From: Limnothrix sp. RL_2_0
GTDB lineage: Bacteria > Cyanobacteriota > Cyanobacteriia > Cyanobacteriales > MRBY01
DNA: 36,764 nt
Direction of reading: 5' to 3'
Assembly (NCBI GenBank): GCA_012033055.1
Contig: JAAUPR010000033.1
Coordinates: 1-36,764, forward strand
Below the pieces are notes generated by a model, which made no database searches, was not told where the DNA came from, and saw only the letters and a program-made list of their open reading frames with translations. The position numbers were made by a program, and so were the translations under genes. Positions 1-36,764 of the stretch are shown one piece after another (the stretch's first letter is position 1; each line of letters opens with the position of its first letter).

Positions 1-17
1 ACAGGGATGAATAACGC

Positions 18-917
18 ATGGCAACCAACTGGTGGGAATTGCAGATCTTATGTGAGCCAAATTTAGAAGAGTCAATCTTTTGGCGGCTAGATGATTTTGG
101 CTGCCGGGGCATGGCCTCTGAAAAAAAAGGCAAATCCTACTGGATCCGTGCCTACAGTCCCCAAGCGGAATTTGATTACCTTGATTTGGCAGCCTTGGGT
201 CTCCTCTTGCGCCAAGATGCCATCATGATGGGTCTCCCGAAGCCAATTGTGAAATGGAACATCCTCGACGATGAAGATTGGTCGAGTAGCTGGAAAAGCC
301 ACTGGCAACCCCAAGAGATCGGCGATCGCTTCCTTGTTTGTCCCGAATGGCTAGAGCCTCCCACTGGTTCAGATCGATTATTGCTGCGCCTAGATCCCGG
401 TGCAGCTTTTGGCACAGGTACCCACCAGACCACCCAACTTTGCCTTGAAGCCCTAGAGATGCGCCTCGGCTATCAACCAGAACATCAAGTTATTGCAGAC
501 ATTGGTTGCGGTTCGGGCATTCTGTCGATTGGAGCACTTCTTCTTGGGGCAAAGCAAGCTTTTGGTGTGGATACGGATATTCTTGCCATCGAAGCATCGA
601 ATAGTAATCGCGACTTAAACGGTATTGATGCGGAAAAATTACAGGTCACCAAAGGCAGTATCGAAAACCTAGGGGAAATGTACTCCGAAGGTTTTGATGG
701 CATTGTCTGCAATATTCTTGCTGAAATTATTATTGAATTGATCCCCGATCTGGCGGCGATCGCCAAACCCAACTCATGGGGGATTCTCAGCGGCATTTTG
801 ATCGAACAAATCAAACCCATCGCCGATACCCTCGAGCAAAACGGTTGGGTCATAGCCGCCCTCTGGAAAAAAGACGAATGGTGCTGTTTTAATATCCGCC
901 GCGCCCCCGAATATTAA
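18..917 (+). CDS. prmA: Ribosomal protein L11 methyltransferase
   Basis: This 299-aa protein is PrmA, a cytosolic SAM-dependent enzyme that methylates lysines and the N-terminus of ribosomal protein L11. The C-terminal half holds the class I methyltransferase fold: motif I reads [12 protein letters not shown] (about residues 160-171) and the later CNILAEII segment is the family's NILA motif that binds the target amine. The segment [14 protein letters not shown] just before motif I is also typical. The N-terminal ~100 residues form the L11-recognition domain. Length matches the family (about 290-300 aa). The ATG at 18 is the first start in frame, and only 17 bases precede it, so no promoter can be judged. 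The next gene begins 119 bp downstream on the same strand. Confidence 0.96.
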
Positions 918-1036
918 CCAAATATAAAACCGATATATTCCCCGATAACTTAACAAACTGCCACAATTTTCCCTGCACAGATTTTGGAAATGCGTCAATA
1001 ATGGGTAGCATCTGACCTGCACTAAGACCATCCAGC

Positions 1037-2974
1037 ATGAGCGAAAATCCCCCACTTCCCCCTATTTCCCGGCGCACAGCTCTCAAACTGCTCGGGACCG
1101 GAGCCGCAGGATCAATGGTGGGCTACTCACGCTTTGCCAAGCCCCAACCGACCATTCACCAACAAGACACCTTAGATCTGCCCCAATATCTCAACAACGG
1201 CAAGAAAGTCGTCGTGGTGGGCGGTGGATTAGCCGGTTTAGCCTCAGCCTATGAACTAAGCCAACGGGGGTTTAATGTGACCCTCCTCGAAAAAGCGCCT
1301 CAATTGGGTGGCAAAATTGCCAGTTGGAAAATTGAGGTGGGGGAAGATGAATTTATGATGGAACACGGCTTCCATGGCTTTTTCCCCCAGTATTACAACC
1401 TCAAAAGTGTAGTCAGTGAACTTAGTATTAACGACAATTTTCAATCGTTAGATTTTTATTCCCTTGTGTTCAAAGACCCGGACGCTTATCTCCCCGAGGT
1501 TTTTCGTCCCACAAATACTGCCTTTCCTTGGAATATCGTTGATCTCGCCATTTCTTCGCCTAATCGTTTTCGTTGGGGGATTAACCTAACCAAGGTCAAG
1601 CATTTAGAGGTGTTCCACGCCATTTCTGGTTTTAAAATTCCTAAAACTTATGACAATTATGATGCGATCGCCGTCTCAGATTGGGTGACCGAAGATTTTC
1701 CTAAAGGATTATATGATCTGTATTTTTTACCCTTTGCTAAATCTAGTTTGAATGCCCCGGATACCCTTAGTGCTGGAGAATTGCTACAGTTTTTTCATTT
1801 TTATTTCTTTGGGAATCCAGAAGGTCTCGCGTTTAACGGCACAGTGGATGACATGGGTACGAGCCTTGTGAATCCGATCGCCGCTGCGATTAAGGCTAAT
1901 GGTGGCCAAATTTTGACAGATGTTTCAGTCAGCGAAATCCAATGTGATGGCGGACAAATCCAGTCCGTCACTTACCAGCAAGGGGATGAGCAAACAGATA
2001 TTCCCTTCTGGGTCAAGGAAAATGATCTGATAGCGGATGAAAGCCTCGACTATTACGGCGCAGGCGACAACATGTATGCGGTGAATCCTGAGACAGATGA
2101 AGGCGTAACCCTTACTTGCACTCACCAAGGTTGTACGGTGGGTCGTCAACCCGATGGCTCATTTCTCTGTCCTTGCCATGGGGCGCGGTATGACGCGGAT
2201 GGTAAACGCCTGAGTGGCCCTGCGGAACGAGATTTAGCGAAGTTCACCGTGGCAGACAAAAAAGAAAACGAAGTTCAACTCGTGGCGACTAATCCCAGCT
2301 CCGATCTCCAATCGGCGACCCTAGAGGCAGACTATTTTGTGATTGCAGCAGATGTACCTGGTACACGCCATTTATTTACGCGCATGGTGGGGGATATTCA
2401 CGCAGAAGCGCACCGTAAGGTCGAAACATTAGCAGTATCTGATCCTTTCGCGGTGGGTCGCTTTTGGTTTGATCGGGATTTTGAATGGGAACACAGTTGG
2501 TTTACGTCCCTTTCTGGCTATGCGTTAACGGATAGTATTACCCTTTACCACCGCATCCAAAATCAATTTAAAGAGTGGTCTGAACGGACGGGGGGCAGTG
2601 TCATTGAGCTCCATTCTTATTGCTACAAAGAAAAGGATTTTCCCACCCAAGCGGCGTTACTGGAAACCTTTGAAAATGAGTTGTACGAGGTTGTCCCAGC
2701 ATTAAAAGGGGCGACCGTGTTGCATCGTCAATTGGTGAACCAAAAGAATTTCTCTGGTTATCCCCCGAATAGTTATGGCGATCGCCCCGTAACCCAGAGC
2801 GAGATTACAAACTTAATGTATGCAGGGGACTGGGTAAAAATGCCATTTCCTTGCGGCCTGATGGAGCGGGCGATCACTAGCGGTTTACTGGCTGCCAATA
2901 GCATCATCAAAAAAGAAGGTTTAGCCCGTCGTCCCATTCTCTCGGTGAATCCGGAGGGCGTATTTAAAATTTAA
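1037..2974 (+). CDS. CruE/CrtU-like carotenoid desaturase with internal Rieske domain
   Basis: A 645-aa FAD-dependent carotenoid desaturase. The N-terminus carries a twin-arginine-like stretch (SRRTALKLLGTGAAG), then the dinucleotide-binding motif VVVVGGGLAGLASAYEL near residue 58. The motif HGFHGFFPQYYNL and the C-terminal YAGDWVKMPFPCGLMERA are characteristic of the CrtU/CruE group, which desaturates and methyl-shifts beta-rings to aromatic rings. In marine cyanobacteria this group makes precursors of synechoxanthin. A Rieske [2Fe-2S] cassette is inserted in the middle: CTHQGC and CPCHG, residues about 359-383. The electron role of the cluster is inference. I am sure of the desaturase-plus-Rieske architecture and less sure of the exact substrate. 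cruE is the best candidate symbol, but I leave it blank. Confidence 0.82.
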   Translation: MSENPPLPPISRRTALKLLGTGAAGSMVGYSRFAKPQPTIHQQDTLDLPQYLNNGKKVVVVGGGLAGLASAYELSQRGFNVTLLEKAPQLGGKIASWKIEVGEDEFMMEHGFHGFFPQYYNLKSVVSELSINDNFQSLDFYSLVFKDPDAYLPEVFRPTNTAFPWNIVDLAISSPNRFRWGINLTKVKHLEVFHAISGFKIPKTYDNYDAIAVSDWVTEDFPKGLYDLYFLPFAKSSLNAPDTLSAGELLQFFHFYFFGNPEGLAFNGTVDDMGTSLVNPIAAAIKANGGQILTDVSVSEIQCDGGQIQSVTYQQGDEQTDIPFWVKENDLIADESLDYYGAGDNMYAVNPETDEGVTLTCTHQGCTVGRQPDGSFLCPCHGARYDADGKRLSGPAERDLAKFTVADKKENEVQLVATNPSSDLQSATLEADYFVIAADVPGTRHLFTRMVGDIHAEAHRKVETLAVSDPFAVGRFWFDRDFEWEHSWFTSLSGYALTDSITLYHRIQNQFKEWSERTGGSVIELHSYCYKEKDFPTQAALLETFENELYEVVPALKGATVLHRQLVNQKNFSGYPPNSYGDRPVTQSEITNLMYAGDWVKMPFPCGLMERAITSGLLAANSIIKKEGLARRPILSVNPEGVFKI

Positions 2975-2985
2975 ATATTAAAAAA

Positions 2986-3297
2986 TCAGGATTCGGGGGG
3001 ATTATTAGACTCTTGTTTTAGTTTGGCGATCGCCCCCGCAAAACCCAACACCACCAACACATTAGAAATCGTCAAAAAAGACTCCGCACTCCCATGGAGC
3101 CAATCAATATTGGCCAACTCCTCACCATATTGGATCTTGGCGAATATCCCCGCCGGAATCGTAATTGCTACAAACACCAACAGCACATAAAAGCCGATCA
3201 ATGCCAGCTTTGGCGTTTTGCCCGACTGCGTGAGAAACCAGAGAAAACCAAGATAAGGGAACAAAGAGACCGCAAATAATGTTTCTTTCGAGAGCAT
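2986..3297 (-). CDS. DUF3593 small membrane protein
   Basis: A 103-aa integral membrane protein with three likely transmembrane helices: residues about 5-22 (SLFPYLGFLWFL), 32-52 (IGFYVLLVFVAITIPAGIF) and 75-93 (ISNVLVVLGFAGAIA). The opening MLSKETLFAVSLFPYLGFLW is what I recall for the cyanobacterial and plastid-lineage family DUF3593, whose function is unknown. The ATG at 3297 is followed by a conserved-looking N-terminus. The gene is convergent with the carotenoid desaturase, with only 11 bp between the stop codons. It lies downstream of the HlyD gene but starts 22 bp after that gene's end on the same strand, so it could be co-transcribed with the secretion operon. I would not infer a shared role from that alone. 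Confidence 0.75.
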   Translation of the reverse strand: MLSKETLFAVSLFPYLGFLWFLTQSGKTPKLALIGFYVLLVFVAITIPAGIFAKIQYGEELANIDWLHGSAESFLTISNVLVVLGFAGAIAKLKQESNNPPES

Positions 3298-3318
3298 AAT
3301 TTTTGTATTTTATAAGTT

Positions 3319-4995
3319 TTATCTTGTGCGCTTGAGATCATCAACGCGACGACTGAATAAATCCGTAAATAAGGTGTATACTCGCCGATTTTCGCGGATC
3401 TTGATGTTTACACTAACAGACATACCCGACTGTAGTGGACGGCCCCGCAACGATTGTTCGTCTAAAACCACGCGGATCGGGAAGCGGTAATAGGGATAAA
3501 TTTCGTCCGGCGGCAACGCATCGGAGCCAATATGGATAATTTCACCCTCAATGTCACCATATTGGTTAAACGCATAAGTATCAATACGAACAGCAGTTTC
3601 TAATGCTTTACCATCTTCTAATGCTTCATTAAAACGCTGCTGCACAAAACCAATATCGCGGTTCGTGATAAAGACTTCCGCGATCAAATCATCATTGGGC
3701 ACAATTTTCAGCAGTGGTTCAGCCTGACCACGGGGCACAAATCCGGGGCCAGCTTGGAGATCAAATACCGTGCCATTAATCGGCGATCGCACCTCTTGAT
3801 ATTCGAGGGTTTCTTCAGTCTGAATGAGTTGCCCATCGATCTCAGACAGCCGTTTTGTATTTTCCACAATCACTTTATTCAGTTCACTATCCACTGCCGC
3901 AAGGCGTTGTTGCACATTGTCAAGCTGTTCCCGCAATGTCCGCTCAACGAGGGAAATAATATTCAAGCGTTCTGCTTGGGCTTGGCGGAGGTCAAGTTGT
4001 ACGCGTTTTTGTTCTTTCAGAATCTGGTCAATTTCAGTGATGCGACTATCGACTCTCTGCTGCTGTTGTTCTAACTCAATACTGCCGTTGGCCTGCTGTT
4101 CGATCATCCGTTCGGTGCGGTCATTCACCTGCTGTTGTTGCCGCTCCATCTGTAAACGAGCCACTGCACCATCTTCCACAAGGGGACGAATCGCATCGAG
4201 GATATCTGATTCAATTTTGAGGCTCTCTTCGGCTTGATTCTTAGATTCTTTGTTACGTATGCGAATCTCTTTGAGCACCTGACGATCTGTGGCTAACTGG
4301 GCACGGAGATCAGCTAATTGCAGCGTATTTTGACCGATTAGCTGTTGGAGTTGTTGGCTTTCAAGTTCAGCGGTAGCGACCCTAGACGCATATTCCCGAC
4401 GGGATGCCGAGAGGCGGGATGTTTGGGAACTATTGAGAGACACACGGCTTTCTCCCAGTTGGGCGCGGAGCACTTGGGCTTCACTTACGAGACTCAGACG
4501 ATTACGGGCTAGGGCGGCCACTTCCGGGGCAAGGTTCATTTTATCGATCTGACTTTGCAGGGTCTGGATGTCCGCTTGGTCTTTAATGACTTCCCGATAA
4601 AGCTGATTTTCTTGTAGGAGGGAGGCTTTAATTTCTAGGAGAGACACACGATTGGCCTCCGCCGCATCAGAGTCAAAAGTTAATAGTCGTTGTCCTTGGG
4701 TCACCCTGTCGCCATCTTCCACGAAAACCGCCTCTACCACCCCATTCACCGGGGCTTGAATTTCTTTCACGGCTCCCTTGGGTTGGAGTTGCCCTGTGCC
4801 CGTGACCACCTGCTCAATTCTGGCGAAATAAGCCCAAGTGCAAAAGGAGCCAGTAAAAATTAAAATCACCCAGATCACTGCTCGCGAAAGGGTTGGTGAT
4901 TGACGTAGGACAACTGGCTGATCAAAGGTCGCGTTGCTACCGTTGTTGTCGATATTTTGGGTTTGCTTCGGGTCTATGGGAGGGGATTGGGTCAT
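3319..4995 (-). CDS. HlyD-family membrane fusion protein (type I secretion)
   Basis: A 558-aa periplasmic adaptor that links an inner-membrane ABC exporter to an outer-membrane TolC-type channel. One N-terminal transmembrane helix (AVIWVILIFTGSFCTWAYF, residues about 39-57) is followed by a biotinyl-lipoyl half (VVTGTGQLQPKGAVKEIQAP). Next comes a very long Q/E/R-rich coiled coil (about residues 120-400), then the second lipoyl half (SPINGTVFDLQAGPGFVPRG) and a beta-barrel domain. It is longer than most HlyD proteins because of the coiled coil. It lies 68 bp downstream of the ABC transporter gene on the same strand, as sll1181 lies with sll1180 in Synechocystis, where that pair exports the S-layer protein. 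The orthology is inference from domain order. Confidence 0.9.
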   Translation of the reverse strand: MTQSPPIDPKQTQNIDNNGSNATFDQPVVLRQSPTLSRAVIWVILIFTGSFCTWAYFARIEQVVTGTGQLQPKGAVKEIQAPVNGVVEAVFVEDGDRVTQGQRLLTFDSDAAEANRVSLLEIKASLLQENQLYREVIKDQADIQTLQSQIDKMNLAPEVAALARNRLSLVSEAQVLRAQLGESRVSLNSSQTSRLSASRREYASRVATAELESQQLQQLIGQNTLQLADLRAQLATDRQVLKEIRIRNKESKNQAEESLKIESDILDAIRPLVEDGAVARLQMERQQQQVNDRTERMIEQQANGSIELEQQQQRVDSRITEIDQILKEQKRVQLDLRQAQAERLNIISLVERTLREQLDNVQQRLAAVDSELNKVIVENTKRLSEIDGQLIQTEETLEYQEVRSPINGTVFDLQAGPGFVPRGQAEPLLKIVPNDDLIAEVFITNRDIGFVQQRFNEALEDGKALETAVRIDTYAFNQYGDIEGEIIHIGSDALPPDEIYPYYRFPIRVVLDEQSLRGRPLQSGMSVSVNIKIRENRRVYTLFTDLFSRRVDDLKRTR

Positions 4996-5063
4996 GGTTT
5001 TGGCGATCGCCCTTGGTCAAGAACTAAATTTTTCAGGGTTAATGTCAGAGGAAAAAGAGTGGC

Positions 5064-8000
5064 TTAGGAAGGGCCGCGCGTCTGCTGTTGATAGAGGCTG
5101 TAATAACGACCCTGCATGGCCATTAGCTCATTGTGAGTTCCCTGTTCAGCGAGGGCGCCTTCATGCATCATGATGATCATATCGGCATCTTTGATGGTGT
5201 CGAGGCGGTGGGTGATAAAGAAAACGGTGGTGTCATGGAACGCATCTTTGAGGTTATTGCAGACTTGGCGCTCGGTGAGATAGTCCAATGCACTAGTGGC
5301 CTCGTCCAACACCAAAATCCGGGGACGCTGTAACACTGATCGGGCGATCGCAATCCGTTGTTTCTGACCACCAGACAGGGACGATCCCCGTTCTCCAACT
5401 TGCGTGTTATAACCATTGGGCAAATCCTGCATAATGAAATCATGAGCCGCTGCCACCTTCGCCGCATATTCAATTTCTTCCGGCTCCGCCTCTGGATTCG
5501 TTAGGGCAATATTGTCTTGGATTGACCCTTCAAACAACAGGGTTTCCTGTGGCACAACCCCCACCTGACGACGCAGTGAATATAACTCCACTTTGTTCAC
5601 GTCGTAACCATCCACAAGGATTCTGCCCGCTTCTGGTTCATAGAGCCGTGACAGCAATTTAGTGAGGGTACTCTTACCCGCACCACTCTGACCGACGATC
5701 GCCACAAAAGTCCCCGCCGGAAAAATGAGGCTCACATTATCGAGATTGAGCGCACCATGTTTTTTAAACCGGAAACTGACATTTTCATAAACCACCTCAC
5801 CTTTTACTAATGGCATGGGAATGTTGTCTCGGTCTTCTTCGCCCTCTTGGGGATGATCCACGATGTCTGCCAAACGTTCGAGAGAAATGGCGGTATCTTG
5901 GAAATTTTGCCAGAGCTGGGTCAATCGCAAAATAGGTGAAGTGACGTATCCTGCAATAATTCGGAAGGCGATCAATTGCCCTAGGGTTAATACTTCGGGG
6001 CCTTCTAGTACCAAAGATGTCCCTACCCACAGCACTAGCAAACCCGATAATTTATTCAGAAAATTACTAATCGAACTGGAGGCGGTCGAGGTCACCACAG
6101 TATTAAAACCAGCGGAAACGTAACCGGCATATTTCTCTTGCCATTTCCAGCGCGATCGCAGTTCAATATTTTGGGCTTTAACCGTCTGGACACCGGTCAT
6201 CACTTCGACTAAATAGGACTGACTTTGGGCATTCTTTTCGGCTTTGATCCGTAGCTGTTTGCGGATAATCGGCGAAAAAATCAGCGTCGTCACCATAAAC
6301 ACCGGAATGACGGACAAGGCCACCAAGGTCAACACAGGGCTATACCAAATCATGACGAAGATATAGACCAAGGAGAAGACGGCATCGAGAACGACAGTCA
6401 GGGCTGTACCGGTTAGGAAGGAGCGAATTTTTTCTAGCTCGCCCACCCTTGTGGAAATTTCACCGACAGGACGTTTTTCAAAATATTGCAGGGGCAAACG
6501 GAATAGGTGATCAATAATCTCGGAGCCGAGGCTCATATCAATGCGGTTGGTGGTGTCCACAAATAAATTGGTGCGAACAAACCCTAAAATTCCCTCGGCG
6601 ATCGCAAAAATCAATAGCAACGCGCCATAAACCTGCAAGGTATCAGAACTCTGTTGCACGATCACTTTATCGATGATCTGCTGAATGACGAGGGGGTTAG
6701 CAAGGGCAAATAGTTGTACTAAAAATGAGGCGATTAAAACCTCGATCAAGACCCATTTATATTTTTTGATCGAAGGAATAAACCAATTCAACCCAAAACG
6801 TTCTTCGGGGGTGTACTTCGCTTTTTTGAGCAATAGCGCTTCGACTTGGCCTGTTTCATCGCCCCAGCCTTCGATAAAGTCTTGAGGTTTCCGCTTAATG
6901 ATGCCAATCTCTGGTACTGCAACGGTTATTTCTTTGTCGCTAACTTCGTAGAGGATGGCTAGGCTATCGCGCCATTTCACCAAGACGGGCACAGTCAATC
7001 GGGTCACAGTTCCGGTCGGAATTTTGATCAGTTGCGCGTTTAATCCCATCAATTCGGCGATCGCCCCGCTAATCGGTAGAGATAGCACCCCATAACGCTG
7101 GAGCTGTTCATCGATTACCCGCCGAATCACATCCCCCTTAAACCGCATCCCAAAATACTTCGCCAACATCTGAAAACAGGCAACCCCATTCCCTGACTGC
7201 CCCTGCCCTTTCACAAAAGGATAGGTTTTAGGCTGACCGTCCGTCGCCGTTTTCTCTGGGGTGAACCCGACAATTTCTACCGGAGCGTAGGGAATTTCTT
7301 CGGTTTCTGCTGCCTCTGGTTCTGGCTCAACCGCCGCTGGATTGTCCTCAAAGGGGTCTGGAAACGTAGGTGGAATTTCTGCGGGCGTTACGTCTTCCGG
7401 CTCTGGAGGTTCGAGGAGGTGCGTCCATGCAGACTCGGCAAAACCAACTAGTCGCGCAGGCTGAATTCCTTTCACTTCGAGGGTATCTAGGGTTTTTAGA
7501 TCTAATTGACTGCGGGGTGGACAAGCCACTAAACTACCGCCACCACTCACAAACCACAGTTTGTCCGATTGTTTTAATAACCGTTGTTCTGGGCTGTCTT
7601 GGCGATAGGAACCGGGGGCAAGGTGACAGACTTCCGCTTGTTCGATGGCCGAATGGACAATATTTTTCAGGTTGCCGTTAACTTTGGCTTGTTGGGAAAA
7701 GTGGTGGCCGAGCAGTTCAAAGGTTTCAGTAATGGAGCAGCGATCGAGAAATTCAGACCGCAACTCAGGGGATTCTTCTACTAGAGTGAGAAATTCTTGG
7801 CTCGTCAAGTTTAGACAAATGGCTTCGGTGGAGGCGATCGCCGTTTCACAGGCCACCCCCCGTACCGCATTGACCCAACCCAAGACCCCCCCTTCCCGCA
7901 ATAGCCTTAGAGTCATCGGTGCTTGAGTGCGAGGCTCATAGCCCAAAACCCTTGCTTGACCCTGATAAATGATCGATATTTGATGTAATAATTTTCCCCG

Positions 8001-8129
8001 CTGCAAAATCGGCTGCCCCATGCGGTAGCGAAACGCCGTCACTTTGCCACTCAGCTTATCCAATGCTTCCGGCGAAAGCCGACTGAAGGGATCTGTTTTA
8101 CTAAAAAATTCTTTATAACTGAGTTTCAT
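5064..8129 (-). CDS. Type I secretion ABC transporter with cNMP-binding and inactive C39 domains
   Basis: A 1021-aa exporter that combines four domains. Residues ~10-130 are a cyclic-nucleotide-binding-like domain. Residues ~300-430 are a C39 bacteriocin-peptidase fold whose active site is lost: the catalytic-Cys position reads GNGVACFQML, with Asn where DCG is expected, and the His and Asp segments (WRDSLAILYEV, VAVPEIG) also lack the triad. Residues ~450-740 are the ABC transmembrane domain. The ATPase follows, with Walker A GQSGAGKST (~811), signature LSGGQKQR (~916) and Walker B ILVLDEATSALD. A dead C39-like domain is typical of HlyB-type transporters, which recognise a substrate without cleaving it. 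A Pro/Glu-rich linker spans ~240-290. The upstream PPIase and downstream HlyD genes complete an export operon. No substrate gene is visible here. Confidence 0.92.
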   Translation of the reverse strand: MKLSYKEFFSKTDPFSRLSPEALDKLSGKVTAFRYRMGQPILQRGKLLHQISIIYQGQARVLGYEPRTQAPMTLRLLREGGVLGWVNAVRGVACETAIASTEAICLNLTSQEFLTLVEESPELRSEFLDRCSITETFELLGHHFSQQAKVNGNLKNIVHSAIEQAEVCHLAPGSYRQDSPEQRLLKQSDKLWFVSGGGSLVACPPRSQLDLKTLDTLEVKGIQPARLVGFAESAWTHLLEPPEPEDVTPAEIPPTFPDPFEDNPAAVEPEPEAAETEEIPYAPVEIVGFTPEKTATDGQPKTYPFVKGQGQSGNGVACFQMLAKYFGMRFKGDVIRRVIDEQLQRYGVLSLPISGAIAELMGLNAQLIKIPTGTVTRLTVPVLVKWRDSLAILYEVSDKEITVAVPEIGIIKRKPQDFIEGWGDETGQVEALLLKKAKYTPEERFGLNWFIPSIKKYKWVLIEVLIASFLVQLFALANPLVIQQIIDKVIVQQSSDTLQVYGALLLIFAIAEGILGFVRTNLFVDTTNRIDMSLGSEIIDHLFRLPLQYFEKRPVGEISTRVGELEKIRSFLTGTALTVVLDAVFSLVYIFVMIWYSPVLTLVALSVIPVFMVTTLIFSPIIRKQLRIKAEKNAQSQSYLVEVMTGVQTVKAQNIELRSRWKWQEKYAGYVSAGFNTVVTSTASSSISNFLNKLSGLLVLWVGTSLVLEGPEVLTLGQLIAFRIIAGYVTSPILRLTQLWQNFQDTAISLERLADIVDHPQEGEEDRDNIPMPLVKGEVVYENVSFRFKKHGALNLDNVSLIFPAGTFVAIVGQSGAGKSTLTKLLSRLYEPEAGRILVDGYDVNKVELYSLRRQVGVVPQETLLFEGSIQDNIALTNPEAEPEEIEYAAKVAAAHDFIMQDLPNGYNTQVGERGSSLSGGQKQRIAIARSVLQRPRILVLDEATSALDYLTERQVCNNLKDAFHDTTVFFITHRLDTIKDADMIIMMHEGALAEQGTHNELMAMQGRYYSLYQQQTRGPS

Positions 8130-8195
8130 GAAGTTTCAGACAAGAGAAAAATATTGTTTTTAAAGTTTTATTTAAAGCTAAAGAAATTCAAAAGA

Positions 8196-8954
8196 TTATT
8201 GTTTTTCTGGCAGTTCTTTCCGCTGAAAAGAAACTGTTTCCTGCAATTGTTTTTGGAGCCATAGTTCAAATTGCTCGTGGATCAATCGTTGTTTCATTGC
8301 TTCATCTAATTTAGCGGGAATTGACTTCTCTAAACGCAATAATACAAACCATTCACCAATTTTCACTGGGGGCTTAATTTCTCCCGGTCGAGCCGTCGTT
8401 AATAGTTTTGCAATGCCGGGATGGGGAACGCTCATTTCCACTGGCCCCACCAACCCGCCTGTTTGGGCTTCAGGCCCCTCGGAATACTGCTGCGAGAGTT
8501 TCGTGAAAGTGCTTTCTCCCTCTGAAATTTGAAAATATAATTCTTGGGCGATGCCGCTATCACTGGTACGGATTAAAGAGTAAACAATGCGGTCTAGCTG
8601 ACTCTTACGGTCAACAAAATAGGATTCTAAGTTGTCTTCACCCCAACGCTGTTGCTTAAATTTCTCGATCAGTAGGGGACGGGAGGCGATCGCCGGTAAT
8701 TGTTCTGGCTGTAGCCCTTGATTTTGTAGCCAAGCCTTAAGTTCAGCCTCAGATTTAAATTGTTGCTGCTGGGCAAATTGATTGATGGCTCCTTGGATTT
8801 CCTCTTGGGTACAAGCAAGATTAGGTGTAGCGGCGATCGCCTGATCAATAATTATTTCCTGAACCAAACGCGGTAACAGTTGATATTGCGCTAACAATGG
8901 AACAACCTGCTCTTGAGCCAAAATCTGCTCACCAACCTGAACCTGAAGCGACAT
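8196..8954 (-). CDS. SurA/parvulin-like peptidylprolyl isomerase
   Basis: A 252-aa protein with an N-terminal SurA-like helical region and a C-terminal parvulin rotamase domain: FTKLSQQYSEGPEAQTGGLVG, then PGIAKLLTTARPGEIKPPVKIGEWFVLLRLEK in two conserved blocks. I chose the ATG at 8954 (MSLQVQVGE). A TTG two codons upstream is less likely. No signal peptide is evident, so the protein may act in the cytosol, perhaps holding an export substrate before it enters the ABC transporter. The gene is first in the minus-strand operon, 66 bp upstream of the ABC exporter. The same PPIase-ABC-HlyD trio recurs in cyanobacteria as I remember it. Proline isomerisation of the exported protein is inference. 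Confidence 0.85.
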   Translation of the reverse strand: MSLQVQVGEQILAQEQVVPLLAQYQLLPRLVQEIIIDQAIAATPNLACTQEEIQGAINQFAQQQQFKSEAELKAWLQNQGLQPEQLPAIASRPLLIEKFKQQRWGEDNLESYFVDRKSQLDRIVYSLIRTSDSGIAQELYFQISEGESTFTKLSQQYSEGPEAQTGGLVGPVEMSVPHPGIAKLLTTARPGEIKPPVKIGEWFVLLRLEKSIPAKLDEAMKQRLIHEQFELWLQKQLQETVSFQRKELPEKQ

Positions 8955-9047
8955 AATCAATTACAAGTAACGACAATAAACAACAATACAAAACATTGCA
9001 TCTCAGCTTACCATTTGTTTTTTCATTTGCCGCCACCATCAAAAAGA

Positions 9048-9086
9048 ATCTGAAAATCATGATTTTAATAATCACAACTTTCAGAT
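9048..9086. repeat. Inverted repeat upstream of the secretion operon
   Basis: Perfect 8-bp arms (ATCTGAAA at 9048-9055, TTTCAGAT at 9079-9086) enclose a 23-bp loop that itself contains the palindrome ATCATGAT. It sits about 95 bp upstream of the PPIase start and about 60 bp beyond the end of... the mscS reading frame. There is no T-run on either side, so it looks more like a protein-binding site than a terminator. Function is unknown. Confidence 0.3.
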
Positions 9087-9144
9087 CCCAATTTCAAAAA
9101 ATAGATTTACAAAAAATATCAGTTTTCTCAGTTTTCTCAGGAAA

Positions 9145-9954
9145 TTAGCTCACAGAATATAAATGCACATCGCGCTGAGGGAAAGGAATATTAATACCCG
9201 CGTCATCTAAACGCCGTTTCACCTGCTCAGTAATACCAAAATGAATGGTTAAATAATCCTTACTTTCCACCCAAATACGCACGGTAAAATTCACACTGCT
9301 ATCAGCAAGTTCACTCATTTCAATACGGGGAGCTGGGTCTTGAAGCACGCGATCATCATTACTGACAATTTCAGACAAAATATGTTTTGTTTTATCAATA
9401 TCTGCACCATAGCCCACGCCAAAAATCAAATCGATTCTCAACTTTTTATTGGCTGTCATATTAACAATTTTATCGGAGTAAATTTTGCTATTCGGAATAA
9501 TTACAAGCTGATTATCTGGTGTCCTGATCTTTGTCGTCAAAAAAGAAATCTCTTCAACAAAACCTTTTGCACCCGCGATAATGACCAGATCATCAACACT
9601 GAAAGGTCGGAAAATAACTAAGAGGAAACCTGACGCAAAATTTGTTAGGGAGCCTTGAAGCGCTAAACCCACTGCCAAACCTGCTGCACCAAGCACCGCA
9701 AGGAAAGAGGTTGTTTCGACCCCAATCCGTTCCAGCACAGCCACCACCACCAAGACAATAAAGCCGACATAGCTTAGGTTCCCCATAAAGCTTGTGACCG
9801 TGGAATCAATCTTGGCCTTTTTCATTACTTTTCTGACAGTGGTGCGTACCCATTTTGCCGCTTGCAAACCAATCAGAAGAATAATAATAGCGGTAATGAT
9901 TCGGACACCAAATGTTGTCCCAAACTGGATAATAAGATTGATGAATTTTTGCAT
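9145..9954 (-). CDS. MscS-family small-conductance mechanosensitive channel
   Basis: A 269-aa inner-membrane channel that opens under membrane tension to release solutes on osmotic downshock. Three transmembrane helices lie at residues about 14-33, 60-80 and 88-115. The pore helix carries the family pattern AAGLAVGLALQGSLTNFASG, followed by the FRPFSVDDLV turn and the beta domain (VVIIPNSKIYSD-like strand, here LVIIPNSKIYSD). The C-terminal alpha/beta domain is complete and ends INIPFPQRDVHLYSVS, matching the usual MscS end. Length is normal for E. coli-type MscS (about 286 aa). Upstream, 211 bp separate it from the divergent menE. Downstream, 190 bp separate it from the secretion operon on the same strand, so it is probably transcribed separately. 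Confidence 0.95.
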   Translation of the reverse strand: MQKFINLIIQFGTTFGVRIITAIIILLIGLQAAKWVRTTVRKVMKKAKIDSTVTSFMGNLSYVGFIVLVVVAVLERIGVETTSFLAVLGAAGLAVGLALQGSLTNFASGFLLVIFRPFSVDDLVIIAGAKGFVEEISFLTTKIRTPDNQLVIIPNSKIYSDKIVNMTANKKLRIDLIFGVGYGADIDKTKHILSEIVSNDDRVLQDPAPRIEMSELADSSVNFTVRIWVESKDYLTIHFGITEQVKRRLDDAGINIPFPQRDVHLYSVS

Positions 9955-10165
9955 TAATACCTTTAAAAGATCTGAACTAAAAACAATATAAATTTAGGGT
10001 TTGTGTACAGCGAAAAAAGTTGAGAATTTTCATTTGTCTGTAGCACTCTTTAAGTGTGGCCTAGAACTATATCTTGTTACATCGATACCAAGACATATTT
10101 TTTAAAGTATTAATTAATGGATTGTGAAAGAAACGGTGTAAAAATTTGGTTACCTCTACCTAAGA

Positions 10166-11562
10166 GTGGAGATCTGTCTTTTAAAGGTAAGATTTTTGGA
10201 GATAAGTTTATGTCACATCGATGGTGACGGATGGCGATCGCCGCTGGTGGGAGATTTTTTGGGTATGTCTGCAAATCTACGCTCTCAAGTAATGGCGTTT
10301 CAACGGCGCAATCAGAAAAATATTGAGATTCCACCGATATCTCTCCAGAGCCAAAATTCTGATCGGGAGACAAGTCTTGCAAAAATCATTTGTGAACGGA
10401 ATGAAGCAGACTTTTTGACTTTTTTGTTGACGGCAATCTGTACACAGCAAAGCGTAATATTACTCAACCCTCAATGGCAACAGTCTGAGCAAAATTTTCT
10501 ACAGCAAAAATTAGGTATTACTCGCTTCAGTTCAACGGAAATAGCCTTAGATTTGCCGAGAAATAAACATTCTTTTTACTGTCTCATTCCGACGGGCGGG
10601 ACATCGGGAAAAGTTAAATTTGCGATACATACATTAGAAACTTTATCGGCTTCAGTGGCGGGATTTCGACAATTTTTTAGCTTAGATCGAGTGAATTGTT
10701 TTTGTGTTTTACCGCTGTGTCATGTGAGTGGTTTGATGCAGGTGATGCGATCGCTGCTCAGTGGCGGTGAGTTTTTTCCGGGGGATTATGGGTCATTAAA
10801 ACAGGGGACGTTGCCAGAAAAAGATTTCTCTGATTTTTGTATTTCCCTTGTGCCTACACAGTTACAGGTTTTGTTGGAGGTTTGCCCAGAGTGGTTGACT
10901 CAGTTTCGGTTGGTGCTAATCGGTGGTGCGCCTCCATGGCGATCGCTGTTGGAACAAGCCCGCAAATATCAGCTTCGGATCGCCTTGACCTATGGCATGA
11001 CGGAAACGGCTTCGCAGGTGGTGGCTCTCTCATCAGAGGATTTTTTAAATGGAAAAACTTGTGCGGGTCAAGTGTTACCCCATGCTCAGGTTGAACTATC
11101 AGAATCTAGACAAATTTCGATTCAATCAGAGTCTTTGTTTTTAGGGTATTACCCCGAAATGAATATTCAAAAAAACTAGAAACAGATGACCTTGGCTATT
11201 TTGATGAAATGGGATATTTACATATTTTAGGTCGTCAAAGTCAGAAGATTATTAGCGGTGGCGAAAATATTTATCCTGCGGAAATTGAAGCGGTAATTCA
11301 GGCTACTAATTTGGTGATAGATGCGGCGGTGTTAGGCATAGCTGATCAATACTGGGGGGAAGCGGTAATTGCGGTTGTTGTCCTGAAAAAAGATTCTACG
11401 ATTGAAGCCATAAAAACGGCGATCGCCGATCAACTGAGTCGTTACAAACAACCGAAAAAATGGTTTTTGGTGACAGCCCTGCCCCGTAATGCCCAAGGCA
11501 AACTCAATAGAGCAATCCTGAAGGAAATGATAGGAAAAAACTATCAATCATTAGAAAGTTGA
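10166..11562 (+). CDS. menE: O-succinylbenzoate-CoA ligase (frame broken as sequenced)
   Basis: MenE activates o-succinylbenzoate with ATP and CoA in phylloquinone synthesis, the quinone of photosystem I. The first part (to 11179) contains the AMP-binding P-loop LIPTGGTSGKVKFAIHT and ALTYGMTETASQV. The second part, in another frame, starts just after 11175 with KLETDDLGYFDE, then the hinge GYLHILGRQSQKIISGGENI and the C-terminal catalytic lysine region PRNAQGKLNR. The break is in an A7 run (11169-11175). One more A would give a continuous ~465-codon gene of normal length. The true start is unresolved: GTG at 10166 opens the frame, a TTG at 10196 and an ATG at 10265 are alternatives, and no strong ribosome-binding site decides. 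The gene stands alone, with no other men gene nearby. Confidence 0.85.
11169..11176 (+). other. Frame break in menE at A7/C, a phased A-AAA-AAC heptamer
   Basis: The upstream frame reads CAA AAA AAC TAG, so the heptamer A_AAA_AAC (11170-11176) is in exact phase for a -1 slip. After the slip the next codon is CTA, which continues the conserved MenE sequence. Either one A was lost from an A8 run (mutation or sequencing), or slippage restores the frame. Confidence 0.75.
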
Positions 11563-11622
11563 TTTCTTCATGTAGATTTGTTAAGGAAGCCATAACCCAG
11601 TGAGAAACCTAAATCACAGTCT

Positions 11623-12339
11623 ATGACAGCCCTAAGTTCTTCCCATGTGAATCCGACCTATGCCCAGAGGCATTTGCTACGAGTACTGGCATTCGGCGAT
11701 AGTCTGGTTTACGGTTTTGGTGATCCGGTGCGGGGCGGTTGGGTAGATCAATTGCGTTTGAGCTGGATGGGTGGTCAGCCGGGACATATTCTCTACAACC
11801 TCGGTGTGCGTGGCGATAATGTTCAACAGGTGGGCGATCGCCTCAAAGCAGAATTTCAACAGCGGGGCGAACTCCGTAATAAACAACCGGATCTGATTAT
11901 TTTGTCAGCGGGCGTGAATGACTCGGCACGGCTTGGTCGTCCAGATGGCAAGAATTACACAGAATTTACAGTATTTCAGCGCAATATCGACCAGCTCCTC
12001 GATGAAGCCCAAGATCTTTGTCCCGTAATTTTTGTGGGCATGGCTCCTATTAACGAAGCAAAAATGCCGTTTTTGGATTGTTTTTATTTCAACCACGCTG
12101 ACCAATATCGCTATAAAGAAGTGACGAAACAGGCTTGCCAAGTTCGCAATATTCCCTATCTCGATATTTTTGATCTCTGGTTAGCGCGGGGAACTGACTG
12201 GGTTAATGCTCACCTCTGTGATGATGGCTTGCACCCTAATACTGATGGCTATAGTTTTCTCTTTCAAGATGTAATGAATTGGCAGGCGATCGCCCAACTG
12301 AGTCACGTCGATTTCTCTACTTATCAAATCGCCTTTTAA
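11623..12339 (+). CDS. SGNH/GDSL-family hydrolase
   Basis: A 238-aa esterase or lipase of the SGNH fold. Block I is LRVLAFGDSLVYGFGDPVRGGW (nucleophile Ser in GDSL, residue ~29). Block III is ILSAGVNDSARLGRPDGKNY (oxyanion Asn). The C-terminal block V is DDGLHPNTDGYSFL, with the Asp and His of the triad. There is no signal peptide or membrane anchor, so it is probably cytosolic. The natural substrate (acyl ester, thioester or sugar ester) cannot be told from the sequence. It follows menE by 60 bp on the same strand. Co-transcription is possible but no functional link is obvious. Confidence 0.92.
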   Translation: MTALSSSHVNPTYAQRHLLRVLAFGDSLVYGFGDPVRGGWVDQLRLSWMGGQPGHILYNLGVRGDNVQQVGDRLKAEFQQRGELRNKQPDLIILSAGVNDSARLGRPDGKNYTEFTVFQRNIDQLLDEAQDLCPVIFVGMAPINEAKMPFLDCFYFNHADQYRYKEVTKQACQVRNIPYLDIFDLWLARGTDWVNAHLCDDGLHPNTDGYSFLFQDVMNWQAIAQLSHVDFSTYQIAF

Positions 12340-12485
12340 GCCACTCTTACTATTCTGCTAATCGACAAGGGGCGATCGCCTTTTATATACATTTTGCTTT
12401 TCTTACAAAAATAGATCGCGAAACAAAAATAATTGCATCCTAAAAATACTGGACTATTGCTATAGTCGAAAAGCAGCGCAAAGAG

Positions 12486-13076
12486 GTGAAGGATTTGGTC
12501 GCAGCAGTACCCACAACGCAAAAACACTATTCCCCGGAAGAGTATTTAGCCCTAGAGGCTGAGTCCGAGGTGAAACATGAATATCGGGACGGAGAAATTA
12601 TCGAGATGGCAGGCGGCACAACAAACCATAACAAGATCACGCTGAATTTGGTGTTTTGCTTACTCTCTTGTTTTCGTGATCAAAATTACGAAATTTATTC
12701 CAACGACGTTCGACTATGGATTCCGGCGACAAGGAAATATACTTATCCCGATGTGATGATCGTCAAGGATGAACCGATTTATACAGATACCAGCAGGATG
12801 ACTATTACTAATCCGATTGTCGTTGCTGAAGTGTTATCGGGTTCGACACAAAATTATGATCAGGGCGAAAAGTTTGATGCCTATCGTTCTATTCCCAACT
12901 TCTCAGAATATCTACTGATTGATCAATATCAATATTATGTAAAACATTTTGCAAAAACGCCTGAAAATAAATGGTTATTGACCGATTGCAAAGATATTAA
13001 TGCAACTATTTCTTTTGCTTCTATAGACTTTGATTTGGCTTTAGCCGAACTCTATAAAGGCATTATTTTTGAGTAA
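12486..13076 (+). CDS. Uma2-family (DUF820) putative endonuclease
   Basis: A 196-aa protein of the Uma2/DUF820 family, greatly expanded in cyanobacteria and with a restriction-endonuclease-like PD-(D/E)XK fold. Visible marks are the N-terminal YSPEEYLALEAESEVKHEYRDGEI, then the core YTYPDVMIVKDEP (Asp of the PD motif), VVAEVLSGST (Glu) and the later FDAYRSIPNFSEYLLID. The frame opens with GTG at 12486, preceded by AAAGAG; a TTG five codons in is an alternative. A possible -10 (TATAGT, about 12463) precedes it. Biological role in cyanobacteria is not settled. It is unrelated in strand or spacing to the second Uma2 gene at 22.5-23.1 kb. Confidence 0.88.
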   Translation: MKDLVAAVPTTQKHYSPEEYLALEAESEVKHEYRDGEIIEMAGGTTNHNKITLNLVFCLLSCFRDQNYEIYSNDVRLWIPATRKYTYPDVMIVKDEPIYTDTSRMTITNPIVVAEVLSGSTQNYDQGEKFDAYRSIPNFSEYLLIDQYQYYVKHFAKTPENKWLLTDCKDINATISFASIDFDLALAELYKGIIFE

Positions 13077-13216
13077 CACTAAATTCCTTTCTTCTAATCA
13101 GTAAAGCTATAGTTATTACAAATTCCTTTCGTAAAATTCCTTTTCTAGAAAATGGCGATCGCCCCTTAAATCCCTAGCGGAGTATGATTAGGTAAGCAAG
13201 ATTTTTGTAACAGTTT

Positions 13217-16200
13217 ATGGCTCCGAATGATATTGCCTCGATTATTGAAAAACTCCAGTCTTTTGTAACGATACAGACTCAGGCTAAATGGCAGTTTTAT
13301 CTGGGTGATGGGGTTGGGGAGATAGATTATGAAGCCTTTGAGCCAGAGCAATTACAGGCAGTTCAGCTCAATGAAAATAACTATGGGATTTTTCCTAAGG
13401 GTGGTAAATTAGCTTGGTTTTATCAAAAATTTGTAATTCCCCACGACATCAACCAATACGAAATTGAAGGTTTGCATTGTCGGCTAAATCTGACTTGGTG
13501 GGCTGGTTCTGCGTCGGTTTTTGTGAATGGTAAATTAGTTTGTGAAGGGGATTTATTTGATTCTTCAACGCGACTTTCCCTCTCGCCTAATGTACAACCG
13601 GATGATGTTTTTGAGGTGGCGATCACCCTTATCAGCCCTTCCCACGACATCGGCGCTTTGATGAAATCGCAATTGATTTTTGAGTCGGATGATTTTGCGC
13701 AACCAGATGCAGGATTTGTAGCGACAGAATTGCAGATTTTAAGTCAGTATCTTGAAAAATATCAGCCGGAATTGTTACCGCAAGTTGCAACAGCATTACA
13801 GACATTGCCAATAGAAACCTTTCAGAATCGCGCGGAATTAGATCAAGCTTTAGCGATAGTTCGAGAGCAATTAATTCCCCTTGCAGCACCAATTAAAACG
13901 CGACAATTTCATGTGATGGGTCATGCTCATTTAGATATGGCTTGGCTCTGGACAACTGATGAAACTTGGGAAGTAGGGCAACGAACTTTTTCTTCTGTTT
14001 TAAATTTGCAAAAAGAGTTCCCTAAATTAACATTTGGACATAGCACTCCTGCCCTCTACGAATGGATAGAAAATAATCGCCCAGATTTGTGGGCAAAAAT
14101 AACTGAAGCCGTGACAAAGAATAACTGGGAATTATTAGGAGGAATGTGGGTTGAACCGGATGTAAATTTGGTGTCAGGGGAGTCACTTATTCGGCAATTT
14201 CTCTATGGTCAGCAATATTTTCTGGAAAAGTTCGGTAAGATTGCACCCATCGCTTGGCTCCCGGATACCTTTGGTTTTCCGCAGCAACTCCCGCAAATTT
14301 GTAAACTCTGTGGCATCGAAGCTTTTGGCACAGGCAAACTCCATTGGAATGATACGAAACCTTTTCCCCACGGGTTGTTTAAGTGCGATCGCCTGATTCG
14401 ACAGAACTTCTAACTTTTATGGCGCCGCCGAATGTCACGGGGATTATGGATACTAACCCGATCACCATGACAAATTACGCGTTGAAGTGGGAGGAACAAA
14501 CGGGATTAAAAGATATTTTTTGGATTCCCGGTGTCGGCGATCATGGCGGTGGCCCCACGAAAGATATGATTCAGGTTGCCCAAAAATGGCGGCGATCGCC
14601 CTTCTTCCCAGAGCTAAAATTTTCGACGGCTGCAAACTTTTTAAATCAGGTAAAAGATACGCTAGATTTGCCCATTTGGGATGACGAACTTTACCTCGAA
14701 TTACATCGCGGTTATTACACTGTCCACCGTGATCAAAAAGAGTTTAACCGTCGTTGTGAAACTCTATTGCGACAAGTGGAAATCTGGACGGCGATCGCCA
14801 ATCAATTAGGATCTAAATTTGAACATAAAGCAATTATTAAAGACCTCTGGAAAAAAGTTTTATTTAATCAATTTCACGATATTTTACCCGGCACATCTAT
14901 ACCTGAAGTGTTCACCGAAGCGAATCGCGATTGGCAATATGTGATCGACACAGGCGAAGCGTTATTAGAGAAAGTTTATGCGGCGATCGCCATCCATATC
15001 GACTTTCCAGCAGCACCTCATCCCAATGCCAAACCAATTTTATTATTTAGCGATCTCAATTGGGAGAGAATAGAAATTATCAATTTAGAGATTGACGATT
15101 TAGCAGTTATTTATGATCATATCGGACAGAAAATTGATAGCCAGATTTCTCAAGAACTATTCGCTGATAACACTTGGAAAAATACAATTTCTTTTATTGC
15201 TAAAGTGCCATCAGTAGGCTATTCACTATATTGGTTGATTGCAGACTCTCAAGCCTCAGCCCAACGAGAAGATGATTTGATTTCTGAACCAGAGTTTATT
15301 TTAGAAAATAATTATTTAAAAGTTGAGATTGATACGAAGACTGGTGATATCAAACAAATTTTTGATAAACAAAATCAACGACAAACTTTATCCGAGGCAG
15401 GTAATCAGTTACAAGCATTTGAAGATAAAGGTCAATATTGGGATGCATGGGATATTGCGCCAGACTACGAAGAAAAGCCATTACCACCAGCAAAACTTCT
15501 TTCTATTAAATGGCAAGCAAAAAATAAGATTTGTTCTGTTATTCGTATAGTTCGTCAACTGAATAAATCAACTTTTACCCAAGATTATATTCTTGAATCC
15601 CATAGCCCCATCCTTAAAATCAATACCGTTGCAGACTGGCAAGAAGAGCAAATTATTCTCAAGGCCACTTTTCCACTGACCATTGAAAACCCTTACTGTG
15701 ATTATGAAGTACCTTGTGGTGTGATTCGGCGATCGCCCCAAGCGAATCCTGAAAAATGGGAAGTTCCTGCATTACGATGGGCAGATCTAAGCGAGGATAA
15801 CTACGGGTTTAGTCTGATTAATAATAGCCACCATGGTTATGATGCAAAACCAAATCAATTGCGTTTAACATTACTTAAAAGTCCGATTTGGCCAGATCCT
15901 CAAGCTGATCGGGGTGAGCATCATTTTTCCTATGGGATTTATCCCCACAAAGGTAATTGGCAAGCCGCAAAAACAGTTCACCATGCCAAGGCTTTTAATA
16001 CGCCCTTACGAGTATTTTTCCCAAAAAATAAAAATGAATCACCCAACTTATTACAGTCGAGCCATTCATTTTTAAAATTCAATTCAAATAATCTAGTTCT
16101 TCTAGCCCTAAAGCAATCAGAAACTGATAAAAGTTTGATTATTCGTTTTTATGAAGCCTATGGTAAGTTGACAGAGTTAGATTATCAAAGTGATTTTGGC

Positions 16201-16302
16201 TGGCAAATCACACAAGAATTAGATGCCCTAGAAAATCCGCTAATGAACGAACTTTCAACTACGGTTCAGCCATGGCAAATCAAAACTTATTCTGTTGAAT
16301 AA
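13217..16302 (+). CDS. GH38 alpha-mannosidase (frame broken as sequenced)
   Basis: A class II alpha-mannosidase of glycoside hydrolase family 38, about 1028 aa when the frame is restored. The first part (13217-14413) has an N-terminal accessory domain, then the catalytic opening GHAHLDMAWLW with zinc-binding His and Asp, the nucleophile region GGMWVEPDVNLVSGES, and KLHWNDTKPFPH. The second part (from ~14384) continues RSPDSTELLTFMAPPNV and holds the remaining catalytic and beta-sandwich domains to SVQPWQIKTYSVE-like end (here TVQPWQIKTYSVE). Between them one G is missing: AAGTGCGATCGCCT should read AAGTGGCGATCGCCT to give the Trp-Arg expected after HGLFK. No signal peptide is seen, so a cytosolic Ams1-like mannosidase that degrades free oligosaccharides is likely. 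Confidence 0.88.
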
Positions 16303-16308
16303 TTTACG

Positions 16309-16958
16309 TCACTTAGCAACAACAAAAATCTTGCTATTGTCTTTGGTTTCGCTGTACTTCCATGCTAACTTTTCGGGATCTTTTGCCTTTGACCACTGAG
16401 AAAAATGCTCTTCCCCTTTTTTCTGATGGCGACCGAGGGTAGAAGGATTAGAATTTAGGCGTTTTGCCAAATCTGCTTGATTTAGGATCAACTGAGTTTT
16501 GCCTTTATCTTCAGTCTTTACTGCTTCTACAACGACAGGTTCTTCGACTTTTTTAGATGCTTCTTTTTGACTTTTTCTGTGGCGGTAACTGGGGCTTTTT
16601 CTTTGGTCGCGGGAATACTACCATTCAACTCCTTTTTGAGGGAGGCGATCGCCTGCTTTATTTCCGACTGCACCCATTTTTCAGTAGGCACATTGTCGGG
16701 CAAGGTTTTTGAAACAATTTTTTGGAGTTCTTTTTGGTCAACAATCGGGGCGATCGCCTTACCATTTTCTAGCGCGAAGAAAGCTTTTAAAACTTCAATA
16801 ATGCCTGTGCCCAAAGCGGGTTTTTCCTTGCCACTTTTTTTACCCTGCCTCGACAAGCCATACTCCAAACAATATTCGGTGAGACGCGCCTCAATATCTT
16901 CGGGAAGATAAGCCGTGACAGCTTTATTTTTCGTGCCCATATTAATGCCATAGTCCAT
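16309..16958 (-). CDS. RHH-like DNA-binding protein (frame broken as sequenced)
   Basis: With the frame restored this is a ~216-aa protein. The N-terminus (KNKAVTAYLPEDIEARL, then ALGTGIIEVLKAFF) resembles a ribbon-helix-helix DNA-binding module of a kind common on cyanobacterial chromosomes and plasmids. The middle is a charged linker. The C-terminus (LNQADLAKRLNSNPSTLGRH) looks like a helix-turn-helix, followed by FSQWSKAKDPEKLAWKY. The two parts lie in different frames, 16958-16527 and roughly 16567-16309. Adding one A to the A5 run (minus strand, 16564-16568) joins them as EKVKKEASKKVEEP. Start is ATG at 16958 or, more likely, ATG at 16940 (MGTKNK), because a -10 box lies only 10 bp before the first. 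A palindrome at its promoter suggests autoregulation (inference). Confidence 0.72.
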
Positions 16959-16991
16959 TACTTACTGATTATAGCATAGGAAAAGTAATGG
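16955..16991 (-). promoter_or_regulatory. Promoter -10 box framed by a 9-bp inverted repeat
   Basis: Read on the minus strand, TATAAT (16973-16968) lies upstream of the RHH-like gene. It is enclosed by perfect arms CCATTACTT (plus strand 16955-16963) and AAGTAATGG (16983-16991), 19 bp apart. The inner arm overlaps the first possible ATG. A repressor bound here would block the promoter, and the adjacent gene encodes a likely DNA-binding protein. Confidence 0.5.
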
Positions 16992-17000
16992 ATTTAGTAA

Positions 17001-17011
17001 AGTACTGTACT
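17001..17011. repeat. 11-bp palindrome AGTACTGTACT
   Basis: A perfect odd-centred palindrome in the 120-bp gap between the RHH-like gene and thiL, next to the inverted repeat around the TATAAT box. It may be a second operator half or chance. The arms are closer together than in the cyanobacterial LexA box. Confidence 0.3.
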
Positions 17012-17078
17012 ATTTTCGCTGACAAAAATGGTTGGCGATCGCCTATGATTTGAGCGAAATACATCGTCTTTTTTGCGT

Positions 17079-18071
17079 ATGGCTCAGTCACAAAAACTAA
17101 AGGATTTGGGCGAGGCGGAAATCTTGCAACGGCTACAAAAATTTTGCCCCGCAGAGGTGATTGGCGACGATGGAGCAGTGCTGGAAATTACCGCAAATCA
17201 TCGGCTGGTGGTGACTACAGATGTGTTGGTGGATGGGGTTCATTTCGGCGATCGCACAACCCCGGCAGAAATGGCTGGCTGGCGAGCAGTGACCGCAAAT
17301 TTGTCGGATTTGGCAGCAATGGGGGCAACTCCGGTGGGGATCACAGTGGGATTATCGTTGCCGTTGGACACGGAATTAGTTTGGTTGGAGCATTTGTATA
17401 AAGGTATCGAGGCTTGCTTGCAAACCTATGGCACACCTTTGGTTGGGGGAGATTTGACGCGATCGCCCACAAAAACAATTGCGATTACAGCGTTTGGGGA
17501 AGTCTTGCCAAAAAAGGTGATTCGGCGGGATGCAGCGCAAGTGGGAGAGGTGATCGTGGCGACAGGCTTTCACGGAGATTCGCGGGCGGGTTTGGAACTA
17601 CTTTTACAGCCAGAAACAGGACAAGATTTGGCAGAGGGCGATCGCCAACATTTGATCCTTGCCCACCAAAAACCGATGCCGCGTTTGGACGTTTCAGCTT
17701 ATTTAAAGGGTATTAAAACCGAGCGAAATTTTGCGGGGATGGACAGTAGCGATGGCTTGGCGGATGCGGTGTTACAAATTTGTGAAATGAGTCATGGTGG
17801 GGCAATTATTCATGAGTCACAAATTCCAATTTCACCTGCACTTTCACGCTATCAATCATCCGAAAAGGCTTTGGAGTGGGCATTATATGGTGGCGAAGAT
17901 TTTCAACTCGTTCTAGCTTTACCCCAAGATCATGCCGAAAAGTTAGTGGCAAAATTCGGTAATGGTGCTGCAATTATTGGTGAAATCACTGCTGAACAAA
18001 CCGTGAAATTGATTGAGGAAAAAGGGCGATCGTCGATCCTTTCTCGCCAACAAGCCTTTCAACATTTTTAG
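17079..18071 (+). CDS. thiL: Thiamine-monophosphate kinase
   Basis: A 330-aa kinase that phosphorylates thiamine monophosphate to the active cofactor thiamine diphosphate, the last step of the pathway. It belongs to the PurM/AIR-synthase-like ATP-binding family. Signature segments are IGDDGAVLEI (near residue 28), VVTTDVLVDGVHF, LSDLAAMGATPVG, VGGDLTRSP, and late in the protein MDSSDGLADAV and LYGGEDFQLVLALP. I take the ATG at 17079 as start; a TTG two codons earlier also opens the frame. Length fits the family. The stop codon interlocks with that of the convergent Trypco1 gene (4 bp shared). Confidence 0.96.
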   Translation: MAQSQKLKDLGEAEILQRLQKFCPAEVIGDDGAVLEITANHRLVVTTDVLVDGVHFGDRTTPAEMAGWRAVTANLSDLAAMGATPVGITVGLSLPLDTELVWLEHLYKGIEACLQTYGTPLVGGDLTRSPTKTIAITAFGEVLPKKVIRRDAAQVGEVIVATGFHGDSRAGLELLLQPETGQDLAEGDRQHLILAHQKPMPRLDVSAYLKGIKTERNFAGMDSSDGLADAVLQICEMSHGGAIIHESQIPISPALSRYQSSEKALEWALYGGEDFQLVLALPQDHAEKLVAKFGNGAAIIGEITAEQTVKLIEEKGRSSILSRQQAFQHF

Positions 18072-18442
18072 TGATTTTCTTCTGCTTTTGGCTTATTAGG
18101 GAAAGAACATTCGACGGTGATTTTGAGATTCGATTCGGCACTGCCTTTCGTGACATAGGGAACGCCCATTTCTCCGGCGACTTGGATGCCAAATTCTAGG
18201 GTGACTTTATCGACATTGGCGCGGGCAACATCACTAAAAGCGTCGAGGGTGTATTGAGTATAGGTGGCGATTGTTCCCTTCATGGCTTGGAAGTGTTTCA
18301 TGACTTCCTCGGTTGCGCCTTTCTCTTCGCGGCTTTCTTCTGTGGTGTCGACGGTTGGGAGATTGGGAGCGGTCACGTCGGCGGGGATTTCGACATAAAT
18401 AACAGCGCCGTTGTCGAGGGTCATGGGAGCGAGCTGGGTCAT
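18068..18442 (-). CDS. Trypco1 (CU044_2847) domain protein
   Basis: A 124-aa protein recognisable as the CU044_2847 family, renamed trypsin-co-occurring domain 1 (Trypco1). The core is VDKVTLEFGIQVAGEMGVPY followed by SAESNLKITVEC, and the N-terminus has the usual short strand GAVIYVEIP. In published comparative work (Kaur, Aravind and colleagues), Trypco domains are proposed adaptors or effector-associated modules in NTP-dependent bacterial conflict systems, often beside proteases. Here the neighbour, 66 bp away and divergent, is a caspase-STAND protein, so a shared promoter region and a joint role are plausible (inference). The open frame extends upstream to 18550, but that would overlap the neighbour's start. 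The ATG at 18442 (MTQLAPMTLDNG) fits better. There is no signal peptide. Confidence 0.8.
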   Translation of the reverse strand: MTQLAPMTLDNGAVIYVEIPADVTAPNLPTVDTTEESREEKGATEEVMKHFQAMKGTIATYTQYTLDAFSDVARANVDKVTLEFGIQVAGEMGVPYVTKGSAESNLKITVECSFPNKPKAEENH

Positions 18443-18508
18443 GGTGTAGAAAAGAAAAAGTTCTAGTTGTAGTGTAGGGCTAAGTTCTTTCTGTGTTGCC
18501 GAAATGTT

Positions 18509-21217
18509 ATGAGCCGTGATGCGCTGATTGTCGGGATTAGTCAGTATCAATATCTAAAAAAGCTGAATGCTCCGGCTGTGGATGCGGAGGCGATCGCCCA
18601 ATGTCTAGAAAAAGATGGAGATTTTCGGGTGACGCGGCTACCGGAAAAGATTGTCACGGACGATGGTCTAAAAAAGCCTGAGGTTTCGGGGACACAGAGT
18701 GTTAGCCAAGATAAATTAGAAGCGGCATTAGAAAAACTCTTTTTGCCGGAGAGTTCCCAAGCGCCGGACACAGCACTATTTTATTTTTCGGGGCATGGGC
18801 TACCAGATAGCTCAAGACTGAATGACGAAAAGGGTTTTTTAGCGGTTAGTGGGACAGATCCAAAAAATCCGAAAACAGGGATTTCGTTTCGCTGGTTGCA
18901 ATGTCTACTCGCGAAAAGTCCGGTAAAACAACAAATTATTTGGCTGGATTGTTGCCACAGTGGCGGTGTAATTATCAATGTCGGGGCGGCGAATCCGGGG
19001 AATGGGTCAAGTCGAGATCGGTGTTTTATTGCGTCATCGCGGGATTTTGAAAGTTCTTGGTCGGATCTAAATAGTCCCTACAGTGTGATGACAAAGGCTT
19101 TGTTGGATGGGCTGGAACCCAATCGTTTACCGGGGCGTTGGATTGATACGTTTGCGCTAGCGGATTATGTCAATCAGCAACTCCAAGGGGAATTACAAAC
19201 GCCGATTTGTACGAACTTTGGGGAGGCAATTAAGCTCACGCGCTCAGATCAGGTGGAAGCGGTAGAAAAGCCAGACACTCAAACGGATAGTGGTATTTGT
19301 CCTTACAAGGGGCTGGAGTTTTTTGATTGTAATGACGAAGACCCCAAATATTTTTTCGGGCGGGATAAGTTGGTCGATGAGCTATTGGACAAGGTGCGCA
19401 CGTCGAATTTTATGGCCTTGGTGGGTGCGTCGGGCAATGGTAAGTCTTCAGTGCTGAGAGCGGGATTATTGCATCAACTGAAGATTGGGCGACGGATTAC
19501 GGGTAGTGAAAATTGGCAAATTCGGATCACGCGACCCGATAAAAATCCGCTAGAAAATCTGGCGTTAGCTTTTGTGGCTGAGGATTTGTCGGATCTGGAT
19601 CGGGCGGCAGAATTGGGCAAAGCGAAAGGATTGCTAGAGGAAGGAGCGGAGGGTTTAAAGCGATTAATTCAGGTGTCTTCTGCACCGAGGGTGATTCTGG
19701 TGATCGATCAGTTTGAGGAGGTGTTTACCCGCTGTGAAGGTCAGGAGGAACGGGAAGCGTATTTGGCTTGTTTGATGGGGGCTTTGGCGGGAACGGAAGC
19801 AAAGCTCTGTCTGATTATTGCGATGCGGGCAGATTTTGTTGGGAAATGTTTAGAGCATGAATACAGTGGGCTAGCGCAACGGGTACAGGAAAATATGATT
19901 TCGGTGTTGCCCATGCAAAAGGCGGAACTGGAAGCGGCAATTTGTCAGCCTGCAAACCAGGTGGGGCTAGAGGTAGAGCAAACCTTGGTGACGCAAATGC
20001 TTAATGAAATTGCGGGTGCGCCGGGGAGTTTGCCGTTGTTGCAATATACGCTCAAGGAACTGTGGCAGCGGCGGGAAAAGAATCAACTGACTTTCGCGGC
20101 ATATCAGGAGCTGGGTGGGATTACGGGGACGCTGGATAAACGGGCGACGGAAATTTATAACGGTTTTGGGACGAAGATAGAAAAGGATGCGGTGCGGCAT
20201 ATTTTTCTGAAGTTGACGCAGCTAGGGGATGGGACAGAGGACACAAGGCGGCGGGTGTTGCAGAGTAATCTCATCGCTGAACCGAAATATTCAGCGGCAT
20301 TAATCGAAAAGGCGATCGCGAAACTGGCTGATCCAGAAAACCGTTTAATCGTTACTAGCGAAGTAACTCGGAAAGGAGCAAAGGAAGAACGGCAGGCCAT
20401 TGTAGATGTTGCCCATGAAGCACTGATTCGGAATTGGCGGCTTCTACGGCAATGGCTCGGAGAAAATCGGGATCGGCTACGGCAGCAACGGAAAATTGAG
20501 GCGAGCGCGGAGTCATGGCGGGAGCAAGGGCAGAAAAAAGGTTATCTGTTGCAGGGGTTGCCGCTCAATGAGGCAAAGCTATTTCAACAAGTACATCAAG
20601 AGGATTTTCCGTTATCAGATATTGCACGGCAGTTTATTAAAAAAAGTCTGCGGCATAGGCAAATCACGCGACTAAAGACAGCAAGTTGGTTGTTGATTCC
20701 GGCTGTGGTCGTTGGTGGTTTTATCGAAGCGCAATATCGAGAAAATAGCGTTAAGCAAGACTATGCGATGATTGCCAGCAACTCAGGAGACTATGGCGAA
20801 AGAAAGGCTGCACTAGATCTGATCAAAGGGTGTAAAGAACGAAGAGAGATTGACTGGTTAGCACCATATTTAGCGGAGCGAGTTTTTGGTAATTGTCGGA
20901 CATTGCAAAGGGCCAACCTCAGAAATGCCGACCTCCGTTTTGCCGACCTCATAGATGCCGACCTCAGCAAAAGTATATTTCTGGCTACTGATTTACGACG
21001 TGCAAAAAACGTGGCTCAAGAGCAATTCGTCGGAGCAGAACGACCATTCCTCTGCAATGTCGCTTTTCCAGAAAATATCATTGACATTGACCCAAATCGA
21101 GATTGCGATCAACTTTCTCAAATCCTTGCAGATCGAGATCTTTGGATGAATTTAGAAGATGCTCAAGACTATGTGAATAAAGCAAGAACAAAAGTATTCC
21201 CCGAACTTGAAGATTAA
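18509..21217 (+). CDS. Orthocaspase - STAND NTPase - pentapeptide repeat protein
   Basis: A 902-aa multidomain protein. Residues 1-245 are a peptidase C14 (caspase/orthocaspase) domain with an intact dyad: His96 in FYFSGHG and Cys149 in LDCCHSGG. Residues ~262-640 are a STAND-type P-loop NTPase introduced by CPYKGLEFF and YFFGRD. Walker A is GASGNGKSS (306-314), Walker B VILVIDQFEE (395-404), followed by the helical region GAPGSLPLLQYTLKELW and VDVAHEALIRNWRLLRQW. A hydrophobic helix lies near 726-744 (WLLIPAVVVGGFIEAQ). A short run of pentapeptide repeats (ANLRNADLRFADLIDADLSK) lies at 800-820, where WD40 or TPR sensors often sit. The architecture is NLR-like: C-terminal sensor, NTPase switch, protease output. 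The trigger and the protease target are unknown. It lies beside a Trypco1 gene and toxin-antitoxin genes. Confidence 0.9.
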   Translation: MSRDALIVGISQYQYLKKLNAPAVDAEAIAQCLEKDGDFRVTRLPEKIVTDDGLKKPEVSGTQSVSQDKLEAALEKLFLPESSQAPDTALFYFSGHGLPDSSRLNDEKGFLAVSGTDPKNPKTGISFRWLQCLLAKSPVKQQIIWLDCCHSGGVIINVGAANPGNGSSRDRCFIASSRDFESSWSDLNSPYSVMTKALLDGLEPNRLPGRWIDTFALADYVNQQLQGELQTPICTNFGEAIKLTRSDQVEAVEKPDTQTDSGICPYKGLEFFDCNDEDPKYFFGRDKLVDELLDKVRTSNFMALVGASGNGKSSVLRAGLLHQLKIGRRITGSENWQIRITRPDKNPLENLALAFVAEDLSDLDRAAELGKAKGLLEEGAEGLKRLIQVSSAPRVILVIDQFEEVFTRCEGQEEREAYLACLMGALAGTEAKLCLIIAMRADFVGKCLEHEYSGLAQRVQENMISVLPMQKAELEAAICQPANQVGLEVEQTLVTQMLNEIAGAPGSLPLLQYTLKELWQRREKNQLTFAAYQELGGITGTLDKRATEIYNGFGTKIEKDAVRHIFLKLTQLGDGTEDTRRRVLQSNLIAEPKYSAALIEKAIAKLADPENRLIVTSEVTRKGAKEERQAIVDVAHEALIRNWRLLRQWLGENRDRLRQQRKIEASAESWREQGQKKGYLLQGLPLNEAKLFQQVHQEDFPLSDIARQFIKKSLRHRQITRLKTASWLLIPAVVVGGFIEAQYRENSVKQDYAMIASNSGDYGERKAALDLIKGCKERREIDWLAPYLAERVFGNCRTLQRANLRNADLRFADLIDADLSKSIFLATDLRRAKNVAQEQFVGAERPFLCNVAFPENIIDIDPNRDCDQLSQILADRDLWMNLEDAQDYVNKARTKVFPELED

Positions 21218-21416
21218 AGATATTTCTTACGACAAAAAATCTCGGTAGGATGGGTGACGCGAGGAGATATTCATTTCACAAACCAGTCATTTTCTATCGA
21301 GCACAACCCATCAATTTCGATATATTTTTACCCTCAAAAAAGATGCGTTAAGACGCAGATTCAGATCTTCGATTCCTAAAGTAATAAAATGTAAGCAAAA
21401 AGGAGAATCATTTAAA

Positions 21417-21641
21417 ATGCCGGATTCGATACTTTTAGAAAAAATTAATGCCTTACCCGATGCCCTGAAAACAGAAGTCGAACATTACATCGAGTTTCTG
21501 TTAGAGAAATATGCCAAGACCTCATCCGAAGCCCCAACTTCAGAACCCAAAAAATATCGACAAGCAGGCATTCTCGCCGGAAAAATCTGGATGTCCGACG
21601 ATTTCGACGAACCCCTTGAGGAGATGAAGGAGTACATGTAA
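21417..21641 (+). CDS. DUF2281 antitoxin-like protein
   Basis: A 74-aa protein starting MPDSILLEKINALPDALKTE, the pattern of DUF2281 proteins, which precede PIN-domain toxins in many cyanobacteria. The N-terminal half is predicted helical (LEKINALPDALKTEVEHYIE). The C-terminal half (AGILAGKIWMSDDFDEPLEEM) is the part that typically wraps the toxin. A strong ribosome-binding site (AAGGAG, 21400-21405) stands 11 bp before the ATG. The stop codon TAA is immediately followed by the ATG of the PIN gene, as in a translationally coupled pair. Antitoxin and autorepressor functions are inferred from family and position. Confidence 0.82.
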   Translation: MPDSILLEKINALPDALKTEVEHYIEFLLEKYAKTSSEAPTSEPKKYRQAGILAGKIWMSDDFDEPLEEMKEYM

Positions 21642-22019
21642 ATGCTATTAGATACTCATACTTTGATTTGGTTTTTAGAAAATGATACGAAATTACCTGA
21701 AGATACGAGAAACACTATCGAAACAACCGAGAAAATCTGTGTGAGCATCGTCATTCTTTGGGAAATGGCGATCAAAGTCAATATCAATAAACTCAAACTT
21801 GGCTATGAATTTTCTGATTTGCCTACATTATTAAACCAACTCAATATTCAAATTCTGGATATCACTTTTTCTGATCTAGATATTTATACAGCACTACCAT
21901 TACATCACCGCGACCCTTTTGACCGTTTGATTATTACCCAAGCACAAAATAGATCATTGGCTATTATCAGCAAAGACGAAAACTTCAACAAATATTCACT
22001 GCCAATACTTTGGGGTTAA
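21642..22019 (+). CDS. PIN-domain toxin (VapC-like ribonuclease)
   Basis: A 125-aa PIN-domain protein of the COG3744 type. The acidic residues of the active site are visible: Asp4 in LLDTHTLIWFLE, Glu in ILWEMAIKV (~44), and the pair in HHRDPFDRLIITQA (~90-95), with a further Asp in IISKDENF. Such proteins are magnesium-dependent RNases that act as toxins when released from their antitoxin. The gene begins directly at the stop of the DUF2281 gene and reads complete, with no frame break. It lies between the caspase-STAND gene and a decayed HEPN/MNT pair. Confidence 0.9.
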   Translation: MLLDTHTLIWFLENDTKLPEDTRNTIETTEKICVSIVILWEMAIKVNINKLKLGYEFSDLPTLLNQLNIQILDITFSDLDIYTALPLHHRDPFDRLIITQAQNRSLAIISKDENFNKYSLPILWG

Positions 22020-22060
22020 AGAAAGATTCTTAATTAAATATCCTCACTAAATCTCACTCA

Positions 22061-22233
22061 TCAAATAAGACTTTTCAAAAGCATTTGACCACTGTCCTGT
22101 AGTTTGGGTAAATCAGTGGCGATCGCCTCCCAAACTCTCTCCAGATTAATGCTATTGCGATAATCCTGCACCAAAACATTTCTAAAACCAGGCAGCTGTG
22201 TTCCAAATAAGCCCGATCTTTCCTTTTTTTCAT
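22061..22233 (-). pseudogene. HEPN (HepT-like/DUF86) toxin remnant
   Basis: Only the two ends of a HEPN toxin gene remain. The N-terminus MKKRKDRAYLEH starts at 22233 and overlaps the MNT stop as ATGA, the usual coupling. After ~12 codons it runs into a different frame that encodes the C-terminus, LPGFRNVLVQDYRNSINLERVWEAI in two stretches, ending KLQDSGQMLLKSLI with stop at 22061. About 50-60 central codons are gone, and the joined frames do not match. The toxin motif RN-x(3-4)-H-x-Y reads RNVLVQDY, with Gln in place of the catalytic His. It would normally be a ~115-aa RNase toxin; this copy cannot be active. Confidence 0.7.
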
Positions 22234-22523
22234 AGGGCGATCGCCTCCGCCATCACTTGATTTTTGATGAGATGACTTAGACCTTTTTCCGTGACAACAT
22301 CGATTTCACAACCCAAGAAACCTTTTAAATCCATCAGCAAACCACCGGGAAACCAAGGCGTGATTTGCTCTAGATCACAATCAATCAAAAAATCAATATC
22401 GCTTGTGTTCGTCTCCTCACCCTGTGCCACCGATCCGAAGATCCGCACATTAAACGCACCATGCTTTGCGGAAATCTCTAGAATCTCTGCTCATTTTTCT
22501 TGTAGCTTCTCTTTGAGTTTCAT
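22230..22523 (-). pseudogene. MNT (MntA-like) nucleotidyltransferase antitoxin with a nonsense codon
   Basis: The reading frame from ATG at 22523 runs MKLKEKLQEK, then TGA (22493-22491), then continues in the same frame AEILEISAKHGAFNVRIFGS to the stop at 22230. Without the stop it would be a normal ~97-aa minimal nucleotidyltransferase. The nucleotidyl-transfer motif GSVAQGEETNTSDIDFLID is intact. MNT proteins neutralise partner HEPN toxins by AMPylation (MntA-HepT). The TGA probably replaces a CGA Arg codon, so a C-to-T change rather than an indel. A GTG at 22448 could start a shortened protein lacking the first helix. It begins 14 bp after the Uma2 stop, so all three genes may once have shared a transcript. 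Confidence 0.75.
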
Positions 22524-22536
22524 CGCCAGATCTGAA

Positions 22537-23100
22537 TTATCTAAATACCTGATCCACAGCCATTTCAAACTCTGGTAATAACGGCGAAATAAGTTTGTCA
22601 TTGCTAAATAACGTACAAACTAATTCCAACTGAGCCTGATTACGCCGATAAATTTCAATTGTTTTTAGTCGCCAATTCATCACCCAATATTCCTGTACAC
22701 CGTATAGCGAATACAATTTTCGTTTAGTTTCCTTATCCCGCTGTTCATTGGTTTTCCCGGCAGACAGAATTTCAACGATCAATTCTGGTGCAACAGTGAA
22801 ATGTCCCGATTCATCAACGCCATTTTCGAGACGCTCATGGCTGACCCAAACCAAATCAGGAATAACCCCATCATCAGGTGAAAAAACAACACCCGGAGTC
22901 TCGAAAACACGACCTGAAGCCGTTTTTTCTGACCAATTTCCTAGTGCAATATGGAGCTGACTCGCTGCACTTTGGTGAAAAATGTGGGGCGCACGGGTCA
23001 CAAATAATTCTCCATCAATCACTTCATAGCGTTTCCAGCCGCCGTCATCGGGCATTGCCTCAAGATCTTGGACTGTCCAGCGAACTGCATTTGCAACCAT
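22537..23100 (-). CDS. Uma2-family (DUF820) putative endonuclease
   Basis: A 187-aa second Uma2/DUF820 protein. Core positions are YEVIDGELFVTRAPHIFHQ near the N-terminus, VIPDLVWVSHERL (PD motif Asp), ELIVEILSAGKTNEQRDKET (Glu and Lys of the PD-(D/E)XK-like site) and KLYSLYGVQEYWVMNW, a typical Uma2 ending to the core. It is complete and starts at ATG 23100. It is only distantly similar to the copy at 12.5 kb, so the two are not a recent duplication. Downstream lies the dead MNT gene on the same strand. Function in cyanobacteria is unknown; a nuclease fold is established for the family. Confidence 0.9.
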   Translation of the reverse strand: MVANAVRWTVQDLEAMPDDGGWKRYEVIDGELFVTRAPHIFHQSAASQLHIALGNWSEKTASGRVFETPGVVFSPDDGVIPDLVWVSHERLENGVDESGHFTVAPELIVEILSAGKTNEQRDKETKRKLYSLYGVQEYWVMNWRLKTIEIYRRNQAQLELVCTLFSNDKLISPLLPEFEMAVDQVFR

Positions 23101-23199
23101 GGTTCTCGTCGAGCATCAATACCTTAGTTTAGTCGATGAGAATAGAGGCGATCGCCCAGATATGACAAAATCTAGGGAACCAAAAATCGTTACGGGCGA

Positions 23200-24036
23200 A
23201 TGGTGATGCCAAAGATTTTCAATCTCAAAACTATCGGGACATATTTGCTCTTGGGGGCGATCGCCGTCGTGATGCTGTTCCCACTGTTATGGCTGTTGAG
23301 TACATCGCTCAAATCCCCCACCGAAAACATCTTTAGCTTTCCGCCCCAGCTCATCCCCGAAACCCCTACCCTGCAAAATTTCGTCACCGTCTGGCAAAAC
23401 CACCCCTTCGGACGCTACCTCTTCAATAGCACCCTGATTGCCGTCCTAACTGTCGTTTTCAATTTACTTTTCTGTTCCCTCGCCGCCTACCCACTCGCAC
23501 GACTAGATTTTCGCGGACGAGACATCATCTTTGCCACCGTCGTTTCGACGATCATGATACCCTTCCAAATCGTCATGATTCCCCTGTTCGTCCTCACCGT
23601 ACAGCTCGGTTTACGCAATACCTATCTCGGCATCATTTTTCCGAGCCTAGCCTCCGCCTTCGGTATTTTTCTCCTGCGCCAAGCCTTTCAGGGCGTGCCT
23701 AAAGAACTCGAAGAAGCAGGCAGAATTGATGGCTGTTCAGAACTGGGCATTTGGTGGCACATCATGATTCCGGCAGTGCGTCCGGCGTTAATTACCCTCG
23801 CAATCTTTGTCTTTATCGGCTCATGGAGCGATTTTCTTTGGCCGCTGATCGTCATTGATCGCCCCGAATTTTATACCCTACCCCTCGGCGTTGCGACCCT
23901 TGCGGGACAGTTTTCCCTCGATTGGCGTTTGGTTGCCGCCGGATCCATTATTTCGTTATTACCCGTAATGACTTTGTTCGCCTTTGTCCAGCAATACATC
24001 ATCCCCACCGACAGCGGCAGCGGTGTAAAAGGTTAA
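23200..24036 (+). CDS. Carbohydrate ABC transporter permease (MalG/GgtD type)
   Basis: A 278-aa inner-membrane permease with six predicted transmembrane segments and the EAA loop EEAGRIDGCSELGIWWHIMI (about residues 190-210) that docks to the ATPase. MalG-type features are the early TSLKSPTENIFSFPPQ and the segment NFVTVWQNHPFGRYLFNST. It is typical of the second permease of a sugar or glucosylglycerol importer. The start ATG at 23200 (MVMPKIFN) is preceded by TTACGGGCGA, without a clear ribosome-binding site; a second ATG lies two codons in. No partner permease, binding protein or ATPase gene is nearby, so the transporter parts must be encoded elsewhere. The stop interlocks with the holB stop. 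Confidence 0.92.
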   Translation: MVMPKIFNLKTIGTYLLLGAIAVVMLFPLLWLLSTSLKSPTENIFSFPPQLIPETPTLQNFVTVWQNHPFGRYLFNSTLIAVLTVVFNLLFCSLAAYPLARLDFRGRDIIFATVVSTIMIPFQIVMIPLFVLTVQLGLRNTYLGIIFPSLASAFGIFLLRQAFQGVPKELEEAGRIDGCSELGIWWHIMIPAVRPALITLAIFVFIGSWSDFLWPLIVIDRPEFYTLPLGVATLAGQFSLDWRLVAAGSIISLLPVMTLFAFVQQYIIPTDSGSGVKG

Positions 24037-24977
24037 CCGCAATTTTGCAAAAAAAATGTTTCCCACACCAAGCGTGGCTGCACATACCCTCGCAAATATT
24101 TTCGGGTCTCTTCCAAGCGTTTAATCGGCTCACTGCGGCGAGAACTTTGCCAATATTGATACTGCAAATAATCAATCAATCGCATTTGCACTTCTGTCTC
24201 CAACGCCGCTGTTAATTCCTTCGCTAGGGTCAACGCCATAAGCGGTTCCGTCGGTAATATTTTCAGTTTTTGCAACAACTCCTGCGGCACGTTACTCAGC
24301 ATTTCGTAAATGGCGATCGCCTCCCCCGGACTCCCTTGGGCGATCGCCAAGATCGTTTCATCCTCCAAAATATGCTGATACCCCTTCTCCGTCAGAATTG
24401 TCACCACATCCTCCACCGCAAGGCGATAAAACGGAATCTTTTGGCAACGGGATACCAACGTCGGCAAAATACTATCCGCACTCGGAGCCAATAAAACTAG
24501 CGTCGCCTTACCCGGTTCCTCCAAAGTTTTCAGCAACGCATTCGCCGGAGATTCTGCCATCGTTTGCGCCTCTTCGATCACAACCATACAGCGGGGAGCC
24601 TCCAGAGGCGGACGAGCTAAAAATTGCCCAATTTGCCGAATTTGTTCGATCCGAATTTGCGGTGCAGCCTTCCGTTTTAGACCCGCTTCCTGCGCTTGAC
24701 TAGGCGTGTAGAGTTTGCCCTGATGCTGATAAGTCGGCTCAACCCATAACAAATCTGGATGATTATTTTTGTGAAGCTTATAACGAATCAACCGCTGCGC
24801 CTCCGGCGATATACCCCGAGTCATTAGCTCCGTACTAAAACCCCTTGCAGCCAAGCCCCGTCCGATTCCTGCCGCCCCCGCAAACAAATATGCAGGCGCA
24901 ATCCGATCAGCGGCGATCGCCTGTCGAAGCAACACCACAGCCTGAGATTGTCCCAACACCTGATCCAGAGAAATCAT
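24033..24977 (-). CDS. holB: DNA polymerase III delta-prime subunit
   Basis: A 314-aa AAA+-fold clamp-loader subunit. The N-terminus ISLDQVLGQSQAVVLLRQAI matches the delta-prime family. The P-loop is altered to AGAAGIGRGLAA, with Arg where an ATP-binding Lys is usual, in keeping with delta-prime not hydrolysing ATP. Sensor-like segments VVIEEAQTMAESPANALLKT and EEPGKATLVLLAPSADSILPTLVSRC follow; the latter contains the SRC motif characteristic of clamp loaders, which supplies the arginine finger. No zinc-binding Cys cluster is seen in the first half. Start is ATG 24977. The C-terminus overlaps the permease stop by 4 bp on the opposite strand. Confidence 0.93.
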   Translation of the reverse strand: MISLDQVLGQSQAVVLLRQAIAADRIAPAYLFAGAAGIGRGLAARGFSTELMTRGISPEAQRLIRYKLHKNNHPDLLWVEPTYQHQGKLYTPSQAQEAGLKRKAAPQIRIEQIRQIGQFLARPPLEAPRCMVVIEEAQTMAESPANALLKTLEEPGKATLVLLAPSADSILPTLVSRCQKIPFYRLAVEDVVTILTEKGYQHILEDETILAIAQGSPGEAIAIYEMLSNVPQELLQKLKILPTEPLMALTLAKELTAALETEVQMRLIDYLQYQYWQSSRRSEPIKRLEETRKYLRGYVQPRLVWETFFLQNCG

Positions 24978-25047
24978 GCGAAACCCCCCTCATTCTGTAA
25001 TATTAGAAGACGATGCCCTAGTATCCCATCGAATCAAAAGCATTTTT

Positions 25048-25398
25048 ATGGCGCGTTATACCTGCTCCTACATTGTCGTAGGACTGACCGAAAAAGAAAT
25101 GATCGCATCCCTAAAGGACATTATCCAAGAATGCGACCTCAACCTGACCTACGAAACAGGCGGGTATCTCATGGCGAAGGAAAAACCCGGCAAAGTCTCC
25201 TTCATCAAACTAGTCGAACTTGAAATACTCTTCGACCGCAACAAAATTGATCAAGGACAACTCCAAATCGATTTTGTCGTCAAAAACGAAGAACTCCCCC
25301 TCCAGACCAAAAACCATTGCCAAAGTATCTTTGAAGGCATCAAGACAGCAGCCAATCGCCAAGAAAAATGGCAACTCGAAACAGAAATAATTGATTAA
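25048..25398 (+). CDS. Unrecognised small protein
   Basis: A 116-aa protein I do not recognise. I use the ATG at 25048 (MARYTCSYIVVGL). The frame is open back to 24976, but the extra residues would overlap the promoter region shared with holB. The sequence alternates strands and helices: YTCSYIVVGLTEKEMIASLK, VSFIKLVELEILF, GQLQIDFVVKNEELPLQTK. It ends in a charged helix (TAANRQEKWQLETEIID). There is no signal peptide or membrane segment. It is 88 bp upstream of psb28 on the same strand, so a link to photosystem assembly is conceivable but unproven. Confidence 0.7.
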   Translation: MARYTCSYIVVGLTEKEMIASLKDIIQECDLNLTYETGGYLMAKEKPGKVSFIKLVELEILFDRNKIDQGQLQIDFVVKNEELPLQTKNHCQSIFEGIKTAANRQEKWQLETEIID

Positions 25399-25486
25399 TT
25401 CACCATTCATCTACCGAAAGCCATACCAAAAAACTGTGAGTCTGTGAGAAAATTACAACAAACCTATACAAAACAACATTTTAATT

Positions 25487-25825
25487 ATGGCTGTTATCCA
25501 GTTTTCCCAAGGTATTGACGAGCCCAAAGTTCCCGATATTCGTCTGACTCGCGCCCCCGACGGTAGCACTGGTACAGCAGTATTCACCTTTGAAGATCCC
25601 GCTGCCCTAGCCCAAGAAAGTACCGATGAAATTACCGGCATGTATCTCATTGACGACGAAGGCGAAATCATTACCCGCGAAGTTAAAGGGAAATTCTACG
25701 ATGGAAAAGCTAGAGTTATCGAAGCCCGTCTCATCATGCGATCGCCAGCAGAATGGGATCGCTTTATGCGGTTTATGGAACGCTACGGCAAAGACAACGG
25801 CTTAGAATTCACCAAAGCAAACTAA
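25487..25825 (+). CDS. psb28: Photosystem II assembly protein Psb28
   Basis: A 112-aa protein matching Psb28 along its whole length: [18 protein letters not shown], then [29 protein letters not shown] and [20 protein letters not shown]. Psb28 binds the cytoplasmic face of photosystem II assembly intermediates around CP47 and is absent from the mature complex. It is soluble and small, as expected for the family. A short tandem repeat (CTGTGAGT/CTGTGAGA, near 25434-25449) lies upstream. A strong intrinsic terminator follows at 25869-25910. The gene marks the window as cyanobacterial. Confidence 0.97.
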
Positions 25826-25868
25826 AACAGAACCTCGACCAGAGCAATCCATCCCCATGGAACAACCA

Positions 25869-25910
25869 AAAGGAAAGTCCCCCCATAACACCGAGACTTT
25901 CCTTTTTTTT
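25869..25910 (+). terminator. Rho-independent terminator after psb28
   Basis: The stem AAAGGAAAGTC (25869-25879) pairs with GACTTTCCTTT (25895-25905). The loop is 15 bases, and the T-run continues to 25910. It lies 44 bp after the psb28 stop. Confidence 0.9.
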
Positions 25911-26165
25911 ATCGCCTAACATCACGCCAATTCACCCAGCCCAAAAACTCAGTGCAGATATCCGTCTCCCTTGTCGCGTTTTCCGCCCACTCCCTGAGAG
26001 AAAAGAGAATGATACGATAAATGGCAATATGGACAGCACATTGTGTTTTTCGTCACAATCCCCAATTAACATCACATTGACTCTTGCCCCCCGCCGATAT
26101 AGCGATGGGTCATCCTAAAAAACTTTTCCAATAATTCCCCTTTATCTGTTTGTAAAAAAAATCCT
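25911..26165 (+). promoter_or_regulatory. secA leader and possible promoter
   Basis: The gap between psb28 and secA is 340 bp including the terminator. I see no ORF or RNA gene here. A weak sigma-70-type promoter, TTGACT (26077-26082) and TATAGC (26098-26103) with a short 15-bp spacer, would drive secA. The bases just before the ATG are A-rich, without a clear Shine-Dalgarno sequence. Confidence 0.3.
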
Positions 26166-28987
26166 ATGTTTAAAAAGCTCTTTGGTGATCCCAACGCCCG
26201 CAAACTTAAAAAGTTTCAACCCCTTGTTGCTGAAATCAAGCTATTAGAAGAGGATTTTAAAAAACTTACAGATGAAGACCTTGCTCGCAAGACCCTCGAA
26301 TTCCGCGAAAAACTAGACAAATCAGATAGCGACGAAGAAACAGAAGAAATCCTCGACGAAATCTTACCCGAAGCCTTTGCCCTAGTCCGTGAAGCAGGTG
26401 GCAGAGTCCTTGGTATGCGCCATTTCGATGTCCAACTCCTCGGAGGCATCGTACTCCACAAAGGCCAAATTGCCGAGATGAAAACCGGGGAAGGGAAAAC
26501 CCTCGTAGCAACATTACCAGCCTACCTTAACGGCCTGACAGGCAAAGGCGTTCACGTGGTCACAGTGAATGATTACCTCGCCCGCCGAGATGCCGAATGG
26601 ATGGGGCAAGTACACCGATTTTTAGGCCTGAGTGTGGGCTTAATTCAGTCTTCCATGGCTCCCGCCGAAAAGATCGAGAACTACAACTGCGACATTACCT
26701 ACACCACTAACTCCGAGCTGGGCTTTGACTACCTCCGGGATAACATGGCGACGGCGATGCAAGAGGTCGTACAGCGACCTTTTAACTATTGCATCATTGA
26801 CGAAGTAGACTCGATCCTCATCGACGAAGCCAGAACGCCTTTGATCATTTCCGGTCAGGTGGAACGACCCACCGAGAAATATCTCCAAGCAGCTCAAGTG
26901 GCAGCACAGCTTGTTCCTCAAGAAATAGAGGATGGCCCCGGCGACTACGAAGTGGATGAGAAAGCCCGTAATGTTCTCATGACAGACGAAGGTTTTGCCA
27001 AGGCAGAACAGCTTTTGGGCGTGACAGATCTTTACGACGAAGAAAATCCTTGGGCTCACTACATTTTTAATGCGGTTAAAGCGAAAGAACTGTTTAAAAG
27101 AGATGTGAACTACATGGTGCGTGGCGAAGATGTCATGATCGTCGATGAGTTCACTGGCCGTGTGATGCCGGGTCGTCGCTGGAGTGATGGTCTTCACCAA
27201 GCCATTGAGGCTCAGGAAAATGTACCTATCCAAAAGGAAACTCAGACTCTAGCCAATATCACTTACCAAAATTTCTTTTTGCTCTACCCGAAACTATCTG
27301 GGATGACCGGCACAGCAAAAACGGAAGAGACAGAATTTGAGAAAGTTTATAGTCTCGAAGTAACAATTATTCCGACAAACCGCAAACCCCAGCGCCATGA
27401 TTGGCCTGATGTGGTCTACAAAAATGAGCGGGCAAAATGGAAAGCGGTCGCAGAGGAAGCTGCGGAAGAATATGCGAAAGGCCGTCCTGTACTTGTCGGT
27501 ACGACCAGCGTGGAAAAGTCTGAGGTGATTTCTCAGTATCTTCAGGAGCTCGATATTCCCCATAATTTGCTCAACGCTCGTCCTGAGAATGTGGAAAAGG
27601 AATCTGAGATTGTTGCACAGGCAGGTCGTAAGGGGGCGGTGACGATCGCCACTAATATGGCAGGTCGAGGCACGGATATTATCCTTGGGGGTAATGCCGA
27701 ATATATGGCTCGTCTCAAGATGCGCGAATATTTTATGCCCCAGATTGCGAAGCCAGAAGATGACGGTGGTTTTGGGGTAGCGGGCAATGGCAATGGTGGT
27801 TCTGCGCCCCAAGGTTTTGATGTAAACGCGCCGAAGAAAAAGAAAAAAACTTGGAAGACGACCCTCGATATCTATCCCACCGAACTATCGAAAGAAACGG
27901 AGCAAATGCTTAAGGATGCGGTGAAGTTTGCGGTAGAAAAATATGGTGAACAGAGTTTATCAGAGTTAGAGGCGGAAGAAAAATTGGCGATCGCTCCGAA
28001 AATGCCCCCACTGACGATCCGGTTATCCAGAAATTACGGGAAGTGTATCAGGCGATCGAGCATACCTATAGCTCCTTAACCAGCACCGAACATGACGAAG
28101 TAATTGGCAACGGAGGCTTACACGTCATGGGTACTGAGCGCCACGAATCCCGACGTATCGATAACCAGTTACGAGGTCGTGCCGGACGCCAAGGAGACCC
28201 CGGTTCCACTCGCTTTTTCTTGAGTCTCGAAGATAATTTACTGCGGATCTTTGGCGGCGATCGCGTCGCTGGCCTGATGAATGCCTTCCGAGTCGAAGAA
28301 GACATGCCCATCGAATCCAAAATGCTCACCGGTTCCCTCGAAGGTGCCCAAAAGAAAGTAGAAACCTTCTACTACGATGCTCGGAAGCAAGTCTTTGAAT
28401 ACGACGAAGTAATGAACAACCAGCGTCGCGCCATTTATGCCGAGCGTCGCCGCGTACTCGAAGGATTAGACCTCAAAGAACAAGTCATTCAGTACGCCGA
28501 AAAAACCATGAGTGAAATCGTCGAAGCCTACGTCAACCCAGAACTTCCCCCCGAAGAATGGGATCTCGAAAAGCTATTGAATAAATCCAAAGAGTTTGTC
28601 TATCTCCTCGAAGATCTTCAGGCCAAAGATATCGGAGACATGACCGTGCCAGAAATGAAGATATTCCTCCATGAAGAAGTCCGCAAAGCCTACGATCTCA
28701 AAGAAAGTCAGGTAGACCAAAAGCAACCCGGCCTGATGCGCCAAGCAGAGCGATTTTTCATTCTCCAGCAAATTGATACCCTATGGCGGGAACACCTCCA
28801 AGCTATTGATGCCCTCCGGGAATCGGTCGGTTTACGGGGTTATGGTCAAAAGGATCCCCTAATCGAATATAAGCAAGAAGGCTATGAAATGTTCTTGGAA
28901 ATGATGATCGATATTCGTCGGAATGTTGTCTACTCCTTGTTCCAATTCCAACCCCAAAGACAACCCCAGCAAGCCCAAACTGTCTAA
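26166..28987 (+). CDS. secA: Preprotein translocase ATPase SecA (frame broken as sequenced)
   Basis: SecA drives protein export through SecYEG. Part one (26166 to ~27995) has Walker [39 protein letters not shown] (DEAD-type Walker B), and [20 protein letters not shown]. Part two resumes in another frame ([18 protein letters not shown], then [20 protein letters not shown]) and contains [20 protein letters not shown] and the scaffold ending before [10 protein letters not shown]. The join is just after a HIP1 site, GCGATCGCTCCGAA: one added T gives ...LAIASENAPT and an uninterrupted ~940-aa SecA, normal for cyanobacteria. Since SecA is essential, a real break is unlikely. There is no C-terminal zinc-binding Cys cluster, as in plastid-type SecA. 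A terminator follows at 29013-29043. Confidence 0.95.
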
Positions 28988-29012
28988 GCAGCGGGCTACA
29001 TAAAACATCAAA

Positions 29013-29043
29013 AAACTCCCTCAATCATTGGGGGAGTTTCTTA
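29013..29043 (+). terminator. Intrinsic terminator after secA
   Basis: AAACTCCC (29013-29020) pairs with GGGAGTTT (29032-29039) across an 11-base loop, followed by CTTATT. The tail is short, so it may be a weak or bidirectional terminator, shared with the convergent gene at 29096. Confidence 0.65.
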
Positions 29044-29095
29044 TTACTGATGAAATCGTGAACGGGCTTATTTGCTTATAAAATTTGACAAAAAT

Positions 29096-29305
29096 CTAAA
29101 TTTTATTGGTCACATGAACTTTACCCCGAAGCACAGATCGCAAAATACGATTAACAGCTAATCTTTCTTCTTTTGGGAGGGTTTCGTCTAGGGCCGCTGC
29201 CAATAGACCGTAATGATCGCCTAAGGTCAGTGTTTTATTTTGCGACACAGACGCCAACATTTCAGCAACAGCGCCGGGTAGCAAGAGTAGATTGGAGTCA
29301 GGCAT
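29096..29305 (-). CDS. Small unknown protein
   Basis: A 69-aa protein I do not recognise. It reads MPDSNLLLLPGAVAEMLASV, then LTLGDHYGLLAAALDETLPKEERLAVNRILRSVLRGKV in two segments, suggesting three short helices. It has no Cys and no membrane segment. The ATG at 29305 and complete frame make it a credible gene. It is convergent with secA and lies 114 bp after the start-side end of the DUF1499 gene. The even, HIP1-era codon use resembles its neighbours. The function is unknown. Confidence 0.6.
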   Translation of the reverse strand: MPDSNLLLLPGAVAEMLASVSQNKTLTLGDHYGLLAAALDETLPKEERLAVNRILRSVLRGKVHVTNKI

Positions 29306-29418
29306 AACAAGAAAGTACCGTAGCTGACTATCGCATCATCCCAGATTTTGACAATTCATCATGTGATCTTAAGAATCTGTCATTTGTGATACAAGTAGTT
29401 CTTTTTGTGCGACTTAGA

Positions 29419-29925
29419 TCACTTTTTTGAGACAATGCCTAAATCTTGCATTGCCAGTCGAATTTGTTCGAGGCGACGTTGATTTACGCCTAAGTCTGAT
29501 TCTCCTAATCGAGAAGCTGAACGCATTTGAATCACTGGTTCATCGCTAGGAAAATAAAATTCAGCGTCATCGACAAAACCCATTAAGCGACTGCTGGATT
29601 CGGTGCGAATATAGTCATCGGTTTGGGTAACGACTTCGGTACGCGGCACAATGGACAATACTTGCAATAATGCCTGATAGGCAACTTGGCGATCGCCAAC
29701 ATAGGTCAGAGGTTCAATGGTGTGGTCTGGGTCTACTCCTTGACTCACGACACAATTCGGAGAACTAGGGCAAGCACTAAGATGGCCGTCCTGTACCCCT
29801 AGATTCGTGGGTGTATTTCCCGGAAATAAAGCGGCTGCATGGCTCACAGTCGGATTAGTCAGCCACAGACAGCAGGCAACGAAAAGAGCGAAAACACGAA
29901 AAGCATGGGCACTCGCAAATGACAA
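29419..29925 (-). CDS. DUF1499 family exported protein
   Basis: A 168-aa protein of the DUF1499 family. An N-terminal signal peptide (FRVFALFVACCLWLTNPTVS, cleavage probably after SHA) leads to the conserved CPSSPNCVVSQGVDPDH, then YIRTESSSRLMGFVDDAEFYF and IQMRSASRLGESDLGVNQRR. Location is periplasmic or lipid-anchored: the Cys pair inside the signal region could be a lipobox but is not canonical. The frame opens with TTG at 29925; no better ATG lies near. The family function is unknown. The arrangement beside the PhnD gene (98 bp) is on the same strand. Confidence 0.88.
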   Translation of the reverse strand: MSFASAHAFRVFALFVACCLWLTNPTVSHAAALFPGNTPTNLGVQDGHLSACPSSPNCVVSQGVDPDHTIEPLTYVGDRQVAYQALLQVLSIVPRTEVVTQTDDYIRTESSSRLMGFVDDAEFYFPSDEPVIQMRSASRLGESDLGVNQRRLEQIRLAMQDLGIVSKK

Positions 29926-30022
29926 TGTTCTCTATGCTAAAGCAATTTTTAATCTTCAACTATTGATCTTCGTTATACCGTTCGCCTGAGGACAGCCACG
30001 GGTAGGCGATCGCCGATCATCC

Positions 30023-31096
30023 TTACAGCTCAGAGTCAGGGGGGTGTTCCGTGTGCAGTTGATCAAGCTGTTGCCGTAGACCCTCAAGAATATTTTGCTT
30101 TTCCGTCTCGGCGATCGCCTGATTTTGCTGAATCTCTAAAATCTGTTGACCAATATTTAGCTCCCGAATCGGATCCCAATCCTTATCCGTAGCAGCTTCA
30201 AACTTAGACCAATCGAGGTTATTCAACACCGATTGATCTTGATAAGTTAGAAAAAAATCACGTATTTTTTGCTTTAATTCCTCCGGTAGTTCGCTATCGT
30301 AGGCGATCGGATCAGAAGGGATCATGGGAGATGTCCAGACGATGATTACATCTTGATACTTATCAGGAAATTTTTCTTGGAAACGAGCCAACCCCTCACT
30401 ATTGTTGGTGGCAATATCAACCTGTTGTTCCGCGATCGCTGAGACCGTTGCTTCGTGACTACCCAAAAATGAAACTTTCTTAAAATGCTGGAGCGGATTA
30501 ATAGAATTTTCAGCAAAAATATAATACATCGGCACAAGGTAGCCAGAGGTCGAATTCAGATCATTAAAGGCAAAACCAAGATTTTGAGCATTCTCTTTGT
30601 TGAGGAGATATTGCACCTTATTTTCTGCTTGGGCATTCTTTAGCCAAGGGTGATCGCGATGGGTAATAAGGTGAGCATAATATCCCCTTTCTCCTTGACT
30701 AGAAACCGTTGAAACAAATGCTTCTGCGTCCGCCAACTTAGCCGCTTCAATATAAACTTTGCCGCCAAACCACGCAAGTTGAATAACATCGGCACGCATG
30801 GCCTCAATAAGACTCGAATACTGCGTCGCGAAAAAAGGTTTGACCGGTAGACCAATGGCCGTAGACAGGTCTGCCAAGAAAGGATTCCAGTTGGATTCTA
30901 AATCTTCTGCCAACTCCGTAGTGAGGATACCGAAAGTAAGCTCTTTTAGCTCAGGATCGACCGTAGTAGTTTCCGTCTCTTTTTTGCAACTTTTTAGCAA
31001 GCTGCTGCTGGCGATCGCATGGTAAATAAAAACAATCGCTGAAGAAAGTGCCGCCGACCCATAATCATGATTTCTTATCAAAGTGTTCTGCTTCAT
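30023..31096 (-). CDS. PhnD-like phosphonate/phosphite-type substrate-binding protein
   Basis: A 357-aa periplasmic binding protein of the PhnD family. After a hydrophobic N-terminus ending SSLLKSCKKE (a possible lipoprotein Cys near residue 37), the mature part shows LTFGILTTELAEDLESNWNP, VIQLAWFGGKVYIEA and LNSTSGYLVPMYYIFAENSI, all typical. The C-terminus is a Gln/Glu-rich coiled coil (residues ~325-350), unusual for a transport protein. No phnC or phnE gene is near. It is divergent from a histidine kinase 47 bp away, which suggests a ligand-sensing partner rather than a transporter. The ligand is unknown: phosphonate is only the family name. Confidence 0.85.
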   Translation of the reverse strand: MKQNTLIRNHDYGSAALSSAIVFIYHAIASSSLLKSCKKETETTTVDPELKELTFGILTTELAEDLESNWNPFLADLSTAIGLPVKPFFATQYSSLIEAMRADVIQLAWFGGKVYIEAAKLADAEAFVSTVSSQGERGYYAHLITHRDHPWLKNAQAENKVQYLLNKENAQNLGFAFNDLNSTSGYLVPMYYIFAENSINPLQHFKKVSFLGSHEATVSAIAEQQVDIATNNSEGLARFQEKFPDKYQDVIIVWTSPMIPSDPIAYDSELPEELKQKIRDFFLTYQDQSVLNNLDWSKFEAATDKDWDPIRELNIGQQILEIQQNQAIAETEKQNILEGLRQQLDQLHTEHPPDSEL

Positions 31097-31143
31097 GCAA
31101 AGAACTGCTGTAATGAAGAGAAGAATCTTTTATTGTAAATTTT

Positions 31144-32850
31144 GTGAGTTCTTCTCCCCCCCCATTTAAACCCATTGTCAGCCAAATTCTGCTTGGTTTT
31201 GGAATTTCTCTGGCGGTGGTCGGTTTTGGTACATTGTGGATGAATCATCTGCTGATTCGCTCTAATCTAGATCGTCAAGTCAAACGTCGAGCAGAGTCCA
31301 TTACACGAACACTGCAATTATCATCAGAAGGTCTCATTGAACTGGGTTATATCTCTATGCTGGAGAGGGTGGTCACCAATTACGGCGCATTGCCCGATGT
31401 GACAGAAGTGGCAATTATCAACCCTGATGGCAAAACCATTACTCACAATCTCGTCACCCAAATTAATCGCCCCTTTGCGGAAATTCACCCCATGTTGATG
31501 GATTCGGTGGAATTAGCCTCCGAAACTGGAGAGGTGCAGAGTCAACATCTACGGCTTAATGGGCGATCTGTTTTTGTTGAAATCTTACCGTTCAGTAATT
31601 TAATGTTCGGGGTTGATGGACGACGGGGGGTGGCGATCGCCATCATCGATTTAGAACCAATGCAAGCAGAAGCCCGCCGAGCTTTAATCATTTCGAGCCT
31701 GATCATTTCCTCCGGAATTTTGATAATTCTAGTCATTTTAGGAATCCTCATACACCGCATCATCCTCGCTCCCCTCTCCAAACTCAACATCGCCTTAGAA
31801 GCCAGTCAAAATAGCGGCGACTTCATTTTTTCCCCGGGCAAAATCAATAATGAAATCACATTTGTTGCCAAAACTTTTAAAGAAATATTTCAACAATTAG
31901 CCTCCTACGAAGTACTAGAAAAAGAGATCCAGCAGCGTAAAGAAGTTGAAATTGCACTCCGAGATAGTGAAGCAAAAGAGCGGCAAAAAGCAGATGAATT
32001 AGCAACAGCCATTACGAAACTTCAGGAAACACAAATACAGCTTATCCAGACAGAAAAAATGTCTAGTCTAGGGCAAATGGTTGCAGGTCTTGCCCACGAA
32101 ATAAATAATCCAGTCAACTATATTCACAACAATTTACTCTATGCCAAACAATACTTAATTGACCTATTAAAGTTAGTCCATGCCTATCAACAAGATTTTC
32201 CTGATGGCACTGAAAAGATCAACCAACTACTAGAAGAAACAGAGTTTGACTTTATTGAAAAAGATGCCGAAAAGCTATTCAAATCAGTATCACATGGTTC
32301 AGACAGAATTAGAGAGTTAGTTGTTTCCCTACAAAATTTTTCACGGCTCGATCAGTCAGCAAAAAAATTAGTTAAGCTCCACGAAGGCATCGACAGTACT
32401 TTATTGATCTTAAAAAATCGTTTAGAACGTCTTGATAATTCTGGGTTAAATGGCATTAAAATCATCAAAAATTACAATGCGATTCCTGCCATCACCTGTT
32501 ATGCTAGCCAACTGAATCAAGTTTTCATGAACTTGCTTAGTAATGCTATTGATGCCCTCAGTAAAAAAAATGAGGCGGTGATCACAATCTCGACACAATC
32601 CCTTGAGCAAGACGGGGTGCGCATTACCATCGAAGATAATGGCTCAGGGATCAAACAAGAAATAGGCGATCGCCTCTTCGATCCATTTTTTACAACCAAA
32701 GAAGTAGGGCAAGGAACCGGTTTAGGTTTATCTATTAGCTACAAAATTATTGTCGAGCAACACAAAGGCAAATTATATTATGATTCTGTCATCGGCAAAG
32801 GGACAAAATTCATCATTGAAATCCCTTACAATGTAAACAATAATCCCTAA
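31144..32850 (+). CDS. Membrane sensor histidine kinase
   Basis: A 568-aa histidine kinase. Transmembrane helices at ~14-33 and ~180-204 flank a periplasmic sensor of ~145 residues that contains [19 protein letters not shown], resembling a PAS/Cache-like fold. A HAMP-like linker and coiled coil (~210-310) follow. The phospho-acceptor is His in [15 protein letters not shown] (~319), the N-box is [15 protein letters not shown], and the G-boxes are [10 protein letters not shown] and [12 protein letters not shown]. The GTG at 31144 is the start. No receiver domain is fused and no response regulator lies nearby. The divergent PhnD-like gene may encode its periplasmic ligand receptor (inference). 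Confidence 0.92.
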
Positions 32851-32935
32851 AATCAAAGACATTTTCGCCGCAAGATTTGCCTTTCTTCACCTATTCCCTA
32901 GACACTTTATTTATTAAGTACATTTCAACAAAAAC

Positions 32936-33559
32936 ATGGATAAATTCGAACTTTGTGAACAGGATATCAGTGTTGAACTATTAGAACGCTATCTCGAATC
33001 TGAGGCGATCGCCGTCGATACCGAAACCATGGGCTTAAATCCCCACCGCGATCGCCTATGTCTAGTCCAACTTTGTGACGATGACGGCTATGTAAGTGCC
33101 ATTCGTATCAAGCGTGGACAAACAGAAGCCCCCTACCTTAAAGCCTTGATGGAAGCCGACAACATTATCAAAGTCTTTCATTTTGGACGCTTTGATCTGG
33201 CTCAATTGCGCTTTGCCCTCGGCATCGAAACCAAACCTTTTTTCTGCACAAAAATTGCCAGTAAATTAGCCCGCACCTATACTTCTAGCCATGGTCTCAA
33301 AGCCCTCGTTAAAGAACTGATGGGCATCGAACTCGACAAAACTTCCCAAAGTTCTGACTGGGGAAACGTAGAAGCTCTTAGTGTCGAACAACTTAGCTAT
33401 GCCTCCAACGATGTGCGCTACCTAATCCCCATGATGCACAAACTCACAGCGATGCTAAAACGAGAAGAACGGTGGGCACTCATGGAAGAATGCCTTACTT
33501 GTTTAGATACTTTTGTGAGCTTAGATTTAGCGTTTTACGAAAATATTTTTGAGCACTAA
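32936..33559 (+). CDS. RNase D-type 3'-5' exonuclease
   Basis: A 207-aa protein consisting only of the DEDDy exonuclease domain. The metal-binding residues are visible: Asp28 and Glu30 in AVDTETMGL, Asp in [11 protein letters not shown] (~86), and Tyr-x(3)-Asp in [12 protein letters not shown] (~157-161). The HRDC domains of classical RNase D (~375 aa) are absent, as in short cyanobacterial forms. Expected role is 3' trimming of tRNA or other stable RNA. It starts at ATG 32936 and ends interlocked with the bilin-lyase gene by 4 bp. Confidence 0.93.
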
Positions 33560-34107
33560 CTAGTGGCTTCTGCCGTTTCCTCTGCCGGTTTTTCCGGTTC
33601 AATCATGCGGCGAATTTCAGAATAAAAACTAGTTTGTAAAACTTGTTCACCCTTAGTGATGATATTAGTGCGCATCCGAAGATTTGCATTACCGAACCAC
33701 TGGCGTTCAATAATTTCTACATCATCATCGTGGAGCGTGATAATCAAAATTTCGTCAGCCCCTAATTCATAGGTTCCGCTGGCGAAGGTTTTGCCTAGGG
33801 TAAAGGCTTGCCCCTGATCTGAATTGTCTGGATTAGGGACAAATGCCATTAGTGCCGAACCTTGAGATTTGAATTTCGCTGCCCAGTCAATGGAGGTATC
33901 CCAGCTACTTTGGAGCACTAGCCAATGTTCATTGGCTTGTTGATGGGCGGTTGTGGCGAGTCGTGTGACTTCGGGATGATCCGATGCGAGCAGCGCAAAA
34001 CTCAAATTCGCTTTGCCATTGTCAGGCTCTTGGTTATTCGCTTGGTAAAAGGTCCGTTGGGCGAACCAGTCACCGGCGCTCTGGTTGACAAAGGCTTGGA
34101 TGTCCAT
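33556..34107 (-). CDS. CpcS/CpeS-family phycobiliprotein lyase
   Basis: A 183-aa lipocalin-like lyase that attaches phycocyanobilin to cysteines of phycobiliproteins. Features: [19 protein letters not shown] at the N-terminus, [20 protein letters not shown] in the middle, and [17 protein letters not shown] followed by SFYSEIRRM, which is the CpcS/CpeS end pattern. It could be the CpcS or the CpcU subunit, which I cannot separate by eye. A Glu/Ala-rich tail ([14 protein letters not shown]) extends beyond the core. It is convergent with the exonuclease gene and about 75 bp downstream of the exported glycine-zipper gene on the same strand. Confidence 0.88.
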
Positions 34108-34180
34108 AGAAAACTTGGCGGGATAAATCTTTAGATTCGTACCATAATACCGGACTCGTCCAAGGCTGACAAAATCCTAT

Positions 34181-34906
34181 TTAGTCGAACACAATTTCCC
34201 CATTGCGGGCGGTTTGCTGGGTGCGACTGTTGTATGGCTCTAGGGTCAGGCGATCGCTGAGAATGATATTCAAATCCCGGTCTGGGTCGATGGAAATGAG
34301 TTCTACTTCCTCGCTGCCCAAGGCCCAACCGCCTAATGCGCCGAGTCCACCGCCTAATAGAATGGTGCTCAAATCGATTTTGCGATCGCCAGTAATACCA
34401 CCCAACACCACCGCTGCACCAGCACCAATTAACGCCCCTTCAAGAATATCCCTGCCATTAGCCCCCTCTTTTACTGTTTCCGTACGGGAAATAGTGCGGG
34501 ACTCACCATAAATATTCTGGGTATCATCTTCGTCAAAAACCAATGTGGTAGCGACAAATTGTGAACCCCCATCTACTGGTTCCAAACGCCCTTCAATCTG
34601 TGTGCCATAGGGAATGAGTACATTACCAGAGCGATCCTTGAGATTGGCAGCAACTTCGACTGTCAAATCCATGGTTTCATCGGGGGCGATCAAGATTTTT
34701 TCGGCTTCAGGGTACATCACAGGAATTTGTGTTCCGGTGGCAATGGTGACTGTGCGATAGCGGTTTTGACTAGAATTCTGATTGCGAAAGAGTTGGGCTT
34801 GGGCCGCATTCATTGAAACAAACGGGGCGATCGCCGAACTGAGAAATAATGCACCGAGAATGGCGATCGTTCCTGATTTACGAGACTGTGTGGCGGAGGA
34901 AAACAT
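34181..34906 (-). CDS. Exported glycine-zipper protein, function unknown
   Basis: A 241-aa protein with a clear Sec signal peptide (GTIAILGALFLSSAIAPFVS, cleavage near AAQAQ). The mature part has beta-rich segments (VTIATGTQIPVMYPEAEKI, GNVLIPYGTQIEGRLEPV), reminiscent of the TrbI/VirB10-type beta domain. It ends in a glycine-zipper-like hydrophobic stretch (LEGALIGAGAAVVLGGITG and LLGGGLGALGGWALGSEE). I take the ATG at 34906 (MFSSATQSRKSG); the longer frame from 34984 has no signal peptide context. It probably sits in the periplasm or outer membrane. It is divergent from the gene at 35041. Confidence 0.7.
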   Translation of the reverse strand: MFSSATQSRKSGTIAILGALFLSSAIAPFVSMNAAQAQLFRNQNSSQNRYRTVTIATGTQIPVMYPEAEKILIAPDETMDLTVEVAANLKDRSGNVLIPYGTQIEGRLEPVDGGSQFVATTLVFDEDDTQNIYGESRTISRTETVKEGANGRDILEGALIGAGAAVVLGGITGDRKIDLSTILLGGGLGALGGWALGSEEVELISIDPDRDLNIILSDRLTLEPYNSRTQQTARNGEIVFD

Positions 34907-34998
34907 AAGAGCAAAAGTCCCCTTGTGGCGTAATAGCTGATAGGTTTTGAGACGAGAAAGGGGAAGATTTGTTTCCCACAGCAACCCAGAAGGCTCGT

Positions 34999-35037
34999 TA
35001 TAATCTAGGCACTGTATTTACACAATGCCCCTAGATT
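34999..35037 (+). promoter_or_regulatory. TATAAT box overlapped by an 8-bp inverted repeat
   Basis: TATAAT (34999-35004) has the left arm AATCTAGG (35002-35009) laid over its end. The perfect right arm CCTAGATT is at 35030-35037, three bases before the ATG at 35041. The layout resembles a repressor operator or a hairpin that hides the start. No matching -35 box is visible. Confidence 0.4.
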
Positions 35038-35040
35038 CGG

Positions 35041-35439
35041 ATGTTTGGACAATTTCAACAAAGTAATATTCGTTTTGAAGTCAAAGCCTCCGGCAAAACG
35101 ATTCGAGCCAGTTTAACTCAACCACACCAGCTCAAAAAGTGGCTATGGATGCAGCGGTGGGAAGAATTGCCTACAGAATTAATCGTGGGCGAAGAATTTA
35201 CAACCTATCTCGGCACAATCCCTGTAACCCATCGGGTAGATGCGGTGAATGATCACGGCGTGCGTTTTCTCCTCAGTAAAGGCATTGATGGTTTTCACGA
35301 ATGGTCGTGGGATGACGGCTGGATTCAGTCTCGTCTGGAAGGGGTTTCTCTGCTACCGTTAAATCTTGGTCAGACTGTGGGGCTGCTCAGTCTGCGCTAT
35401 TTCGTTGAATCACAGGAAGCAGAGGCGCAAGCAGAATAA
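35041..35439 (+). CDS. SRPBCC-like small protein
   Basis: A 132-aa soluble protein beginning MFGQFQQSNIRFEVKASGKT, then a stretch TQPHQLKKWLWMQRWEELP and VDAVNDHGVRFLLSKGIDGF followed by EWSWDDGWIQSRLEGVSLLP. The alternation of strands with a late long helix and the pattern IRASLTQPHQLKKWL resemble SRPBCC (START/Bet v1-like) proteins, which bind lipids or other hydrophobic ligands. This assignment is by eye and moderate. It is followed after 2 bp by a small membrane-anchored gene, so the two are probably one transcript. Confidence 0.65.
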   Translation: MFGQFQQSNIRFEVKASGKTIRASLTQPHQLKKWLWMQRWEELPTELIVGEEFTTYLGTIPVTHRVDAVNDHGVRFLLSKGIDGFHEWSWDDGWIQSRLEGVSLLPLNLGQTVGLLSLRYFVESQEAEAQAE

Positions 35440-35441
35440 TC

Positions 35442-35867
35442 ATGGCAAGGGGTTTATTGTGGCTACCATTACTCGTAATGTTTATTGGGCTGGCATGGGC
35501 TGGCTGGGCTGAGTACAACAAAATTGAGGCTTACAAAGTCTGGGCGGATGATTTCGATCAAGCGAAATATGATCTCTACTCGGTTATCGGCTACCGCAAC
35601 GGTCAGATCACTTGGGGCAAAGCGACTCGTAAAGGCATGGTCAATGTTCAAACGGTGGCGATCGCCAAACTTTCCCACATTAGCCTTCAGATTAACGAAC
35701 AACCCCTCGAAGACTTTGACCTAGATAATCTCCCAAAAAAAGGAAAAGCCGCCCTATTGCTTAATTACAAAGGGGATAAGACAAGTACAGCAATTCCCTT
35801 CACTCAAATTGACCTTGCCGCCAAATGGGTTAACTATCTCCAAAAATTTGTCGCTATTGGCAGTTAG
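35442..35867 (+). CDS. Small membrane-anchored unknown protein
   Basis: A 141-aa protein with one N-terminal transmembrane helix (LLWLPLLVMFIGLAWAGWA, residues ~5-23). The soluble region, residues ~30-141, has repeated strand patterns: YDLYSVIGYRNGQITWGKAT, VQTVAIAKLSHISLQI, KAALLLNYKGDKTSTAIPF. I do not recognise the family. It begins 2 bp after the SRPBCC-like gene and is almost certainly translated with it. Its stop is 14 bp from that of the convergent hisD gene. Confidence 0.65.
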   Translation: MARGLLWLPLLVMFIGLAWAGWAEYNKIEAYKVWADDFDQAKYDLYSVIGYRNGQITWGKATRKGMVNVQTVAIAKLSHISLQINEQPLEDFDLDNLPKKGKAALLLNYKGDKTSTAIPFTQIDLAAKWVNYLQKFVAIGS

Positions 35868-35881
35868 GGGTGCGTTAGAAC

Positions 35882-36764
35882 CTACGCTTCATCCTTAGCC
35901 GTTCTGATGCGTACTGATTCGGCATGGGAAGCAAGACCTTCTGCTTTCGCCAACGTTTGCACCGCATCCGCCACATTGTGCAGCGCTTTTTCTGAATATT
36001 GAATAATGCTGGAATGTTTCATGAACGTTTCCACCCCAAGGGCTGAGGCATAGCGGGCGGCTCCAGCAGTAGGCAGAGTGTGGTTCGGCCCAGCGAGGTA
36101 ATCGCCCACAGCTTCCGGTGTAGAATGGCCAAGAAAAATTGCACCGGCATGGCGAATCAATGGCAATAATTCCCAAGGCTCATCAATTTCCAACTCCAAG
36201 TGTTCTGGCGCAAATAGGTTTGATAATTCTGCGGCCTGTTCTAGGGAGTCAACAACCACGACTAATCCATAGTGGGCGATCGCCTTTTCAGTGAGTTCCT
36301 GACGGGGATGACCTTCTAACTGCTGGGAGACCGCTTTTTGAACCTTTTCCGCAAAGTCCGCGTCGGGCGTTAACAAAATCGCTGCGGCAAGGGGATCATG
36401 TTCCGCCTGCGCCAAAAGATCAGCTGCCACATGTTCCGGTTTCGCACTATTGTCAGCGATCACCAAAACTTCCGAAGGGCCCGCCAAGGAATCAATGCCT
36501 ACCCGACCATAGACCATTTTTTTTGCGAGAGTCACATAGATATTTCCCGGCCCCGTAATCACATCTACCGCCGGAATCGTCTCCGTCCCATAGGCTAAAG
36601 CGCGATCGCCTGCGCCCCACCCACCCGATAGATTTCCTCAATGCCAGCCTCCTGAGCCGCCACCAATACTGCCGGATTGATTTTCAAACCCTGCCCATCG
36701 GCGTAACCATCACAATTCGAGGTACTTCCGCCACCTTCGCCGGAATCGCATTCATCAATACTGT
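35882..36764 (-). CDS. hisD: Histidinol dehydrogenase, 5' end outside window (frame broken twice)
   Basis: HisD oxidises L-histidinol to histidine with two NAD. The C-terminal part is continuous from 36562 down: [45 protein letters not shown] and the zinc-site region [18 protein letters not shown], ending [10 protein letters not shown]. Upstream, the frame changes twice. Near 36601 the HIP1-flanked GCGATCGCGCTTTAG should be GCGATCGCGGCTTTAG, giving [15 protein letters not shown]. Near 36698 CCGATGGG should be CCGGATGGG, giving [18 protein letters not shown]. Both corrections add one base. The N-terminal ~40% of the gene continues beyond base 36764. HisD is needed for histidine prototrophy, so true loss is unlikely. 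Confidence 0.93.

Follow-up and report, generated by a model that had tools for sequence, protein, structure and literature searches.

Can a phosphonate-type binding protein that lies beside a sensor kinase serve as the receptor of that kinase? The question is raised by two divergent genes of the window, i.e. the whole stretch of 36,764 nucleotides that was analyzed, which is one complete contig (G000:C182) of a draft genome of 4.13 Mb in 200 contigs. An earlier note on this DNA had proposed that the two genes form a receptor-kinase sensor. Both were found where that note had placed them and in the divergent orientation that it described (Table 1). As set out below, the PhnD-type protein and the kinase probably work together as a sensor of an external chemical.

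The window holds 45 open reading frames of at least 100 amino acids, and 38 of these were scanned with Pfam. The 38 scanned frames yielded no receiver domain (Response_reg) and nothing that resembles PhnC or PhnE, in agreement with the earlier statement that no phnC, phnE or response regulator gene is near. The PhnC-profile match on this contig is part of a C39-type ABC exporter (5064-8129). Besides, a lone PF00528 permease is encoded at 23200-24036; its contig was not among the matches of the genome-wide PhnE search.

Table 1. Features of the PhnD-kinase locus (positions in the window; residue numbers refer to the respective protein).
Feature	Position	Strand	Basis
PhnD-type periplasmic binding protein, 357 aa as called	30023..31096	-	PF12974, TIGR03431, nearest chains 3n5l/3p7i, AlphaFold model
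C-terminal helices, residues 304-324 and 330-350, ordinary PhnD ending	30047..30187	-	AlphaFold model; common to transport PhnDs, 3n5l/3p7i
D262, equivalent to E. coli D205, cap	30311..30313	-	Alignment; PMC5700983 (excerpt)
E234, equivalent to E. coli E177, cap	30395..30397	-	Alignment; PMC5700983 (excerpt)
H214, equivalent to E. coli H157	30455..30457	-	Alignment; PMC5700983 (excerpt)
S182-T183-S184, equivalent to E. coli S127-S129	30545..30553	-	Alignment
T60, equivalent to E. coli T14, aminoethylphosphonate cap	30917..30919	-	Alignment; PMC5700983 (excerpt)
Signal-peptide region, apparently frameshifted	30986..31062	-	Three-frame reading against L046, L047, L256
Divergent intergenic region, 47 bp between ORFs; ~81 bp with PhnD start 31062	31097..31143	.	
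Sensor histidine kinase, 568 aa, GTG start	31144..32850	+	HATPase_c 4.3e-27, HisKA 5.4e-5
Cache-like periplasmic sensor, ~residues 35-180	31246..31683	+	Hydropathy, AlphaFold model, Foldseek
AHEINNP from residue 317, H-box with presumed phospho-acceptor histidine	32092..32112	+	
Catalytic ATPase domain, residues 455-562, with N, G1, F and G2 motifs	32506..32829	+	

The binding protein covers the whole Phosphonate-bd profile PF12974 (E=7.1e-61) and reaches 267.6 bits against TIGR03431, above the curated cut-off of 261.1, which is also passed by the PhnDs of the related loci L046 and L047. Its best relatives of solved structure in phmmer were the PhnDs of P. aeruginosa (3n5l, 2.9e-66) and E. coli (3p7i, 4e-61), while the matches to ArrX and AioX reached only 1.1e-06 and 4.7e-05. 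The AlphaFold model had a pLDDT of 83.9. A lipobox-like LLKSC at residues 33-37 indicates that the protein is probably a lipoprotein. The Gln/Glu-rich C-terminal coiled coil had been called unusual for a transport receptor, which did not hold: its helices align in phmmer with the ends of the P. aeruginosa and E. coli proteins and in all 20 other PhnDs of our alignment A2, 14 of which belong to the transport clade. We therefore rejected these helices as a signalling feature, since transport PhnDs have them too.

The start of the phnD gene needs correction. Its relatives in L046, L047 and L256 begin with M[HN]RQ[QR]FL or MKRQQFIRLLL, followed by a lipobox-like LKGC. In the window this start is matched by another frame, running from an ATG at 31062 (MGRRHFLQRLFLF), and LLKSC lies in the called frame. 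As start and lipobox are in different frames and further genes of the contig are split (SecA and a GH38 mannosidase), a frameshift of the draft contig at the signal peptide is likely. With this frameshift and a start at the ATG, the two genes would probably be separated by about 81 bp. The 47-bp gap given before is thus correct for the reading frames as called and doubtful as the true distance. The intergenic region shows partial likeness in the two same-genus pairs.

The kinase carries a HATPase_c domain, a HisKA match of 23.6 bits that stays under the cut-off of 26.9, and no Pfam match to HAMP. All five motifs that we take to be the H, N, G1, F and G2 boxes of histidine kinases are intact. 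Hydropathy revealed two hydrophobic segments (TM1, about residues 12-34; TM2, about 181-204) with some 146 residues between them, which bears out the periplasmic sensor of about 145 residues proposed before. In the AlphaFold model of residues 1-299 (pLDDT 83.6) a long helix is followed by a mixed alpha/beta domain and a second long helix. Foldseek matches of the sensor included those of WalK, KinD, DctB and DcuS (E at most 1e-4, TM-score on the query 0.3-0.6), and on this model we read it as a Cache/PDC-like domain.

According to the earlier note, the proposal would be checked by conservation of the pair and refuted if the pair were not conserved or had transport partner genes with it in relatives. 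A PhnD search of 291 genomes of the order gave matches in 34 at E of at most 1e-20, the window's own genome included, and 26 loci of closer matches (L046-L071) were examined, two of them with internal stop codons. The kinase of the window lies divergently beside PhnD in two of the 26, both from genomes of the same genus as the window (G072 and G089). PhnC- and/or PhnE-cluster genes adjoin PhnD in 16 loci, and two have neither these nor either of the other partners. In the remaining six, all from one genus, PhnD is directly followed by a single protein cluster, identified as Tll0287-like/HAMP/SpoIIE in two of the six; a small gene comes next in five of them, with a weak STAS match just under the cut-off in the one tested. 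In the class, 38 of 388 genomes matched at 1e-60 and 20 loci of 40 places were fetched. Both phnC and phnE were found beside PhnD in 13 of these 20 and phnC alone in one, three PhnDs have a BTAD/AAA regulator gene at a distance of about 0.2-0.4 kb, and two have none of these neighbours. In the last one, from a genome of another family (G361), the same kinase is divergent from PhnD and is cut near the contig start. The pair is thus present in four genomes of two families. In the genus it follows an all-or-none pattern, with PhnD and the kinase sensor together in three of six genomes and neither in the other three.

Phylogeny supported this conservation. In a tree of 47 PhnDs the four kinase-linked proteins form one clade (100/100) and the six SpoIIE-linked ones a separate clade (100/100). 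We also considered a single origin of both groups and did not adopt it, as the node that joins them received just 60/91 in the first tree and 77/65 in the larger one. The larger tree omits L069 (a fragment) as well as L077 and L082 (long branches); L058 and L066, which have no phnC or phnE beside them, were labelled as transport proteins in the first tree and relabelled in the larger. Transport genes do occur in relatives, as the counts above show, which tells in part against the proposal, but they belong to more distant PhnDs: none was found beside the four paired PhnDs, in the window frames scanned and the three other loci, so a hidden transport operon in close relatives was discarded.

The kinase side of the pair was followed with residues 1-319 as the sensor query, which matched 77 of the 291 order genomes at 1e-15, many in the kinase half only. 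Outside the genus, homologous sensors reached E-values down to 9.6e-85, and 15 aligned rows showed 30-43% identity over the N-terminal half. All 36 sensor-half places outside the genus were examined, and in 32 of them the gene immediately upstream, on the same strand, encodes an SsuA/NMT1-type binding protein (18 of 20 in one set and 14 of 16 in the other). The adjacency profile was built from 16 neighbours in L114-L132, so that the 18 of 20 is partly circular; Pfam, which is independent of it, assigned NMT1 or NMT1_2 to 16 of 16 upstream neighbours and to none of four other ORFs scanned. A scan of named records added 47 sensor loci, of which 45 have the binding protein directly upstream, counting L195, where the match is a fragment of 131 amino acids. 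After removal of 12 loci with identical sensors (7 + 5), 65 of 71 distinct sensor homologues are encoded immediately 3' of an SsuA/NMT1-type binding-protein gene; the six others are L127, L133, L196, L197, L276 and L291, the last being a fragment of 160 amino acids. The two genes often overlap by 13 nucleotides, counted from the first possible start codon. Among control kinases, 2 of 24 ORFs had a binding-protein match within 1.5 kb, in 20 loci picked by hand and non-randomly from matches in the kinase half only. One of these two is directly adjacent, a divergent PhnD-like protein in L217. In L125, L126 and L127 a receiver-domain gene was seen 3' of the kinase, which suggests the form that the missing downstream partner may take.

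The contrast between 65 of 71 and 2 of 24 indicates that the kinase family, judged by its gene neighbourhoods, is linked to binding proteins, with PhnD instead in the clade of the window. Directly upstream of the window kinase on the same strand the SsuA/NMT1-type protein is absent and PhnD is divergent there; conversely, the PhnD profile had no match in the first 20 sensor loci at 1e-3. In a kinase tree made by a quick method and rooted at the midpoint, the three PhnD-linked kinases fall among the binding-protein-linked ones (SH-aLRT 82). We also looked for sensor divergence as a sign of the change of partner and did not see it. Between PhnD-linked and SsuA-linked kinases the divergence ratio of the sensor was 0.85, compared with 0.84-0.90 elsewhere and 0.64 in TM2, so that the sensor has departed from the SsuA-linked set no further than the rest of the kinase has, and we see no sign that it adapted to a new partner.

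Since 65 of 71 members of the sensor family accompany a binding-protein gene, and since PhnD takes the place of that partner in all four cases found in the clade, we consider it likely that PhnD and the kinase are a receptor-kinase pair whose ligand is likely a phosphonate and in which loaded PhnD acts on the sensor. The linkage of the sensor family, our strongest argument, holds independently of the window locus. The conserved pair and clade, together with this linkage, lend support to the earlier proposal. Comparison of sequences showed the pairing to be conserved, the sensor family to be binding-protein-linked, and the kinase motifs and the pocket cap to be intact; from there we infer physical contact, ligand, direction of the response and output. 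In the periplasm, the PhnD lipoprotein would capture a phosphorus compound; a phosphonate, for instance 2-aminoethylphosphonate, is the most likely one. Closed, loaded PhnD would then dock on the Cache-like periplasmic domain and alter autophosphorylation of the kinase, and the signal would pass to a response regulator encoded elsewhere. The PhnD partner itself would be derived from C-P-lyase-linked transport PhnDs, taking the place of an SsuA/NMT1-type partner. Several observations count against the receptor-kinase reading. The divergent layout is unlike the co-directional SsuA-linked pairs, the genomes are few (four pairs, with the kinase of G361 cut), and six of the 71 sensors are unpaired.

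The choice of ligand depends on the pocket of PhnD. Ten PhnD positions were compared; Y47, Y93 and S127-S129 of the E. coli protein presumably have roles in ligand binding. For aminoethylphosphonate in E. coli PhnD, the excerpted text of PMC5700983 points to H157 and to three cap residues, T14, E177 and D205. The window protein is identical to E. coli PhnD at nine of the ten positions in the alignment, the three cap residues included. At the positions Y93, Y139 and S182-T183-S184, L046 and L047 share this identity with the window. The exception is the position aligned to E. coli residue 68: E. coli and every transport-clade row have serine there, the window has valine, and L046 and L047 have threonine. 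This altered residue counts against a phosphonate-sensing pair. In the SpoIIE-linked PhnDs the cap threonine is replaced by alanine in the four copies that cover the position. Since H157 and the T/E/D cap residues are kept in the window protein, we predict that its ligand is probably a phosphonate.

A related possibility, which overlaps with the preferred reading, is that the receptor-kinase pair exists and its ligand is phosphate, phosphite, a phosphate ester or another oxyanion. We hold this to be a serious, if lesser, possibility. AioX, ArxX and ArrX have pocket residues in common and bind different ligands, as stated in the excerpt of PMC5908839, so that the ligand cannot be read off from conservation of the pocket. 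Moreover, PhnJ (PF06007), through which alone C-P lyase was sought, is absent from the genome of the window. It was found in 0 of 6 genomes of the genus and 0 of 6 genomes with the SpoIIE pair, compared with 13 of 13 genomes tested that had been chosen for a transport-clade PhnD (17 such genomes in the order search). The lack of PhnJ leaves a phosphonate signal without known use and therefore also counts against the preferred reading. On the other side, the D/T/E cap described for aminoethylphosphonate (PMC5700983, excerpt) is kept in the three genus copies aligned and, read by eye, in L256, and the window, L046 and L047 copies all score above the cut-off of the PhnD profile.

A broader reading may be drawn from the same data, and we offer it tentatively, at somewhat below an even chance. 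The kinases would form a family with exchangeable receptors, and a true PhnD would have left transport to become a dedicated sensor of environmental phosphonate, at least once with the kinase and possibly, independently, with the Tll0287-HAMP-SpoIIE phosphatase. PhnJ was missing in nine of nine genomes tested for this reading, with G361 outside the test.

Could the Cache-like domain bind a small molecule itself, with PhnD as a mere target gene or buffer? Foldseek matches include the ligand-bound sensors of DctB and Tlp3. Cache-like domains are often direct ligand binders, and divergent genes are often a regulator and its target. Nevertheless, 65 of 71 distinct sensors are encoded beside a binding protein, mostly in overlapping genes. 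This suggests a partnership more than occasional regulation, and we hold the explanation to be unlikely.

Genes related to phosphonate transport exist elsewhere in the genome, and they too count against the receptor-kinase reading. A fused double PhnE is encoded on C31 (310.6 bits for the whole ORF, above the cut-off), the best PhnC-like ATPase on C126 (253.5 bits, just under the cut-off of 266.1), and a TIGR04553-type binding protein on C64. The PhnD-like proteins on C188 and C64 were dismissed as close kin of the window PhnD, being only 23-28% identical; C188 is a separate PhnD-like/kinase locus of the same genome. Both the fused PhnE and the TIGR04553 protein are present in six of six genus genomes and PhnD in three of six, so neither follows PhnD. 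One genus genome that lacks PhnD (G029) has a further PhnE above the cut-off. In G361 the sole PhnE match at E of at most 1e-15 is a fused PhnE-like ORF with each half under the cut-off, and three of the six SpoIIE-pair genomes had no PhnE match at E of at most 1e-25. That PhnD is still the transport receptor of the distant importer on C31 and C126, the kinase being incidental or a regulator of uptake, is the least likely of the explanations: the above-cut-off fused PhnE with its near-cut-off ATPase, the retained cap residues and the fused PhnE-like ORF of G361 would suit it, but in the genus the fused PhnE is universal and PhnD occurs in three of six genomes, always with the kinase, another binding protein (TIGR04553) is present in all six genomes, and binding proteins are the usual neighbours of the kinase family in any case.

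How does the pair relate to known systems? In TtrS-type kinases a PhnD-like domain serves as input and is fused to the kinase, unlike the window PhnD, which is a separate protein; the TtrS profile matched the window kinase at residues 280-544 only. LuxQ and TorS are the kinase partners of LuxP and TorT. In TorT-TorS, LuxP-LuxQ, XylFII-LytS and BctC-BctE a binding protein acts on a sensor kinase (PMC5908839 and PMC9602780, excerpts), as proposed here, but binding protein and sensor are of other families. The closest parallel is the AioX-AioS-AioR/ArrX type, in which the gene of a PhnD-superfamily binding protein lies beside that of a sensor kinase and the protein is the first signalling component (PMC5908839, excerpt). 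The window protein is instead of the C-P-lyase PhnD type (4e-61 to E. coli PhnD, 4.7e-05 to AioX), its genes are divergent, and no receiver domain was found in the 38 of 45 ORFs scanned. The pair would therefore work like AioX-AioS, yet from its binding-protein subfamily and the lack of a response regulator in the window ORFs scanned it is judged not to be a member of the AioXSR/ArrXSR family. Compared with E. coli-type PhnD (TIGR03431), it agrees in sequence, cap residues, C-terminal helices and a profile score above the cut-off and differs in having no adjoining phnC or phnE, no PhnJ in the genome and a kinase as partner. With the cyanobacterial pairs of SsuA/NMT1 and Cache-like kinase it shares a homologous kinase sensor; here, however, the partner is PhnD and the arrangement is divergent instead of co-directional.

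In the literature, as covered by titles and the openings of abstracts, we found no description of such pairs in cyanobacteria and no published name. Only about ten cases of a binding protein that activates a sensor kinase have been characterized according to the excerpt of PMC9602780, and in 2018 the orthologues of AioX were stated to be the only signalling members of their family (PMC5908839, excerpt). With a true PhnD next to a kinase, the known receptor-kinase cases would be extended by a receptor of the phosphonate type. Moreover, set against the SsuA-linked family, the pair provides a natural experiment on how one kinase sensor accommodates different receptors. The pair also allows one to test why a cyanobacterium without PhnJ retains a phosphonate-type pocket.

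In the window, SecA lies in two overlapping frames, which is probably a frameshift of the draft assembly. The GH38 alpha-mannosidase is also divided over two overlapping ORFs and the N- and C-terminal parts of an AMP-binding protein are encoded by separate, neighbouring ORFs; both splits are possibly further frameshifts of the draft. The 902-aa protein of the window combines a Caspase domain, an nSTAND1 NTPase and pentapeptide repeats, and its neighbour, an ORF on the opposite strand, carries a trypsin-co-occurring domain.

Coordinates of the features in the window and in loci from other contigs or genomes (L-numbers)
Locus	Position	Feature
Window	10166-11562	AMP-binding parts
Window	13217-16302	GH38 alpha-mannosidase
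Window	18068-21217	Caspase/nSTAND1 protein
Window	26166-28987	SecA
L059	7381-10694	PhnD, SpoIIE-type protein
L077 (contig C188, window's genome)	5842-9023	PhnD-like protein, kinase
L079 (contig C126, window's genome)	990-3224	Fused ORF
L125	7300-7761	Receiver gene
L126	2935-3417	Receiver gene
L127	2905-3354	Receiver gene
L257	636-5221	PhnD, BTAD/AAA regulator

At three of the loci with homologues of the Cache-like kinase (L125, L126 and L127), a receiver-domain gene overlaps the end of the kinase gene, and a Photo_RC gene is close by in L125 and L127. The ORF in L079 joins an ammonium transporter domain to a histidine-kinase-like part within 744 aa.

At L077, L081 and the control-set locus L217, the gene upstream of the kinase encodes a separate, divergent PhnD-like protein, and the input part of these kinases looks helical; the L077 kinase is divided over two frames. 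At L257, L258 and L270, PhnD has no phnC/phnE beside it and a BTAD/AAA regulator gene lies at a distance of 0.2-0.4 kb; two of the genomes behind these loci also carry a separate phnC-phnD-phnE operon.

In L059, the gene immediately after PhnD encodes a membrane protein that combines a Tll0287-like domain (with a CxxCH motif), a HAMP domain and a SpoIIE phosphatase. This arrangement recurs at the related loci L061, L062, L063, L065 and L067, where the protein after PhnD falls into the same cluster (domains identified in two of the six loci), and a weakly STAS-like gene comes after the SpoIIE-type gene in five of the six. These loci may represent a second signalling design linked to PhnD.
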